Position numbers and translations under genes: made by a program
Notes under the pieces: generated by a model
Seen by the model: the letters and a program-made list of their open reading frames with translations, nothing else
Told to the model about the DNA's origin: nothing
Database searches by the model: none
Shown here: positions 1 to 64,000 of the stretch, piece by piece
How positions within the stretch are numbered: position 1 is the stretch's first letter
Layout of the letters: every line of letters starts with the position of its first letter
Source: Nitratireductor aquimarinus
GTDB lineage: Bacteria > Pseudomonadota > Alphaproteobacteria > Rhizobiales > Rhizobiaceae
Reading direction: 5' to 3'
DNA length: 64,000 nucleotides
NCBI RefSeq assembly: GCF_017255295.1
Contig: NZ_JAFKDE010000008.1
Location: 62,001-126,000 of the forward strand

Positions 1-727
1 CACCGACAACACGGTGGGCATCGATACGCCCGAGACCATGGCTGCGCACGCTCTTGAGTTCCGCGAGCGCGGCTTCACGGCGGTCAAGGTCAAGCTGGGC
101 GCGGGCGTTGCGGAGGATGTGGCGCGCGTCGCGGCGATCCGCGACGTTCTGGGGCCGGACATCGCCATTCGGATCGACGCCAATCAGGGCTGGGACCGGG
201 TGGAGGCGCTTCAGGCGCTCAGGCGATTGTCGGCCTTTGACATCCAGTATTGCGAACAGCCTGTTGCAGCCTGGGATTTCGAGGGTCTCGCCGCCGCCCG
301 TTCGCTTGGAGCCATCCCCATCATGGCCGATGAGGCGCTTTTCGACGAGCACGACGCCATGCGCCTCGTCACGACCGGAGCCTGCGATTATTTCAACATC
401 AAACTGGCGAAGTCTGGCGGAATTCACGTGGCGCTGAAAATCAACGCCCTGGCTGAAGCGACAGGCATAAAATGCATGATCGGCTGCATGACCGAGACCC
501 GTCTGGGGCTCACCGCTGCCGCGCATCTGGTCTCGTCACGCGGAAATATCGTTTTCGCGGATCTGGACGGCGCAGACATGCTGCGTGAAGATCCGGTCGT
601 TGGCGGCATGGTCTATGGCGAGGGCGGGCGCATTATGGTGCCCGATGCTCCGGGACTTGGCGCTGATCTGGATGCCGGTTTCATCGCCGGTCTTGAATGC
701 GAAACCATTGGGCGGAATGCAGAATGA
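1..727 (+). CDS. Dipeptide-epimerase-like enolase-superfamily enzyme (5' end outside window)
   Basis: This is the C-terminal part of a muconate-lactonizing/mandelate-racemase-type enzyme; the open frame runs off the left edge, so the N-terminal capping domain is missing. Visible barrel motifs: a Lys-x-Lys pair at nt 86-94, metal-ligand Asp in DANQ near nt 176, Glu of EQP near nt 254, Asp-Glu of ADEA at nt 329-334, and the second catalytic Lys in KLAKSGG at nt 401. A Lys on each side of the barrel is known for dipeptide epimerases such as Ala-Glu epimerase, which invert the C-terminal residue of a dipeptide. The substrate is inferred only to class level. Its stop overlaps the start of the next gene, so the two are probably co-translated. 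Confidence 0.85.
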   Translation, partial: TDNTVGIDTPETMAAHALEFRERGFTAVKVKLGAGVAEDVARVAAIRDVLGPDIAIRIDANQGWDRVEALQALRRLSAFDIQYCEQPVAAWDFEGLAAARSLGAIPIMADEALFDEHDAMRLVTTGACDYFNIKLAKSGGIHVALKINALAEATGIKCMIGCMTETRLGLTAAAHLVSSRGNIVFADLDGADMLREDPVVGGMVYGEGGRIMVPDAPGLGADLDAGFIAGLECETIGRNAE

Positions 728-1836
728 TTGTTGAGGAGCCACTGGACGCGCAGGACAGAATGGATTCGCCCATCGGCGCGCGCATGCGCATAGGCGGCCG
801 TGACGTCGATTACTTTTGCGGAACCAGTTACCACGCCCTTCATGGGCATCCCGTCGTCATTGAGGCGGCGGTGCAGGCATTGCGGACGTATGGGCTTGGC
901 CCGGCAACGCGCGCCGACATGCCGGTCTATACGGAGACCGAAGCGCTGGTCTGTCAGCATTTCGGCTGCGATGCCGCGGCCTATGTGGCTTCCGGTTATC
1001 TCTCCATAATGGCGCTTCTGCTCGCGCTGCGTGACGACTACGATGTGGCCTTTGCCGATGAACGATCCCATTTCAGTGTGAACGACGCGCTGAAATGCGC
1101 CGAGCGGCCGGTTGTCCGTTTCAAGCACCGCGATCCGCAGCATCTTTCAGAGCAAATGCGCCGTCATCTCAAGCCCGGGCAGGTGCCCGTCGTGGTGAGC
1201 GATGGTGTGTTCCCGTCAACCGGTGCTCTGGCTCCGCTCGATGCATACGCCGATATTCTGGAAGCCTGGCCGGGCGGGCTGCTCTGCATTGACGATTCCC
1301 ATGGTGTCGGAGTTCTCGGCGGCACGGGGCGTGGAACGCTCGAGCATTTCGACCTTGAAGGGGACCGTGCGTTTTGCGCCGGCACGCTCAGCAAGGCGTT
1401 TGGCGGTTTTGGCGGCGTCGTGCCGGCAAGCCGGGCGCTTGCGGAGAAAATCGCGACCAAGGGCGGTGTCGTCGCTGGCGCGTCGCCTCCGCCTGTTCCG
1501 GCTGCGGCTGCTGCCGGCGCTGGGTTGCGGCTTTTCATGGAAAGCCCGGCCATGCTCCAGTCACTGCGCGCGAACGTGGCGCATATGCGTGCTGGCCTCG
1601 CCGAGCTGGGGCTCGCTGTTCCGCAGACGCCCGTGCCGATCTTCAATGTTCAGGCGTCGGTCGATCTGAAGCAGGTGAGCGAGAAGCTTCGCGCGCGCGA
1701 CATCGTGGTGAAGCATGTGAGCGCCGGCGGTTACTCGGATGCGCCACCGGTGGAAACGCTCAGGATTGCGGTCTTCTCCAGCCATACGCCCGAGCAGATC
1801 GATGGCCTGCTCGCCGGCCTTGCCGCATATCTTTGA
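724..1836 (+). CDS. PLP-dependent alpha-oxoamine-synthase-like enzyme (BioF/KBL family)
   Basis: This is a 370-residue fold-type I PLP enzyme of the 8-amino-7-oxononanoate synthase / 2-amino-3-ketobutyrate CoA ligase group. The Schiff-base Lys is K224 in AGTLSKAFGGFGG, and DDSHGVGVLG holds the Asp that contacts the pyridine nitrogen. Family members condense an amino acid with an acyl-CoA and release CO2. The open frame extends to 697, but ATG 724 forms an ATGA overlap with the epimerase stop and is preferred. No other biotin gene is nearby, so biotin synthesis is not implied. The partner epimerase suggests handling of an unusual amino acid or dipeptide, which is inference. Confidence 0.82.
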   Translation: MIVEEPLDAQDRMDSPIGARMRIGGRDVDYFCGTSYHALHGHPVVIEAAVQALRTYGLGPATRADMPVYTETEALVCQHFGCDAAAYVASGYLSIMALLLALRDDYDVAFADERSHFSVNDALKCAERPVVRFKHRDPQHLSEQMRRHLKPGQVPVVVSDGVFPSTGALAPLDAYADILEAWPGGLLCIDDSHGVGVLGGTGRGTLEHFDLEGDRAFCAGTLSKAFGGFGGVVPASRALAEKIATKGGVVAGASPPPVPAAAAAGAGLRLFMESPAMLQSLRANVAHMRAGLAELGLAVPQTPVPIFNVQASVDLKQVSEKLRARDIVVKHVSAGGYSDAPPVETLRIAVFSSHTPEQIDGLLAGLAAYL

Positions 1837-1857
1837 CGCTGTCTTGTTGACGAGAGC

Positions 1858-1890
1858 GAAAGCCAGCCAGCTTTAGCACGGCTGGCTTTC
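1858..1890. terminator. Bidirectional hairpin between convergent genes
   Basis: An 11-bp perfect stem (GAAAGCCAGCC at 1858-1868, GGCTGGCTTTC at 1880-1890) with an 11-nt loop lies between the stops of the oxoamine-synthase-like gene and mvaB. The A and T ends of the stem give a short U-run in either direction. Confidence 0.75.
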
Positions 1891-1895
1891 CATCA

Positions 1896-2791
1896 TCAGC
1901 ACACGGGCGCGCGGAGCGCCTTGTAGACGCGGCTGGTCGGGGCGATGCCCATCGTGTCCGCGCAGAAGGAAACGGCGTCGAGAAGCGGACCGAGCGCGAT
2001 GCCGGTCTCCATGCCTTGACCGTTCAGAAGATAAACGACATCTTCCGTCGCCACATTGCCGGCTGCGCCGGGGGCAAAGGGGCAGCCGCCGAGGCCGCCC
2101 GCAGCCGCATCCACGGTACGAACGCCGAGCCTCACCGCTTCCCAGACATTGGCGACGCCCATGCCGTAGGTGTCGTGGAAATGGGCCGCGATTTCATCCA
2201 TTGGAACGTTTTTCGCGACCGCTTCCAGCACGGCGGCAATGCGCGCCGGTGTCGCCTTTCCGAGCGTTTCGCCAAGGGCGATCTCCTGGCAGCCCATCTC
2301 GCGCAGGGCCTTGGCCACCGGGGCGACGGCCCCGGGTTCAATCGGGCCGGCATAGGGGCAGTCGGTGATGGTGGAGATGTAGCCACGCACGAACACGCCC
2401 GCGTCACGCGCCCGCGTGACGATGGGCGCGAAACGCTGAAGAGAGGCGCTGACCGTGGAGCCGATGTTCTTTTCCGCAAAATCATCGCTTGCCGCCGTGA
2501 AAACGGCGATGGCGCGCGCGCCTTCTTCAAGCGCCTGTTCCAGCCCCCGCTCATTTGCAACCAGCACCATGTCGCCGGCGCGTTCTGGCGCGCCGACGGC
2601 TTCCATGACATCCGCAGTGTCCGCCATGCGCGGCACGCGCTTTGGCGAGACGAACGCGCCCACCTCCATCCGCTGAATGCCGGCGCGGCGCAGCCGCTCG
2701 ATCAGCGCGATGCGGTGGGCGGTTTCGATGTGTTCCCTGCGCGCCTGCAACCCGTCACGGGGCGCAACCTCGACGATTGAGACGCGCGTGC

Positions 2792-2795
<4 letters not shown>
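1896..2795 (-). CDS. mvaB: Hydroxymethylglutaryl-CoA lyase
   Basis: At 299 residues this has the usual size of the enzyme that splits HMG-CoA into acetyl-CoA and acetoacetate. It has a DRE-TIM TIM-barrel: VEVAPRDGLQ near residues 8-17 carries the Arg-Asp pair, HFHDTYG near residue 205 supplies His metal ligands, and GGLGGCPFAPG near residue 235 carries the signature catalytic Cys loop. The GTG start at 2795 shares bases with the mvaA stop (GTGA). It is the last gene of a dctPQM-mvaA-mvaB operon, which places it at the end of mevalonate breakdown. A role in leucine degradation is possible for the family, but no leucine-pathway gene is adjacent. Confidence 0.93.
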
Positions 2796-4069
<1,274 letters not shown>

Positions 4070-4083
4070 CATGTGTCCTGTTG

Positions 4084-5397
4084 TTACTGAATCATGGTTT
4101 TGGGGAGCCAGAGCACCAGCTCCGGGAACAGCGCGCAGATCAGGATGCCGAACGCCTGAAGAAGCATGAAGGGAATGATGGCCCGATAGACCGTTCCCAT
4201 GCCGATACCGGCCGGTAGAACGCCTTTCATATAGAAGAGCGTGTAGCCGAAGGGCGGCGAGATGTAGGCCATCTGCGCCGACACGAGGAACAGGATGCCG
4301 AACCAGAGCCTGTCGAAATCCAGAAAGTCGATGACCGGCAGGAAGACGGGCACGCAAAGGAGAATGATGCCGATCTCATCAAGGAACATGCCGAGGAAGA
4401 ACAGGATCGCCAGCATGACGGCCAGCACGACCCAGCGATTGGCGTCCATGTCTTGAATGAAGCCGAGCAGGAAATCCGCGCCGCCCGTTCCGGTGAAGAT
4501 CGCGACGAAGGCGCGCGCACCGATCGTGATCCAGAGGATCATGGTCGTGACCTTGACCACGTCCATGCCAACCCCGCGCAGAAGCTCCCAGCCGAAACGG
4601 CGTTCGATCAACGCTGAAACGAAGGCCAAAGCAACGCCCACGGCGGCTGCTTCGGTCGGCGTGGCGATGCCCATATAGATGGTGCCCAGAACGCCAACGA
4701 TGATGAGCATCGGCAGGACAAGCGACTTCAGCGCGGCAATGCGCATGGCCCAGGTGATGTCTTCATTCTCTTCCGGACGTGGCGCAATCGACGGGTTGAG
4801 CGCTGCACGCAGCACGATGTAGCCGATATAGAGCGAGGCGAGCAGAAGGCCCGGTATCACGCCGGCGATGAACATCTGCCCGATCGAGGCCTGCGCGGTG
4901 ACCGCGTAGACAATGGTGATAACCGATGGCGGGATCAGGATGCCCAGCGTGCCGCCGGCGCAGATCGTGCCAATGGCGAGTTCCGGCTGGTAGTTGCGCT
5001 TGAGCATCGAGGGCAGGGCAAGCATGCCCATGGCGGCAACGGCTGCGCCAACAATGCCGGTCATGGCGGCGATGATCGTGCAGATGGCGATGGTGCCCAC
5101 GGCCAGCCCGCCGGGCAGGCGGCGCGACCACAGTTCCATCGCCTTGTAGAGGCTCTCGATCACGCCCGAACGCTGCAAAACGCTGGCCATCATCACATAG
5201 AGCGGAATGGCGAGCAGCGATTCCGACTGCATCGTGTCAAAGAGATTGAGAACGGTGACGGAAAGGGCCGCCGGTCCCCAAAGGGTGATCGTGAAGACAA
5301 GGGCGAGCGAGCCCAGCGTGAAGGCGAGCGGAAGACCGGTCAGAAGCAGTCCGACCAGACTTGCGAACATGATCACCAGAACGAGTTCGGAGCTCAT
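4084..5397 (-). CDS. TRAP transporter large permease (DctM type)
   Basis: This 437-residue, strongly hydrophobic protein has about twelve predicted transmembrane stretches and the DctM-family layout, including GGTLGILIPPS and a Pro-rich PPFGYTLFY segment near the C terminus. It is the proton- or sodium-coupled transport subunit of a TRAP importer and works with the adjacent small permease and periplasmic binding protein. Its ATG shares bases with the dctQ stop (ATGA), and mvaA starts about 14 nt after its end. Operon context makes mevalonate, or a close relative, the likely cargo. Confidence 0.92.
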   Translation of the reverse strand: MSSELVLVIMFASLVGLLLTGLPLAFTLGSLALVFTITLWGPAALSVTVLNLFDTMQSESLLAIPLYVMMASVLQRSGVIESLYKAMELWSRRLPGGLAVGTIAICTIIAAMTGIVGAAVAAMGMLALPSMLKRNYQPELAIGTICAGGTLGILIPPSVITIVYAVTAQASIGQMFIAGVIPGLLLASLYIGYIVLRAALNPSIAPRPEENEDITWAMRIAALKSLVLPMLIIVGVLGTIYMGIATPTEAAAVGVALAFVSALIERRFGWELLRGVGMDVVKVTTMILWITIGARAFVAIFTGTGGADFLLGFIQDMDANRWVVLAVMLAILFFLGMFLDEIGIILLCVPVFLPVIDFLDFDRLWFGILFLVSAQMAYISPPFGYTLFYMKGVLPAGIGMGTVYRAIIPFMLLQAFGILICALFPELVLWLPKTMIQ

Positions 5398-5897
5398 GGG
5401 CGCGCCTCCGTGCGTGCATCATTGCGCAGGGCGAAAACCGCCTCGACCAGCGCCTGTGCGCACAGCATGACAAAGGCGAAAGGCACTACGAATTTCAGCC
5501 ACCAGATGGGTGGGTTCCAGGCAGAGAAGCTCGTCTCTCCGAGCGACCATGCATTGACGGCCAGAGGCCAGCTCACGGCGGCGAAGACGGCCGCGAACAC
5601 CGCGATCACGAGAAAGGCGAACACATTGAGCACGCGCTGAACGGGAGCAGGGGCCTTCTCACTCACGATGTCGACCGCCACATGTCCGCGCAGATGCAGC
5701 AGATAGGGGCCGGCCAGCATGAAGTGTGGGCCGAAGACGAGCGTGCTCGCTTCCATGGCCCAGACGGTGGGCGCATTGAAGGCGTAGCGCGCGATCACCT
5801 CATAGAGGAGCATCGGCACGACGGCGAAGATGATCACCGCAGCGATAACGAAGAGAACCCGGTTTACACCGGTGACGAAGGCGTAGACTGCCTGCAT
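5394..5897 (-). CDS. TRAP transporter small permease (DctQ type)
   Basis: This 167-residue protein has four predicted membrane helices, the size and layout of DctQ. The pattern includes a first helix near residues 12-33, a polar loop with FGPHFMLAGP, HLRGHVAVDIV before the third helix, and a last helix ending at AVFALRND. DctQ bridges the binding protein and the large permease. The gene overlaps dctM by 4 bp and lies 65 nt after dctP, with a strong hairpin in that gap. Confidence 0.9.
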   Translation of the reverse strand: MQAVYAFVTGVNRVLFVIAAVIIFAVVPMLLYEVIARYAFNAPTVWAMEASTLVFGPHFMLAGPYLLHLRGHVAVDIVSEKAPAPVQRVLNVFAFLVIAVFAAVFAAVSWPLAVNAWSLGETSFSAWNPPIWWLKFVVPFAFVMLCAQALVEAVFALRNDARTEARP

Positions 5898-5926
5898 GGA
5901 AATGACATTGAGCCTGAGGGTCGATA

Positions 5927-5950
5927 GCGGGCGGCGCTGTGGCCGCCCGC
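5927..5950 (-). other. Intercistronic hairpin between dctP and dctQ
   Basis: A perfect 9-bp GC stem (GCGGGCGGC 5927-5935, GCCGCCCGC 5942-5950) with a 6-nt loop sits just after the dctP stop and has no T-run. Such hairpins commonly protect the binding-protein mRNA and lower expression of the downstream permease genes. It is read as an attenuator or stabiliser, not a full terminator. Confidence 0.65.
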
Positions 5951-5962
5951 CTGGAACAAGGA

Positions 5963-6997
5963 TCAGATAAGACCGAGCGACTGCATGAAGCCGATCTGGC
6001 TGTCGACGATCTTGGTCGCCAGCGGATCTTCCTTCGTTGCGGCTTTCCAGGATGTGACGGCCTTGGAGCGGGCCTCTGCGACATCCACCGGATCGAGGTA
6101 GATGACCTCGACGCCCTGCTCGCGATATTTGTCGAGCACCTGGCTGTTCTGCACGATGATGCGCTGACGCAGCGAACCCGAAATCTCGCGGGCTGCGACG
6201 GCAAGGGCTGCCTTGTAGCTTTCCGGCAGTGCGTCATAGGCGGCCGAATTCGCCACATAGCTGGTGGCCGTCGTGGGCTGGTGAACGCCCGGCAGGATGA
6301 TGAACTTCGCGACTTCTGCGAGGCCGGCCTCGTAATTGGCCGTGAGGTCGCCACGGTCTGCAAAGTCGATCAGGCCCTTTTCAAGACCGGAATAGACTTC
6401 GGCCGTCGCCATCGGCGTGACCGCAACACCCAGATCGCCCATCACCGCAGAAGCGAGGCCCACAAAGCGGCCCTTCTTGCCGGCCATGTCGGCAATGCTC
6501 TCGATCTTGACGGTCGAGTGCATCGGCTCTTCGCCATAGACGGTCGGCGCGATGTAGGTCAGGCCGGCCTTGCCATAGGCTTCACGGGCCATTTCAAGAC
6601 CGCCGAGCTCATAGAACCAGGCTTCGTACTGGTCGGGATCCGGGAAACCGAACGGAATGGTCGAGGTGAAGGCGAAAGACGGGATTTTGCCGGCTTCATA
6701 GCCGTCAAAAGTCTTCATCAGCTGGAATGCGCCGCTGCGAACCGCATCGAACGCCTGATTGGCCGGCACGAGCTGGCCCGCCGAGAACAGCTTGATCTCG
6801 AACTGGCCGTCGGTCAGCTCCGAGACACGCTCGACGAACTTCTTCTCGAACTCAAACGGCGTTGTTCCGCCGTCCCAGAGCGCCTGCATGCGCCACTGGA
6901 CTGCTTCTTCTGCGCGCGCCACTGCGGGCATAGCCAATGCTGCTGCACCGCCCAATGCGGAAGCCGTCAGAAAACGGCGTCTTTTCAAATCGGTCAT
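5963..6997 (-). CDS. TRAP transporter periplasmic binding protein (DctP type), likely mevalonate
   Basis: A 344-residue DctP-family solute receptor. The N terminus MTDLKRRRFLTASALGG carries a twin-arginine-like motif and a hydrophobic stretch ending at AVARA, so Tat export is likely. Mature features include the conserved Arg region ESIADMAGKKGRFVG and PTVYGEEPMHS in the ligand domain. The open frame has an earlier ATG at 7018, but 6997 is preferred because GGAGG lies 6 nt upstream. It is the first gene of the operon, divergent from a MocR regulator. Mevalonate as ligand is inferred from the downstream mvaA and mvaB; acidic ligands are usual for the family. Confidence 0.9.
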   Translation of the reverse strand: MTDLKRRRFLTASALGGAAALAMPAVARAEEAVQWRMQALWDGGTTPFEFEKKFVERVSELTDGQFEIKLFSAGQLVPANQAFDAVRSGAFQLMKTFDGYEAGKIPSFAFTSTIPFGFPDPDQYEAWFYELGGLEMAREAYGKAGLTYIAPTVYGEEPMHSTVKIESIADMAGKKGRFVGLASAVMGDLGVAVTPMATAEVYSGLEKGLIDFADRGDLTANYEAGLAEVAKFIILPGVHQPTTATSYVANSAAYDALPESYKAALAVAAREISGSLRQRIIVQNSQVLDKYREQGVEVIYLDPVDVAEARSKAVTSWKAATKEDPLATKIVDSQIGFMQSLGLI

Positions 6998-7036
6998 TGC
7001 TTCCTCCCAAGACAGCATGTTTGTTCATAAGCGCAA

Positions 7037-7120
7037 ATTGTCCTAAAATGAATTGGGACAATCAAGGGACAGTTTGACGCAAATTGGCGATGACTGTCCC
7101 AGCAGGAGGAATGGGACAAT
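7037..7120. promoter_or_regulatory. GGGACA/TGTCCC operator array, probable MocR binding region
   Basis: The 128-bp gap between dctP and the MocR gene holds five related half-sites: ATTGTCC (7037-7043), GGACAAT (7056-7062), GGGACAG (7066-7072), CTGTCCC (7094-7100) and GGGACAAT (7113-7120). The first two form one inverted repeat, the next two another, and the fifth is a further copy beside the regulator start. MocR proteins are known to bind repeated sites with mixed direct and inverted arrangement. Control of both divergent promoters is inferred. Confidence 0.75.
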
Positions 7121-7125
7121 AAGCG

Positions 7126-8532
7126 ATGACTGAAAGCGATACGCGCCTCTCTCGCGTCGACCGCATTGTCCAGCATGTCAGCGGGCTGCTCGCCGCCGGA
7201 GCCTATAAATCGGGTGAGCGGCTGCCTTCCGTGCGCCAGGCCGCGCGGGAGCATGGTGTTTCCAAAAACACCATGGCGGAGGCCTATGACAGGCTGGTTG
7301 CGCGGGGGCTGCTGGAGGCACGCGCCGGGTCTGGCTATTACGTCGCGCAGTTTCAGATCGACCGCCCCGCACCGCCCGCGCCGCATGTGGCTGCGGCGGT
7401 GGATGTGGTCTCGCTCCTGCGCGAACAGCTCGACCAGCACTATGAGGTGCGGCCGGGCGACGGCAGACCGCCGGCCTCGTGGATGGAGGGGGCAGAACTC
7501 AAACGGTATTTTTCCAGTTTCAGGACGGCGGATCCGGCTGCGGTGGATTTCGGCTATGGCAGTTCCTGGGGCTATGCGCCGCTGCGCGAGCGCCTTCGGG
7601 TTCTGCTTCTGGAACGTTCGATCACCGCCCAGCCGGACGGGCTTCTTCTCACGCATGGGGTCAATCACGGGCTCGACCTGATCATCCGGCATCTGATCGA
7701 GCCGGGTGACACGGTGTTCGTCGATGATCCGGGCTATTATCCGCTTTTTGCAAAACTGACCCTCGCCAAGGCGCAGATCATCGGCATTCGCCGCAGCCAT
7801 GACGGGCCGGATCTGGAAGATCTGGCCGCGAAGCTGGCGCTGCATCGGCCCAAGGTCTTCTTCACGCAGTCTCTCGCCCACAACCCCACCGGCAGCACAT
7901 TGTCGCCGGCGGTTTCGTTCGGCCTCATGCAGCTTGCGGAACGCTGGGGCTTTCTGCTCGTGGAGAACGATGCCCTTGCCGATATCCTGCCCGCGACATT
8001 GCCGCGGCTTGCCTCCCTCGATCAGCTAAACCGTGTGCTCTATGTCGGCACCTTCTCGAAAACGCTGTCGGCCAGCCTGCGCTGCGGTTTCGTCGCCGGT
8101 CATCCTTCCATTGTCGGGGCGCTCGGCAATCTGAAGATGCTGACCACGGTGGCCACTTCCGACTATGTGGAACGATTCGTGTTTCATCTCATTCAGGGCG
8201 GGCAGTATCTGCGGCATCTGCGAAAGCTGAGATCGCGCGTCGAGGAAGCGCACAAGACCTCGCTTGCGCGGCTTGAGGCGCTGGGGCTGACAGTTCGCAA
8301 GAGTGTCTCGCCGGGCTTTTATCTCTGGGTGGAGTTCCCCGACTCGATTGACGAGATGGCGCTCTGCCGTGCGGCCTCTGAGGAGAGCATATTCCTTGCG
8401 CCGGGCAGCGTCTTTCGGCCGGGCAGGCCGACGCAGGGCAGGGCGGCGATCCGGGTGAATGTCGCCTATGGGACGCATCCGCGCTTCCTTGCGTTTCTGG
8501 CGGATCAGCTGCGAAACGCTCCGCGCGCGTAA
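7126..8532 (+). CDS. MocR-type GntR regulator with aminotransferase domain
   Basis: This 468-residue protein has an N-terminal winged helix (residues about 10-80, with SVRQAAREHGVSKNTMAEAY) followed by a class I aminotransferase-like domain. The PLP Lys is preserved at K312 in GTFSKTLSASLRCGF, and HNPTGSTLS is the cofactor-site loop, so PLP binding is expected. MocR proteins sense PLP or an amino compound and regulate a neighbouring operon. It is divergent from the mevalonate operon, a substrate without an amino group, which makes the effector unclear. AGGAGG lies 16 nt before the ATG, unusually far; no better start was seen. Confidence 0.93.
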   Translation: MTESDTRLSRVDRIVQHVSGLLAAGAYKSGERLPSVRQAAREHGVSKNTMAEAYDRLVARGLLEARAGSGYYVAQFQIDRPAPPAPHVAAAVDVVSLLREQLDQHYEVRPGDGRPPASWMEGAELKRYFSSFRTADPAAVDFGYGSSWGYAPLRERLRVLLLERSITAQPDGLLLTHGVNHGLDLIIRHLIEPGDTVFVDDPGYYPLFAKLTLAKAQIIGIRRSHDGPDLEDLAAKLALHRPKVFFTQSLAHNPTGSTLSPAVSFGLMQLAERWGFLLVENDALADILPATLPRLASLDQLNRVLYVGTFSKTLSASLRCGFVAGHPSIVGALGNLKMLTTVATSDYVERFVFHLIQGGQYLRHLRKLRSRVEEAHKTSLARLEALGLTVRKSVSPGFYLWVEFPDSIDEMALCRAASEESIFLAPGSVFRPGRPTQGRAAIRVNVAYGTHPRFLAFLADQLRNAPRA

Positions 8533-8714
8533 AGACGATGTGAGCCGGACTGTCAGGAGTGTCCTGGGTCCAGAGCCGCTTCTGATTGCAAGTTCGCGGC
8601 GCGTCTTCGATAAGGGCGCTTCAAGATGCTTCGGCCTCGCCGCAAATGCATCTCCCGTCAGGATGGCGGGAGCGCGGTGGGGAATAGGACAACGCTGGTT
8701 CAGAGAGTTCTTTC

Positions 8715-9428
8715 ATGGAAGGCCGCTTTGAGATGATCTCAACAGGCGAAGGTTCCGCCACGCTCGCCGATCAGGAACTCGGTCGGGATGCGCTACGCCA
8801 GCTCACCGGGTCGGGTGCGCCGGTGGTGCTGTGGAACTGCGTTCTGGAAGACGCCGATCTCTCGCGGCTGGACATGGAGGGATGGCGTTTCGAGCAATGC
8901 AATCTCACCCGGACCTGTTTTGATGGCGCGCAGCTGGATGATGCCGCTTTTGTTGGTTGCCGGGCTGCGAAGGCGAGTTTCGTTGGCGCAAAAATGACCG
9001 ACGCCCGGATCGAGGGTAGTGATTTCAGCAATACAAACTTTCGGCGCGCAACGCTCACATCGGCGGTCATCACTGGCTGCAAGATGCTCGGCGCGGACCT
9101 GACGGAAGTGCGCAGCCTTGAGCTTCAGCTCGAGGAAGTGCTCCTGAGAATGGCCACCCTGCCATCGTTCTCGTTTCGCAAGAAGGTGTTGAAGCGGGTC
9201 GATTTCGGCGAGGCGGACCTGCGGATGTGCGACTTTCGCGGGGCGACATTCGAGGGCTGTTCTCTGCGGGGCGCGAATCTGGCGGATTGCCGTTTCGAGC
9301 TTGCGGATCTGCGCGACGCCGATCTTGGTGAGATAAAGCTGACCGACGCCCGCCGCTTCAGGGGGGCGATGATCTCAAGGCAGCAGGCCGCCGAGCTTCT
9401 GGAACAGCTCGGGCTGCTGGTTTTCTGA
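8715..9428 (+). CDS. Pentapeptide-repeat protein, first of a tandem pair
   Basis: A 237-residue protein built of A(D/N)LXX-type repeats from about residue 45 onward, for example LEDADLSRLDMEG, FRRATLTSAVITGCKM and LRGANLADCRFELADLRDAD. Such repeats form a right-handed quadrilateral beta-helix, and known roles include gyrase protection (Qnr, MfpA) and type VI secretion association. No function can be assigned here. The C terminus ISRQQAAELLEQLGLLV resembles the end of the next protein. Start may be ATG 8715 or ATG 8733; neither has a strong ribosome site. The stop abuts the next ATG, so the pair is one transcription unit. Confidence 0.82.
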   Translation: MEGRFEMISTGEGSATLADQELGRDALRQLTGSGAPVVLWNCVLEDADLSRLDMEGWRFEQCNLTRTCFDGAQLDDAAFVGCRAAKASFVGAKMTDARIEGSDFSNTNFRRATLTSAVITGCKMLGADLTEVRSLELQLEEVLLRMATLPSFSFRKKVLKRVDFGEADLRMCDFRGATFEGCSLRGANLADCRFELADLRDADLGEIKLTDARRFRGAMISRQQAAELLEQLGLLVF

Positions 9429-10163
9429 ATGGACGCGATGAGCCTGGAAGAAGCCGCAGGGTTGCAGAACGTTTCGGAGAAGAGCTTCCGCGATGAGGTT
9501 CTCGACGACCTTGCGATCTTCGAAACCACGTTTTTTCGATGTGAATTCGTGAACTGCATTTTCGATGGCGGCCGGATCGGCCTGTCCACCTTTCACGACT
9601 GTCAGTTCATCGGCTGTTCGTTCCGTGACGCAAAACTGCAATCCTGCCGTTTCAGCGGAGAGAAGGAGACGCAGCGCTGCACCTGGTCGCGCTGCGACCT
9701 GTCGAATGCGGTTCTGTTGAAATGCGATGTCTCGCACAATGTGTTTGGCGACTGCCTGGGCTTCATGCTGCGTCTGGAAGACTGCGATGCGGGTGAGGCG
9801 CAGCTGAAGCTCGACGTTCAGCGGCAGATCAACCATCGGCACATAATGGGTGGCTTTTCGTGCGTGCGCACGAAACTTCAGGACGCCGATCTGAATGGCC
9901 TCAATCTTGAAAGCAGCACGTTCGAGTTTTGCGATCTGCGTGGTGCGAACCTGACCGGCTGCAATCTCTCATCCGCCAGTTTTGCAGGCTCCAATCTCAA
10001 TGGAACCAGGCTGACGCGTGCGGTCCTGACGGGGGCAAGCATCGCGCATGCGCAGATCGATGAGCTGGATCTGACCGAGGCGCTGACGACTGATGATCTG
10101 ACCATCAGCCGTGACCAGCAGGAAAAGGTGCTGGCGCAATTCCGGATCAGGGTGCTGAACTAG
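9429..10163 (+). CDS. Pentapeptide-repeat protein, second of a tandem pair
   Basis: This 244-residue pentapeptide-repeat protein has two repeat blocks, about residues 30-125 (FRCEFVNCIFDGG, FHDCQFIGCSF) and 150-225 (LQDADLNGLNLES, LRGANLTGCNLSS). A less repetitive linker separates them. Its end, LTISRDQQEKVLAQFRIRV, parallels that of the upstream protein, so the pair probably arose by duplication and may form a heteromer. The gene starts on the base after the upstream stop. No secretion signal, membrane helix or enzyme motif is visible, and the function is unknown. Confidence 0.82.
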   Translation: MDAMSLEEAAGLQNVSEKSFRDEVLDDLAIFETTFFRCEFVNCIFDGGRIGLSTFHDCQFIGCSFRDAKLQSCRFSGEKETQRCTWSRCDLSNAVLLKCDVSHNVFGDCLGFMLRLEDCDAGEAQLKLDVQRQINHRHIMGGFSCVRTKLQDADLNGLNLESSTFEFCDLRGANLTGCNLSSASFAGSNLNGTRLTRAVLTGASIAHAQIDELDLTEALTTDDLTISRDQQEKVLAQFRIRVLN

Positions 10164-10187
10164 GGTCAGGACCCAGTAATATTGATC
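10163..10187. repeat. GGGTCAGGACCC element at the end of the pentapeptide gene
   Basis: The palindrome-like GGGTCAGGACCC (10163-10174) begins inside the TAG stop and is followed by AGTAATATTGAT. A related sequence, CAGGCCCCATTAATATGG, occurs at 36931-36948 (about 15 of 18 matching positions). They look like two members of a small dispersed repeat family. The other 230 bases before the barrel gene are AT-richer than their surroundings and show nothing else recognisable. Confidence 0.4.
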
Positions 10188-10414
10188 ATCTGAAAAATAC
10201 TTTTACCGCTCCGGTGAGAGTTGATGGAAACGATGCAGGAAATGGCCAAAATCATCTGGCGTATGTTTCGGCTTTCGCGACGCTTTCGTAAAAAAAACCA
10301 GTTCACTTGCCCTGTATGATGAAATAAATGTTTGTGAGTTCTGAGTTTGGCGAAGTTTTACGCTGAATCCCAGGGACAAGGGGTGGCCGGTGTCTGCCGG
10401 AGCGAGGGGGGAAT

Positions 10415-11266
10415 ATGACCGAACATTGTGCGGGCAAGAGTGGTGGTTTATCAGCTGCGCGCCTCTTCAGGGCCGCGCTGGCGGGTTTTGCCCTGTGCTC
10501 TGCGTCCGCTGCGGCGCAGGCCAGCGACATGCTTGGCGCGACAGAGGCCGAAATCCAGGATCAGCAGCGATGGCGGGTGATTTTCAGCCCCTATGTCTGG
10601 GGCGCGTCGCTCAACGGCACGGCGGGCGTTCTTGGATATAGCACTGATGTAAAAATGCCCTTTCATGAGATCTTTAAGAATCTCGATGCCGGATTGATGG
10701 GCAATCTGGAAGTCACGAATGGCACGTTCGGCGTCTATGTCGACGGCCAGTACGTCAAGACCAGCCAGGATGAAGACATTCTGGACAATGAACTGGCGTT
10801 GCAGGTCATCAACACCACGCTTGCCGCCGGCGCCTATTATCGCGTTTACGAGCAGGAGCTGGGTGGCGCGACGCTCTTTGGCAGGCCGCGCGTGTTCGCA
10901 ATCGAGCCGACGCTTGGTGTTCGCTGGACACAGATAGACGCCAAGGTCGAAGTCGGGCCGATGACCGCTCGCCGGAAGGTGCAGTGGACCGACCCGTTCA
11001 TCGGCGCGCGGATGATCTACGACATTGATGACCGTTGGAATTTTGCGGCGGAAGCAGACATTGGCGGATTTGGCGCCGGCACTGATTTCAGTGCGCACGG
11101 TCAGGCCTATCTCGGCTACCGGACCATGATCCACGACGTGCCCACCATGTTCCGCGCCGGCTATCGCGTTCTGTATCAGGACTATGATGGCGGCGACAAT
11201 GTCAGCGACTTCAAGTATCGCGTGACCCAGCATGGCCCGGTCGTCGGGCTTTCCATCACATTTTAG
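10415..11266 (+). CDS. Outer-membrane beta-barrel protein, unknown role
   Basis: A 283-residue protein with a signal peptide (hydrophobic ARLFRAALAGFALCSASAAAQA, cleavage near residue 36). The mature part is made of alternating hydrophobic strands rich in Tyr, Gly and Asp, for example WRVIFSPYVWGASLNGT and GTFGVYVDGQYVKT, and ends in Phe (GLSITF), the usual signal for outer-membrane assembly. The family resembles small opacity or porin-like barrels; no substrate can be named. The run AGGGGGG lies 5-10 nt before ATG 10415. The gene stands alone and is followed by a strong hairpin. Confidence 0.75.
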   Translation: MTEHCAGKSGGLSAARLFRAALAGFALCSASAAAQASDMLGATEAEIQDQQRWRVIFSPYVWGASLNGTAGVLGYSTDVKMPFHEIFKNLDAGLMGNLEVTNGTFGVYVDGQYVKTSQDEDILDNELALQVINTTLAAGAYYRVYEQELGGATLFGRPRVFAIEPTLGVRWTQIDAKVEVGPMTARRKVQWTDPFIGARMIYDIDDRWNFAAEADIGGFGAGTDFSAHGQAYLGYRTMIHDVPTMFRAGYRVLYQDYDGGDNVSDFKYRVTQHGPVVGLSITF

Positions 11267-11271
11267 GGCGT

Positions 11272-11302
11272 TGTGCCGCCAGGGGAAACACCTGGCGGCA
11301 CA
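11272..11302. terminator. Strong bidirectional hairpin between convergent genes
   Basis: A perfect 12-bp stem (TGTGCCGCCAGG 11272-11283, CCTGGCGGCACA 11291-11302) with a 7-nt loop lies between the barrel-protein stop and the DUF1684 stop. It has no long T-run, so termination may depend on both strands converging. Confidence 0.7.
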
Positions 11303-11325
11303 TGCCTGAAGACTGTGGAGGCCGG

Positions 11326-12204
11326 TCAGTCCTTGGGCTGATAGGTCATGGTCCGGGCAATGTTCTGCGCAGGGCGTTTTTCGCCGGCCAGAACCTCGAA
11401 ATCGAGGTGGTTTTCCGGAGGAACCAGCGGGCAGGTCACGAAGTTCGTGAAGGCGCAGGGCAGTGCGACCGCATAGTTAAAATCGATCCAGTCGATGCGG
11501 CTGTTGGTCTCGTCGGTGAACTGAAGTTCAATGACGCGGCCGGCGCCATAGGTGACGGGACCATTGGTCTTGTCGCGCACATGGGCGACTGGCTGCACGC
11601 CGTCCGGCGTGTCCTTGCCGATGAGAACGAGCTCGTGGCTCTTGCCTTTGTACTCGAAGGTGAAGGTGCCCATGCGCGGCGTGGATTCACGCACGCCTTC
11701 TTCCACCGTTTCAGCCTCATAGTCGGTGCGTTCGCTCGGCGTGTAGACGCCGCGAATGCGCCATTCGGGATCATAGTCGAAAGCGGTGACGCCGGCGTCT
11801 TCCAGACGCGTAGCCTCGCGCGGGTCGCGCACGCGGACGCCGAAAAGCGGCTGGCCGTCATGCGTCGTGCGCAGAAGCGTTTCCACCTCGTTGCGGCCGA
11901 AATAGACCGGAAGGCTGTCGCCATGACCATAGGTCTGGTTGCGGCCCGGAATGATCTCCACCGGGCCCGTGGGGTATTCGCCGTCCACCGACAGGTTCGG
12001 GCCTTCGGCGGGCGGGGTGAACATGATGCGTCCGTCTTCCACCGACCAGGTGCCCGGCAGAAGGTCAAAGGTGACGCCCTGATCGTCTTTCTCCAGCCAG
12101 TACTGCGCAACCAGCGAAGTCCAACCATACGGGCGGAACATCTTGGCGACGTGGGCATAGCGCCATTCGCGCCATTGACCTTCCAGGTGTTCTGTCGTGG
12201 GCAT
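11326..12204 (-). CDS. DUF1684 family protein
   Basis: A 292-residue soluble protein with the DUF1684 pattern: a central RVRDPREATR segment, and a C-terminal half containing GKDTPDGVQP, ETNSRIDWIDFNYA and LPCAFTNFVTCPLVPPENHLD, the conserved Asn-Cys-Pro-Pro-Glu-Asn-x-Leu signature of the family. The family has no established reaction. ATG 12204 is preferred over in-frame ATGs at 12210 and 12246 because AAGGAAG sits 6 nt upstream. It is the last gene of a seven-gene minus-strand operon starting at the ABC binding protein, 65 nt after the BAAT-like hydrolase, so a role in the same catabolic route is likely. Confidence 0.85.
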   Translation of the reverse strand: MPTTEHLEGQWREWRYAHVAKMFRPYGWTSLVAQYWLEKDDQGVTFDLLPGTWSVEDGRIMFTPPAEGPNLSVDGEYPTGPVEIIPGRNQTYGHGDSLPVYFGRNEVETLLRTTHDGQPLFGVRVRDPREATRLEDAGVTAFDYDPEWRIRGVYTPSERTDYEAETVEEGVRESTPRMGTFTFEYKGKSHELVLIGKDTPDGVQPVAHVRDKTNGPVTYGAGRVIELQFTDETNSRIDWIDFNYAVALPCAFTNFVTCPLVPPENHLDFEVLAGEKRPAQNIARTMTYQPKD

Positions 12205-12269
12205 GTTCATCTTCCTTTCGAAGGATTCAGTTGTCTGCTTGCGCAAAAGAAAGTGGGTGGACCGGCGCT

Positions 12270-13586
12270 TCAGCCGGCCGGGCGTGTGAGTTCGTCGAGG
12301 AATGCGAGGACACCGCGCCAGGAGCCTTCATCCGCCCGTGCGTTGCCCGATGGCGTGCCGCCATTCGTGTAGGGCACTTTCGAAACCGGGTGCTCGCGGC
12401 TCAACTGGGTTGAGGGCACGAAGGGCAGGTTGATCGCATGGCCGGCGTCATCGAAATCGAGGTGACGAACGAGGTGCGGGTGGTCGTGCCGGTTGAGGGT
12501 CGAAACCACCATCTTTGAGTAGAGGCTCGATGGCCAGGCGCGGTCGTCGCGGCCTGAAACGAGCAGAACGGCGGCCTTCGTGTTCTCGATCGGAATGCGT
12601 GAGCGGGCGGCCAGATCGGTGTCCTTCAGGCCCTCGAAGAAGACGGAATGATGCCGGGTCGGTGGTGCATCGCCGCCCCAGGGGTGCCAGTGCACGGCCT
12701 TGTTGTCCTGCCAGAGATGGGTAAGCGGCTCACCACCCCGGGTCCAGGTCACGCCCTGCCAGCCGCCACGCGCGGGATCACCCGCACCCTGTGCGCCATG
12801 CACCATGGCGCCCGGCACATAGGCGATCACGGCGGAGATGAGATCGGGGAAGGTCGCGCCGAGAAGCAGGGAGAGTTCGCCGCCGCGCGACTGCCCGGCC
12901 ACCGCCACGAAACCGTCGCGCGGCTTGAGCGTGCGGTGCGCCCAGTTGAGGCCGGTCTCCAGATATTCGAGCGGGGTTTCGGTGATGAAGGGCGACAGGC
13001 CCGGAGCCTTGAAATAGCCGAGCGCAAAAGCCTGATAGCCATGAGAGGCGTAAAGCGCGCCGCGCGGCTCGTTGATGCCGCCGCCGGAACCATTGAGCAC
13101 CACCACGACGGGATGCGGGCCGGGGCCTGCGGGTGTGAACAGCGTGCCGACCAGCCCGTCTTCGCGGATGTCCTGCCGTTCCACGCCTTCCGCTGCGAGA
13201 CGCTGGAGAAGCGCACCCTCTGCCTTGACGCCGGCGGCGGTTTCCGCCGTCAGCGCCGTCTTCAGCGGCTGCATGACGTCGTCGGGGAAAAGCTCCTGAC
13301 TGTTGCTGTCGACCGGCTTCTGGCTCCAGATCAGGCCCATTGCCGAGATTTCCGCATAATCGCCGCCAACGGGCGCATCGCGGGTCAGATCCACGACGCC
13401 ATCGGCATCGGCCATGAATGTCGCCTGGCTGTACCAGACAACGCCGCCCGCCCGCACTGTCCGCGCGGAGATCGCGACGAGTTCATCGGGCGCGAGGCCC
13501 GAGACGACGATGCGGCGGGGCTCGTCGATCAGGCCGTCAGCGGGGGTGACGGAAACAACGGGCGCGGAAGCAGGATTTGTCGTCAT
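12270..13586 (-). CDS. BAAT/acyl-CoA thioesterase-like serine hydrolase
   Basis: A 438-residue two-domain protein. Residues about 10-110 match the Ig-like N-terminal domain of acyl-CoA thioesterases and bile acid-CoA:amino acid N-acyltransferase, and residues 140-430 form an alpha/beta-hydrolase domain. The nucleophile is S233 in AGQSRGGE; an Asp in SGRDDRAWPS and a His in FDDAGHAIN complete a plausible triad. A Ser rather than Cys nucleophile favours hydrolysis over amino-acid conjugation. In bacteria this architecture is poorly studied. It lies 104 nt after the Ldh2-like gene in the same operon. The substrate may be a thioester or ester derived from the imported compound. Confidence 0.85.
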   Translation of the reverse strand: MTTNPASAPVVSVTPADGLIDEPRRIVVSGLAPDELVAISARTVRAGGVVWYSQATFMADADGVVDLTRDAPVGGDYAEISAMGLIWSQKPVDSNSQELFPDDVMQPLKTALTAETAAGVKAEGALLQRLAAEGVERQDIREDGLVGTLFTPAGPGPHPVVVVLNGSGGGINEPRGALYASHGYQAFALGYFKAPGLSPFITETPLEYLETGLNWAHRTLKPRDGFVAVAGQSRGGELSLLLGATFPDLISAVIAYVPGAMVHGAQGAGDPARGGWQGVTWTRGGEPLTHLWQDNKAVHWHPWGGDAPPTRHHSVFFEGLKDTDLAARSRIPIENTKAAVLLVSGRDDRAWPSSLYSKMVVSTLNRHDHPHLVRHLDFDDAGHAINLPFVPSTQLSREHPVSKVPYTNGGTPSGNARADEGSWRGVLAFLDELTRPAG

Positions 13587-13690
13587 CTAGAGCACCATTT
13601 CTGCAAGAGGGGTGGTCAGCCATTTCCGGGCATTGGCGCGCAGAGGGGCTGAGCCGGAGGCACTCCGGCCGTGTCGGGAAAGGCGTGGCA

Positions 13691-14605
13691 TTATTGGTTC
13701 GCCTCACCTGTCATGCGTGCGAGCTGAGCATCGAGGTGTTTGGCAAAATCATAGCCCAATGCGGCTTCGGGCGAGCGTGCGCCGCCGCGCGGCCAGTGAC
13801 CGCCGCTTCCGGTCCAGTCGCTTTTGAGGGCTGCAAGCCGGGCCTGCCAGTCGATGCTGTCTCCGGCTGCTTCAGGGTCGAAGGCAAGCAGGAACACGCC
13901 CCGGCCTTTCGGATCGTCACGGCCACCGCCGGCGACACCGGCCAGAAGTTCGACCACGAGGCCAAGCAGAGAGCCAACCTGTCCGCCGCGCGGCAGAAGT
14001 GCGGTAACCTCGGAGGCGATGGTGGTCGGCTGTCCTTCGCCATTCAGCGCAATTCCCTCCGGCAGGGGAGCGCGGGTGCTGCGGGCGTTGCGGATGTCGG
14101 CCATGGTGGCGGTGCTGCTTGCCACGTCGATCACCACGCGGTCCGCGCCGGTGCCCATGGCGAGGGCGAACGGATTGGTGCCGATGACGGCGCGCGTGCC
14201 GCCATGGGCGGCGACGAAAGGCGGGCCTTCGGCCCCGGCGATCCCGACAAGGCCGGCATCGGCGAGATGGCGCACGAAGGGAGCAAGCCGGCCGAAGCCC
14301 CTGACGCCACGCAGAAAGACGGCGGCGATGCCCTTTTTCCGTGCGGCTGTGGCGAGGTCCAGCGTGGTGCTCGCAACGGCAAGCGGTGCAAAGGAGGCAG
14401 AGCAGTCGAGCCAGCTTACTGTCTGCGGGGTTTCGGCAGTCGGGACGGGCGCGGCGTCGGCCGTCCACTCATCGAGCATGGCAATGCCGAAGCGCGACAG
14501 GTTGAGCGCGTCGGCCTCGATCAGTGCTGCTGCGGCAAGTTTCGCTGCCGGAGTGTCGCCAAGCGCTGCCGAGAGCCGCGCAACTGCGTCGGGAAATGCG
14601 ATCAT
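13691..14605 (-). CDS. Ldh2/malate dehydrogenase-2-like protein lacking the usual active-site His
   Basis: A 304-residue member of the NAD(P)-dependent Ldh2 family (YiaK, ureidoglycolate and delta-1-piperideine-2-carboxylate reductases), somewhat shorter than the usual 330-350. The nucleotide-site hallmark IGTNPFALAMG is present near residues 142-152. The N-terminal motif that normally reads SHGxxRxPxY is SRFGIAMLDEW here, and the later SNHFG-type motif is RGFG, so the conserved His residues are gone. The protein may have a changed reaction or be non-catalytic. Start ATG 14605 overlaps the GntR stop by 4 bp (ATGA). Confidence 0.8.
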   Translation of the reverse strand: MIAFPDAVARLSAALGDTPAAKLAAAALIEADALNLSRFGIAMLDEWTADAAPVPTAETPQTVSWLDCSASFAPLAVASTTLDLATAARKKGIAAVFLRGVRGFGRLAPFVRHLADAGLVGIAGAEGPPFVAAHGGTRAVIGTNPFALAMGTGADRVVIDVASSTATMADIRNARSTRAPLPEGIALNGEGQPTTIASEVTALLPRGGQVGSLLGLVVELLAGVAGGGRDDPKGRGVFLLAFDPEAAGDSIDWQARLAALKSDWTGSGGHWPRGGARSPEAALGYDFAKHLDAQLARMTGEANQ

Positions 14606-15321
14606 TCGTCCATGCCCCGCGCTGCATTGCCGATCTGGACTTCGCCAGCGGACAGATAACCGAGCGTCATCAGGCGTTCGATCAGGAACGCCCGGCTGCT
14701 CTTGATGTGTTCGGCCTCGATGGCGGCGGCCCTTTCGCCATCGCCGGCCTCGATGGCGTCGACAAGCGCCGTGTGCTCGTCCGAGTGCTCGCCGATCTTG
14801 ACCGAGAAATCGATTGCGAAGCGCAGAAGGCGTTCAAGCTCGTCGAACAGGGTTTCCGAGAGAGCGACAACGCGCTTGTTGCGGCTGCACTGCGCGATGG
14901 CGACGTGGAAGCGCCGCGCCACCTGCTGCATGGCCCCGATGTCGAGCGGCGTTGCATATTCGGCAACGATTTCGCGCAGCTCGGCGATGTCGGCCGGAGT
15001 GGCGTAACGCGCTGCCTGCCGTGCTGCATGCGGGCCGATGGCCGCGCGCAGGTCCAGGATTTCGTGGACGGCCTGAAACGTGATGGTGGCCACGCGATAA
15101 CCGCTGCGCGGCAGGATCGTCACGAGCCCGTCGGCCGCGAGCTTCTGCATGGCGTCGCGCACCGGCGTTTTCGAAACGTCGTAGTCACGCGCAATGGCGT
15201 TGGTGTCGAGCGTGGTGCCCGGTGCGAGTTCGCAGCGCACGATTTTCTGCCGGAGCGCAAGATAGATGCGCTCCGAGACGGGTGTGTGGGCGTTGGGGGC
15301 CGGGCCGGTGTCGACGGTCAT
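14602..15321 (-). CDS. GntR family regulator with FCD ligand domain
   Basis: A 239-residue FadR-subfamily regulator. The winged helix spans about residues 15-80, with SKTPVRDAMQKLAADGLV as recognition region. The C-terminal all-helical FCD domain has the metal- and acid-binding pattern (RRFHVAIAQCSRN, EHTALVDAIEAGD with His). FCD regulators usually sense small organic acids and repress their own catabolic operon. It lies inside the operon, 21 nt after the permease gene and overlapping the Ldh2-like gene. The palindrome at 18102-18115 in front of the operon is a candidate site. Confidence 0.92.
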   Translation of the reverse strand: MTVDTGPAPNAHTPVSERIYLALRQKIVRCELAPGTTLDTNAIARDYDVSKTPVRDAMQKLAADGLVTILPRSGYRVATITFQAVHEILDLRAAIGPHAARQAARYATPADIAELREIVAEYATPLDIGAMQQVARRFHVAIAQCSRNKRVVALSETLFDELERLLRFAIDFSVKIGEHSDEHTALVDAIEAGDGERAAAIEAEHIKSSRAFLIERLMTLGYLSAGEVQIGNAARGMDE

Positions 15322-15342
15322 GAGCCTCTTTTCCTCAGCCGA

Positions 15343-16158
15343 TCAGTTCTTCGCCCAGGCTACGAAGTGCCGCTCCAGCGCCTCAAGGGCGAGGATGGTG
15401 AGATAGCCCATGACCGAAATCACGACGATGCCGACGAACATGCGCGAGACCGCAAAGGTCTGCCACGATGCCCAGATGAAGAAGCCGACGCCGCTGCGCG
15501 CACCGAGGAACTCGGCGGCTGCGATGATGATGTAGGACGAACCCGCAGCAAGCTTCAGGCCGGTGAAGATGCTTGGCAGCGCAGCCGGGAAGGCGATGCG
15601 CGTGAAGGTCTGGAACCGGCTCGCGCCTGCGTTCTTGGCGACATCCATGTAAATCTGCGGGGTCTGCAGGACGCCGCCCATGGTGTTGTAGAACATCAGG
15701 AAGAACACGCCGATGGCGATGACGACGAATTTGGATGCATCGCCGACGCCGAAGATCAGCAGGATCAGTGGGAGGATGGCGATCTTCGGCACCGGATAGA
15801 GTGCCGAGAAGATCGGACCGAGGATGCGGCGGGCAGGCTGGGACAGGCCCAGAATGAGGCCGAGCGTGATGCCCGGAATGGCGCCCATCATGTAGCCGAT
15901 GCCCACACGGCGCAGGGTTGCGCCCATATGCTCGAAAAGCTCCAGGCTCACGATCATGCGCCAGGCGGTTTCGGCGATGGCGCTGGGAGCCGGGAAGAAG
16001 CGGCGGTCGATCAGGTTGAACTGGCTCGACAGCTCCCAGATCAAAAGGAGCAGAAGCGGGCTGAAATAGGACGCGAAGCGGAACAGTTTTTCGCGCCGCG
16101 CCGGCGCTTTGAGCCGGCGGAGTTCGTCTTCTGTCAGTATCGTGGTCGCAGTGCTCAT
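15343..16158 (-). CDS. ABC importer permease (SsuC/TauC type)
   Basis: A 271-residue permease with six predicted helices and the cytoplasmic coupling segment AKNAGASRFQTFTRIAFPAALPSIFTG in two parts (EAA-like loop with Gly and Ile-x-x-P spacing). Homologues move sulfonates, nitrate, pyrimidine precursors or aromatic acids together with an NMT1-type binding protein. It starts one base after the ATPase stop and is followed 21 nt later by the GntR gene. Nothing in the permease itself indicates the substrate. Confidence 0.9.
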   Translation of the reverse strand: MSTATTILTEDELRRLKAPARREKLFRFASYFSPLLLLLIWELSSQFNLIDRRFFPAPSAIAETAWRMIVSLELFEHMGATLRRVGIGYMMGAIPGITLGLILGLSQPARRILGPIFSALYPVPKIAILPLILLIFGVGDASKFVVIAIGVFFLMFYNTMGGVLQTPQIYMDVAKNAGASRFQTFTRIAFPAALPSIFTGLKLAAGSSYIIIAAAEFLGARSGVGFFIWASWQTFAVSRMFVGIVVISVMGYLTILALEALERHFVAWAKN

Positions 16159-16159
16159 C

Positions 16160-16963
16160 TCATGCCTCCGCAGGAGAGGCCAGCAAGCGCCAGACCTCGT
16201 AAGTCATATCCCAGAAACGCTTGTCGCGGCGCATCTCCACAACGTCGCGCGGGCGTTCGAAGGGGACGCGCATGTCGGCGACCAGCCTGCCGGGGCGCGG
16301 CGACATGACGAGAACGCGATCCGCCAGCGTCAGCGCTTCATCGACACTGTGCGTGATGAAGACCACGGTCTTGCCGGTCGTTTCCCAGATTCGCAGCAAT
16401 TCCTGCTGGAGAACCAGGCGCGTCTGCTCATCCAGTGCGCCGAACGGCTCATCCATCAAGAGGATGTCGCGGTCGTCGACAAGAGCGCGCGCCACGGAGA
16501 CGCGCTGCTTCATGCCGCCGGAAAGCTGATGGGGAAGGGCGTTCGCGAAGTCGGTCAGGCCCGTCAGCGTCAGCATTTCGCGCACACGCGTCTCCTGCTG
16601 TGCGCGGGGCACGCCTTTGAGGCTCAGAGGAAACGCGATGTTCTGCGACACGGTCAGCCAGGGCAGCACGGACGCTTCCTGGAAAACCATCGCCGGCGGC
16701 GTCGAACTGTGCAGCTTCACGGAACCGCTCAGCTCGTCCTCTAGGCCGGCGAGAATGCGAAGAACCGTGGTCTTGCCGCAGCCACTGGGGCCAACGATGC
16801 ACACGAATTCGCCGCGTTCGACCTCAAAGCTGACGTCGGAGACGGCCACGGTCACGCGGTCGTCCTGGCTGTCGTAGAACGCTTTGGTCAGATGGCTGAC
16901 CTCGATGGCCGCTCCGGCGGTCTTCGCCGGAGACGGACGCACTTTTTCCTGCACGGCCTGCAT
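16160..16963 (-). CDS. ABC importer ATPase (SsuB/TauB type)
   Basis: This ATPase of about 267 residues carries Walker A VGPSGCGKTT, the Q-loop region MVFQEASVLPWLTV, the signature LSGGMKQRVSVARAL, Walker B ILLMDEPFGALD and the H-loop VFITHSVDEAL. These are complete and typical of the nitrate/sulfonate/taurine import class. A GTG at 16966 directly before ATG 16963 is an alternative start; in either case the start overlaps the binding-protein stop. It drives import by the adjacent permease. Confidence 0.92.
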   Translation of the reverse strand: MQAVQEKVRPSPAKTAGAAIEVSHLTKAFYDSQDDRVTVAVSDVSFEVERGEFVCIVGPSGCGKTTVLRILAGLEDELSGSVKLHSSTPPAMVFQEASVLPWLTVSQNIAFPLSLKGVPRAQQETRVREMLTLTGLTDFANALPHQLSGGMKQRVSVARALVDDRDILLMDEPFGALDEQTRLVLQQELLRIWETTGKTVVFITHSVDEALTLADRVLVMSPRPGRLVADMRVPFERPRDVVEMRRDKRFWDMTYEVWRLLASPAEA

Positions 16964-17982
16964 CACTTCTTGCTTGCGAGGAGTTCGTTGGCACGCTGCA
17001 GAAGATCGCGGCGATAAACGCTGTCGATGTCGGAATTGCCCTCATATTCGAGCGCGCCGCGCTGACGGAAGAACTCTTCCTGTTCACGCACCGATTCCAT
17101 GTCGATGGCGCCGTCTTCGGAGCGGACCGTATAGGGAATGCCGCGCAGGGCGTCGGGCTCGGTGCCGGTGTAGTTCGACACGATCTCGAGGATCTTGTCG
17201 TCTTCCCAGCCGCCATTGTCGAGCTGGCGTGCAGCTTTCAGATAGGCCGCCATGAAACGCACAACCGCGTCCTCGTTCTCTTCGACGAAGTCCTGGTTGA
17301 AGGCGATCAGGCCAAGCTCGGTGCCAAAGGTGTGATCCTCGACCAGACGGCGGCCAAGACCCTGCTTTTCAAGCTGGTGGGCGAAGGGCTCGATGCTCCA
17401 GCCCGCTTCAAGCCCGCCATTGGCGAAGGCGGCGGCGGTCGCGGGCGGCGGCAGGTAGACCGGCTCGACGTCGTCGATGGTCAGGCCACCCTTTTCGAGC
17501 GCCTTTGCGACCGAATACATGCCAAAGCCGCCGGGGCCGGGAATTCCGATGCGCTTGCCCTTGAGGTCGGCAACGGTGCGGATGCCTTCATCCCAGGCCG
17601 TTTGCGACACCATGAAAGGCGACGGGGAGGGAACCGTGTTCGGCATGCGCGCCGAGGTGGCGATGATGGAAACCGTGGCGCCGCGATCGAGCGCGTTGAA
17701 GAGGCTGGAGGCCCAGGTGGCGGCACCCGCTTCAATGTTGCCGGAGGCGAGCATCTGGATGGTCTCGGCCGTGTTGCCTTTCGGCGAGAGCGTCACGTCG
17801 ACGCCGAACTCATCGAAATATCCCAGATCTTCCGCGACGAAGAAGGGCGCATAGTCGGCAAAGGGAGAATAGAGGAACTCGATCTCCGGCAGGTCTTCGG
17901 CCTTTGTTGGCAGGGTGGCTGCCGGGGCCAAAGCGACAGCAAACGCGGCTGCCATGAGAACACGACGACTGACTGAGAGCAT
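16963..17982 (-). CDS. ABC importer binding protein (NMT1/SsuA/TauA type)
   Basis: A 339-residue periplasmic protein with signal peptide (RRVLMAAAFAVALAPAATLPTKA). The mature start, LPEIEFLYSPFADYAPFFVAED in parts, followed by LGYFDEFGVDVTLSPKGNTAE, is typical of the NMT1/THI5-like fold; GKRIGIPGPGGFGMYSVAKAL is the second conserved block. ATG 17982 is chosen because AAGGAGGAG stands 7-8 nt upstream; the open frame continues to 18102 without a ribosome site. It is the first gene of the operon reaching to 11326. The ligand is unknown; the downstream FCD regulator and oxidoreductase-like gene suggest an organic acid. Confidence 0.88.
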   Translation of the reverse strand: MLSVSRRVLMAAAFAVALAPAATLPTKAEDLPEIEFLYSPFADYAPFFVAEDLGYFDEFGVDVTLSPKGNTAETIQMLASGNIEAGAATWASSLFNALDRGATVSIIATSARMPNTVPSPSPFMVSQTAWDEGIRTVADLKGKRIGIPGPGGFGMYSVAKALEKGGLTIDDVEPVYLPPPATAAAFANGGLEAGWSIEPFAHQLEKQGLGRRLVEDHTFGTELGLIAFNQDFVEENEDAVVRFMAAYLKAARQLDNGGWEDDKILEIVSNYTGTEPDALRGIPYTVRSEDGAIDMESVREQEEFFRQRGALEYEGNSDIDSVYRRDLLQRANELLASKK

Positions 17983-18101
17983 GCGTGAGACTCCTCCTTC
18001 TCCGCAAGGAAAACTGGCCGGCGCCTGACATTTCCGCCCCTGTCCGAAGCCTTTCCGGGCCGTGGGCAGGGAGAACGTCATGCCGGAAATGAAACCGTAC
18101 A

Positions 18102-18130
18102 ACTGATATATCAGTGGCGCAACCTGATAT
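18102..18130. promoter_or_regulatory. Palindromic operator upstream of the NMT1-type importer operon
   Basis: ACTGATATATCAGT (18102-18115) is a perfect 14-bp palindrome about 120 nt before the binding-protein ATG, and its half CTGATAT recurs at 18124-18130, 21 bp further (two helical turns). AT-centred palindromes of this form are typical for FCD-GntR regulators, so the GntR encoded in this operon is the first candidate; the LysR protein is the alternative. Confidence 0.5.
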
Positions 18131-18202
18131 TTTCATTTTGGTACTGTTGTATCGATTGAAGCAATTTCGCCCGTGTCGGGCGGGGTAAATCGGGGAAGGC
18201 CT

Positions 18203-19132
18203 CTAGCCGAAACGCCGGGCGCAATTGCAGAACTCCCTGAGCAGCGGGTTCTGGTTCGCCGGCGACCAGAAAAGCGCGAGCTCGTGGTCTGGCAGCGCTG
18301 GCTCGGTGGGCTTCAGAACCAGTTCGGGGCTCATGGAGAGCGTGTCCGGCGAGATCAGGCAGACGCCGACACCCGCCGTTGCAAGCGCCATCTGGGACTG
18401 CGCGGTGCTGACCTGGGTGTGGACGATGCGCGGCGTGAAGCCCAGCGCATGAAGACCGCCCATCTGATAATCGTAATGCGCGCGGTGATAGTTTCGCGGC
18501 GCGAGAATGATCTCCAGATGCGCCAGATCCTCGCCGCTGAGAAACGGCTTTGCGGCGAGCGGATGGTGCCGTGAAAGGCAGATCAGATAGGGGGCCTTCC
18601 AGACGGTGATGCTCTCCAGATCCTCCGACAGGCGCGGCGGCGTCGGAATGGTCAGGAAGGCAGCGTCCAGCTCGCCTTCGTTCAGCTTCTGGCTCAGCTC
18701 TTCGGCAGAAAGTTCGGTGAGGAAGAAATCGCTTGCCGGATGGCTTTTGCGAAACCGTTGCAGCAATTGGGTGGTTGCCGGATAGGACATGTAATTGGGA
18801 ATGCCTATCTTAAGCTCCCGCGCATTGCGCCGCCCTTCGAGCGTTTCGATGGCGTCACCGAAAATGTCGAGCACCCGCTGCGCCTGTCCAAGCAGAAACT
18901 GCCCTTCCGGCGTCAGCCTCAGCAGCCGGTTTCCGCGTTCGACCAGACGCACGCCCAGTGTCGTTTCAAGCTGCGAAATCTGCTGGCTCAGCGTGGGCTG
19001 GCTGATGGCGAGCGACTTTGCCGCGCGGTTGAAGCCGCTCAGGCGGGCCAGTTCGTCGAAATAGATGAGCTGGCGCAGGCTCACATTGCGCATGCGGCGC
19101 AGAATGGACGGTTCGATGGGATTGCCGGACAT
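18203..19132 (-). CDS. LysR family transcriptional regulator
   Basis: A 309-residue protein with the N-terminal winged helix (NVSLRQLIYFDELARL, NRAAKSLAISQPTLSQQI; residues about 15-75) and a C-terminal effector domain of two alpha/beta lobes. It is divergent from the MBL/ABC/HAD/HD operon and in the same direction as, but upstream of, the NMT1-type importer operon. LysR proteins usually control the divergent gene and themselves. An ATAG-N7-CTAT site lies in the divergent gap, so the MBL operon is the likely target. The effector is unknown. Confidence 0.93.
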   Translation of the reverse strand: MSGNPIEPSILRRMRNVSLRQLIYFDELARLSGFNRAAKSLAISQPTLSQQISQLETTLGVRLVERGNRLLRLTPEGQFLLGQAQRVLDIFGDAIETLEGRRNARELKIGIPNYMSYPATTQLLQRFRKSHPASDFFLTELSAEELSQKLNEGELDAAFLTIPTPPRLSEDLESITVWKAPYLICLSRHHPLAAKPFLSGEDLAHLEIILAPRNYHRAHYDYQMGGLHALGFTPRIVHTQVSTAQSQMALATAGVGVCLISPDTLSMSPELVLKPTEPALPDHELALFWSPANQNPLLREFCNCARRFG

Positions 19133-19170
19133 GCCCTGACACTTTCGCGTTTGATCACGGCAACCCGCCT

Positions 19171-19185
19171 ATAGGTTTTATCTAT
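19171..19185. promoter_or_regulatory. LysR-type box ATAG-N7-CTAT
   Basis: ATAGGTTTTATCTAT is an inverted ATAG/CTAT pair with exactly 7 bases between, fitting the T-N11-A rule of LysR sites and resembling OxyR-type spacing. It lies 39 nt before the LysR start and about 90 nt before the divergent MBL gene. Confidence 0.55.
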
Positions 19186-19277
19186 CAGTCGGATGACATT
19201 CGAATTGAACTGTCATGCAGGTGAAATGCAGCCGACTTAACCGTCGCCGCCATCGCGTTTCGGTTCAGGCGGTTTTT

Positions 19278-20108
19278 GTGTCACTTGCTCTAAAAGTTCT
19301 GGGTTCGTCGGGTGGGTATCCCGTGCGGGGGCTTCCCTGTTCGGGCTATCTGGTTACGGCCGATCAGGAAAACATCCTTCTCGATTGTGGTCCCGGCATC
19401 GCAACCGCTCTGCTTGCCGATGGCAGGCATTGCGGGCTGGATGGGGTGGTCATCAGCCATCTGCATCCCGATCACGTTCTGGATCTCGTGCCGCTTGCCT
19501 ATGCGCTTCTGGCCGAATGGCTCGTGGATGGGCGCACCACGCCGCTGCCCCTTTGCATTCCGCAGGGCGGTTTGCAGTTTCTTCAGCGGTTCTCCGACCT
19601 GTTCGGTCACCGCAACTGGCAGTTCCCAAGCGATGCGGACGAACCTGGAAAGCGGGCGCTTGCCGCCTCGGTTCAGGAGCGGCACGACTGGCTTCTGACG
19701 GTTTTCGATGTCCGTGAGTATGCCATCGGAGACACGCTCAGGCTTGGCGCGAACCAGATCGAGACGCATGCGGTGGATCACAATGCGCCGACGGCCGCGA
19801 TGCGGATCGAGAAGAACGGCGCGCGCATCGTCTACTCGGCAGATGCGCGTTTTGACCCGACCCTGGTGGGTTTCGCCGCTTCCGCCGATCTTTTTCTGGT
19901 GGATGCGCATATGTCCGGCCCGCTTGCCGGCGGCGCGCATATGAGCCCTGCCGAGGCGGGCAGGCTGGCCGCTCTCGCAGGGGTGCGCGAACTGGTGCTC
20001 TGCCATCTCGCAGCGCCTGAAGACGGGCCGAGCGCGCGCGCCGCGGCGGCGCAGCATTTCAGCGGTGCAATCCATCTCGCCTTTGAAACGCGTGAGTATC
20101 GCCTGTGA
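19278..20108 (+). CDS. Metallo-beta-lactamase-fold hydrolase (RNase Z/PhnP-like)
   Basis: A 276-residue MBL-fold protein with metal site HLHPDH (ISHLHPDHVLDL), then NHNAPT-type His in AVDHNAPTAAMRI, Asp in YSADARFDP and a late His in LVLCHLAAP. The start LKVLGSSGGYPVRGLPCSGY resembles phosphodiesterase-type members (RNase Z, PhnP). GTG 19278 gives the usual short N terminus; ATG 19215 would add 21 unusual residues and neither has a clear ribosome site. It heads an operon with a carbohydrate-type ABC importer and HAD and HD proteins, which together suggest cleavage of a phosphorylated compound; this is inference. Confidence 0.85.
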   Translation: MSLALKVLGSSGGYPVRGLPCSGYLVTADQENILLDCGPGIATALLADGRHCGLDGVVISHLHPDHVLDLVPLAYALLAEWLVDGRTTPLPLCIPQGGLQFLQRFSDLFGHRNWQFPSDADEPGKRALAASVQERHDWLLTVFDVREYAIGDTLRLGANQIETHAVDHNAPTAAMRIEKNGARIVYSADARFDPTLVGFAASADLFLVDAHMSGPLAGGAHMSPAEAGRLAALAGVRELVLCHLAAPEDGPSARAAAAQHFSGAIHLAFETREYRL

Positions 20109-21028
20109 CCGTTTCTCCCGCAGCGGTTCTCACGCCCATTCCGGCAGCGCCCACAGGAATGGGGCCGCGCATCGCGCCCTATCTGCTGGTCGGCCCGCTG
20201 ATGTTGCTCCTGTTCGTCTTTGCGATCCTGCCGTGTCTTCTGACGCTGCTGCTCGCCTTCTTCGACGTGGATATTCTGGCCGGCACCATTCGCTTTGTCG
20301 GGTTCGAGAATTTCACCCGGGCTGCCGCGCGCGGCGAGGTGCTCAACAGCCTGCGCGTCACCTTCACCTACATTCTCCTGACCGTGCCGCCATCGATGAT
20401 CCTCGGCCTTTTGATCGCGCTCGCGATCAACAGTCTGCGGCGCGGGCGCGCAATCTGGCAGGCAGTCTACTTCCTTCCGGTCGCGGCCACGCTGGTCGCC
20501 ATGTCGATCGTGTGGCGCTGGATGTTCGTCGGGCGTCGCGGCATCGTCGACCAGACGCTTGGTCAGATGACCGGCCTGGTCGACTGGCTGAACTCGCCCG
20601 TGCTTTCCCTGCCGGCGGTCGCCATTGTCGGCAACTGGCAGCAGATCGGCTTTGTCGTCGTTCTTTATCTCGCGGCGCTTGCCTCCGTGCCGCGCCACCA
20701 GATCGACGCCGCGCGGGTGGATGGCGCGGGTGCATGGCACCGCTTCTGGCACGTCACCTGGCCTGCCATCGGCCCGACCACGGTGTTTGTCGGCATCATC
20801 ACTTCGGTCAATGCGCTGCGGGTGTTCGACACGGTTTCGACCATGACCGGCGGCGGCCCTTCGCGCAGCAGCCAGACGCTCGCTCACCTCATGTGGGAAC
20901 GGGGCATCTACTTCTTTGACATCGGCGGGGGATCGGTGGTCACGCTCGTTCTTCTGGCGCTCGCCATCGCCGCAACCGCGCTCCAGCGCATCATGACCGC
21001 ACGGCTCGAGAAGGCTGGAACGCGATGA
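20105..21028 (+). CDS. ABC importer permease, MalF/UgpA type
   Basis: A 307-residue inner-membrane permease with six predicted helices and the coupling loop ASVPRHQIDAARVDGAGAW, followed by FWHVTWPAIGPTTVF. This EAA motif with D-G-A is typical of the carbohydrate-uptake CUT1 group. The GTG start overlaps the MBL stop (GTGA), showing tight coupling of hydrolase and importer. It pairs with the next permease to form the membrane channel. Confidence 0.92.
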   Translation: MTVSPAAVLTPIPAAPTGMGPRIAPYLLVGPLMLLLFVFAILPCLLTLLLAFFDVDILAGTIRFVGFENFTRAAARGEVLNSLRVTFTYILLTVPPSMILGLLIALAINSLRRGRAIWQAVYFLPVAATLVAMSIVWRWMFVGRRGIVDQTLGQMTGLVDWLNSPVLSLPAVAIVGNWQQIGFVVVLYLAALASVPRHQIDAARVDGAGAWHRFWHVTWPAIGPTTVFVGIITSVNALRVFDTVSTMTGGGPSRSSQTLAHLMWERGIYFFDIGGGSVVTLVLLALAIAATALQRIMTARLEKAGTR

Positions 21029-21870
21029 CCCAATCAATCGACACGACCCGCGCCCGCCTGGTTGCAGGCGGCACCCATCTGGCGCTCGCTGCAGGCGCGG
21101 TTTTCATGCTGCTGCCTTTCTGGCTGATGCTGCGCACCTCGTTCACCGCGCCGGATCAGGTCTTTGCCGGGAACATTCTGGCGCTCAGCGATTTCAGCCT
21201 CGAGAACTATCGCCGCGTTTTCGCGGAAGTGCCGCTGCTTCGCTATTATCTGAACGGCATTTTCGTGGTGACCGCCATCTTCATCGGGCAGGTGATCGTC
21301 TGCGTTCCCGCAGCCTATGCGCTGTCGCGGCTGCGCTTTTCCGGGCGAGAAGTCGGGTTGTGGCTGGTGCTGGCCGCGATGATGGTTCCCTATCACGCCA
21401 CGGCCATTCCGATTTACGTGCTTCTGTCGCGCTTCGGCATGATCAACACGCATGGCGCGCTTATCCTGCCGTTCATCGGTTCTGCCTTCAGCGTTTTTCT
21501 GCTGCGGCAGTTCTTCCTGTCGATCCCGCAATCGGTTTTCGAATCGGCGCGGCTCGATGGCGCGTCCTCGCTGCGCACGCTGATGCACATCGTCTTCCCT
21601 ATGGCGCGGCCGGCCATCGTCACCTTTGGCATCCTCAGTTTCGTGTCGCACTGGAACGACTATTTCTGGCCGTCTTTCGTGCTGCGCAATGATTTCGCCG
21701 CCACGGTTCCCTTCGGCATCGTCAAGTTTCTCGATCAGGAGCTTGGTGCGGATTACGGGCCGCAAATGGCGGCTGCAACCCTGACCGTCCTGCCTCTTCT
21801 CGTCGGTTTCCTCATCGCCCAGCGGCAGCTCATCGCCGGCATCGCGATGACCTCCGGGCAGGTCGACTGA
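21025..21870 (+). CDS. ABC importer permease, MalG/UgpE type
   Basis: A 281-residue second permease. The coupling loop IPQSVFESARLDGASSLRTL and following VFPMARPAIVTFGIL are canonical for MalG/UgpE. The N-terminal helix and periplasmic segment (TSFTAPDQVFAGN) are also usual. ATG 21025 overlaps the previous stop by 4 bp. It ends 31 nt before the binding-protein gene. Confidence 0.92.
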   Translation: MTQSIDTTRARLVAGGTHLALAAGAVFMLLPFWLMLRTSFTAPDQVFAGNILALSDFSLENYRRVFAEVPLLRYYLNGIFVVTAIFIGQVIVCVPAAYALSRLRFSGREVGLWLVLAAMMVPYHATAIPIYVLLSRFGMINTHGALILPFIGSAFSVFLLRQFFLSIPQSVFESARLDGASSLRTLMHIVFPMARPAIVTFGILSFVSHWNDYFWPSFVLRNDFAATVPFGIVKFLDQELGADYGPQMAAATLTVLPLLVGFLIAQRQLIAGIAMTSGQVD

Positions 21871-21901
21871 CATCGTCTCACATCACATCTGGAGCCAATT
21901 C

Positions 21902-23152
21902 ATGAAACGCCTTCTCACCACCACCGCACTCCTCGCCATGATCAGCGCGACGCCTGCACTCGCCCAGACCGAGCTGCGGCTGGTCTCCGGTCAGGAAAAA
22001 CAGAACGGCGCGGTTCTGAAACAGGTCTTCGAGGCCTTCAACGCCGGCCAGGAGGATGTTTCGGTCAATCTGGAACTCGACAACCAGTCAGATCTCGACA
22101 CCACGCAGAAGGTTCTGGCCGACATCGTTGCCGGCTCCGCTCCGGATGCGGTTCGCGTGACCGGCGCCGTGCTGCGGGCCTATGTGGATTCTGGCCGCGC
22201 GCAGCCGCTGGACGAATGTCTTGCCTCGGCTCCGGAGCTCGCGGCGCAGCTCGACAAGGGGCTGGTCGACAATTTTCGTGTCGACGGCAAGCTCTATGCC
22301 ATGCCCTGGTATGTCACCCTGCCTGCGCTGTTCGTGAACGCGGATGCATTTGTGGCCGCAGGCCTCGACCCGCAGAACCCGCCGCGCAACTGGAGCGAGC
22401 TTGAGGCCGCTGCCGCCAGGCTGAGCGATGGTTCCGGCAACCGTTTTGGCGTTCTGATGTACATGCCGAACACCTATGTCTACGAAAGCCAGCTTCTCTC
22501 GTCGGGCGGCGAGATGGTCGATGGCGAGGGCCGGTCCGGCGTTGCCAGCAAGGCTTCGGTCGAGCTGATGGCGTTCATGCGGGGCCTCGTCGAGAAACAG
22601 CAGATGCCCGCGCTCGCGCCCTCGACCTTCTGGGGTGAGGCTTCGCGCATGTTCCAGTCCGGCGAAGTGGCGATGCTTCTAAGCTCGTCCTCCGCCTATA
22701 ACAACGTCACCAGCAACATCGCGTTCGATCTGGCGGTTGCGCCGATGCCGGCCCGTGACGGCGAGGAGGCGCTGACGGCGGCTTCCGGCAATGGTTTCGT
22801 GATGCTCGCGACGGACCCGGAGCGTCAGAAAGCCACCTGCAAGGCGCTCCTCTCACTCGTTGCGCCCGAGAGCGTTGCCGCCACGGTGAAGGCGACGGCC
22901 TCTTCGCCGATCAATGTCACTGCTGCGCAGACGCCGGAACTGCTCGGCGATTTCTATGCCGAAAACCCCGCGCTCATGGCTCTGAACGGCCAGGAAAACC
23001 GCCCCTGGTACACGCTGCCGGGCCGCGCCAACAACGAGTTCCAGAGCAATTTCGGCGATATCCAGCACCAGATCCTGACCGGCGCTGTCGAACCGCAGGA
23101 GGGCATGAGCCGCCTTGCCGACATCATGAACGAGCTGAACGAAGCCCAATGA
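21902..23152 (+). CDS. ABC importer binding protein (family 1, UgpB/MalE-like)
   Basis: A 416-residue protein with signal peptide (KRLLTTTALLAMISATPALAQ, cleavage after residue 21). The mature protein has family-1 features: VSVNLELDNQ near the start, DIVAGSAPDAVRVTGAVLRAY, YAMPWYVTLPALFVNADAF and the late NAPWYTLPGR-like segment RPWYTLPGRANNEFQSNF. UgpB-like receptors bind sugars, glycerol phosphates or glycerophosphodiesters. No phosphate-contact residues can be assigned by eye. GGAG lies before the ATG. Confidence 0.9.
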   Translation: MKRLLTTTALLAMISATPALAQTELRLVSGQEKQNGAVLKQVFEAFNAGQEDVSVNLELDNQSDLDTTQKVLADIVAGSAPDAVRVTGAVLRAYVDSGRAQPLDECLASAPELAAQLDKGLVDNFRVDGKLYAMPWYVTLPALFVNADAFVAAGLDPQNPPRNWSELEAAAARLSDGSGNRFGVLMYMPNTYVYESQLLSSGGEMVDGEGRSGVASKASVELMAFMRGLVEKQQMPALAPSTFWGEASRMFQSGEVAMLLSSSSAYNNVTSNIAFDLAVAPMPARDGEEALTAASGNGFVMLATDPERQKATCKALLSLVAPESVAATVKATASSPINVTAAQTPELLGDFYAENPALMALNGQENRPWYTLPGRANNEFQSNFGDIQHQILTGAVEPQEGMSRLADIMNELNEAQ

Positions 23153-24273
23153 TCGCGCGCAACGGATCGGCCCGGAAAGCAGGCCCGCAGGGCATGGGGA
23201 AGAACCCCATGCCCGTAGCGGTTCGCAATCTCACAAAGCACTGGCCGGGCGCGGAGCGTCCGGTTTTCTCCAGTCTCGATATCGACTGCCCGGCGGGCGG
23301 CATCACGATCATCGTCGGCCCCTCGGGCTGCGGAAAAACGACACTGCTGCGTTGCCTGAGCGGGCTTGAAACGCCCACATCGGGCAGCATTCTGTTCGGT
23401 AAGCAGGATGTCACGCAGGTGGATTCCCAGCATCGCGGCGTGGCCATGGTGTTCCAGAACTATGCGCTCTACCCGACCAAGACGGTGTTCGAGAACATCG
23501 CTTTTCCGCTGCGCATGGCGCGGCTTGATCCGCAGAGCATTCGCACGCGGGTCAGGGCCGCAGCCGCATTGACGCGCATGGAGCCATATCTTGATCGCTA
23601 CCCGGCGCAGCTTTCCGGCGGCCAGCGGCAGCGTGTCGGGATTGCGCGCGCCATCGTGCGCGGCCCGGCGGTTCTGCTGATGGATGAGCCGCTGTCCAAT
23701 CTGGACACCAAGCTGCGGATCGAGATGCGGGCGGAACTGGGCGCGTTGCAGCGCCAGATTGGCTCCACCACCGTCTATGTGACCCACGACCAGACGGAAG
23801 CGCTTGCGCTTGCCGACCATCTGATCGTCATGCGCGATGGCCGCATTGAGCAGCAGGGCGCGCCGGAAGACATTTTCACGAGCCCGGCAAACACCTTCGT
23901 CGCCGATTTTCTTGGCTCCATGAACCTTGTCGATGTGACACGTTCCGAAGACAGGGTTTTCGTCACATCGGGCGCGGTGCGGCTGGACGGGCTGCCGAAG
24001 GCCCCGCTCTCGCCAATGTTCCGCCTCGGCTTCCGCGCCGAAGACGTGCAACTGGGACCGGTGGACGGCGAGAAGGCCACATTGCCGGTCACCGTCAGGC
24101 GTTCGGAACTGATGGGCTCGGAACGCCTCGTTCATATGGAATGCGGCGGGCTTGCACTGCGCGCCCGGCTGAAAGAAGTGGTGCGGCCGGACGATCGGCT
24201 CGAACTCCACATTCCGGCCGGGGCGCTTCACTATTTCGATGAGACAGGAAAACGCGTGGCGGGTGCAGTATGA
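23149..24273 (+). CDS. ABC importer ATPase, MalK/UgpC type
   Basis: A 374-residue ATPase with Walker A VGPSGCGKTT, Q-loop MVFQNYALYPTKTV, signature LSGGQRQRVGIARAI, Walker B VLLMDEPLSNLD and H-loop VYVTHDQTEALAL. The C-terminal third (from about residue 250) is the OB-type regulatory domain of the MalK group. It has an unusual N-terminal extension of about 20 residues before PVAVRNLTKHW; an internal ATG at 23194 or 23209 is a possible alternative start. ATG 23149 overlaps the binding-protein stop. Confidence 0.92.
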   Translation: MIARNGSARKAGPQGMGKNPMPVAVRNLTKHWPGAERPVFSSLDIDCPAGGITIIVGPSGCGKTTLLRCLSGLETPTSGSILFGKQDVTQVDSQHRGVAMVFQNYALYPTKTVFENIAFPLRMARLDPQSIRTRVRAAAALTRMEPYLDRYPAQLSGGQRQRVGIARAIVRGPAVLLMDEPLSNLDTKLRIEMRAELGALQRQIGSTTVYVTHDQTEALALADHLIVMRDGRIEQQGAPEDIFTSPANTFVADFLGSMNLVDVTRSEDRVFVTSGAVRLDGLPKAPLSPMFRLGFRAEDVQLGPVDGEKATLPVTVRRSELMGSERLVHMECGGLALRARLKEVVRPDDRLELHIPAGALHYFDETGKRVAGAV

Positions 24274-24914
24274 AAAACAACCACGTGATCTGGGACTGGA
24301 ACGGCACTCTGCTGGACGATTTTGCCATCACGGCGCAAATCACCGCCGATGCCCTTGCAGAGCTTGGGCGGCCGGGCGTGACGCCCGAAATGGTGCGGGA
24401 ACATTACCGGCGTCCGTTGTCGGAGTATTTCAGTGCGCTTCTGGGGCGGATTGCACGTCCAGACGAGCTTCGCCATCTTGGCGAGGCCTATGAGCGCAAT
24501 TACGATCCGGCGATGTACGGACTTCCGCTCGCCATCGATGCGCTGGACGCGCTCTCCACACTGGCAGAACGCACCAACCAGTCGCTTCTGTCGATGGCGC
24601 CGCATGGCCAGATCGAACAACTGATCGAGCATCACGGCCTCGGGAGCCATTTCACGCTCGTGGAGGGCTTTACGGGAACCGGACACCCGACCAAGCGGGA
24701 GAGCCTCGAACGTCATTGCGAGACGCTTGATGTGAACCCGCGAGCGTGCTGGCTGATCGGCGACACGGTTGACGACTTCGCGGCGGCTGCGCCGCTTGGC
24801 GTCAGGACCGCGCTGGTGACGACCGGCATGCAGGGGCGGGATGCGCTGCTTGCAACGGGCGCGCCCGTTTTCGACAGTCTGGCGGACGCCGCCGGACATA
24901 TTCTGAATGCCTGA
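24270..24914 (+). CDS. HAD-superfamily hydrolase with DWNGT motif I
   Basis: A 214-residue haloacid-dehalogenase-fold protein. Motif I reads IWDWNGTLLDD, so the nucleophilic Asp is kept but the usual second Asp (general acid/base) is Asn. Motif II Ser in LLSMAPHG, motif III Lys in TKRESL and motif IV in IGDTVDDFAAA are present. An alpha-helical cap lies at about residues 17-85. The Asn suggests altered chemistry or a subgroup with a different acid. It overlaps the ATPase stop by 4 bp, tying it to the importer. Confidence 0.88.
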   Translation: MKNNHVIWDWNGTLLDDFAITAQITADALAELGRPGVTPEMVREHYRRPLSEYFSALLGRIARPDELRHLGEAYERNYDPAMYGLPLAIDALDALSTLAERTNQSLLSMAPHGQIEQLIEHHGLGSHFTLVEGFTGTGHPTKRESLERHCETLDVNPRACWLIGDTVDDFAAAAPLGVRTALVTTGMQGRDALLATGAPVFDSLADAAGHILNA

Positions 24915-24930
24915 AAAGAGAACGAGTTTC

Positions 24931-25596
24931 ATGCCGCATAGCAAACTGATCGCTGACCTCGAAGCCGCCTTCGAGGCGCATGACGACAGCAGCGACAACA
25001 GCCACGACATCAACCATGCGCGCCGCGTGATGCGTTCCGCTCTTGAGATTGCTGCGGGGGAAGGCGGCGGCAATCAGCGCGTGATCATCGCCGCAGCCTA
25101 TCTCCATGACTGGATCAACCTGCCGAAGAACCACCCGGATCGCGCGCGGGCCTCCGCCCTGTCGGCCGAGGCCGCACGGCCCATTCTCAAATCCCTGGGT
25201 TTTGACGAGGCCGAACGCGAGGCTGCATGTCACGCCATCGTGGCGCACAGTTTCTCGGCGGGCATTACGCCGGAAACGCTGGAAGCGAAGGCGCTGCAGG
25301 ATGCAGACCGTCTTGAGGCGCTGGGGGCCATCGGCCTTGCGCGCACCTTCGCCATTTCCGGCCAGCTCGGCTCCAGCCTGTTCGACGGAGAAGACCCCTT
25401 TGCCGTCAATCGCCCGCTCGATGACAAGCGCTACTCGGTGGATCATTTCGAGGTGAAGCTGCTGCGCCTTCCCGAGACGATGCAGACCTCCATGGGGCGT
25501 CAGCTCGCGGACCGGCGCGCCGACGTGCTGCGTCGTTTTCTGGCGGATCTGGCCGAGGAACTCGGCGCTGCCCTTCCTCAGGGCGCAAGGGGCTAG
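24931..25596 (+). CDS. HD-domain phosphohydrolase
   Basis: A 221-residue HD-superfamily protein with metal ligands DINHARRVM (first His), AAAYLHDWIN (His-Asp pair) and a late Asp in LQDADRLEALG. The family includes stand-alone phosphohydrolases acting on nucleotides and other phosphate esters. ATG 24931 is chosen; an in-frame ATG at 24907 overlaps the HAD gene by 8 bp and has no ribosome site. It is the last gene of the MBL/ABC/HAD operon, giving three candidate phosphoesterases around one importer. Confidence 0.87.
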   Translation: MPHSKLIADLEAAFEAHDDSSDNSHDINHARRVMRSALEIAAGEGGGNQRVIIAAAYLHDWINLPKNHPDRARASALSAEAARPILKSLGFDEAEREAACHAIVAHSFSAGITPETLEAKALQDADRLEALGAIGLARTFAISGQLGSSLFDGEDPFAVNRPLDDKRYSVDHFEVKLLRLPETMQTSMGRQLADRRADVLRRFLADLAEELGAALPQGARG

Positions 25597-27276
<1,680 letters not shown>

Positions 27277-27306
27277 CGCCCTCTATCGGCATTCCAGAGA
27301 AACGAG

Positions 27307-27335
27307 CCCGCGCGACCTGTTTCGCGCGGGTTTTT
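27307..27335 (+). terminator. Rho-independent terminator of gdhA
   Basis: A perfect 9-bp GC-rich stem (CCCGCGCGA 27307-27315, TCGCGCGGG 27322-27330), 6-nt loop and TTTTT run at 27331-27335, 30 nt after the gdhA stop. Confidence 0.9.
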
Positions 27336-27419
27336 CGTATGGGTTTCCGCTTTTTGGGGCTCAAAATCTGCAAACGGAGGAAAATCGCAGCCGGATCAAG
27401 TGCGGATTTTGCTTGAAAC

Positions 27420-27443
27420 TGAAACCTGAATCATTATTCATGT
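27420..27443. promoter_or_regulatory. TetR-type operator, copy 1 (TGAATCATTATTCA core)
   Basis: The core TGAATCATTATTCA at 27427-27440 is an inverted repeat TGAAT-N4-ATTCA. The 24-bp stretch 27420-27443 matches 36709-36732 in 23 of 24 positions, the latter lying before the Liv-type binding-protein gene. It overlaps the start region of the TetR gene, which fits autorepression. Confidence 0.75.
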
Positions 27444-27448
27444 ATGTC

Positions 27449-28030
27449 ATGGCAGAACCGAAGACGAAACGCGGCCAGATAAGGCGCGCCAAGATCCTTG
27501 CAGCAGCCGAGACGGTCATGGGCGACCAGGGCTTTTCCGCCGCGTCCATTGCCGAGATCACACGGCTGGCGGATACGGCGCTCGGCACATTCTACGTGTA
27601 TTTCACCAGCAAGGAACAGGTTTTCCGCGAGCTGGTGCTGGAGATGGGGCGGATCACGCGCGCGATCGTAGGTGAGGCGATCAGCGATGCGCCCGACCGT
27701 CTGAGCGCGGAGCGGGCGGGGCTCGAAGCCTTTTTACGCTTCGTCGCCGAAAGGCCGCAGCTCTACCGGATCGTTGAGGAGGCGCGGTTCGTCGATCCGG
27801 AGGCCTATCGGGACTATTTCTGGCATTTCGGGCAGGCCTACACGCTTGGCCTGCGCGAGGCGCAGAAGCGCGGCGAGATTTCTGCGGGCGATCCGGAGGT
27901 GCGGGCCTATGCGCTGATGGGCATCTCCAAGGCGCTCGGAGACCGTTACGTGCTGTGGGAGGAGACACCCGACATCGAGCGGGTGGTTGAGGAGGCGCAT
28001 AAGATGATCTGTCACGGGCTTGCCCCATGA
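27449..28030 (+). CDS. TetR family regulator of the acyl-CoA locus
   Basis: A 193-residue regulator with an N-terminal TetR helix-turn-helix (residues about 8-55; SIAEITRLADTALGTFYVYF) and a helical ligand domain. Start ATG 27449 is the third candidate after TTG 27413 and ATG 27440, chosen because the operator covers the earlier ones; no ribosome site is visible for any, so translation may be near-leaderless. It overlaps the enoyl-CoA hydratase start by 4 bp, so it is the first gene of the operon it probably regulates. The matching operator before the Liv importer points to joint control. An acyl-CoA is the likely effector, by context. Confidence 0.9.
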   Translation: MAEPKTKRGQIRRAKILAAAETVMGDQGFSAASIAEITRLADTALGTFYVYFTSKEQVFRELVLEMGRITRAIVGEAISDAPDRLSAERAGLEAFLRFVAERPQLYRIVEEARFVDPEAYRDYFWHFGQAYTLGLREAQKRGEISAGDPEVRAYALMGISKALGDRYVLWEETPDIERVVEEAHKMICHGLAP

Positions 28031-28806
28031 GTTCGCACGAACCCTCGTTCGTCCGAACTGAAATTCGCAGCGCGCCCGGCGGGTGCGACTGTTTCGTGAT
28101 CACCCTGGCCGCGCCCCGCGCCAATGCGCTGGAGCCGGATTTTCTGGCCGCAATTGAGGCCGCTCAGGAAGATTTCGAGGATACCGGCCTCCGCCGCGCA
28201 CTGATCTGCGGCGGACGCAATTTTTCCACTGGCGGCGATGTCGGCCGATTTCTGGAAGCGGCCTGCGACGGGCAGGCGGTGGCCTATGCCGAGCGGGTCG
28301 TGCCGCTTTTACAGCGCTGCGTGCTGCGGATGATCGGCCAGAAGGCCATTGTCGCTCTGGCTGGCCGGGGTGCGATTACCGGCGGATCCGCCGGTTTCCT
28401 GTTTGCTTCCGACCTTGCCGTTCTGGCTCCGGATGCATTCGTGCAGCCCTATTACGGGGTGATGGGCTTTGCGCCTGATGGCGGCTGGACGGCCACGCTG
28501 CCGGAGCGGATCGGCGCGGGTGCCGCACAGGACTGGCTCCTGAACGACCGGCGGTTTGGAGCGGAGGAACTCATGGCGCGCGGGCTCGCCTGCGCCGTCG
28601 ACCCTGATCCCGAAAATGCTGCGCTCGCCCGGCTGGCCGCGCTCGACATCGATATGGCGCTTGCCGGCAAGGCGCTCATCTGGGATGCCGCAAGACGGGC
28701 GCAGGTGGAGGCGCGGCTTGCAGCAGAGACCGAAGCCTTTCGCACACTGATCCCGCTTGAGGCGACACGGGCGAAGATGGCGGCATTTCTTGGCAAGGAG
28801 GCTTGA
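28027..28806 (+). CDS. Enoyl-CoA hydratase/isomerase family protein
   Basis: A 259-residue crotonase-fold protein. The first oxyanion-hole segment is GGRNFSTGGDVGRF near residues 59-72, the second is ALAGRGAITGGSAGFLFASDL near 112-132. The Glu normally found at the hydratase catalytic site after the second segment is not obvious: the region reads QPYYGVMGFAPDGGWTATLP, with Asp in the position often used by isomerases. It could be a hydratase, isomerase or related lyase. It is co-transcribed with an acyl-CoA ligase and hotdog proteins, so it acts on a CoA thioester made from the imported acid. Confidence 0.87.
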   Translation: MSSHEPSFVRTEIRSAPGGCDCFVITLAAPRANALEPDFLAAIEAAQEDFEDTGLRRALICGGRNFSTGGDVGRFLEAACDGQAVAYAERVVPLLQRCVLRMIGQKAIVALAGRGAITGGSAGFLFASDLAVLAPDAFVQPYYGVMGFAPDGGWTATLPERIGAGAAQDWLLNDRRFGAEELMARGLACAVDPDPENAALARLAALDIDMALAGKALIWDAARRAQVEARLAAETEAFRTLIPLEATRAKMAAFLGKEA

Positions 28807-28807
28807 G

Positions 28808-30298
28808 ATGTTCGAGACCGTTCCCGACATGGCCTGCAAACGGGCCGAGATTTCACCCGATGCACTGGCCTTTCGCGATGCCGAAACAGGCCGCGCGTGG
28901 ACCTTTTCCGATGTGAATGCCGCAGCCGATGGCATTGCCGAGGGGCTGCGCCGGGCCGGATTGGGCGAGGGCGACCGGCTGGCGATCCTCTGTCTGAACC
29001 GGGTGGAGTTCTTCCTCACGCTGTTCGCCTGCCAGAAGACAGGCATCATCCTGTGTCCGCTGAACTGGCGGCAGCCGGCACCCGAACTGGTTGAAACGCT
29101 GGAGCCGGTGAATGCAAAGGCCATCCTGCATGATGCGATGCATGCCGGTCTGGCGGCGGATGTGGCCGCGAAGACCGGCGCGGCGCTGTTCGGTTTCGAC
29201 GATGCGCTTCATGGCTGGATCGCGCAGGGTGGTCCGGCGCTGCGCGCGGCGGTGCCCGCGACGCGCCCCTGGTATCTCCTGTTCACATCGGGCACGACCG
29301 GACGGCCCAAGGCGGTGATCCAGACTGCGCGCATGGCCTGGGCGAATGCGATTAATATCGGGCAGGCCATCGGCCTTACGGCAGAGGATCGTTCGGTGAA
29401 CTTCCTGCCGCTGTTCCACACGGCCGGGATCAATCTCTACACGCTGCCGGTCTTCCTGAACGGCGCAAGCTCGACTGTGCTGCCGAAATTCGATGCCGAA
29501 AGGCTGCTCGCCATGCTGCGCGCGGGCGAGCTGACACAGGTATTCGGCGTGCCGGCCATCTATCAGGCGTTGTCGCTCATGCCGGGCATCGAAGACGTCG
29601 ACTGGACCGCCATTCGCTGCGGTTGCGGCGGCGCGCCGCTGCCGGAACCGCTGATCCGCTTCTTCGCCGAACGTGGCGCCTATGTGCTGAACGGTTTCGG
29701 CATGACGGAAACCGGGCCCACCGTGTTCCTGATGGATGCCGCCCGCGCTGCCGAGAAGATCGGCTCGGTGGGGCGGGCGCAGATGATGACGGATGTGCGC
29801 CTTGCAGGCGTCCCCGATGGCGCGCCCGGTTCCGGGGAGATCCAGTTGCGCGGTCCCAACATCACGCCGGGCTATTTCGAGAACCCGGAAGCGACGGAAA
29901 AGACCTTCACGCCCGATGGCTGGCTGCACACCGGCGATGTGGGGCGGCGCGATGCGGATGGCTATTACTTCATCGTCGACCGGATCAAGGACATGTTCGT
30001 CTCTGGCGGCGAAAACGTCTATCCCGCCGAGGTCGAGCGTGCGCTCAACGCGCATCCCGCCGTGCTGGAGGTGGCCGTTGTGGGCTGCGCGGACGAGAAA
30101 TGGGGTGAGGTGGGCGTCGCCTTTTTGGTTCTGCGCCCCGACGCCGAGCTTGATGTCGAGACGCTGCGGCCATGGTGCCGCGAAAGGCTCGCCGGTTACA
30201 AGGTGCCGGTGCGCTTCTGCGTGCTGGAGGATTTTCCACGCACTGCCGCCGGCAAGGTGCGCAAACCCGATCTCAGAGAGTTTTTGACCGATGCTTGA
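28808..30298 (+). CDS. Acyl-CoA synthetase (AMP-forming)
   Basis: A 496-residue ANL-superfamily ligase. The phosphate loop YLLFTSGTTGRPKAV lies near residues 155-170, LNGFGMTETGP near 295, the hinge region HTGDVGRRDADGYYFIVDRIKDMF (in two parts) near 375-400, and the catalytic Lys in TAAGKVRKPDL near the end. It activates a carboxylic acid with ATP and CoA. The substrate could be an aromatic, cyclic or branched acid; the sequence alone does not decide. ATG 28808 follows the hydratase stop by one base; the in-frame ATG at 28757 lies inside the hydratase gene and is unlikely. Confidence 0.92.
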   Translation: MFETVPDMACKRAEISPDALAFRDAETGRAWTFSDVNAAADGIAEGLRRAGLGEGDRLAILCLNRVEFFLTLFACQKTGIILCPLNWRQPAPELVETLEPVNAKAILHDAMHAGLAADVAAKTGAALFGFDDALHGWIAQGGPALRAAVPATRPWYLLFTSGTTGRPKAVIQTARMAWANAINIGQAIGLTAEDRSVNFLPLFHTAGINLYTLPVFLNGASSTVLPKFDAERLLAMLRAGELTQVFGVPAIYQALSLMPGIEDVDWTAIRCGCGGAPLPEPLIRFFAERGAYVLNGFGMTETGPTVFLMDAARAAEKIGSVGRAQMMTDVRLAGVPDGAPGSGEIQLRGPNITPGYFENPEATEKTFTPDGWLHTGDVGRRDADGYYFIVDRIKDMFVSGGENVYPAEVERALNAHPAVLEVAVVGCADEKWGEVGVAFLVLRPDAELDVETLRPWCRERLAGYKVPVRFCVLEDFPRTAAGKVRKPDLREFLTDA

Positions 30299-30644
30299 CC
30301 TGTCCGCCCGCTGGTTGCCCAGCCAGGAGGAGTTCGACGCCTTTGCTGCGGTGTCGGGTGACGACAACGCGATCCATGTGGACGCCGAATTCTCGGCCCG
30401 CACGAGCTTTGGCCGCACCGTCAGCCATGGCATGCTGATCTATTCCAAGCTCTGGGGGCTGTTGCAGAAGGCTGAGCCCGGCGCGCGCCAGGTCAGCCAG
30501 ACAATGATGTTTCCCAACCCCGCCTTTGCCGGTGAGGAGGTTGCGCTGACGGTTCGTGAAACCGCGCCGGGAACGCTTGAAATGAAGGCGGTGCGGGTTG
30601 CAGACGCCGCAGAACTGCTTGTCGGGGAGGCAAGGATCGCATGA
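30291..30644 (+). CDS. MaoC-like hotdog dehydratase, catalytic partner
   Basis: A 117-residue hotdog-fold protein of the (R)-specific enoyl-CoA hydratase group. The active-site stretch FAAVSGDDNAIHVDAEFS includes the conserved Asp and His, followed by FGRTVSHGML. It is shorter than stand-alone MaoC hydratases of about 135-155 residues. It overlaps the ligase gene by 8 bp and the next hotdog gene by 4 bp. Pairing with the following active-site-less homologue suggests a heteromeric hydratase, as known for ChsH1-ChsH2 or HadAB. Confidence 0.87.
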   Translation: MLDLSARWLPSQEEFDAFAAVSGDDNAIHVDAEFSARTSFGRTVSHGMLIYSKLWGLLQKAEPGARQVSQTMMFPNPAFAGEEVALTVRETAPGTLEMKAVRVADAAELLVGEARIA

Positions 30645-31000
30645 TGGAGACCGGACAGAGCGCCACCGTGCGCCGCACCTATTCCGCTGCCGATCTTTCG
30701 GCCTATGCAGCGCTTTCCGGCGCGGCCCCGGAAAGCCAGGTGCCAGAACCGCTGATCGCGGCGCTGTTTTCCTATCTTCTGGGCGTAAAGCTTCCGGGCT
30801 CGGGCACCAACTATCTCAAGCAGGAACTGGCTTTCAAGGCACCGGCGCCGCTCGACACCGAACTGACGGCGACAGTCGAGATCACCCGTCTTCGGCCGGA
30901 AAAGCATCTGGTCGATCTATGGGCGCGCTGCACCGCACCTGATGGCACGGTGATCTGCGAGGGCCGTTCACTGGTGAAGGCAAAGGATGTCGGGGCCTGA
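30641..31000 (+). CDS. Hotdog-fold protein without active-site segment, partner of the MaoC gene
   Basis: A 119-residue protein that follows the MaoC pattern (RRTYSAADLSAYAALSG, GVKLPGSGTNYLKQELAF, TVEITRLRPEKHLVDL). The block normally holding GDxNPIH and the following FGxxIxHGM is missing: SGAAPESQVPEPLIAALFSY takes its place. It is therefore probably a structural or substrate-binding subunit. Its stop is 4 bases from that of the convergent alpha/beta hydrolase, with no terminator between. Confidence 0.8.
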   Translation: MMETGQSATVRRTYSAADLSAYAALSGAAPESQVPEPLIAALFSYLLGVKLPGSGTNYLKQELAFKAPAPLDTELTATVEITRLRPEKHLVDLWARCTAPDGTVICEGRSLVKAKDVGA

Positions 31001-31004
31001 CGGT

Positions 31005-31766
31005 TCAGGCGTTGAGGCCTGCGGCGAAATCGATAATCGTTCGCGCGAAGGCCTCTTCTTCTTCCAGATGCGGCGAGTGGCCCGAGGCAGCGAAGACATG
31101 GCGCTTCGCGTTCGGGGCCGTCTGCGCGATCCAGTCGGAGGCCGAGGCCGGGTAGACCCGGCTTTTTGCGCCTGAGCAGACGAGCCATGGCAGGTTCAAA
31201 TCGGGTGCCAGTGCGCGCGCATCCATGGCCACGAGATCATCCCACATGGTGCGCATCTTCTCCGGATCCTGACTGAGGATCACGCTGCGCGCGTCTTCAC
31301 GCGAAAAGCCGGGTGCGCCTTCGGGTGTGGCAAACATGGTGGCGGCGATGCCGTGCGTTGCGCCATCCCAGTCGGTGCGGAAGCGCCGGGTCGACTGCGC
31401 CACGCTCTCAGCCGTCTGCCCTTTCAGGCCGTGCGGCCAGTCCGCAGCCGGCACGATGTGTGTGCTCATGTCGACGGTGACCAGCCCGCCGATCCCGGCG
31501 CTGCCATGGCGCGCGAGATAGCGCCAGGCGGCGGCTGCCCCCATCGACCAGCCCACCACCAGCGGTTTCCTGTCTGGCAGGGCGTTGAGCGCCTCGCCGA
31601 TCATGTCCGCGCAGACATCGAGCGTCGGCGGCAGGTGGGCGGCTGCGGCATGGCCGGGCATGTCGGGCGCATGGCAGTCGAAATCCGGGCCGATGCGGGC
31701 GATCAGCCGGTCGAACACGGCTCCGCGCATCGTCCAGCCATGCAGGAACAGGATGGAGCGCGTCAC
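31005..31766 (-). CDS. Alpha/beta hydrolase (BioH-like fold)
   Basis: A 253-residue single-domain hydrolase. ILFLHGWTMRG gives the oxyanion segment, VVGWSMGAAAAW the nucleophile elbow Ser, an Asp is available in NLPWLVCSGAKSRVYPAS-type region, and ASGHSPHLEEEEAF carries the catalytic His. It resembles carboxylesterases such as BioH. GTG 31766 is chosen; it follows the LivM stop by two bases, and the longer open frame upstream lies entirely inside livM. As last gene of the Liv operon it may hydrolyse an ester or a CoA thioester in the same pathway. Confidence 0.85.
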   Translation of the reverse strand: MTRSILFLHGWTMRGAVFDRLIARIGPDFDCHAPDMPGHAAAAHLPPTLDVCADMIGEALNALPDRKPLVVGWSMGAAAAWRYLARHGSAGIGGLVTVDMSTHIVPAADWPHGLKGQTAESVAQSTRRFRTDWDGATHGIAATMFATPEGAPGFSREDARSVILSQDPEKMRTMWDDLVAMDARALAPDLNLPWLVCSGAKSRVYPASASDWIAQTAPNAKRHVFAASGHSPHLEEEEAFARTIIDFAAGLNA

Positions 31767-31768
31767 GT

Positions 31769-32821
31769 TCAGCGTCCGGCCCGCAGCCTGCCGACAATGC
31801 CGGTGGGGAAGAAGTAGACGCTGAGGATGAAGAGGATGCCGAGCCACAGAAGCCAGCGGTCGGGGTCCAGCAGCTGCGGCAGAAGCGGTATGCCGCCCGT
31901 TGCCTCAGAGGCCGCGCCCATCAGCGTCTGCAGATAGTTTTGCGCCAGCACGAAGATGGTCGCCCCGATGACCGCACCATACATGGTGCCCATACCGCCG
32001 ATCACCACCATCAGGAGAATGTCGAGCATGATCTCGAAGGAGAGCGTCGTGTCGGGGCCGACATAGCGCAGCCAGATCGCAAACAGGCTGCCGGCCACGG
32101 CTGCCGTCGCGGCGGAAAGGCATGTGGCGATGGTGCGGTACCAGACAACGTTGTAGCCGATGGATTCTGCGCGGAAATCATTCTCGCGAATTGCCTTGAG
32201 CACGCGCCCGAAGGGCGAGTTGACGACCCGCAGCATCAGGAGGAAGAGCCCCAGAGACGCGAAGAAGACGAGATAGTAGTTGAGCACCTTGCCATTGATG
32301 CGCACGCCGAACAGTTCGCCCAGCCGGAAGGCCGGTGTCAGCTCGCGCGGGATCATGTAGTTCAGGCCGTCTTCGCCGCCCGTCAGACCGGACATCTGCG
32401 ACACCAGAACCGCCACAGCCGAGGCAACGGCGAGCGTGATCATGGCGAAGAAGATCGCCCGAACCCGCAGCGAGAACATGGCGATCACAAGCGCCAGAAG
32501 AGCGGCCGCCAGGGCTCCCAGAACGGTGCCGGTCAGGAGCGCGTCATAGCCGCGCCCCATATGGATGGAGGCGAGCGCCACGCCGTAAGCGCCAAGCCCG
32601 AAGAACATCGTATGAGCAAAGCTCACAATGCCGGTATAGCCCAGAAGCAGGTCGTAGCTCGCCACCAGCACGATGAAGATGCAGATGCGCGCCGCCGTTT
32701 CCAGAGACCGCACGCCGGGAAACAGGAACGGGGCAAGCGCCAGCGCGACGAGGATCGCCAGAAGGATCAGGGTCAGCGCCAGCGAGCGGGGTTTGTCACC
32801 GGAGAGAAGCTTGACGAGCAT
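31769..32821 (-). CDS. Liv-type ABC permease (LivM)
   Basis: A 350-residue permease of the branched-chain amino acid (HAAT) family with about ten hydrophobic stretches and the typical blocks GYTGIVSFAHTMFFGLGAYG, FRAESIGYNVVWYRTIA and VVIGGMGTMYGAVIGA. These are LivM hallmarks. In alphaproteobacteria HAAT importers carry amino acids, aromatic acids, amides or urea. Here the acyl-CoA genes favour a carboxylic acid. It begins one base after the livH stop. Confidence 0.92.
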   Translation of the reverse strand: MLVKLLSGDKPRSLALTLILLAILVALALAPFLFPGVRSLETAARICIFIVLVASYDLLLGYTGIVSFAHTMFFGLGAYGVALASIHMGRGYDALLTGTVLGALAAALLALVIAMFSLRVRAIFFAMITLAVASAVAVLVSQMSGLTGGEDGLNYMIPRELTPAFRLGELFGVRINGKVLNYYLVFFASLGLFLLMLRVVNSPFGRVLKAIRENDFRAESIGYNVVWYRTIATCLSAATAAVAGSLFAIWLRYVGPDTTLSFEIMLDILLMVVIGGMGTMYGAVIGATIFVLAQNYLQTLMGAASEATGGIPLLPQLLDPDRWLLWLGILFILSVYFFPTGIVGRLRAGR

Positions 32822-32822
32822 C

Positions 32823-33854
32823 TTATTTGGCCTTCACGACGGGCAGCATGCCTTGCGGCCGCCACATGAGGATTGCGGTCATCAGCGCGATGTTCGACAC
32901 CAGCGCCAGCTTGGGCTCGAGAAAGGCGACATAGTTCTGCAGGAGACCCACCAGAAGCGCACCGATGAAGGCGCCTTCCACCGAGCCCAGCCCGCCGATG
33001 ATCACCACGATGAAGACGAGGATCATCAGTTCTTCGCCCATGCTGGCGGTGATGACTTCCTGATAGAGGCCCCACATCACGCCGCCGAGACCGGCAAGCG
33101 CCGAACCGGCGATGAAAACGCCGATGAAGACGCGGCTCAGGCGATAGCCCAGCGCCTCGACCATCTCGCCATTCTCGACGCCGGCGCGCACGATCAGGCC
33201 GATCTTGGTGCGGCGGAACACGAGCCGCATGGCGACGAAGAGGCCAAGCCCCACGGCCACGGCCAGGATGCGGTATTTCTCGAGCGCGGCGCCCCAGAAG
33301 GTGAAAGCGCCCTTCAGCGTTTCGGGACGGGAGAAGAAGATTTCTTCCGGTCCCCAGACAACGGCGATGAGCTGTTCGATCACGATCAGCCCGCCGACGG
33401 TGACGAGAATCTGCTTGAGATGCGCGCCATAGACGGGGCGCACGATCACCTTTTCGAAGGCCCAGCCGAGACCGCCGGTCACGATCATGGCGGCGATCAC
33501 GGCCAGAAGAACGACCAGAAGGTTGAGCAGGAGCGAAGGCGCGCCGGCCCAGCCGCCAAGCGCCAGAAGCACGGAAATGCCGACGAAAGCGCCGACCGAG
33601 ATGAACGCGCCATGGCCGAAATTGATGACATCCATCAAGCCGAACACGAGCGTCAGGCCCGAAGCGATGATGAAGATCATCATGCCCATGGCGAGGCCCG
33701 ATACGGTGAGCGTCAGCCAGCTTGAAGGATTGCCGATGGCGGCAAGCCCGACCAGAACCAGAACGGGCACCAGAAGAAGCGGTGTGGCTTTCGCCAGCCG
33801 TTCCGACAGCGGAATGTCGGCGAAGGTGGGTTTGTGGGTCGGTGCAATGGTCAT
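32823..33854 (-). CDS. Liv-type ABC permease (LivH)
   Basis: A 343-residue HAAT permease. LTLVFGLMDVINFGHGAFIS is the diagnostic LivH block, followed by GWAFEKVIVRPVYGAHLKQI and VVIIGGLGSVEGAFIGALLVG. The N terminus has about 25 extra residues before the first helix. It lies 97 nt after livF. It forms the heterodimeric channel with LivM. Confidence 0.92.
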   Translation of the reverse strand: MTIAPTHKPTFADIPLSERLAKATPLLLVPVLVLVGLAAIGNPSSWLTLTVSGLAMGMMIFIIASGLTLVFGLMDVINFGHGAFISVGAFVGISVLLALGGWAGAPSLLLNLLVVLLAVIAAMIVTGGLGWAFEKVIVRPVYGAHLKQILVTVGGLIVIEQLIAVVWGPEEIFFSRPETLKGAFTFWGAALEKYRILAVAVGLGLFVAMRLVFRRTKIGLIVRAGVENGEMVEALGYRLSRVFIGVFIAGSALAGLGGVMWGLYQEVITASMGEELMILVFIVVIIGGLGSVEGAFIGALLVGLLQNYVAFLEPKLALVSNIALMTAILMWRPQGMLPVVKAK

Positions 33855-33951
33855 GTGCGGGCCTCGCAGGATCGAAGCGGTTTCTTCGCGGCGCAGGACG
33901 GCTGTTTCAGCCCCTGCCGGAAACGGGCGGGCAGTTGCGAGAGAACGGTCT

Positions 33952-34674
33952 TCATTGCATTTCCATGCTCAGGCCCATCAGGCGTTCCTGAAGGGTCGCG
34001 TCGTTGGCCAGTTCCGCCATGCTGCCGGTCCACACGATGCGGCCGTCATCCATGACCGCTGCGTGGTCGCCCAGCGCCTTTGCGACGGCGAAATTCTGTT
34101 CCACCATCAGGATCGAGGCGCCCTGCGCCTTCAGTTCGCGCAGCGCTCCGACCATGGTTGAAATGATGGCGGGGGCGAGGCCCTTGGTGGGCTCATCGAT
34201 GAGATAGAGTGTGCGGCGTTCCGCCATGGCGCGGGCGATCGACAGCATCTGTTTCTGGCCGCCGGAGAGATTGCCCGCCGCCGCGTTCCAGAAGGTGCGC
34301 AGCGGCGGAAAGACGGAAAACAGCCAATCGCGCCGGGCCGCATCGAGCGGGCCGCTGATGGCGGCGAGGATCATGTTTTCCTCCACCGTCAGATCGGCGA
34401 AGATGCCCATGTCTTCCGGCACGAAGCCTATGCCCGCGCGGGCGCGGTCGGGCACCGGCAGGCGGGTGATGTCGTTTCCGTCGAAAGTGATGGAGCCGGC
34501 CCGCGCCTGCCAGTGGCCGATGATGGTGCGCAGCGTGGTCGTCTTGCCCACGCCGTTGCGCCCCAGAAGCATCGTCACCGAGCCGCGCGGCACGTCCAGA
34601 TCGACCTTCTTCAGGATGTGATACTGGGCGATGTCGGTTTCGACGCCCTTCAGTTTCAGCACGGGCTCAGACAT
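33952..34674 (-). CDS. Liv-type ABC ATPase (LivF)
   Basis: A 240-residue ATPase with Walker A LGRNGVGKTTTL, Q-loop FVPEDMGIFADLTV, signature LSGGQKQMLSIARAM, and Walker B LYLIDEPTKGLAP (Asp-Glu pair preserved). The size and the LIDEPTKGLAP motif are specific to LivF. It overlaps livG by 8 bp. The 97-nt gap after it, before livH, holds no gene. Confidence 0.93.
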   Translation of the reverse strand: MSEPVLKLKGVETDIAQYHILKKVDLDVPRGSVTMLLGRNGVGKTTTLRTIIGHWQARAGSITFDGNDITRLPVPDRARAGIGFVPEDMGIFADLTVEENMILAAISGPLDAARRDWLFSVFPPLRTFWNAAAGNLSGGQKQMLSIARAMAERRTLYLIDEPTKGLAPAIISTMVGALRELKAQGASILMVEQNFAVAKALGDHAAVMDDGRIVWTGSMAELANDATLQERLMGLSMEMQ

Positions 34675-35431
34675 CTTCCAGCTCCCTGCCCATATAGGCT
34701 TCCTGCACGATGTCCGAGGCCATCACCTCTGCGGGCGGGCCGTCGGCCACCAGCGCGCCGTTGTGCAGCACGATGATCCGGTCGGCGAGGGTGCGGATCA
34801 CGTCCATCTTGTGCTCCACCAACAGAATGGTGCGGTTGGTTTCGGCTTTCAGTTCGGCGATGAGATCGAGCACCACGGGCGCTTCGTCCACACTCATGCC
34901 GGCGGTGGGTTCATCGAACATGTAGACCATCGGGTCGAGCGCAATCAGCAGCGCCACTTCCAGTTTGCGCTGGTTGCCGTGGCTGAGTTCGGCGGCGGTC
35001 TGGTCCTTCCACGGGTCCAGCCGCACCCGTTCGAGGATCGCCATCGCGGCCATGGTGATTTCGCTGTGGCTGTCGGCCATCGAAAAGAGGCTGAAGCCCT
35101 TGTTCTGCTTCGCCTGTATCACCAGGCGCACATTTTCCAGAACCGAGAGATCGGGAAACAGGTTGGTGAGCTGGAACGCCCGGCCAATGCCCTTCTTGCA
35201 GCGCTCGGCGATGCCCGCGCGGGTGATGTCCTCGCCCATCAGCCGGACCCGGCCGGCCGTGGCCGTGATCTGACCCGAAATCAGGTTGAAATAGGTCGTC
35301 TTGCCGGCCCCGTTCGGCCCCACAATGGCGGTGAGCTCTCCGGCATGGAAGCTGCATGTCACGGCGTCCACCGCGACATGGCCGCCAAAGCGCACGGCAA
35401 GCCCGTCGGTTTCCAGAAGTGGCTGGGTCAT
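34667..35431 (-). CDS. Liv-type ABC ATPase (LivG)
   Basis: A 254-residue ATPase with Walker A VGPNGAGKTTYFNLISG and the LivG-specific helical insert around GIGRAFQLTNLFPDLSVLENV. The signature is modified to LSHGNQRKLEVALLIA, and Walker B reads VYMFDEPTAGMS. These are standard for LivG. It lies 68 nt after the binding-protein gene, separated by a hairpin. Confidence 0.93.
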   Translation of the reverse strand: MTQPLLETDGLAVRFGGHVAVDAVTCSFHAGELTAIVGPNGAGKTTYFNLISGQITATAGRVRLMGEDITRAGIAERCKKGIGRAFQLTNLFPDLSVLENVRLVIQAKQNKGFSLFSMADSHSEITMAAMAILERVRLDPWKDQTAAELSHGNQRKLEVALLIALDPMVYMFDEPTAGMSVDEAPVVLDLIAELKAETNRTILLVEHKMDVIRTLADRIIVLHNGALVADGPPAEVMASDIVQEAYMGRELEDV

Positions 35432-35460
35432 CAGGAAGGTCGCTCTTGGTCGAGAAAGGT

Positions 35461-35486
35461 GACGGGACGGTTTTCGCCGCCCCGTC
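35461..35486 (-). other. Intercistronic hairpin after the Liv-type binding-protein gene
   Basis: GACGGGACGG pairs with CCGCCCCGTC (one A/C mismatch) around a TTTTCG loop. It lies between the binding-protein stop and livG, the same position as the hairpin after dctP, and lacks a following T-run on the minus strand. Confidence 0.55.
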
Positions 35487-35499
35487 CGGGGTCAGCGCA

Positions 35500-36672
35500 T
35501 CAGTTGCGGACAGGGATGTTCATGTCCTCGATGCCGATCTCGCGAACGAGAACCGGAACGCCGTAGTCCTTGTCTTCCTGAACCTCGGTGCGGAAGTGAT
35601 ACATGGTCTGCAGCGCCTGATGGTCTTCCGGGCGGAAGCGCATCGTGCCTTTCGGCGTCTCCCACTCCATGCCTTCCATCGCCGTGATCAGCGCTTCGGT
35701 GTCTTCAGCGCCACCGGCCTTGCGGATGGCCTCGACGATGGCCATGCCGGCGGACATGCCGCCTGCGGTGAAGAAGTCCGGCGGCGTGCCGTGGCGCTCG
35801 AAATGGGTCTTCACGAGCCACTCGTTCACCGGGTTCTGCGGGATCTCGTAATAGTAATAGGTAGCGCCCTCCATGCCCGGCAGTTCCTTGTGGGCGGTCA
35901 GCGCTGCGAGGATGTTGCCGCCGGTTGCGATCTCGATGCCGAAGCGCGACGGGTCCATGGCGTTGATCTTGCCCATCGGGTTGCCGCCGCCGGCCCAGAT
36001 GATGAAGAGCTTCTTCTCACCCTCGATGTCACCCATGGCCTGGAAAATGCGCTCGGCTGCAGCGGTGAAATCGGTGGTGTCGGTGGGCACATATTCCTCA
36101 TGCGCCACGGTTGCGCCGGTGGCTTCCAGCGCTTCCTTGAACGCCGCCACGCCATCGCGTCCGAACGCGTAATCCTGCGCCAGTGTTGCCACGGTCACGC
36201 CTTCACCGCCAAGGGCGACGGCGTTGGAGATGGCGTCCTGCGAGGAGTTGCGCCCGGTGCGGAAGATGTAGCGGTTCCAGTTCTCTCCCGTGATCGAATC
36301 CGCTACGGCGGGCTCGACGATCAGCAGCCGCTCATATTCCTGCGCCACTGGCAGCATGGCCAGCGCGACGCCGGACGAGACGGGGCCGACCGCGATATGC
36401 GCGTCATCGTCGCCATAGGCCTCGGCCAGAAGCGCCTTGCCGATATCGGGCTTGAGCTGGGTGTCCTTCTCGATGACGACGATTGGCTCGCCGTCGATCT
36501 CCATCGTGCCGTCGGTGGCGTATTCGAGGCCCAGCATGAGGCCGTCATGGGATTGCTTGGCATAGGCCTCGAGCGGCCCGGTCTTGCCATAGACATGCGC
36601 GATGCGGATTTCCGCCGCCAATGGCGTCGCCGCCAGCGAAGCGGCCAGAGCCAGAGCGATTGTCCGGTACAT
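35500..36672 (-). CDS. Liv-type ABC binding protein (LivK/Leu-Ile-Val family)
   Basis: A 390-residue periplasmic receptor with signal peptide (MYRTIALALAASLAATPLAA). The mature start EIRIAHVYGKTGPLEAYAKQ is the family entry strand, and GPVSSGVALAMLPVAQEY and DYAFGRDGVAAFKEAL are conserved lobe segments. ATG 36672 is preferred over 36723 because GGGAGG sits 9 nt upstream. The 24-bp TetR operator copy 2 lies 37-60 nt before the start. The ligand is unknown; an acid that the convergent acyl-CoA ligase can activate is the best inference. Confidence 0.9.
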   Translation of the reverse strand: MYRTIALALAASLAATPLAAEIRIAHVYGKTGPLEAYAKQSHDGLMLGLEYATDGTMEIDGEPIVVIEKDTQLKPDIGKALLAEAYGDDDAHIAVGPVSSGVALAMLPVAQEYERLLIVEPAVADSITGENWNRYIFRTGRNSSQDAISNAVALGGEGVTVATLAQDYAFGRDGVAAFKEALEATGATVAHEEYVPTDTTDFTAAAERIFQAMGDIEGEKKLFIIWAGGGNPMGKINAMDPSRFGIEIATGGNILAALTAHKELPGMEGATYYYYEIPQNPVNEWLVKTHFERHGTPPDFFTAGGMSAGMAIVEAIRKAGGAEDTEALITAMEGMEWETPKGTMRFRPEDHQALQTMYHFRTEVQEDKDYGVPVLVREIGIEDMNIPVRN

Positions 36673-36708
36673 GAGAATGATCCTCCCGATTTTCTCGTCT
36701 GCCAAATA

Positions 36709-36732
36709 TGAAACCTGAATCAATATTCATGT
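36709..36732. promoter_or_regulatory. TetR-type operator, copy 2 (TGAATCAATATTCA core)
   Basis: The core at 36716-36729 is TGAAT-N4-ATTCA. Flanks TGAAACC and TGT are identical to those of the copy at the TetR gene (27420-27443), with a single mismatch in the central spacer. It lies in the promoter position of the Liv-type operon. Confidence 0.75.
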
Positions 36733-37056
36733 CAAGCGCGAGTTCTGTCACAAACGCACATCGGCAATGGTGCGCCGGGAGGGAGGAGGAGCCTGGAGAT
36801 CACACCGTTTTCGATGTGCTGCTTGCATCGCCCGTTACGGGGATGCCGGACGTTCTACTGCACTGAAGCTACGGGTGACCCTGAATGTGTCAAATCTCGA
36901 TTGCCATCGACATCCACTGTCTGGGGAGGGCAGGCCCCATTAATATGGCCGCAATGGTCGGTCACATTAACGGGGCCTGACCCTCGGGGCGCGGATCGAA
37001 AAGTGGAATCCGGCTTTCAGGCTGTTTCGACTTTCCATCAATCATTTGGACCACCT
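36733..37056. other. Intergenic stretch with an inverted repeat
   Basis: These 324 bases lie between the divergent Liv promoter region and the 3' end of the antiporter gene and contain no credible gene. They hold a 14-bp inverted repeat, CAGGCCCCATTAAT (36931-36944) and ATTAACGGGGCCTG (36966-36979), one mismatch, 21-nt spacer. The outer bases extend it to GGG...CCC at 36928 and 36983. No transposase is attached. Confidence 0.55.
36928..36983. repeat. Inverted-repeat element related to the one at 10163
   Basis: The arms carry the same CAGGxCCCAxTAATAT pattern as the element at 10163-10187. A folded RNA would form a 14-bp stem. It could be a miniature mobile element remnant or a REP-like sequence; only two related copies are visible. 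Confidence 0.45.
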
Positions 37057-38910
37057 TCACTCCGGCTCGGCGGTCGAAGTGGATTTCTCTTTTGATTTCT
37101 TCGCGCTGCCGTTGCGTTCGCCGAGGTGATCCTTTGCCGGCGTAAAGCTGATGATGCGGTCATCGATGGAAGGCGTGTTGGCCGCGTCGCTTGCGAAAAC
37201 CATTGCGCCGGAGGGCTTTACCCACAGGAGAACGATTGCGTCTTCCGAGCGGCTTTCCAGATAGGCGTTGTAGTCGAAGGCCTCGGTCAGCCGGGTCGCC
37301 TGGAACGTCCAGCCCTGCCAGTGCCGCTCGCGCAGGGTGCGGAACTCCAGCCCGTCTTTGGTCAGCGGACGCCCGCCCAGCGTGAAGTTCAGCGACATGC
37401 GTTTCGGCTGATCTCCGCCGCGTCCGAGCTGAAACACGTGAGAACGGCCGAGTTCCGGCGCAAAATCGGTGCAAACGAGAGAATTGTAGGCATCGTTGTC
37501 GGTGACGGCGATGAGGTTCGAGAACCGCTTGGGATCGATCGTGTGATGAGCCTCTTCCGACAATATGTCTCCGAAGAAGACGGGAATGTCGGCAAGCCGC
37601 GCCTCGGCGATGTGGTTCCAGTTCGGATCGGCGATCATCACCGGCACTTCAACGCTTTTGAGCTTCTTGGCGAGATCGATTGCCCAGCGCGGACCGCCAA
37701 CGATGAGAAGGCCGGGCTTCTCCGAACTCTTGAGCTTTAGAAGCGAGGCGAGGGGGCCGAGCGTGAAGCCGTGCAGAACGATTGTGGTGACAACCACCGC
37801 AAAGGTGAAGGCGACCATGCGATCCGCATCGATGATGCCTGCTTCTTCAAGAGCTGCGCCGAACAGGCCTGAAACCGCGACGGCGACCACGCCGCGCGGC
37901 GCGATCCAGCTTGTCAGAATGCGCTCGGGCATTGTTGCGCCGGAGCCGGTGGTGGCGATCATGATGGCGAGTGGCCGCACCACGAAGAGAAGCGAGGCGA
38001 CGAACAGCGCGGCGCGCCAGTCGAGGCTTCGAAAATCCTCAATGGTGAGCGAGGCGGTCAGCAGGATGAAGATGCCCGAGACCAGGAAAACGGTGATGGT
38101 TTCCTTGAAGCGGCGCATCTCCGCGAGGCTCGCAATGCGGGTGTTTGCAAGCACGATGCCCATCACGGTGACGGTCAGGAGCCCGGCTTCTTCGAGCACC
38201 AGATTGGTGAGCGCATAGGCCAGAAGAACGGCGGCCAGCAATATGGGCGCTTTCAGGAATTCGGGCACATAGCCGCGCACAAACGCCCACTGGATCAGCT
38301 TGGCGGCGGCAAAACCGCCGGCGACGGCGACCACGAAGGCTGCAACAACCACATAGGCCAGGCTGCCGCCCTGATGCAGGCCGAGAAAGACGAGAATGAC
38401 CTCGAAAGCCACCACCGCAAAGAGCGCGCCGATGGGGTCGTTGACGATCGCTTCCCATTTGAGCAGCGAGGCGGGCCGCGAGGCAAGCTGCGCCTGGCGC
38501 AGGAGCGGCGTGATGACGGTGGGGCCGGTGACCACGAGAATGGCGCCGAGCACTATGGCTGTCGGCCAGGTGAGGCCGCCGACATAATGAGCGGAGAGGG
38601 CGGTCATCACCCATACGAGCGGTCCGGCGATCAGGATGATGCGCCGCACGGCGGTTGAGGTTTCGCTGATTTCCTTGAAGTTCAGCGTCAAACCACCCTC
38701 AAACAGGATGATTGCCACGGCGAGCGACACGAGCGGGCGATAGATTTCGCCAAAATCCATTTCCGGGTTGATGAAGCCGGTGGCCGGGCCGGCGACCATG
38801 CCCGCGATCAGGAGCAGGACGATGGCCGGCAGGCGGAGCCTCCAGGCAAGCCATTGCGCGCCCATGCCCATGACGCCGATAAGCGCGATCTTCAATCCGA
38901 TGTCATGCAT
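37057..38910 (-). CDS. CPA1-type monovalent cation/proton antiporter with TrkA-N domain
   Basis: A 617-residue protein. Residues about 1-390 form a membrane domain of some 12 helices with the transport motif WEAIVNDPIGALFAV (Asn-Asp pair) and VVTGPTVITPLLRQAQLAS. Residues about 400-520 form a Rossmann-like TrkA-N nucleotide domain (LLIVGGPRWAIDLAKKL, VFFGDILSEEA), and a charged tail ends in a Lys/Ser-rich stretch. It exchanges Na+ or K+ for H+, with nucleotide gating inferred from the TrkA-N domain. ATG 38910 begins MHDIGLK; the open frame extends 18 codons upstream. It stands alone. Confidence 0.9.
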   Translation of the reverse strand: MHDIGLKIALIGVMGMGAQWLAWRLRLPAIVLLLIAGMVAGPATGFINPEMDFGEIYRPLVSLAVAIILFEGGLTLNFKEISETSTAVRRIILIAGPLVWVMTALSAHYVGGLTWPTAIVLGAILVVTGPTVITPLLRQAQLASRPASLLKWEAIVNDPIGALFAVVAFEVILVFLGLHQGGSLAYVVVAAFVVAVAGGFAAAKLIQWAFVRGYVPEFLKAPILLAAVLLAYALTNLVLEEAGLLTVTVMGIVLANTRIASLAEMRRFKETITVFLVSGIFILLTASLTIEDFRSLDWRAALFVASLLFVVRPLAIMIATTGSGATMPERILTSWIAPRGVVAVAVSGLFGAALEEAGIIDADRMVAFTFAVVVTTIVLHGFTLGPLASLLKLKSSEKPGLLIVGGPRWAIDLAKKLKSVEVPVMIADPNWNHIAEARLADIPVFFGDILSEEAHHTIDPKRFSNLIAVTDNDAYNSLVCTDFAPELGRSHVFQLGRGGDQPKRMSLNFTLGGRPLTKDGLEFRTLRERHWQGWTFQATRLTEAFDYNAYLESRSEDAIVLLWVKPSGAMVFASDAANTPSIDDRIISFTPAKDHLGERNGSAKKSKEKSTSTAEPE

Positions 38911-39146
38911 GCAACATATCCGTTCAAACGTTTCGGCGTTTTGCAATGTGCCGCGTGGGAGCAATTGGGTTCGCGCTTCAGCGGATCATCCAGTTTTCGG
39001 GCTACAGAAGCGGGAGCCTGTTGAAAAGACCTGTGGTTGTGAAATCTGCTTGATTGTCGCGCGTGTAGCGGCAAAGCCAGTGTCCATGGACTGCAGGAAT
39101 GTCACGAAAAACGGCATTCTTCGCGGACGATCAGGGGAGATGACGA

Positions 39147-40625
39147 ATGGCTGAACGCGATTGGGCTGCGGCGGAGAATACTGCTCTTGAAAGGCTCGGA
39201 GCTTGGCCGGCGGATGGCCCGGGCGGCGTGGTGCTTGGCATTGAGAACGGATCGGTTCGGCTGGTTGCGGCGGCGGGGCATGCGGGCGTCGGAGGCGCGC
39301 CGCTTGGGACTGACAGCGTGTTTCGCTGGGCGTCTGTCACCAAGCATGTGTTTGCGGCCTGTCTTCTCGAAAGCGGTGTGTTGCCGCTCGACATGACGCT
39401 GGGCGAGGCGCTTCCGGAACTCGCGGCGGCCCCGGCATCCGTAACGGTAGCGCAGGCGCTTGCCATGCAGGGCGGCTTGCCCGACCCGCGCGAGAGCCTG
39501 ACCCTTCTGGGTTTCGGATCGCATACGCGCACCGAGGCCGCGCCGCTTCACCACTGGATGGCCGGTTTTGACTGGTTGAACGCCAGGCCCGGCCATGAGG
39601 TCGCTTATTCCAATGGCGGCTACCGTCTTCTGGAAACGGCGCTGGCGCGGCGCGGTTTCGTGTTCTCCGACATGGTGGCGGATCACGCACAAAGGCTGGG
39701 CATCGGCATGCGGGCGTCCGAATACTGGACTGATCCGGTGCCGGGGCTTGTGCCCGGCCATGAACCTGCATCGCCCGGCTGGTCGGAAGGCTTTCAGGGA
39801 ATGCATCTTTCTGCGGCCGGCTCGCTTTCGGGTTCGGCGCGGGATCTGGCTGTCTGGCTGTCGGACCTCATGGCGCGAGACGTTTTTGCGCAGATCGCCC
39901 GGCCTCTGCCGCTCGGTTCAGGCGAGGCGACCGGTTATGGGCTTGGCATTGCGCTGACGCAGATCGGCGCGGAGCGCGTGCCGGGTCATGGCGGGGCGCA
40001 GGCCGGCTATCGCGCGGGCTTTCTGTGTGCGCCGGAGGAGGGCATCGCGCTCGTGGCTCTGAGCAATCGCGACGATGGCGATGCGACCGGGCTTGCGGCG
40101 CGCGTGTGGGCGCGGCTGCGTGGCGTGCCGCAGGCGCAGATGCCGAAACCCGCCGGCGATTGGGCACCGTCCGGTCTCTATGTGGCGGAAGTGGGGGGGC
40201 TCTGGGCCGAAGTGAAAAAGAACGCCATCGTGGTGCGCGATGCGGAAGAAGCGCTCTTTGCAGGCGATAACGGCCAATTCGTCTCCGCAGCGCCGCATGC
40301 GCGCATGCGGCTGGCGTATACGGACGGAGCGCTGAGCGGCGATCTGTTCCATCAGCCCGTCCGGCTGTTGCCGGTGAGGGTTTGCGATGAAGAGCCGGAG
40401 TTGGACGGGCGCTGGATGAGTGACGGCGCAATTGTGACGATCCGGGGCCGAACACTCCATTGGGGTGTGGGACCGCTTCAAACCGAAACGACCCTCAAGC
40501 CGCTTGGCAATGGACGCTGGCTGTTCAACGCGATGGGGCGTCGGATCTGCCTTCAGCGCCTTTCGCCGGATCGGTTCATTCTCTCTTTGGCAAGGGCGCG
40601 CGGCGTCGAATATTGCAGGCTCTGA
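39147..40625 (+). CDS. Serine beta-lactamase-fold hydrolase, D-aminopeptidase (Dap)-like
   Basis: A 492-residue cytosolic protein without signal peptide. The penicillin-recognising fold has S63-x-x-K66 (WASVTK), Tyr-Ser-Asn at Y154 and H281-G-G (GHGGAQAGYR). The last about 150 residues look like two small beta-barrel domains, the layout of the D-aminopeptidase from Ochrobactrum. That enzyme releases N-terminal D-amino acids from peptides. The neighbouring peptidases, racemase and peptide importers support such a role, but an esterase is possible. It is convergent with the M28 gene, with a hairpin between. Confidence 0.85.
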   Translation: MAERDWAAAENTALERLGAWPADGPGGVVLGIENGSVRLVAAAGHAGVGGAPLGTDSVFRWASVTKHVFAACLLESGVLPLDMTLGEALPELAAAPASVTVAQALAMQGGLPDPRESLTLLGFGSHTRTEAAPLHHWMAGFDWLNARPGHEVAYSNGGYRLLETALARRGFVFSDMVADHAQRLGIGMRASEYWTDPVPGLVPGHEPASPGWSEGFQGMHLSAAGSLSGSARDLAVWLSDLMARDVFAQIARPLPLGSGEATGYGLGIALTQIGAERVPGHGGAQAGYRAGFLCAPEEGIALVALSNRDDGDATGLAARVWARLRGVPQAQMPKPAGDWAPSGLYVAEVGGLWAEVKKNAIVVRDAEEALFAGDNGQFVSAAPHARMRLAYTDGALSGDLFHQPVRLLPVRVCDEEPELDGRWMSDGAIVTIRGRTLHWGVGPLQTETTLKPLGNGRWLFNAMGRRICLQRLSPDRFILSLARARGVEYCRL

Positions 40626-40645
40626 GGCAAGGCCGGAAATGAAAA

Positions 40646-40679
40646 GACCGCTGCTTCTCTCAGGAGAGATGCAGCGGTC
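40646..40679 (-). terminator. Hairpin terminator between convergent hydrolase and M28 genes
   Basis: GACCGCTGC (40646-40654) pairs with GCAGCGGTC (40671-40679), with an inner CTCTC/GAGAG continuation. Read on the minus strand the stem is followed by TTTTC, so it best terminates the M28 gene; it can act in both directions. Confidence 0.8.
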
Positions 40680-40700
40680 GATCATGCTTTTGTGCGCTGC

Positions 40701-42428
40701 CTAGCCCGCGAGCAGCTCGATGTGGCGCTGTGCCTGACGAAGGGCGGAGATGAGGCGGTTTTGTCCGCGAACGAGCTGGGTTTTCGCAAAACCAAGCGTG
40801 TTTTCGTCAAAACCGTCCAGATCCGCTGCTTCTGCGATGGAAGGCAGCGGCGGGATCGTCAGGGCCGGATCGTGGCTGAAGCGGTTCACGCGGGTGAAGT
40901 TGATCGGCACGAGGATGCGGGCGAGATCCTGGATCACGGTGTTGGCCGTTGCCCTGTCGATCTTGCCGGACTTGATGCCCGCATAGAAACTGTCGAGCGT
41001 TGAAGCCAGCGCATCGACCGCTTCCTTCGATGCCGACAGGTCAAAGCGGTCGCCGGCCTTGGCCTGGTACTCGGCCACGGTCTGCGCGAATTCCTTCGCC
41101 GTGGCGCGCCAGTCAAACGGCAGGATCTCGGCATTCGCATTGCGAAGAACGGCAAGGAGATAGACCTTGATGTCGCGCAGGAGAATGTCCCTGTCTGCGA
41201 TTTCCAGCGTGTCATTCTCGGTGTGCCAGGCAATGTTGCCGCCGCAGCCGCCCACCGTGTAATAGCCTTTCTCCTCACGCTGGACGTCCGGCATGGTCGA
41301 CGACAGCATCAGGTAGCTGGAAATGCCGATATTGTTGAAGGAGTAATCGCCGGCGCGGTGCGGGCGCTCGCCTTCCATCGTTTTGCCGGCCACTTCGCCG
41401 ATCACTTCAGCGAGGAAGTCTTCGGTTTCGCTCATCCGGCAAAGATTGATGAATTCGGTTGCCCAGCGGCAGCCCGGGCTGTCGCAGTTGACCTGCGAAA
41501 CGGCATTCTGCTCGAGGTCCAGCGCGAAATTGTCGGAGAACCAGGTCGAACCGGCATAGCGTCCGGTGGAGTGGCCGGGCCACCAGCAGATGCGCACCGA
41601 GCGCTTTAGCGAACCGCGATTTTCCCAGAGAACGCGGGCGATTTCGAGCATGCTCGCATCACCGGTTGCGTTGTCACCCACGCCCACGTCCCAGCTGTCG
41701 AGATGGCCGTGCAGGAAGACGTATTTCTCCGGCTCTTCGGTGCCCTTGATGAAGACTTCCGGCAGTTTCGACGTGAACCAGCCCTCTTCCATCTCGGTGA
41801 ACAGCGTGACGCTGCCGCCCTTTTCCGCGATGGCGACCAGCGCCGCGCCGTCATCCTTGTTGACCGCCGCAGCGGCGATCTTCGGCTTGCGCGGCAGGTC
41901 GTCCAGATCCGGCGTGCCCCAGATGCTGGTGCAGATGCCCCAGTGGATGTCGACACCGGGATTGATGCCGATAACGCCGATGGCGCCGATTTCCTCGAAC
42001 TGGGAAACCAGGCCGGGGCTCGCAAAACCTTCGGAAATCACGATCTTGCCGCGTACGCGATCGGCGAGCTCCTGCGTGGTGTCCACCTTTTGCTCGAACA
42101 TGTCGGTGATCATCGCGTTGTGATACGCGCCGACATAGACAAGTTCGCCCGTGACGCCATTGCTGGCGTCGACGCTGTATGCCGGCGGCTTGGCGCGGAA
42201 CGTCTTGCCTTCAGCCTCGACGCGGGCCTGACCGGGCAGGCTGAGATAGAGGCTCGGCTCATGAACCGTGACCTCGACACCGTGCTTGCGCAGCCGTGAG
42301 ACAATTTCGTCCATGCCGCGGTTCACATCGGTGGGGTGCTCGCGCTTGAAAGTCGCAAAGCTCTCGACCAGCCCCCAGGGTTCGTCAAGCGAGACGGAAT
42401 CGAGAATTTGTTTTTCGAGATTGTTCAT
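40701..42428 (-). CDS. M28-family metallopeptidase-like protein with altered active site
   Basis: A 575-residue protein with a PA-like insert (about residues 120-230, ELADRVRGKIVISEGFASPG) and an M28 peptidase fold. Metal ligands are recognisable in LHGHLDSWDVGVGDNATGD (His, Asp), VNCDSPG (Asp) and NIAWHTENDT (His). The segment that should read Glu-Glu (catalytic base and ligand) is WWPGHSTGRYAGSTW here. About 130 C-terminal helical residues follow. ATG 42428 has GGGAGC 9 nt upstream; 42452 is less likely. An IclR-type palindrome lies 28-44 nt before the start, so it belongs to the IclR regulon with the hyu operon. Confidence 0.87.
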   Translation of the reverse strand: MNNLEKQILDSVSLDEPWGLVESFATFKREHPTDVNRGMDEIVSRLRKHGVEVTVHEPSLYLSLPGQARVEAEGKTFRAKPPAYSVDASNGVTGELVYVGAYHNAMITDMFEQKVDTTQELADRVRGKIVISEGFASPGLVSQFEEIGAIGVIGINPGVDIHWGICTSIWGTPDLDDLPRKPKIAAAAVNKDDGAALVAIAEKGGSVTLFTEMEEGWFTSKLPEVFIKGTEEPEKYVFLHGHLDSWDVGVGDNATGDASMLEIARVLWENRGSLKRSVRICWWPGHSTGRYAGSTWFSDNFALDLEQNAVSQVNCDSPGCRWATEFINLCRMSETEDFLAEVIGEVAGKTMEGERPHRAGDYSFNNIGISSYLMLSSTMPDVQREEKGYYTVGGCGGNIAWHTENDTLEIADRDILLRDIKVYLLAVLRNANAEILPFDWRATAKEFAQTVAEYQAKAGDRFDLSASKEAVDALASTLDSFYAGIKSGKIDRATANTVIQDLARILVPINFTRVNRFSHDPALTIPPLPSIAEAADLDGFDENTLGFAKTQLVRGQNRLISALRQAQRHIELLAG

Positions 42429-42455
42429 GCGCGAAGCTCCCATTTGTTTCATTCA

Positions 42456-42472
42456 ACGAAACAGTGTTTCGT
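42456..42472. promoter_or_regulatory. IclR-type palindrome before the M28 gene
   Basis: ACGAAAC-AGT-GTTTCGT is a perfect inverted repeat with a 3-base centre, 28 nt upstream of the M28 ATG. The inner part GAAACAxTGTTTC recurs before the racemase gene at 43518-43530. A further GTTTC half lies at 42446-42450. Confidence 0.72.
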
Positions 42473-42540
42473 AATAAAGAAAAGCTAGCAGAGCGTTTGC
42501 GTGGCTGCAAGCGCTGGCCCAAGCATTGGGAAGCCAGGCA

Positions 42541-42568
42541 AACGAAAACAGCCCGCGGAAGCGGGCTG
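42541..42568 (-). terminator. Rho-independent terminator of the IclR gene
   Basis: An 8-bp stem CAGCCCGC/GCGGGCTG (42549-42568) with a GGAA loop is followed on the minus strand by TTTTCG, 51 nt after the IclR stop. It separates IclR from the downstream M28 gene, which then needs its own promoter. Confidence 0.85.
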
Positions 42569-42618
42569 CGCATTTTATGATTCTATTGTGCTCTTTTATT
42601 GCGCTCTGGGGGCTGGGT

Positions 42619-43434
42619 TCAGCCGGCGGAGCGGGCTTTGCTCTCGGCTTCGTCCTTGTCGGAACGGTGCAGCGACAGGCGCTGCGAAATTTCACCGGCT
42701 GCTGCCAGCACGGCCTGCATGTAAGCCTCGCGGCGCTCTTCATCGAAGCGCACGACTGCGCCGGCAACGGAAATCGCTGCAATAATGTTGCCATCGGCCG
42801 CAATGATGGGGGCCGCAACGGAGAAGGCACCTTCATCGAGATCGTTAATCGCGACATTGCATCCGTTCGCGCGAATGCGTTCCAGCGCTTGCCGGAGCTT
42901 TTCACGGTCGGTGATCGTGTAGGGGGTAAAAGCTTCCAGCGGGCTGGCGAGCACCTGGTCGATGATGCTCTTCTCGCTGAATGCTAGAATGCAGAGCGAA
43001 CCGCCACCGGCATGAAGCGGGCCGTTGCGTCCCGCCTGCGCGAAAAGGCGAACTGAATGCAGGCCCTCGCGCGTCGCAACAACGAGCGAGCGCAATCCGT
43101 CGCGCACGACGAGATTCACGTTCTCGGAGGTCCGGTCGCGCAGCGCATCCATCACAGGCCGCGCAGCAGACAGGAGGCTGCCTTCGCGGCCCACGCGTTC
43201 CCCCAGCACGCCAACCCGATAGCCGAGCGAGTAGACGGCGCGCTCCGGATCCCGGAACACGAAGCCGCGCTCTTCGAGCGTATGCAGCAGGCGGAAGACA
43301 ATGGACTTCGTCAGGCCAAGCGATTTTGCGAGCGCTGTGACCCCCTGATCCGGCTGGTCGGCGAGTGCTTCAAGGACAAGCAATGCGCGGTCGACAGCAG
43401 CGATCCTGTAGTCCTTGGGGGCTGTCTCGTTCAT
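42619..43434 (-). CDS. IclR family transcriptional regulator
   Basis: A 271-residue regulator. The winged helix covers residues about 8-75 (GVTALAKSLGLTKSIVFRLL), and the GAF-like effector domain extends to about 255 with the usual SEKSIIDQVL and FDEERREAYMQAV blocks. IclR proteins commonly control importer/enzyme operons for organic acids and amino compounds. It is divergent from the racemase/Dpp/Hyu operon and upstream of the M28 gene, and both promoters carry the same palindrome. This argues for a repressor of the whole region. Confidence 0.92.
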   Translation of the reverse strand: MNETAPKDYRIAAVDRALLVLEALADQPDQGVTALAKSLGLTKSIVFRLLHTLEERGFVFRDPERAVYSLGYRVGVLGERVGREGSLLSAARPVMDALRDRTSENVNLVVRDGLRSLVVATREGLHSVRLFAQAGRNGPLHAGGGSLCILAFSEKSIIDQVLASPLEAFTPYTITDREKLRQALERIRANGCNVAINDLDEGAFSVAAPIIAADGNIIAAISVAGAVVRFDEERREAYMQAVLAAAGEISQRLSLHRSDKDEAESKARSAG

Positions 43435-43478
43435 GGCTGCGCTCCTTTTTCTCGCATTATCGTTGTCTGCTGCACGGT

Positions 43479-43490
43479 TGCAATATTGCA
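43479..43490. promoter_or_regulatory. Second palindrome in the IclR-racemase gap
   Basis: TGCAATATTGCA is a perfect 12-bp palindrome 45 nt before the IclR start. It differs from the GAAACAxTGTTTC sites and may be an autoregulatory site or a binding site for another protein. Confidence 0.4.
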
Positions 43491-43517
43491 GATTTGTGAT
43501 TTACTCAACGGAAATAA

Positions 43518-43530
43518 GAAACAATGTTTC
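43518..43530. promoter_or_regulatory. IclR-type palindrome before the racemase operon
   Basis: GAAACAATGTTTC is a 13-base inverted repeat GAAAC-AAT-GTTTC, 28 nt upstream of the racemase ATG. It shares 12 of 13 positions with the core of the site before the M28 gene, and its distance to the start codon is the same. Confidence 0.72.
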
Positions 43531-43558
43531 ACACAATAAAACAATGAGGGGCGATGAA

Positions 43559-44314
43559 ATGCGTGTTGCTTATGTCGTACCGGGGCCGATGTCCAAGGGG
43601 CCGATGGGGCTGAAGGAGATGAAGCGGCGCGAAGCGCTGCTGAATGCGTGGGCATTCACCGGCACCGAAGTGTCGGTCATTGATGTTGTGGACGGACCAG
43701 CATCAATCGAATCCGCTTATGAAGAGGCGCTGTGCATTCCTGCCACGATCGACGTGATCATGCGTTGCGAACGTGACGGGTTTGACGCTGCGATCATCGG
43801 CTGTTTTGGCGATCCGGGCCTGGAGGCCGCGCGTGAACTGACGACCATGCCGGTTGTTGGCCCATGCGAAAGTTCGCTGCTTCTGGCTGCCAGCCTGGGG
43901 CACAAGCTCTCCGTGCTGACCATCTTCGAAAGCATGGTTGCCGGGCAGGAGCTGCTTGCCTACCGGGCGGGTGTCCTTGAAAAGCTCGCTTCCGTGCGGG
44001 CCACGGGCATTCCCGTTCTGGAGCTGATGAAAAACCCGGATCAGACGCGCGAGAAGCTGATCGAGACGGCAACGCTTTGCGTGAAGCAGGACCGTGCCGA
44101 CGCTCTGTTGTTCGGCTGCATGACGATGTCGTTTCTGGATCTTGCGGACGAGGTGTCCGCCGCCGTGGGCGCGCCGGCTATCAATGCCGGCAAGGCCGCG
44201 CTAAAGCACGCGGAAACGCTGGTTTCCATGGGGCTCTCCCACTCCAAGACAGCCTATCCCATGCCCGCCAAAATGCGGGCCGGCCAGTCCTTCGAGGCGC
44301 TGCGGGTGGCCTGA
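43559..44314 (+). CDS. Asp/Glu/hydantoin racemase family protein
   Basis: A 251-residue racemase. The two catalytic Cys are visible in IIGCFGDPGLEAAREL (residues about 78-93) and LLFGCMTMSFLDLAD (about 181-195). The fold is that of hydantoin, aspartate and glutamate racemases with the cofactor-free two-base mechanism. ATG 43559 follows GAGGGG by about 7 nt; earlier in-frame starts lie in the operator region. As first gene before a Dpp-type importer and HyuB/HyuA, epimerisation of a hydantoin or related cyclic amide is the most likely job. Confidence 0.88.
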   Translation: MRVAYVVPGPMSKGPMGLKEMKRREALLNAWAFTGTEVSVIDVVDGPASIESAYEEALCIPATIDVIMRCERDGFDAAIIGCFGDPGLEAARELTTMPVVGPCESSLLLAASLGHKLSVLTIFESMVAGQELLAYRAGVLEKLASVRATGIPVLELMKNPDQTREKLIETATLCVKQDRADALLFGCMTMSFLDLADEVSAAVGAPAINAGKAALKHAETLVSMGLSHSKTAYPMPAKMRAGQSFEALRVA

Positions 44315-44363
44315 GCCTGCGCGCCGACAAGACAACGACAAAAATCTTCAGAGGAGAAGCAGG

Positions 44364-46016
44364 ATGATACCAATGCGCAGAGCGGTTGTCTCGACCGCGT
44401 TTCTCGCCCTTCTTGCCGGGACGCCGGCATTTGCCGGCGATCAGATCAGAACCATCGACCTGTTCACCCGCCCGCAGGCGGCGCAGCCACAGGAATTCCA
44501 GTCGATCCAGCTCATTGCGCAGGAGTGGCGCAAGCTCGGTCTCGATGTGAATGTGCGGGTCATGCCCTGGGAGCAGATGTCGGACGTCGTCTGGTATCAG
44601 CGCGACAACTGGGACGCCACGGCCTGGCAGATGGTCGGTCGACCCGAGCGCTCGGACCCCGATGAGATCGTCTTTAACCTGTTCCATTCGACCACGGCGG
44701 ACAAGGGTTACAATTTCATCGGTTACCTGAACCCGGAATACGACACGGTCGTTGAAGCCGAGCGGGTCGAGATCGACGAAGCCAAGCGCAAGGAGCTGAT
44801 CGACAAGGCGCAGGAGATCCTCGCCGCCGACCAGCCCAACATGATGCTTGTTCATCCCAAACAGACATTCGCGTTCGACAAGACGGTCTGGGACCCGGCC
44901 TCGGTTGTCGAGCAGAGCGGCATTGGCATTCGCAACACGTGGACGTTCATGTCGCTGACGCCGGTTGGCGAACAGAAGGACATCATCCTCAACTCCGGCG
45001 ACAATGTGCAGGCGATCAACCCGCTCTACATCTCCGGCGGCGTGGACAGCTGGGTGTTCGAACTGGTCTATGACCGGCTCGTGCGTGTCGGTCCCGATGG
45101 TCTGCCCAAGGCCTGGGCGGCCGAAAGCTATGAGTGGAAAGACGACAAGACCATCGCGGTGACGCTGCGCGAGGGCATGAAGTGGCATGACGGCGAGCCT
45201 GTGACGCCGGAAGACGTCAAATTCTCCTTCGAGACCGCCGTCAGCGGTGAAGCGCCGATGTATGCGCCATTCGCCACTAATATCGAGAATATCGCGATTG
45301 ACGGTTCCACGATCACCTTCACGCTCAAGCAGCCGGCGGCGTCGTTCGTCACGTCGAGCCTGGCGAAGATCAATCTCATTCCCAAGCATGTCTGGGAGCC
45401 GATCATCGCCGATCTGAAGACGAAGGAAGAGAACGCGGAAAGCTATCAGGAAGAGACACCCATCGGTTCCGGGCCGTTCAGGTTCGAGCGCTGGCTCACC
45501 AATGAGGAAATCGTTCTTTCCGCCAACAAGGATCACTTCAACGCACCGAAGGCCGAGCGCTGGATTCTGCGCATCGTGCCGAATGTTGAAGCGGCGCTGG
45601 GCATGCTGCGCTCCGGCGAGATCAACTTCCTCGCCGAGTTCTCCGGTGATCCGCAGGTGCTGTTGCAGGCAGCCGAGCAGGATGGCGATCTGGAAACCGT
45701 TTCGACCGTCGAGATGGGCTTCCGTTATGTCGCCTTCAACAACCGCCGTCCGCCCTTCGATGATCCGGCATTCCGCCGCGCGCTTTCTTCGGCCGTGGAC
45801 CGTCGCCTGATCGTCAAGGCTGCCTATCGCGGTTACGCCGAGCCTTCCAACTCCGTTGTCTCTCCCGCGCTGGGCTTCTGGCACAATGAAGCGGTGGTCG
45901 AAGGCTTCGAGGCTGGCCACGATGTGGCGGTGAAGATCCTTGAGGATGCCGGCTACACGCTCGAGGGTGACCGCCTGCATTATCCTGGCGACCAGAAGGA
46001 AACGCTGGCCGAATAA
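44364..46016 (+). CDS. Peptide-type ABC binding protein with circularly permuted family-5 order
   Basis: A 550-residue protein with signal peptide (RRAVVSTAFLALLAGTPAFA). Residues about 28-197 correspond to the part that is C-terminal in DppA/OppA: IDLFTRP, IAQEWRKLGLDVNVRVMPWE, GYNFIGYLNPEYD, ELIDKAQEILAADQPNMML. Residues about 205-535 then give the normally N-terminal and middle parts: NVQAINPLYISGGVDSWVFE, PKAWAAESYEWKDDKTIAV, LREGMKWHDGEPVTPEDVKF, PIGSGPFRFERW, AVKILEDAGYTLEGD. The frame is continuous and the total length is normal, so it is neither duplicated nor truncated. GAGGAG lies 8 nt before the ATG. It supplies ligand to the adjacent DppBCDF-type importer; the ligand may be a peptide, hydantoin or oxoproline derivative. 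Confidence 0.85.
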   Translation: MIPMRRAVVSTAFLALLAGTPAFAGDQIRTIDLFTRPQAAQPQEFQSIQLIAQEWRKLGLDVNVRVMPWEQMSDVVWYQRDNWDATAWQMVGRPERSDPDEIVFNLFHSTTADKGYNFIGYLNPEYDTVVEAERVEIDEAKRKELIDKAQEILAADQPNMMLVHPKQTFAFDKTVWDPASVVEQSGIGIRNTWTFMSLTPVGEQKDIILNSGDNVQAINPLYISGGVDSWVFELVYDRLVRVGPDGLPKAWAAESYEWKDDKTIAVTLREGMKWHDGEPVTPEDVKFSFETAVSGEAPMYAPFATNIENIAIDGSTITFTLKQPAASFVTSSLAKINLIPKHVWEPIIADLKTKEENAESYQEETPIGSGPFRFERWLTNEEIVLSANKDHFNAPKAERWILRIVPNVEAALGMLRSGEINFLAEFSGDPQVLLQAAEQDGDLETVSTVEMGFRYVAFNNRRPPFDDPAFRRALSSAVDRRLIVKAAYRGYAEPSNSVVSPALGFWHNEAVVEGFEAGHDVAVKILEDAGYTLEGDRLHYPGDQKETLAE

Positions 46017-46022
46017 CGCCCT

Positions 46023-46051
46023 GACAGGCGCACTGTCACGGTGCGCCTGTC
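46023..46051 (+). other. Intercistronic hairpin after the permuted binding-protein gene
   Basis: A perfect 11-bp stem (GACAGGCGCAC 46023-46033, GTGCGCCTGTC 46041-46051) with a 7-nt loop and no T-run separates the binding protein from the permease gene. It occupies the same position as the hairpins after other binding-protein genes in the window. Confidence 0.65.
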
Positions 46052-46129
46052 TCCTCCCGACGCGCCACGCTGCCGCGCCCTGCGGTGACGCGGCCAGAAT
46101 TTTCGCGCCGAGACAAGGGAAGCCTGTTC

Positions 46130-47107
46130 ATGTCCCATTTGAAGGCGATGGCCAGCAGAGCGCTGCAACTCGCTCTCGTCCTCTGGGCGGTCGTCACGAT
46201 CCTGTTCCTCATGTTCCGCCTGATGCCGGGCAATCCGATGGCGGCCTATATCGACCCCACCTTCACTGTGGAACAGCAGGAAGCGCTGATGGCGCAGTTC
46301 GGCCTCGACAAGCCATTGTGGGAGCAATACCTCATCTATCTCGGCAATCTTCTGCAGGGTGAGCTGGGCCAGAGCTTTCGCTATCGCGAGCCCGTGGCCG
46401 AGCGGCTGATGACGCTCCTGCCCAACACGCTCATTCTCACATTCTCTTCGCTTATCGTGGCCTACACGTTCGGCATTCTTGCCGGCGCGTATCTTGCCTG
46501 GCGGCGCGGAAGCGTCGTGGAGAACACGGCAATTCCGCTGGTTCTTACGACGCGCGCCATGCCTGAATTCTGGCTCGGGATGGTGCTGCTTGCCGTGTTT
46601 TCCTTCTGGCTGGGCTGGTTTCCAGCCGGCGGCACACGGCCGGCCGGCGCCAGCTATGACAGTCTGTGGGCGCTTTACACCTCGCGGGAGTTCCTGAGCT
46701 ATCTGGCGCTCCCGGCCCTGACACTGGCGATTTACAGTCAGGGACTGCCGCTTCTTCTGATGCGCTCGAACATGCTGGATGTGATGAAGGAAGACTTTGT
46801 CACCATGGCCCGCATCAAGGGACTGTCCAACTGGTCGGTCGTGGTGCGCCATGCCGCGCGCAACGCGCTGTTGCCGGTCATGACATCCTTCGCCATCGCC
46901 GTCGGCTACCAGCTTCAGGGAAATGTGGTCGTTGAATCCGTTTTCTCCTGGCCGGGGCTTGGACGCGAACTCGTCAATGCCGTCTCGGCATCCGACTATC
47001 CGCTGGCGCAGGGCGCGTTCCTGATGATCGCAGTGGTGGTCATCCTGATGAACCTCATCGCCGACCTTCTGTATTCCCTGCTCGACCCGAGGATCAGCCA
47101 TGCTTGA
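46130..47107 (+). CDS. Dpp-type ABC permease (DppB)
   Basis: A 325-residue permease with six predicted helices, the DppB N-terminal block LMFRLMPGNPMAAY, and the coupling loop TMARIKGLSNWSVVVRHAAR. ATG 46130 is chosen over ATG 46085 because AAGGGAAG lies upstream and homologues begin at this point. It overlaps dppC by 8 bp. It forms the channel of the importer served by the permuted binding protein. Confidence 0.92.
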   Translation: MSHLKAMASRALQLALVLWAVVTILFLMFRLMPGNPMAAYIDPTFTVEQQEALMAQFGLDKPLWEQYLIYLGNLLQGELGQSFRYREPVAERLMTLLPNTLILTFSSLIVAYTFGILAGAYLAWRRGSVVENTAIPLVLTTRAMPEFWLGMVLLAVFSFWLGWFPAGGTRPAGASYDSLWALYTSREFLSYLALPALTLAIYSQGLPLLLMRSNMLDVMKEDFVTMARIKGLSNWSVVVRHAARNALLPVMTSFAIAVGYQLQGNVVVESVFSWPGLGRELVNAVSASDYPLAQGAFLMIAVVVILMNLIADLLYSLLDPRISHA

Positions 47108-47996
47108 TACCACGCTTCCCAGGCCGGGTTTCGTCGCGCGCTTCTTTCGCAGCCTGCGTCTGCCTTTGAACGACCCCTTCGCCGTTGCCGGCCTCGCCAT
47201 CTATGCGATCTTCATCCTGACCGCGATCTTCGCCGACGCCATTGCGCCATACGATCCGACGGAGATCCTCTACACGCCCAATTACGATCTGGCCGCCGAT
47301 CTGCGTCCGGGTGAAGACGGCTTCATTCTCGGCACCACCAGCCTTGGCCGGGATATCTTCTCGCAGATTGTTTACGGCACGCGTTCCGCGCTGCTTATCG
47401 GACTGACAGCGGCCTTCATGGTGGCGCTGATCGGATCGATCGTCGGGCTGGTTTCCGGCTATTTCGGCGGCTGGGTGGACGCGCTCCTGATGCGGCTGGC
47501 AGATGTGGCGTTCGGCATACCCTTCCTGCCCTTCGTCATCGTGCTTGCCGCTTTCCTTGAACCGTCGATCTGGAACGTCGTCATCGCCATGGCGCTCGTT
47601 CTGTGGCGCGACACGGGGCGGGTCATCCGCAGCCAGGTCCTGACGTTGCGGTCCCGCAGCTATGTGGATGCGGCAAGGGTTTCAGGCTCTTCGGATTTCA
47701 AGATCATTCTGCGGCACATCGCGCCGAACATCCTGCCGCTTTCCTTCCTTTACGGGTCCATCGCCATCGGCTGGGCCATTCTGACGGAGGCGTCGATTTC
47801 GTTTCTCGGCTTTGGCGATCCCCAGTCGATCAGCTGGGGCTACATGCTGCAGGACGCCTTCGCCAGCCAGGCGCTCGCGAAGCAGGCCTACTACTGGTTC
47901 GTGCCTCCCGGCGTCTGCATCATCCTCGTCGTGTCTGCGGGCTTTTTCATTACCCGTGGCTATGAAAACCTCCTGTTTCCGAAGCTTGGCCGATGA
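47100..47996 (+). CDS. Dpp-type ABC permease (DppC)
   Basis: A 298-residue permease with the N-terminal segment FAVAGLAIYAIFILTAIFAD, the LGTTSLGRDIFSQIVYGTR block typical of DppC (here GTTSLGRDIFSQ), and coupling loop YVDAARVSGSSDFKIILRHI. The C-terminal region [17 protein letters not shown] is usual. Its stop overlaps the following ATPase start by 4 bp. Confidence 0.92.
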   Translation: MLDTTLPRPGFVARFFRSLRLPLNDPFAVAGLAIYAIFILTAIFADAIAPYDPTEILYTPNYDLAADLRPGEDGFILGTTSLGRDIFSQIVYGTRSALLIGLTAAFMVALIGSIVGLVSGYFGGWVDALLMRLADVAFGIPFLPFVIVLAAFLEPSIWNVVIAMALVLWRDTGRVIRSQVLTLRSRSYVDAARVSGSSDFKIILRHIAPNILPLSFLYGSIAIGWAILTEASISFLGFGDPQSISWGYMLQDAFASQALAKQAYYWFVPPGVCIILVVSAGFFITRGYENLLFPKLGR

Positions 47997-49012
47997 CTGA
48001 AACACTGCTTTCCGTTCGTGATCTCAAGGTCAGCTATCAGGTTGGCAAGGGTTCAATCGATGCTGTCGATGGCGCGAGTTTCGACGTGCCGCGTGGCTCC
48101 ATCGTCGGTCTTGTTGGCGAGTCCGGCTGCGGCAAAACCACCGTCGCCAGAGCGCTGACAAGGGTGATCGCCGACAATGCGAGCATTACCGGCGGTCAGA
48201 TCCTGTTCGACGGACAGGATATCGCGGCACTGCCGGAACGTGAGATGAATGCGCTGCGCTGGCGCGACATCGCGTTCATTCCGCAAAGCGCGATGAACTC
48301 GCTCGATCCCGTCTACACGGTCGAATATCAGCTCAATGAGGTGCTGCGGCGACGCGGTGGGCTGGGGCGCAGGCAAGCGCGGGCGCGATGCGAAGAACTG
48401 TTCGAGATGGTTGGCATCGAGGCCGGCAGGCTTGGCGACTATCCGCATCAGTTTTCCGGCGGCATGCGCCAGCGCGTGGCCATCGCTCTGGCCCTTGCGC
48501 TCAATCCCAAGCTGGTGATTGCCGATGAACCGGTGACGGCGCTCGATGTGATCGTTCAGCGGCAGATCCTCGACCAGCTGCGCGAACTGCAATCGATGCT
48601 GGGCATTTCGGTGATCCTCGTCACGCATGACATCTCGGTCGTCGCCTATGTCTGCGACCGGACGGTGGTGATGTATGCCGGGCGCATTGCCGAAGCCGGC
48701 CCGATGGACGCCGTTCTGATGGAGCCGTCGCATCCCTACACAATGGGACTGCGCAATGCGTTTCCCGATCTGAAAGGAGCGGCAAGCGGTGTGCTGACGC
48801 CCATTGAGGGCGCGCCGCCCAATCTCGCCTTTCCGCCACCGGGGTGCCGCTTTGCGCCCCGCTGCCCGTTCGCAGTGGAGACCTGCACCACGCAGCAGCC
48901 GGCGCTCGGCATGGTCGCGCCTGACCACCGTGTCAGCTGCCACCGGGCGGATGAAGCCGCGAAGCTGCGGCAGGAGGCGGCCCGCACCGAAACATGGCTC
49001 GCAGACGCATGA
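47993..49012 (+). CDS. Dpp-type ABC ATPase (DppD)
   Basis: A 339-residue ATPase with Walker [17 protein letters not shown]-loop [16 protein letters not shown], signature [15 protein letters not shown], Walker [14 protein letters not shown] and H-loop [13 protein letters not shown]. The C-terminal oligopeptide-type extension has the cluster [14 protein letters not shown], which in DppD homologues binds an iron-sulfur cluster. It partners with the next ATPase. Confidence 0.93.
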
Positions 49013-49020
49013 GGTTGGCT

Positions 49021-50001
49021 GTGTCGAAACCACCCAAGCCGCTGGTCTCCGTCAAGGATGCCCAGCTCCATTACCGGGTCGGCAGCGCCTTTTCGGCGAT
49101 GCGTGGCCACTCCTCCGTCGTCAAGGCGGTGGACGGTGTGACATTCGAGATCCAGAAGGGCGAGAGTGTCGGCCTTCTGGGAGAGTCCGGCTGCGGCAAG
49201 ACCTCCATGGGACGGCTGCTTCTCAAGCTTGAAGAGGCGACCGGCGGCGAGATCGAGTTCGCCGGCGATGCGCTTTCCGGTCTGAAGGGACCGGCGCTCA
49301 AGCGCTATCGCGCCAAGGCGCAGCTCATCTTCCAGAACCCGTTCGAAGCGGTGAACCCGCGCTTCACGATCCGTGCCACACTGGCCGAACCGCTGGAGAA
49401 TGCGGGCATTCCGGCAGCCGAACGTGAAGGGCGCATCATCGAAGCGTTGGAACTCGTGCGCCTGCCACAGCCACAGCAATATCTTGACCGGTATCCGCAC
49501 CAATTATCGGGCGGCCAGTTGCAGCGCGTGGTGATGGCGCGGGCGCTCATCCTGCAACCGGACTTCGTGGTTGCGGATGAACCGGTTTCGATGCTCGACG
49601 TGTCGGTGCGCGCAGGCGTTCTGAACGTGTTTCGCGATGTGCGCGACCGGCTGAACCTGACTGCGATCTACATCAGTCACGACCTGGCCCTTGTGCGGTA
49701 TGTCTGCGAGCGGACCATCGTCATGTATCTGGGTCGCATCATGGAAGATGGACCGACCGAGGACATCGTCCACGAGCCGCTGCACCCATACACCAAGGCG
49801 CTGGTGGCGGCCGTTCCGGTACCGCATCCCGACCAGAGCCATGATCCGCTTCCCATTGGCCGTGGCGCGCCTGATCCACGCAATCCGCCTTCGGGTTGCG
49901 TGTTCCGAGACCGTTGCCCGCTCGCTTTCGACCGTTGCGCCAAAGAAGCGCCGGCGCTGCGTCCGGCGGGCAGCCGCAAGGTCGCCTGCCATCTTTTCTG
50001 A
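49021..50001 (+). CDS. Dpp-type ABC ATPase (DppF)
   Basis: A 326-residue ATPase: Walker [17 protein letters not shown]-loop [14 protein letters not shown], signature [15 protein letters not shown], Walker [15 protein letters not shown]-loop [13 protein letters not shown], and C-terminal Cys motif [18 protein letters not shown] 49021 has GAGG 6 nt upstream; ATG 49009 would give an ATGA overlap with dppD but has no ribosome site. It ends 28 nt before the quinone-oxidoreductase-like gene. Confidence 0.9.
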
Positions 50002-50029
50002 ACGGTTACCGCCAGGACTGGACGAAACA

Positions 50030-51025
50030 ATGCTTGCAGCTTTCTACACGCGCACAGGGCCGGCCCGGGAGGTGCTTGAACTTGGCGAACAGGCCGTACC
50101 TGTTCCGGCCAAGGGCGAGGTTCTGGTGCGGGTGCGTGCATCGGGCATCAATCCCGCCGACGTGAAACGCCGGGCTGGCTGGCGCGGCATGGCGATGGAA
50201 CACGCATTGGCGATCCCGCACACGGATGGCGCAGGCGAAATCGCCGATGTGGGCGCGGGCGTGGACCGCACGCGCGTCGGCGAGCGTGTCTGGCTCTGGA
50301 ACGCGCAGGGCGGCTACGGAACCGCAGGCAGGCCGTTCGGAACGGCTGCGGAATATGTGGCGATCCCTGCCGATCAGGCGGCGCCGCTTCCCAAAGGATT
50401 GAGCTTTGAGGACGGAGCGTGTCTCGGCGTGCCGGCGATGACGGCCTATCGCGCGGTCTTCGCCGATGGGCCGGTGGAGGGTCAGACGATACTGGTCAAT
50501 GGCGCTGCGGGTGCGGTTGGTCATTTTGCGGTGCAGCTTGCCAGGGCCGGCGGTGCGTGCGTCATCGGGACCGTGAGCAGTGACGAGGCGGCGAGCCATG
50601 CCCGGAGAGCCGGCGCAAGCGAGATCATCGACCGCAAGCGCGAGGATGTTGTCGCGCGCGTTTTGGACATAACGGAGGGCGAGGGGGTCGACCGCATCAT
50701 CGAGGTGGACTTTGCCGCGAACCGGCTTGGCGACATCGCCATTCTGAAAGCCAACGGGACCATTGCTTCCTATTCCTGCAGCAGCGATCCCGAGCCCGTT
50801 CTCCCCTATTACGCCTTCGCCAATAAAGGTGCGAACCTGCGCTTCATTCAGGGCTTCAATATTCCGTCTGCTTCCCGGCGCGCCGGAGAGGCGATGCTGA
50901 CCCGTCTTGCCGAGGAGGCGCGTCTGCACGTTGCCATCGGCGCTACCTATCCCCTCCGCGAGATCGCGGATGCCCATGAGCATGTCGAGCGCGGAAGCCT
51001 CGGCAATATCGTTGTCAGCGTGTGA
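50030..51025 (+). CDS. Zinc-free MDR oxidoreductase (quinone oxidoreductase/zeta-crystallin type)
   Basis: A 331-residue medium-chain reductase. The Rossmann motif VNGAAGAVGHFAVQLARAG lies near residues 155-173, and the N-terminal GroES-like domain has ASGINPADVKRRAG and AIPHTDGAGEIADVG. The Cys/His ligands of zinc alcohol dehydrogenases are absent, which places it with NADPH:quinone oxidoreductases and alkenal reductases. Between importer and HyuB it may reduce an unsaturated bond in the imported substrate, which is speculative. ATG 50030 is chosen; the longer open frame overlaps dppF. Confidence 0.87.
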   Translation: MLAAFYTRTGPAREVLELGEQAVPVPAKGEVLVRVRASGINPADVKRRAGWRGMAMEHALAIPHTDGAGEIADVGAGVDRTRVGERVWLWNAQGGYGTAGRPFGTAAEYVAIPADQAAPLPKGLSFEDGACLGVPAMTAYRAVFADGPVEGQTILVNGAAGAVGHFAVQLARAGGACVIGTVSSDEAASHARRAGASEIIDRKREDVVARVLDITEGEGVDRIIEVDFAANRLGDIAILKANGTIASYSCSSDPEPVLPYYAFANKGANLRFIQGFNIPSASRRAGEAMLTRLAEEARLHVAIGATYPLREIADAHEHVERGSLGNIVVSV

Positions 51026-51063
51026 CGAAGCGACGTCGCACCGGCCATTGATAAGGAAAGCAA

Positions 51064-52890
51064 ATGCTTCAATCCTCGCCATCCACACCACCGCCCGAGT
51101 GCGACATGCCGGTCTGCGACCCGGTTTCGCTGGAGATCATTCGCGGCGCAATCGCCGCCGCGCAGGCCGAGATGGAAGCGCTTCTGGAGCGCACCGCGAT
51201 TTCCGCGTTTATTCGCGAGAAGAAGGACTTTTACACCGCGCTGTTCGATGCAGACGGCGTGATGGCCGTTGGTTCGATGGTGCCGATCTTCGGCGACATG
51301 ACCGGTCCGGTTTTCGAAAAATTTCCCGACGATACGATGCAGCCGGGCGACCTCTACTGGTACAATGACTGCTACGGTTCGCGCGGTGCGGTTTCGCACT
51401 CAAACGATCAGGTTCTGCTCGCGCCGGTGTTCCGCAATGGCCGACGCTGCGCCTTCGTGATGAGCTGGGCGCATTTTGCCGATATCGGCGGCATCCGTCC
51501 GGGCTCGATCAGCCCGGATGCGACCGAGATCTTTCAGGAAGGCATCATTGTTCCCGTTACGAAGCTGATCGATGCGGGGCAGACCAACGAGGCCGCGCTG
51601 TCGATCTTCCATCGCAATTCGCGTTTTCCCGAACAGAGCAATGGCGACATGCGCGCCCTGATGGCGTCCGTCGATCTTGGTGTTCGGCGTGTGGGTGAAA
51701 TCATCGACCGGTTCGGTGCTGATGTGGTTGCCGATGCATTCGACCAGCTGCTTGCCCGCACACGTCGTCTGGTGCGCACGAAACTGGCCGAGACCTTCGA
51801 TTACGGAACGCATAGTTTCACCGATGCCATCGATGGCGACGGGCACGGAAACGGGCCGTTCAAGATCCGTTTTTCGCTCTCCCGCGAGAAGGGCAGCGAC
51901 GGGGAAGACCGTTTCACCTTCGACGCAACCGAGACAGACGATCAGGCCCCTGGTCCGGTCAATTATCTCATGAACGAGGGTGTGCCGGGCATGGCGCTCG
52001 GCCTCTATTATCTGGGCGGTGACCCGGCGCAGGTCTGCAATGCGGGTGGCCCGAACGCCATCGATGCGGTCAAGCTGCGCGAAGGTTCGCTGCTTGCGCC
52101 GCGTTTCCCGGCACCTCTTGGCATGCGCGGACTGACGGCGATGCGCGTCATCTCCGCCATGAGCGGGCTGGTGAATGTTGCTAAAGGCGAAGCGCCGGCT
52201 GCCAATTCGGCCTATGTGATCAGCATCATGCGCGGCAATTTCCGCAATGAAGCGGGCGAGCTGGAGCGTTTTCTTCTGGCAGACGGGATTGGCGTCGGAT
52301 ACGGCGCGCGCCCCGATGCCGATGGCATCGATGCGGTCTATTTCGTCGCGCAGGAAAACTATCCGGTCGAATTCCTCGAACTTGGTTATCCGGTGCGGTT
52401 GCGCACCTATGGTATCGCGCAGGACTCTGGCGGCGCAGGACGCCACCGCGGTGGTTGCGGCATCGTGCGCGAATACGAGGTGATGGCCGAGGACGCGGTG
52501 CTGGCGGTTCGCATCGACAGTGTGAAGAACCCTCCCTGGGGCATCGATGGGGGTCAGGGTGGCGGTTCCGGCCGGGCCATCGTCAATCCGGGAACCGACC
52601 GGGAGCAGGTTCTGGCACCGCTCTCGGACGGCAACAGGCTGGTGCGCGGCGACATTCTGCGCATCGAGACCGGTGGGGGCGGCGGCCATGGCCATCCCTT
52701 CGACCGTCCGGTCGGCAAGGTGATCGAGGATGTTCTGGGTGGGTTCGTCAGCCCTGAAGCAGCCAGAAGCCTTTATGGCGTGGTGATGGAAGGCAACCGG
52801 GTGGACGCCGATGCCACCGTTGCCGCCCGCGCCGAACGTCCTGCCCACCGTCGTTTCCATCGTCAGGAGTATGTCGATGTCCTCAGCTGA
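51064..52890 (+). CDS. hyuB: HyuB subunit of ATP-dependent hydantoinase/5-oxoprolinase
   Basis: A 608-residue HyuB-family protein. CDPVSLEIIRGAIAAAQAEM near residue 18 is the standard start of the domain; FGDMTGPVFEKFP, NDCYGSRGAVSHSNDQVLLA and SWAHFADIGGIRPGS supply conserved Asp/His residues; AGRHRGGCGIVREYEV and GGGGGHGHPFDRP are late signatures. With HyuA it opens a cyclic amide using ATP. AAGGAAAG precedes ATG 51064; ATG 51106 is an alternative nearer the domain start. It overlaps hyuA by 14 bp. Confidence 0.92.
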   Translation: MLQSSPSTPPPECDMPVCDPVSLEIIRGAIAAAQAEMEALLERTAISAFIREKKDFYTALFDADGVMAVGSMVPIFGDMTGPVFEKFPDDTMQPGDLYWYNDCYGSRGAVSHSNDQVLLAPVFRNGRRCAFVMSWAHFADIGGIRPGSISPDATEIFQEGIIVPVTKLIDAGQTNEAALSIFHRNSRFPEQSNGDMRALMASVDLGVRRVGEIIDRFGADVVADAFDQLLARTRRLVRTKLAETFDYGTHSFTDAIDGDGHGNGPFKIRFSLSREKGSDGEDRFTFDATETDDQAPGPVNYLMNEGVPGMALGLYYLGGDPAQVCNAGGPNAIDAVKLREGSLLAPRFPAPLGMRGLTAMRVISAMSGLVNVAKGEAPAANSAYVISIMRGNFRNEAGELERFLLADGIGVGYGARPDADGIDAVYFVAQENYPVEFLELGYPVRLRTYGIAQDSGGAGRHRGGCGIVREYEVMAEDAVLAVRIDSVKNPPWGIDGGQGGGSGRAIVNPGTDREQVLAPLSDGNRLVRGDILRIETGGGGGHGHPFDRPVGKVIEDVLGGFVSPEAARSLYGVVMEGNRVDADATVAARAERPAHRRFHRQEYVDVLS

Positions 52891-54919
52891 ATCTTCCCTC
52901 GCCATCGCTGTCGATATTGGCGGCACCTTTACCGACATCTCCCTTCTCGACCGGTCGAGCGGAAAAGTGTGGCGGGCCAAGACGCCCAGTGTGCCGCAGG
53001 ATCCTTCCGAGGCCTTTCTGACCGGCATAAGACTGGCGCTCGCGGATGCGGGCGCGGAGGCGAGCGAACTTGCCCGCGTGCTGCATGGCACGACCGTCGC
53101 CACCAACATGATACTTGAGGGCAAGGGCGCGCGTACGGCGCTTGTCACCACACGCGGCTTTCGCCACGTGCTCGCCATCGGCCGGCAGGACATCCCGCGC
53201 AAGGCCAATCTCTACAACTGGGTGAAGCCCGAGCGCCCCGTTCCCGCATCGCGGATCGTCGAGGTGGATGAACGGCTTGCGGCAGGCGGCGCGGTTCTGG
53301 AAAGGCTTGACGAAGACAGTGTCAGGCAGGCGGCGAGCGCCATTCGCACCATGAATGTGGAAGCCGTTGGTGTCTGCCTCATGCATGCGTTCGCCAATCC
53401 CGCGCATGAAAGGCGGGTGGCCGAAATTCTGCGGGAGGAACTGCCGGACATTGCGGTGACGATCTCGACCGATGTGCTGCCCGTGGTGCGTGAATATGAG
53501 CGTTCGCTCACCACTGCGCTGAATGCTGCGGTGATGCCGGGGGTCACAAGCTATGTTGGCCGGCTGGAACGCCGGCTCGAAGATGAAAAGGTCGCCGCCC
53601 CGCTGCTTCTGATGAAGTCGAATGGCGGAGTGGCCGGTGCGGCGGCAATCCGCGAAGCGCCAGCGCTTACGGCGTTGTCGGGGCCAGCGGCCGGGGTGGT
53701 CGGTGCACGCGCGATTGCCGCCGCATGTGGCATTCGCGATCTGATCACCGTCGATATCGGCGGAACCAGCGCCGACATTTGCCTGATCAAGGATGGCAGG
53801 ATCGACCTCACGCAGCATGGCAAGGTCGGCGACTGGCCGCTGCCGCTGCCGATGGTGGACATGGTGACGATTGGTGCCGGCGGCGGATCGATTGCCGCCG
53901 TCGAGGACGCGACCCTGACCGTGGGGCCACGCAGCGCCGGCGCAAGGCCGGGGCCTGCGGCCTATGGCCATGGGGGGCAGGATGCGACCGTCACCGATGC
54001 CCATGTGGTGCTTGGTCATCTGCCTGAGAAGCTGCTGGGCGGGCGCATGGGCCTTGATGTCGAGGCCGCGCGCGAGGTGGTGCGAAAAGGGGTCGCCGAA
54101 CCGCTGGGCCTGTCGCTCGAGGCAGCAGCGCGCGGCGTTCTCCAGATCGTCGACAACCACATGGTTGGCGCTGTTCGTGTGGTGTCCGTCGAGCGCGGGC
54201 ACGATCCGCGTCACTTCACACTGGTCCCCTTCGGCGGGGCCGGCCCGCTGCATGGCTGCGCCCTTGCGGAGCTGTTGGGCATTTCGCGCGTGATGTTCCC
54301 GCCCGCGCCGGGTGTGCTTTGTGCCGACGGGCTGCTTGCAGCCGATCTCAAGGCCGAGTTCAGCCGGACCCTGCCAAAAGCCGGGGCGATTGATGTCGTG
54401 ACCGCGAATGGCATTTTCGGGGAGCTTGAACAGCAGGCCGATGCGTGGCTGACGGTGGAGGGCGTTCCCGAAGACAAGCGGCAGACGGATCGCGTGGCGC
54501 TGTTGCGCTATTACGGGCAGGGTGGCGAAATAGCGATCCCCTGGGCGGAAACGCGCGAAGCCGTGGAAGAGGCTTTCACCGCCGAACACAAGGCGCTCTA
54601 CGGTTTTGCGCTTGATGCGCCCATCGAACTGGTCACGCTGCGGGTTGAGGCCACGGGTCTGACATCGGAACCGCCGCGTGACGGGCTTCAACCGGGTGGT
54701 TCCCTTGAAGCTTACGATCATGCGCCGGTGCAGTTTGCCGATGGAACCCGTGACGTTCCGCTGATCGACCGCAACACAATCGGGGCCGGGACACGCTTCG
54801 ATGGACCGGTTATCCTCACGCAGCTCGACACAACGATTCTCGTGCCGCCGGGCTGGACGGGCGAGGCGCATGCGGTTGGAGCGATCATCCTCACACGACA
54901 GGAAGGAACGGCTGCATGA
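52877..54919 (+). CDS. hyuA: HyuA subunit of ATP-dependent hydantoinase/5-oxoprolinase
   Basis: A 680-residue HyuA-family protein of the acetate/sugar-kinase/actin fold. AVDIGGTFTDISLL near the N terminus is the phosphate-1 loop, LHGTTVATNMILEGKGA follows, and VDIGGTSADICLI and IGAGGGSIAAVEDATL are the central nucleotide motifs; FGGAGPLHGCALAE lies later. ATG 52877 has AGGAG 7 nt upstream; 52871 is too close to it. The pair hydrolyses hydantoins, 5-oxoproline or related rings with ATP. Acetone-carboxylase-type activity is unlikely without the third subunit. Confidence 0.92.
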   Translation: MSSAESSLAIAVDIGGTFTDISLLDRSSGKVWRAKTPSVPQDPSEAFLTGIRLALADAGAEASELARVLHGTTVATNMILEGKGARTALVTTRGFRHVLAIGRQDIPRKANLYNWVKPERPVPASRIVEVDERLAAGGAVLERLDEDSVRQAASAIRTMNVEAVGVCLMHAFANPAHERRVAEILREELPDIAVTISTDVLPVVREYERSLTTALNAAVMPGVTSYVGRLERRLEDEKVAAPLLLMKSNGGVAGAAAIREAPALTALSGPAAGVVGARAIAAACGIRDLITVDIGGTSADICLIKDGRIDLTQHGKVGDWPLPLPMVDMVTIGAGGGSIAAVEDATLTVGPRSAGARPGPAAYGHGGQDATVTDAHVVLGHLPEKLLGGRMGLDVEAAREVVRKGVAEPLGLSLEAAARGVLQIVDNHMVGAVRVVSVERGHDPRHFTLVPFGGAGPLHGCALAELLGISRVMFPPAPGVLCADGLLAADLKAEFSRTLPKAGAIDVVTANGIFGELEQQADAWLTVEGVPEDKRQTDRVALLRYYGQGGEIAIPWAETREAVEEAFTAEHKALYGFALDAPIELVTLRVEATGLTSEPPRDGLQPGGSLEAYDHAPVQFADGTRDVPLIDRNTIGAGTRFDGPVILTQLDTTILVPPGWTGEAHAVGAIILTRQEGTAA

Positions 54920-56286
54920 GTGCTTCTGACGACGAATTGCAGAAAGTCTTCGAGCATGTGGACGCCAACAGCGAGGCGTTTATCGCGCGGGTGATGGACT
55001 ATGTGAGCCATCCGAGCATCAGCGCTCACGACATTGGCATTCGCGAGGTCGCCGATCTGCTCGTCGACATGCTGAAAGGGCTCGGCATGGAGGCGGAAAC
55101 GGTTGCGACAAAGAACCATCCGATGGTTCTTGCCAGGCGCGATGTCTCACCCGACAAGCCGACCATCCTGCTCTACGGTCACTATGACGTTCAGCCGCCG
55201 GACCCGCTGGAGCTATGGGACAGCCCGCCCTTCGAGCCGACCATCCGCAACGGAAGGATCTATGCGCGGGGCATTGGCGACAACAAGGGCCAGCACTTCG
55301 CCCAGATTCTCGCCATCGAGTCCCATCTGGCCGTTCATGGCGATCTTCCGTGCAACATCATCTTTCTATTGGAAGGCGAGGAGGAGATTGGCAGTCCGCA
55401 CATTGCCGACTTCGTGCGCGAACATGCGGTTCGCCTGCAGGCCGATCTTGTGGTGACCTCGGACGGGCCGCTGCATGAGACGGGGTTGCCTGTGGTCACG
55501 TTTGGCGTGCGTGGTGTGGCGGGGTTTGAACTGCGGGCCAAAACAGCCGGGCGCGATGTTCACTCCGGCAATTTCGGCGGTGTCGTGCCGAACGCCGCCT
55601 GGAAGCTGGTCCATCTCCTTTCGACGATGAAGAACGCCGCAGGCGAGATCACCATCGAAGGGCTGACGGAACCGGTGATCCCGGCGACGAACTCGGAGCG
55701 GGAGGCGATCTCGAAAATTCCGCTCGACGTGGAGGAGGTCAAGGCCGAACTCGGACTGGCCGAACTGGATGGTCCGCTGGAGCGGGGCTATTTCGATCGC
55801 CTGATGTTCCACCCGACCCTGACGATCAACGGCTTTCACAGCGGCTATGACGGACCGGGAATGAAGACGGTTCTGCCCTGCGAGGCATTCGTGAAATGCG
55901 ATATCAGGCTGGTTGAGCCGCTGACGCCGGACTACGCCTTCGAGAAGGTGGCCGCGCATGTGGAGCGTCACGCGCCGGATGTCGAATTCATACCGCTGAA
56001 CGGCATGCTTCCTTCCAAGACGCCGATGGACTCGCCCTATGCGGAGGCGATCAGCAAGGCCGTGAAGGCTGCGCGCGGCGTGGAGCCGCTGCTCTATCCG
56101 ACGGTTGGCGGCAGCCTGCCGGATTATGTCTTCACGAAGATCCTGAAGAAGCCGGCTTTCGTGGTGCCCTATGCGAATGCCGACGAAGCCAATCATGCGC
56201 CCAACGAAAACCTCGAGGTTGAGCGCTTCATTGATGGGATCAAGACGGGTGCTGCGCTGCTGACCGAGATCGGCCGCATGCGCTAG
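54916..56286 (+). CDS. M20-family dipeptidase
   Basis: A 456-residue metallopeptidase. LYGHYDVQPPDPLELW supplies the first His and Asp, ARGIGDNKGQ the bridging Asp, LLEGEEEIGSP the catalytic Glu and Glu ligand, and the late NADEANHAPNENL the His ligand. A lid domain with DVHSGNFGG lies between. The DVQPP form belongs to broad dipeptidases rather than to carbamoylases, although an N-carbamoyl amino acid is possible as substrate. It overlaps hyuA by 4 bp and ends the operon at a clear terminator. Confidence 0.92.
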   Translation: MSASDDELQKVFEHVDANSEAFIARVMDYVSHPSISAHDIGIREVADLLVDMLKGLGMEAETVATKNHPMVLARRDVSPDKPTILLYGHYDVQPPDPLELWDSPPFEPTIRNGRIYARGIGDNKGQHFAQILAIESHLAVHGDLPCNIIFLLEGEEEIGSPHIADFVREHAVRLQADLVVTSDGPLHETGLPVVTFGVRGVAGFELRAKTAGRDVHSGNFGGVVPNAAWKLVHLLSTMKNAAGEITIEGLTEPVIPATNSEREAISKIPLDVEEVKAELGLAELDGPLERGYFDRLMFHPTLTINGFHSGYDGPGMKTVLPCEAFVKCDIRLVEPLTPDYAFEKVAAHVERHAPDVEFIPLNGMLPSKTPMDSPYAEAISKAVKAARGVEPLLYPTVGGSLPDYVFTKILKKPAFVVPYANADEANHAPNENLEVERFIDGIKTGAALLTEIGRMR

Positions 56287-56308
56287 CTGTCAGTGTTGCT
56301 TGAATGAA

Positions 56309-56344
56309 GGGCGCACCGTGCCTTGAAGCCGGTGCGCCCTTTTT
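56309..56344 (+). terminator. Rho-independent terminator after the M20 gene
   Basis: A perfect 10-bp stem (GGGCGCACCG 56309-56318, CGGTGCGCCC 56330-56339) and TTTTT at 56340-56344, 22 nt after the operon end. Leading AA bases also give weak function for the convergent S15-type gene. Confidence 0.9.
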
Positions 56345-56362
56345 GCATGCGCCAGACAGCGC

Positions 56363-58357
56363 TTACATGAAATCACGGGGAATGGATTTCTCGTAGGTCT
56401 TCGAGAACAGCGGCTGGCCGTTCTCGAAAGCGCTCACGCGTGCGCTGACAAGCCATTGATCGCGCGTGCAGGAAAGTGTCGACGTGATCTTCGTGACGGC
56501 TTCCCAGCCCGGCCGCGACTGGATCGTGGTCCATTTGATGTCGGCGCGCATGGATTGCGGATCGTCAGGCGAGATGGACCAGTCCTCGTCGCGGATTTCC
56601 TGCATCTGAAGCCCGTGGACCGGATGCACTTCCGCGCCGGTGTCTTCCTGCAGCCGGTAGTGCGTGACGCCGGCAATCAGATCCCTGACCACTTCGCGCC
56701 TGCTCTTTGCCGGGGCGGGCATGTCGTATTTTGGCAGGGGATCGGGGTTGGCCGGTTCGGGCAGGGTGATGCGCTCATGCGCGCCGAGAAGTGGCATGGA
56801 AAGACGCAGGCTGCCCGTGTCTATCGTCAGGCCCGGCGCATCCGGCGAAGGCAGGATGAGCGGCCAGTAGGATGTCGAGAGTGCAATCTTGATCCGGTGG
56901 CCGGGGCCAAAGCGATAGCCCATATTGTCGAGCTGCATGCGGATGCGGGTGGGCTCGTCATGCGGCATGGCTTCCGGCGCAGCGTTTCCGTTGCGGTGGG
57001 CAAGGTTGAGAACGCCATAGCAGACGCGGGTTTCCGTGCCGTCGGGATGCACGTCGATGATCCGCGCGGCGAGGTTCTCCCAGTCGGCGCTGCACCGCAC
57101 GTCCAGAACGAGTTCCGGCATGCCGAGATAGACCGCTTCCTCTTCAAGCGGATCGGTTTTGAAGCACAGCGAGCCGCCATTGTCGATCCGCTGGTCGCCG
57201 GCAAGCTCCGGGCCGGGCGCGGTGGTGAACCAGTCGCCGGCCGCTGTGCCCGTGTCGAGCGGGGAGCGCAGGAAGTGCTGGCCCGTTCCGCTGTTTGCTT
57301 CGCCGAGAGCAAGCGCGCCGCCAGCCGAGACGCCGTAAAGGTCGTTTTGCGGCGTCTCCCAGCGTTGCTTGGCGACCCAGAAGCCGGGGTCCACTTCGCG
57401 GCGCAGCAGCGGGCGAGCGCCGTCAATGATGTAGGCGCGCATCTGCGGCAGGTTTTCCGCACCCGTGTCGCCATCCTCAAGCCAGTGTTTCCACCAGGCG
57501 ATGGCCTCGGCGTGGAAATCGACGCGGGGTCTGGGCCATGCGAAGTGCGGGTATTTGTGAACCCAGGGGCCGATCAGCGCCTTGGCCGTATCGCCGATGC
57601 CCTCGATCGCCTTGAGCGGGGTGTTGCGATAACCGTCGGCCCAGCCGGCGATGACCAGCGAAGGAACGGTGACGTCGGCAAAATTCTCGCAGATGGAGCC
57701 CTGCTGCCAGTAGGCGTCGCGGCGCTGATGCGCGAGCCATTCGGCCATGAAGAAAGGTTCGTTCTCCAGCCGGTCCAGCCACATCTCGCGCCAGCTCTCG
57801 CCGGCCACGGCAATGTCGGGCGAGCGGGACTGGTAAGCGAGCATGGTTCCCGCCCAGGAGGCCTGCGCGGAAAGCTGCGTGCCATTCTTGTAGTGGATGT
57901 CGTCGTTGTAGCGATCCGTGGTGGAGGCAATGGAAATCACCGCCTTGAGCTGCGGCGGCCGGAGCGCTGCGACCTGAAGGCCGTTGAAGCCGCCCCAGGA
58001 AATTCCCATCATGCCGACATTGCCGTTGGACCAGGGCTGTGCGGCGATCCATTCGAGGATTTCGCAGGCGTCGGACAGCTCGCGTGGCGTGTATTCCCCG
58101 TCGATCACGCCTTCGGATTCGCCGGAACCACGAATGTCGACGCGCACGCCGGCAATGCCTGCTGCGGCAAAGACCGGATAGGTGGATTCATCGCGTGCTT
58201 CCGTGCCGCCCCGCTTGCGATAGGGCAGATATTCGAGAACCGCCGGCACCGGGCGGTCCTGCGCGCAATCGGGCATCCAGATGCGGGTCGCCAGACGCGT
58301 GCCGTCCCTGAGTGTGATCCAGTGATCTTCGGATGTCGTGAAGCCTTGTTGCGACAT
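56363..58357 (-). CDS. CocE/NonD-family (S15-type) alpha/beta hydrolase
   Basis: A 664-residue hydrolase. Residues about 10-300 form the alpha/beta-hydrolase domain with nucleophile S120 in GMMGISWGGFNG, preceded by GVRVDIRGSGESEG, typical of the X-Pro dipeptidyl-peptidase S15/cocaine-esterase group; a helical cap lies at about 150-230. Residues about 380-560 form the C-terminal jelly-roll (PELVLDVRCSADWENLAARI). Substrates may be peptides, acyl amino acids or esters. No signal peptide is seen. It is first in its direction before the second Dpp-type set, 65 nt after the gene for the fused ATPase. Confidence 0.9.
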   Translation of the reverse strand: MSQQGFTTSEDHWITLRDGTRLATRIWMPDCAQDRPVPAVLEYLPYRKRGGTEARDESTYPVFAAAGIAGVRVDIRGSGESEGVIDGEYTPRELSDACEILEWIAAQPWSNGNVGMMGISWGGFNGLQVAALRPPQLKAVISIASTTDRYNDDIHYKNGTQLSAQASWAGTMLAYQSRSPDIAVAGESWREMWLDRLENEPFFMAEWLAHQRRDAYWQQGSICENFADVTVPSLVIAGWADGYRNTPLKAIEGIGDTAKALIGPWVHKYPHFAWPRPRVDFHAEAIAWWKHWLEDGDTGAENLPQMRAYIIDGARPLLRREVDPGFWVAKQRWETPQNDLYGVSAGGALALGEANSGTGQHFLRSPLDTGTAAGDWFTTAPGPELAGDQRIDNGGSLCFKTDPLEEEAVYLGMPELVLDVRCSADWENLAARIIDVHPDGTETRVCYGVLNLAHRNGNAAPEAMPHDEPTRIRMQLDNMGYRFGPGHRIKIALSTSYWPLILPSPDAPGLTIDTGSLRLSMPLLGAHERITLPEPANPDPLPKYDMPAPAKSRREVVRDLIAGVTHYRLQEDTGAEVHPVHGLQMQEIRDEDWSISPDDPQSMRADIKWTTIQSRPGWEAVTKITSTLSCTRDQWLVSARVSAFENGQPLFSKTYEKSIPRDFM

Positions 58358-58422
58358 GATGAACCTTCTTGAGTTGGGTATGCGTGTCGCCCGGTGATCT
58401 CCTTGATCGCCCGGGCGACGGG

Positions 58423-60075
58423 TCAGTTGTCGGCGCTCTCGATCTGACGGGTGGAGAGCACCTCTTCGAGCCAGCCAAGCCGCATCTCCGGCACGGATTT
58501 GAGCAGGAGATCGGTGTAGGCGTCGAAGGGAGGGCTGAGCGCCCCGGATTTCGGTCCGAAGCGGACGAGGCGGCCGCGATGCATCACGGCGACGCTGTCG
58601 GCGATGGCGCGCACGATAGCGATGTCATGGGTGATGAAAATGTATGACAGGCCCCGTTCGCGCTGCAGTCCGGTCAGCAGTTTGAGGATGCCGTCCGCCA
58701 CCAGCGGATCGAGCGCCGAGGTGGGCTCGTCACAGATGATCAGGTCCGGTTTTGCCGCCAGCGCACGGGCGATGGCCACACGCTGTTTCTGCCCGCCGGA
58801 AAGCTCTGCGGGATAGCGGTCGATGAAGCCCTGGCCCATCTCGATCTGATCGAGCAGCTCACCAACGCGCCGGCGCTGTCCGGCACCGCGCAGCCCTTCG
58901 TAAAAGCGCAGCGGACGGCCGATGATCTGACCGACGGTCTGGCGCGGATTCATGGCCGTATCGGCCATCTGGTAGATCATCTGCATGCGGCGCAATTGCT
59001 CGCGCGTGCGGTGCTTCAGCTGCGGCGGCAGTGTTTCGCCATCGAAGCGGACGTCGCCCGTATTCGGGGCGAGGAGGCCGGTCGCGACACGGGCAAGCGT
59101 CGATTTGCCCGAACCGCTCTCGCCAACGATGGCGAGCGTCTGCCCTCTGGGCACGTGAAGGGACACATCGTGCAGAACGGGTGTCGGGCCATAGGCGGCG
59201 TTGATGCCCGCCATTTCGAAGAAGCGGTCCGACTGCTCCGCAGCCTCGGTGTGGCGCACCGCACGCACATTCACCAGATCGCGCGTGTAGTCTTCATCCG
59301 GGTTCTCGATGATCTTGCGCGTGTCGGCATGTTCCACGGTTTCCCCATGGCGCAGCACCATGATGTCGTCGGCCACCTGCGCGACAACGGCAAGGTCGTG
59401 CGTGATGTAGAGGGCCGCCGTACCGGTCTGCTCTATGGCGCTCTTGATGGCAGCAAGCACGTCGATCTGGGTGGTCACGTCGAGCGCCGTGGTGGGCTCG
59501 TCGAACACGATCAGTTCCGGCTCGGGGCAAAGCGCCATGGCTGTCATGGCGCGCTGAAGCTGACCGCCGGAAACCTGATGCGGGAAGCGGTTGCCGAAGG
59601 TTTCGGGCTCCGGCAGACCCAGCAGGCCGAAGAGGCGCACCGCACGGGCGCGCGCCTCGTCTGCGGTCGCGAGGCCATGGCGCAGCGTGGCCTCGATCAC
59701 CTGATCCATGAGCCGGTGGGCCGGATTGAACGAGGCTGCCGCCGACTGCGAGACATAGCAGACCCGCGTACCGCGCACGCCGCGTATGCCCCGGCGGCCG
59801 AGCCCCAGAATGTCTTCGCCATCGAGAAGAACCCTGCCGCCGGTGATCTTCACGCCGCCGCGCCCATAGGCGAGTGCGGCGAGGCCGATGGTGGACTTTC
59901 CGGCACCTGATTCACCGATCAGGCCAAGCACCTTTCCGCGTTCCAGATCGAAGCTCACGCCCTTGACGATCTCGATTTTGCGCGGCGGCTCGCCGGGTGG
60001 GTAAGCGGTTGCGCCGATGCGCAGATCGCGCACCTGCAACAGGGGCCTTTTGTCGGTTTCGAGGGGCTTATCCAT
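58423..60075 (-). CDS. Fused Dpp-type ABC ATPase (DppD-DppF in one chain)
   Basis: A 550-residue protein with two complete ATPase domains. Domain 1 (about 8-265): GLIGESGAGKSTIGL, signature VSGGQLQRAMTAMAL, LIVFDEPTTALDV. Domain 2 (about 290-540): AIVGESGSGKSTLARV, LSGGQKQRVAIARAL, LIICDEPTSALDP. Fusion of the two peptide-importer ATPases is common in alphaproteobacteria. The Cys-rich tail of separate DppD/DppF proteins is absent. It overlaps the dppC-type gene by 8 bp. Confidence 0.92.
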   Translation of the reverse strand: MDKPLETDKRPLLQVRDLRIGATAYPPGEPPRKIEIVKGVSFDLERGKVLGLIGESGAGKSTIGLAALAYGRGGVKITGGRVLLDGEDILGLGRRGIRGVRGTRVCYVSQSAAASFNPAHRLMDQVIEATLRHGLATADEARARAVRLFGLLGLPEPETFGNRFPHQVSGGQLQRAMTAMALCPEPELIVFDEPTTALDVTTQIDVLAAIKSAIEQTGTAALYITHDLAVVAQVADDIMVLRHGETVEHADTRKIIENPDEDYTRDLVNVRAVRHTEAAEQSDRFFEMAGINAAYGPTPVLHDVSLHVPRGQTLAIVGESGSGKSTLARVATGLLAPNTGDVRFDGETLPPQLKHRTREQLRRMQMIYQMADTAMNPRQTVGQIIGRPLRFYEGLRGAGQRRRVGELLDQIEMGQGFIDRYPAELSGGQKQRVAIARALAAKPDLIICDEPTSALDPLVADGILKLLTGLQRERGLSYIFITHDIAIVRAIADSVAVMHRGRLVRFGPKSGALSPPFDAYTDLLLKSVPEMRLGWLEEVLSTRQIESADN

Positions 60076-60901
60076 CGCCGCGCCCTCCTTTCAGGCTTGA
60101 TGTGCGCTTCAGGAGCCAGTCGACCACCAGATTGATGGAGACGGTGAGCACGGCAATCGCCGCGCCCGGCACGAGCGCTGCGGAGACACCGAAAATGATG
60201 CCATCCTTGTTGTCCTTGACCATGCCGCCCCAGTCGGCGGTTGGCGGCTGAATGCCGAGACCGAGAAACGAGAGGGTGGAGATGAACAGAACCGCAAAGG
60301 CGAGCCGCAAACCGAACTCCGCCAGAAGCGGGGTCAGGGCATTGGGCAGGATTTCGCGGAAGATGATCCACAGCGTGCCTTCGCCCCGCAGCCTTGCGGC
60401 CTCCACGAAGTCCATCGTGGACAGGTCGAGCGCCAGCGCGCGGCCAAGCCGGAAGACGCGGGTGGCGTCGAGCACGGCCATAACCAGAATGAGCACGGTC
60501 ATGTTCTGGGGCAGCGCGCTCAGAACGATGAGGGCGAAGATCAGCGTCGGGATCGACATCAGGAGATCGTTGATGCGCGACAGACCGACATCGACCGGTC
60601 CGCGCATGGCGGCAGCGGCGAAGCTCAGGAACGAGCCGAGCGAGAAGGCCAGCACCGTGGAGACGAAGGCGACGAAGAGCGTCGTGCGTGCGCCGTAGAT
60701 CAGGCGGGACAGGAGATCCCGGCCAAGATTGTCGAGCCCGAGCAGGTATTCCGCACTGGATGGGGCCCAGGGATCGCCGACGATCTGGTTTTCGCCATAG
60801 GGCGCAAGCCACGGCGCAAAGAGGGCGCAGATCACGGCAACGGTGATACCCGCCATGCCGATCCACGCGGAGACCGGAATAGAGCGCAGCGTCTGTTTCA
60901 T
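60068..60901 (-). CDS. Dpp-type ABC permease (DppC), second importer
   Basis: A 277-residue permease with six predicted helices, LGLDNLGRDLLSRLIYGART near the N terminus and coupling loop MDFVEAARLRGEGTLWII followed by FREILPNALTPLLAE. It overlaps the DppB-type gene by 4 bp. Together with its partner it forms the channel of the importer served by the binding protein at 61966-63567. Confidence 0.91.
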   Translation of the reverse strand: MKQTLRSIPVSAWIGMAGITVAVICALFAPWLAPYGENQIVGDPWAPSSAEYLLGLDNLGRDLLSRLIYGARTTLFVAFVSTVLAFSLGSFLSFAAAAMRGPVDVGLSRINDLLMSIPTLIFALIVLSALPQNMTVLILVMAVLDATRVFRLGRALALDLSTMDFVEAARLRGEGTLWIIFREILPNALTPLLAEFGLRLAFAVLFISTLSFLGLGIQPPTADWGGMVKDNKDGIIFGVSAALVPGAAIAVLTVSINLVVDWLLKRTSSLKGGRGDG

Positions 60902-61899
60902 CGCGGGTGCCTCAGGCGGGGATTGGCGAGGACGGAGAGAATGTCCGCGGTCATGTTCAGGAGAATGTAGATGGCGGCGAACACCAGCCCGCAGGCCTGC
61001 ACGACGGGCAGGTCACGCACGGTCACGGCATCGACCATGTATTGCCCCATGCCCGGGTAGACGAAGACCACTTCGACCACCACAACACCGACGATGAGAT
61101 AGGCGAGGTTGAGCGCCACCACATTGATGATCGGCGCAAGCGCGTTTGGCGTTGCGTGACGCAGGATGGCGCGCCAGCGGCTGAGCCCCTTGAGCGCGGC
61201 CGTTTCCATATAGGCCGAATCCATCACGTTGATGATCGCTGCGCGGGTCATGCGCATCATGTGGGCGATGACCACGAGCACCAGCGTTGCAACGGGCAGG
61301 GCGATGGTCACGAGTTTCGCGCCAAGCCCCATGCTCGCATAGACGGTCGCGGGGAAGGCGGCGACGGGGTTTTTGACCACCAGCCACAGGATCAGCAGAT
61401 AGGCGACGAAGAACTCGGGCAGCGACACGGCGGCGAGCGAGAACAGGTTGATGAGCCTGTCGATGAGGCGGTCGCGATAAAGCACGGCGATGAGGCCAAG
61501 CCCGATGGACAGGGGCACCGCGATGATAGCGGCTGCGCCGGCGAGCAGCAGCGAGTTGCTGAGCCGGCTGCCGAGCTGCGCGCCGATATCCTGGCCACTG
61601 GCCCAGGAGTGCCCGAAATCGCCATGCAGAAGGCCGGCGACCCAGTCGAGATAGCGCGCATAGGCGGGCGCATCGAGGCCCAGTTCCGCGCGGATATTGG
61701 CCACGGCCTGCGGTGTTGCGGCCTGTCCGAGATAGGTTGTTGCGAAGTCGCCGGGCAAAGCTTCAATCCCGCCGAAGATCAGCAGGGAGCTGGCCACGAG
61801 GAGGACAAGGCTCAGAAGGAGCCTTCCGACGATGCGGGTTGTCAGCGGATAGCGGCCATGCAGCCGCGCGAGGGGAAATACCGGAATGTGATCATTCAT
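60898..61899 (-). CDS. Dpp-type ABC permease (DppB), second importer
   Basis: A 333-residue permease. FGGIEALPGDFATTYLG replaces the usual LxPGDP block, GHSWASGQDIGAQLGSRLSN follows, and the coupling loop is METAALKGLSRWRAILRHAT. It lies 66 nt after the binding-protein gene, across an imperfect hairpin. Confidence 0.91.
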   Translation of the reverse strand: MNDHIPVFPLARLHGRYPLTTRIVGRLLLSLVLLVASSLLIFGGIEALPGDFATTYLGQAATPQAVANIRAELGLDAPAYARYLDWVAGLLHGDFGHSWASGQDIGAQLGSRLSNSLLLAGAAAIIAVPLSIGLGLIAVLYRDRLIDRLINLFSLAAVSLPEFFVAYLLILWLVVKNPVAAFPATVYASMGLGAKLVTIALPVATLVLVVIAHMMRMTRAAIINVMDSAYMETAALKGLSRWRAILRHATPNALAPIINVVALNLAYLIVGVVVVEVVFVYPGMGQYMVDAVTVRDLPVVQACGLVFAAIYILLNMTADILSVLANPRLRHPR

Positions 61900-61914
61900 G
61901 TGTCTGATTGGTCG

Positions 61915-61952
61915 GACGCGCGCAGGCTGCTGGAAGGAGCCCGCGCGGCGTC
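61915..61952 (-). other. Imperfect intercistronic hairpin after the second Dpp-type binding-protein gene
   Basis: GACGCGCGC (61915-61923) pairs with GCGCGGCGTC (61943-61952) with one bulged G, around a 19-nt loop. Position and lack of a T-run match the hairpins after the other binding-protein genes. Confidence 0.45.
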
Positions 61953-61965
61953 TCCGTTTCAGGGA

Positions 61966-63567
61966 TTAGGCGGCAAGCCAGAGGCGGCTGGCGATCTGTC
62001 CGTTGGACAGGTCGTTGCCCAGATCGTCGACCCAGCCCTTCACGTTCTTGGCCTGTGCGTTCAGATAGTTGTTGAACACGGGCAGGATCAGACCGCTGTT
62101 GTCGCGCACCATCATCGCCATTTCCTGGTACAGCGCAGCGCGCTTTTCCTGATCGGTCTCGGCGCGCGCCTCGAGCAGCTTCCTGTCGAAATCCGGGTTC
62201 TTGTACCGGGTGTCGTTCCAGGTGGAGGTGGAAAGCTGCGTGGTGGTGTAGCGAATGTCCTGGGTCGGACGACCGCCCCAATAGGAAGCGCAGAAAGGCT
62301 TCTTGTTCCAGACATTGGACCAGTAGCCATCATCAGGCTCGCGCTTGATGTCGAGCGTGATGCCGGCTTCCTTGGCCGTCGACTGGAAGAGCACGGCGGC
62401 ATCCACCGCGCCGGAGAATGCGGCATTGGAGGTGCGCAGGCTGATGGGGCCTTCGTGGCCGGATTTCTTGTAGTGGAACGCGGCCTTCTCGGGATCGTAT
62501 TCGCGCTGCGGGATGCCCGTGGGCGAAAGCGCGTAGGCGTCGTTCACCGGGTAGTCATTGCCGAGCGTGCCATAGCCGCCAAGGATGTTGTCGAGCATTG
62601 CCTGACGGTCGACGGCGAGCTTGAGCGCCATGCGCAGGTCGTTGTTGTCGAACGGCGCGGTGTCGCCGTGCATCAGGAAGGAATAGAAGCCCTTGCCCGG
62701 TGTGCTGAGGGTTTCGACATTCGGCGCGCGCGACAGGAGCTTCATCGTCTTCGGGTCGAGCGAATTGATGAAGTGCACCTTGCCAGAGGAAAGCGCTGCA
62801 ATCCGCGCCGTGTTGTCGTTGATGACGAGGATCTCGACACTGTCGACGAAACCGCGGTCTTCGTTCCAGTCATCTTCGTTGCGGGTGAAGGTGATGCGGA
62901 CGCCGGGCTCGAAACTCTCCAGCTTGTAGGGGCCGGTGCCGATCACGTTTTCCGGGTCGTCCATGCCGCCATTCTGCTGGATCTGCAGATGGTAGTCGGT
63001 CAGGAGAAGCGGTAGGTCGGCATTGCCGTTCTTTAGGGTGATCACCAGATCACCATTCTGCTCTTCGATCCGCTCGATGTCTTCGAGAAGGCCGAGGGCG
63101 GCGGATTTGGAATCCTTGTCGGAATGGCGGCGCAGTGTCTGCACCACGTCGTTCATCGCAAGCGGGCTGCCGTCATGGAAGCGCACATCCTGGCGCAGCT
63201 TGAAGGTCCAGACTTTCGCGTCTGCGGACGAGCTCCAGCTTTCAGCAAGCGAAGGCAGCGCCTCGCCGCTCTGGGGATCGGTGGTCACCAGACGGTCGCC
63301 CCAGGTGAAGCCGACCACGAACATGGTGCTGCCGGAATAAGTGCCGGGGTCGAGAATGTCGGTGGTCTGGCCGCCGTCGAGGCCGAGCTTCAGATGCCCG
63401 CCGCGCTGGGGCTTTTCATCGGCGGCACGTGCGTTTGAAGGCAGAAGGAGGCCGGAAGCGCTCAGCACGAACCCTGCAGCGGCAGCAGAACCCAGAAAAC
63501 GGCGTCGGCCGAGGTCTTGCACGTTGTCGTGAGATGTCTTGCAGGTGGCGGGTATGCGATTTTTCAT
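61966..63567 (-). CDS. Peptide-type ABC binding protein (family 5, normal order)
   Basis: A 533-residue protein with a Tat-type signal, NVQDLGRRRFLGSAAAAGFV, cleaved near NARAA. The order is that of DppA/OppA: GGHLKLGLDGGQTTDILDPG, PSLAESWSSSADAKVWTFKL, QDVRFHDGSPLAMNDVVQTL, NVIGTGPYKLESFEPG, then AALFQSTAKEAG-like AVLFQSTAKEAGITLDIK, and KNPDFDRKLLEARAETDQEK at the end. ATG 63567 is preferred over the longer frame to 63720; AAGGA lies about 11 nt upstream. It is first in the operon with dppB, dppC and the fused ATPase, divergent from an XRE regulator. Confidence 0.9.
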   Translation of the reverse strand: MKNRIPATCKTSHDNVQDLGRRRFLGSAAAAGFVLSASGLLLPSNARAADEKPQRGGHLKLGLDGGQTTDILDPGTYSGSTMFVVGFTWGDRLVTTDPQSGEALPSLAESWSSSADAKVWTFKLRQDVRFHDGSPLAMNDVVQTLRRHSDKDSKSAALGLLEDIERIEEQNGDLVITLKNGNADLPLLLTDYHLQIQQNGGMDDPENVIGTGPYKLESFEPGVRITFTRNEDDWNEDRGFVDSVEILVINDNTARIAALSSGKVHFINSLDPKTMKLLSRAPNVETLSTPGKGFYSFLMHGDTAPFDNNDLRMALKLAVDRQAMLDNILGGYGTLGNDYPVNDAYALSPTGIPQREYDPEKAAFHYKKSGHEGPISLRTSNAAFSGAVDAAVLFQSTAKEAGITLDIKREPDDGYWSNVWNKKPFCASYWGGRPTQDIRYTTTQLSTSTWNDTRYKNPDFDRKLLEARAETDQEKRAALYQEMAMMVRDNSGLILPVFNNYLNAQAKNVKGWVDDLGNDLSNGQIASRLWLAA

Positions 63568-63730
63568 CCGAGCGATTTTCCTTCGTTTTTCTTGTCGTCG
63601 TGCGGTCCCGGCGGCGATTTTCATGGCAAAACCGTCCCCGGTGCATGAAATGCGGACGGGGATTCGCGCTGGGATTGTTTGAGGTGGGACGTGTGTAGGA
63701 GGGTTGCGATTGCGTCTCAATTTCGTATGT

Positions 63731-63760
63731 TGACGCTAACTGACGCTAGTTGAAGCTATT
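63731..63760. promoter_or_regulatory. Three 10-bp direct repeats, TGAxGCTA
   Basis: TGACGCTAAC, TGACGCTAGT and TGAAGCTATT follow each other without gap at 63731, 63741 and 63751. The 10-bp period puts each copy on the same helix face. They end 10 nt before the XRE-type gene and lie about 165 nt before the divergent binding-protein gene. Confidence 0.7.
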
Positions 63761-63770
63761 TCGCCTGTTT

Positions 63771-64000
63771 ATGTTCACTGATCGCACCAATTTTGCCGCG
63801 AACCTGCGCTTCGCATGCAGCACGCATCCATCCGTTGCGGGCGTGTGCCGCGAAATCGGGATAAACCGGCAGCAATTCAACAGATATCTTTCGGGCCAGA
63901 CCCTGCCATCTGCGTACAATACGGGCCTTATCGCGCGTTATTTCGGCATTTCGGCGGAAGATTTCGAATTGTCGGAAATGCGCTTCAGGGCCATGTTCGA
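63771..64000 (+). CDS. XRE-type helix-turn-helix regulator (3' end outside window)
   Basis: An open frame from ATG 63771 to the window edge (76 codons). The residues NFAANLRFACSTHPSVAGVC, then REIGINRQQFNRYLSGQ and NTGLIARYFGISAEDFEL, fit a Cro/C1-like domain in which INRQQFNRYLSG is the recognition helix region. The rest of the protein is not visible, so any effector domain is unknown. No good ribosome site is seen in front of the ATG; the 10-bp repeats end just upstream and suggest autoregulation together with control of the divergent Dpp-type operon. Confidence 0.75.
   Translation, partial: MFTDRTNFAANLRFACSTHPSVAGVCREIGINRQQFNRYLSGQTLPSAYNTGLIARYFGISAEDFELSEMRFRAMF

Follow-up and report, generated by a model that had tools for sequence, protein, structure and literature searches.

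The gene at 44364-46016 on the forward strand of the window (the whole stretch of 64,000 nucleotides analysed here) very probably encodes a functional family-5 substrate-binding protein that is a natural circular permutant. The last third of its chain stands ahead of the first two thirds. In prokaryotes, nutrient receptors of this family are very common, and the order of their chain is regarded as fixed. The natural permutation put forward in a preliminary description of this DNA is upheld by the order of the profile matches, by a rotation test, by a conserved family of homologues and by a tree that groups the permuted proteins in a single clade. The gene and the parts of its product are as follows; C-block denotes the segment found at the C-terminus of normal family-5 proteins, and N-block their N-terminal and middle segment.

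44364..46016, + strand: gene for the circularly permuted substrate-binding protein of family 5, product of 550 aa (order tests, profile matches)
44364..44435, + strand: signal peptide, residues 1-24, without lipobox (sequence, with the cleavage site read by eye; lipobox scan)
44442..44963, + strand: C-block, residues 27-200, here first (limits approximate, set by hand)
44964..44975, + strand: seam between the old C-terminus and the old N-terminus, about residues 201-204 (projection)
44976..45986, + strand: N-block, residues 205-541, here second (profile matches)
45987..46013, + strand: short C-terminal tail past the new cut, residues 542-550 (alignment)

The open reading frame is whole at 550 aa, the ribosome-binding-like motif AGGAG lies 7 bases 5' of its first ATG (as read by eye), and the N-terminus of the protein is signal-peptide-like, ending in AFA, in agreement with the earlier description of the frame, length and signal peptide as intact. 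The motifs quoted in that description are all found in the protein in the order given. Its placement of the protein end directly at ILEDAGYTLEGD was mistaken, as 14 further residues follow, RLHYPGDQKETLAE. The sole Pfam match above cut-off is PF00496 (SBP_bac_5), with an E-value of 4.2e-70 and 237 bits against a cut-off of 32.4. The 12 NCBIfam families listed (Opp4A, NikA, GsiB, DppA and OppA among them) all stayed far below their curated cut-offs, Opp4A scoring 136 bits against 650 and DppA 98 against 1005. An anionic ligand, suggested by the arginines R93 and R96, which are invariant in an alignment of 22 rows, was considered but went no further than an idea, because these residues are not invariant in the wider protein set.

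The match of PF00496 to the protein falls into two stretches, one of them pairing residues 249-538 with positions 3-285 of the 368 in the profile; the single collinear match that would have refuted the permutation did not appear. In a phmmer search against solved structures the best match, AppA (1xoc), was found in two pieces with the order swapped, residues 205-532 corresponding to AppA 22-345 and residues 47-171 to AppA 375-495. Considering this swapped block order, we term the 550-aa protein a permuted variant and not an ordinary SBP_bac_5 member. A profile made from normal-order proteins only (57 proteins, 495 positions), so built to avoid bias, also matched in two pieces without overlap, positions 9-330 on residues 203-534 with 257.6 bits and positions 343-477 on residues 41-181 with 84.9 bits, leaving positions 331-342 and the old ends (1-8 and 478-495) unmatched.

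When the 550-aa chain was rotated in steps of 2 residues and scored with this normal-order profile, the best rotation started near residue 199 and gave one collinear match over profile positions 11-476 with 351.0 bits, as compared with the 257.6 bits of the best single stretch in the unrotated chain. Twelve normal proteins, all drawn from the 57 training proteins of the profile and rotated in steps of 6 residues, had their best score at the native ends in 11 cases and at most one residue away in the remaining one. Among solved structures, the C-block profile alone matched 46 distinct PDB sequences, including the 229-residue fragment 3o6p, and the matched stretch lay toward the C-terminus in all 46. 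Searching a permuted profile against solved sequences gave a best stretch spanning both blocks in none of the best 60 of 111. In the window genome, all other family-5 ORFs that match both blocks have the normal order, and several match one block only. The window itself contains a control in the form of a second Opp-type transporter gene set at 58423-63720 (- strand), with a normal-order family-5 protein at 61966-63720.

The seam, located by projection, measures 2-7 residues with a median of 3 in all 73 distinct permuted proteins. At the other end of the swap, the permuted chain finishes with a helix ending in ...EDAGY followed by a short hairpin strand (LHYP), and it starts with the strand IRTIDLF; the chain of normal proteins runs uninterrupted at this site. 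By projection, most normal proteins are shorter there by about 11 residues (median of 63 proteins, range from 14 shorter to 29 longer), i.e., the permuted proteins carry about 11 extra residues around their new ends. The hairpin at the cut site is long in two normal-order proteins, L044 and L047. Extrapolated from the profile matches to OppA (1b05), the cut corresponds to about OppA residue 357, and if, as we assume, domain III of OppA comprises residues 271-486, this places the cut within lobe 2. Accordingly, the permutation would have shifted the chain ends out of lobe 1 and into lobe 2.

We propose a single ancestral event in which a linker of few residues would have connected the old C-terminus with the old N-terminus, and in which the chain would have been interrupted anew in the hairpin that follows the ...EDAGY helix. 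Such an event would shift the termini between the lobes and leave the fold, the pocket and the contacts with the permeases as in normal proteins. The permuted protein would then work in the manner of DppA and OppA, being exported, closing on its ligand and passing the ligand to the permease pair.

An AlphaFold2 model of the full-length protein, made with 22 sequences, reached a pLDDT of 82.5 and a pTM of 0.78, with values mostly above 75 in the C-block. By name, all 50 Foldseek matches listed were binding proteins of the peptide, metal, sugar or opine type or solute-binding proteins belonging to transporters of these kinds, and we take them to be family-5 members. These 50 alignments covered 223-408 columns with TM values of 0.33-0.55 and rmsd values of 3.0-9.6, the model being matched in part, as expected of a sequential aligner. 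The C-block folded alone, with 9 sequences and an alignment shallower than that of the full-length protein, reached a pLDDT of 53.7, a poor model that is consistent with the C-block being part of a lobe. Because the C-block folds poorly when taken alone, it is the full-length model and the sequence that support its fold.

The same order was found in many other genomes. Scanning genome contigs yielded 22 loci with 30-88% identity, all of them permuted, of which the lowest two, both outside the Alphaproteobacteria, belong to a member of the Thermomicrobiales (Chloroflexota, 55%) and to a SAR324 bacterium (30%). A plasmid search added more matches that cover most of the protein in one piece, many of which are haloarchaeal with about 30% identity, and 12 of the 15 plasmid records inspected proved to be permuted and 3 normal (11 of 14 permuted when the locus H1 is left out). 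The circular and complete plasmid pOM-1 of Nitratireductor sp. OM-1, possibly the same strain as the window genome, encodes an identical protein. Over all 153 loci, searched with block profiles from permuted proteins, there were 88 permuted ORFs, corresponding to 73 distinct sequences, 63 normal ORFs and 4 with one block only. Permuted proteins occur in Alphaproteobacteria, SAR324, Chloroflexota and haloarchaea, and the order is conserved in the collected homologues over several lineages. Two-piece plasmid matches were also considered as further permuted cases; those in L084 (Cytobacillus), L095 (Roseivivax) and L096 (Fusobacterium) turned out to have the normal order. Since these joined matches were normal on inspection, the 69 plasmid records in which at least 80% of the query is covered do not represent a count of permuted proteins.

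An assembly rearrangement in one genome could in principle create a false permuted ORF. This explanation is rejected because homologues in other genomes share the order, in every locus of the genome scan and in most of the plasmid loci besides H1; the identical protein on a complete circular plasmid and the low dN/dS in both blocks (see below) also argue against it, and we regard its probability as negligible.

For the phylogenetic analysis, separate alignments of the N-block and the C-block were made for 73 permuted and 57 normal proteins and then concatenated in a uniform order. The permuted proteins formed one clade with none misplaced, supported in FastTree by values of 0.993 (both blocks), 0.916 (N-block) and 0.904 (C-block), and by an ultrafast bootstrap of 100 in the unrooted IQ-TREE tree, in which many deeper branches of both the permuted and the normal group are weakly supported. 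Since the tree is unrooted, the direction from normal to permuted rests on the normal order being the rule of the family. Independent permutations that recurred at one weak spot in the fold, instead of one event, would agree with the patchy presence over two domains of life, and a separate permutation is described for another class of binding proteins in the available part of PMC4990184. On the other hand, the 73 permuted proteins fall into one clade with a support of 100, their seam is nearly constant, and the N-block alone and the C-block alone give the same split, all of which makes repeated permutation very unlikely in our judgement and favours a single origin.

Duplication followed by trimming is the textbook route to circular permutation. 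Here, a gene duplication with trimming of the ends is a plausible route, and no intermediate of it was found among the loci collected. The gene might then also be the remnant of a tandem duplication, in which two partial genes became fused while a neighbouring normal copy is the functional one. This idea draws on that textbook route and on the extra residues projected at the ends; against it stand the two profile pieces without overlap, the purifying selection on both blocks, and the flanks fetched for 33 loci, some of them short, in which no second family-5 ORF of at least 200 aa was found. In the same 33 loci, again with some short flanks, the normal binding protein of the window gave no match when used as query. 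Among 15 chosen pairs, dN/dS reached values up to 0.18 in the C-block and up to about 0.30 in the N-block, pointing to purifying selection on both. Overall, duplication is compatible with a working permuted protein as the way in which it originated, but it fails as an account of a non-functional remnant, which we hold to be extremely improbable.

The permuted gene heads a complete Dpp/Opp-type ABC set with two BPD_transp_1 permeases and two oligo_HPY ATPases, and its neighbourhood is composed as follows:

40701..42452, - strand: M28-family peptidase
42619..43434, - strand: IclR-type regulator, likely of the operon
43559..44314, + strand: Asp/Glu/hydantoin racemase family gene, directly upstream
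46130..47107, + strand: ABC permease 1 (BPD_transp_1, BPD_transp_1_N)
47100..47996, + strand: ABC permease 2 (BPD_transp_1, OppC_N)
47993..49012, + strand: ABC ATPase 1 (ABC_tran, oligo_HPY)
49021..50001, + strand: ABC ATPase 2 (ABC_tran, oligo_HPY)
51064..54919, + strand: homologues of hydantoinase B (51064-52890) and hydantoinase A (52877-54919), likely processing enzymes

An M20 gene, so named from the OM-1 annotation, follows 3' of the hydantoinase A gene. In each of the 33 loci tested, the permuted gene shares its operon with a permease gene, and all four ABC genes are present in 30 of them, the sequences of the other three (L004, L009 and L014) being shorter and ending sooner. By similarity to the window genes, the M28 peptidase is found nearby in 21 of the 33 loci, a count to which the annotation adds two M28 genes, the IclR regulator in 22 and the Asp/Glu racemase in 15. 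Because the racemase, hydantoinase A and B, M20 and M28 genes adjoin the transporter, we guess at an amide-type cargo, i.e., a small amide or N-blocked amino-acid compound, a suggestion that is tentative and rather more doubtful than probable. The haloarchaeal permuted operons L092 and L093 adjoin genes for a D-aminoacylase, a dipeptide epimerase and an M81 peptidase, neighbours that hint at a modified dipeptide or an N-acyl amino acid as cargo. In another haloarchaeal permuted operon (L089:10580-11857), a transposase gene lies between the permease and ATPase genes, and L085:6932-12465 has the unusual order binding protein, ATPase, permease, permease, ATPase.

The distribution across taxa was followed with a profile of 16 permuted proteins, for which a match had to span both blocks at thresholds of 1e-50 or 1e-80. 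In the large samples, scoring was confined to the few top candidates of each genome, making the counts of spanning matches lower bounds, and the samples overlap, the window genome being present in the family, order, class and 398-genome phylum samples. At the level of the family, spanning matches were found in at least 19 of 297 genomes, at that of the order in at least 11 of 199 and at that of the class in at least 11 of 289 (one more match being truncated at a contig end); in the phylum groups to which the SAR324 and the Thermomicrobiales genome belong, they were found in at least 6 of 52 and at least 3 of 301 genomes, respectively. With a narrower profile, only the match of the window genome begins before profile position 189 among the best-scoring matches listed for the phylum sample of 398 genomes. 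Among the five same-genus genomes in the matches listed, the window genome only has a spanning match. This patchy presence, together with the plasmid locations, suggests horizontal transfer of the permuted gene.

With the family-5 substrate-binding proteins AppA, DppA, OppA and NikA (PF00496), the permuted protein shares both blocks, the signal peptide and the Dpp/Opp-type operon; it differs from them in the reversed order of the blocks and in its ends, which lie at about OppA residue 357. Family 5 (SBP_bac_5) presumably corresponds to cluster C of the binding proteins. According to the available part of PMC4990184, TpMglB-2 (Tp0684) is an ABC substrate-binding protein that is circularly permuted in nature and has kept glucose binding, and together with relatives in several lineages it was proposed to form a 'Type Ic / Cluster Bc'. 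In that protein, strands located near the N-terminus of EcMglB are placed near the C-terminus, and there is a fourth crossing between the lobes (PMC4990184). The window protein, likewise, is a binding protein whose circular permutation is natural. However, TpMglB-2 is of type I/cluster B, whereas the window protein belongs to family 5 by its PF00496 and AppA matches; the segment moved is a different one, the cut in the window protein probably lying within lobe 2; and the TpMglB-2 group is mostly membrane-tethered, whereas the window protein has no lipobox (compared with the available part of PMC4990184). A model study on the same theme, as far as its accessible part goes, also concerns permutation in the evolution of the binding-protein fold, but it used protein halves of another class, while the protein described here is whole, natural and inherited.

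The statement in the preliminary description that no class of this kind has been described stands for family 5 in the literature searched, but not for binding proteins in general, as TpMglB-2, of another class, has been published (PMC4990184, available part). The literature search, whose coverage excluded most subscription papers and bioRxiv preprints, found no permuted family-5 protein, and none is described in the accessible parts of PMC3454389, PMC7815116, PMC2588589, PMC11478963, PMC8050072, PMC9815098, PMC4168480, PMC5087393 and PMC12137417.

For TpMglB-2, tethering to the membrane was proposed as a possible reason for the permutation, most members being membrane-tethered (PMC4990184, available part). 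An adaptation of this kind would be in line with the lipobox found by a crude pattern in 8 of the 73 distinct permuted proteins, which are exactly the 8 haloarchaeal members fetched and which bear the anchor on the permuted N-terminus, where it would hold lobe 2. Against it, the same pattern detected no lipobox in the remaining 65 distinct members, the window protein included. Because 65 of the 73 members are without a lipobox, tethering is not the general reason for the permutation, and we consider it an unlikely explanation of the family.

A wider reading, to which we give a little less than even weight, is that one ancient permutation founded a separate oligopeptide-type branch, which spread horizontally among bacteria and haloarchaea. 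Export and the archaeal lipid anchor would act on lobe 2 of these proteins and the lobe that is held would be reversed, perhaps altering opening or docking. A conserved permuted branch over two domains of life constitutes a natural experiment, in which the same family and the same transporter type are combined with other chain ends, and it allows testing whether opening, docking and export depend on where the termini and the lipid anchor are placed. The role of the position of the termini was raised for TpMglB-2 and left open there (PMC4990184, available part).

The permuted proteins are also under-described by collinear profile matching: in all 12 permuted plasmid loci inspected, the gene is annotated merely as 'ABC transporter substrate-binding protein'. 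A distant permuted subgroup (L116, L152 and L153) has an N-terminal extension of tens of residues ahead of the C-block. Two differing permuted paralogues per genome are present in G502, G537, G459, G488 and G1245, one of the copies in G488 having an in-frame TAA within the matched stretch. In a metagenome-assembled genome (L019:4929-6585), the permuted gene is frameshifted, by either a sequencing error or decay.
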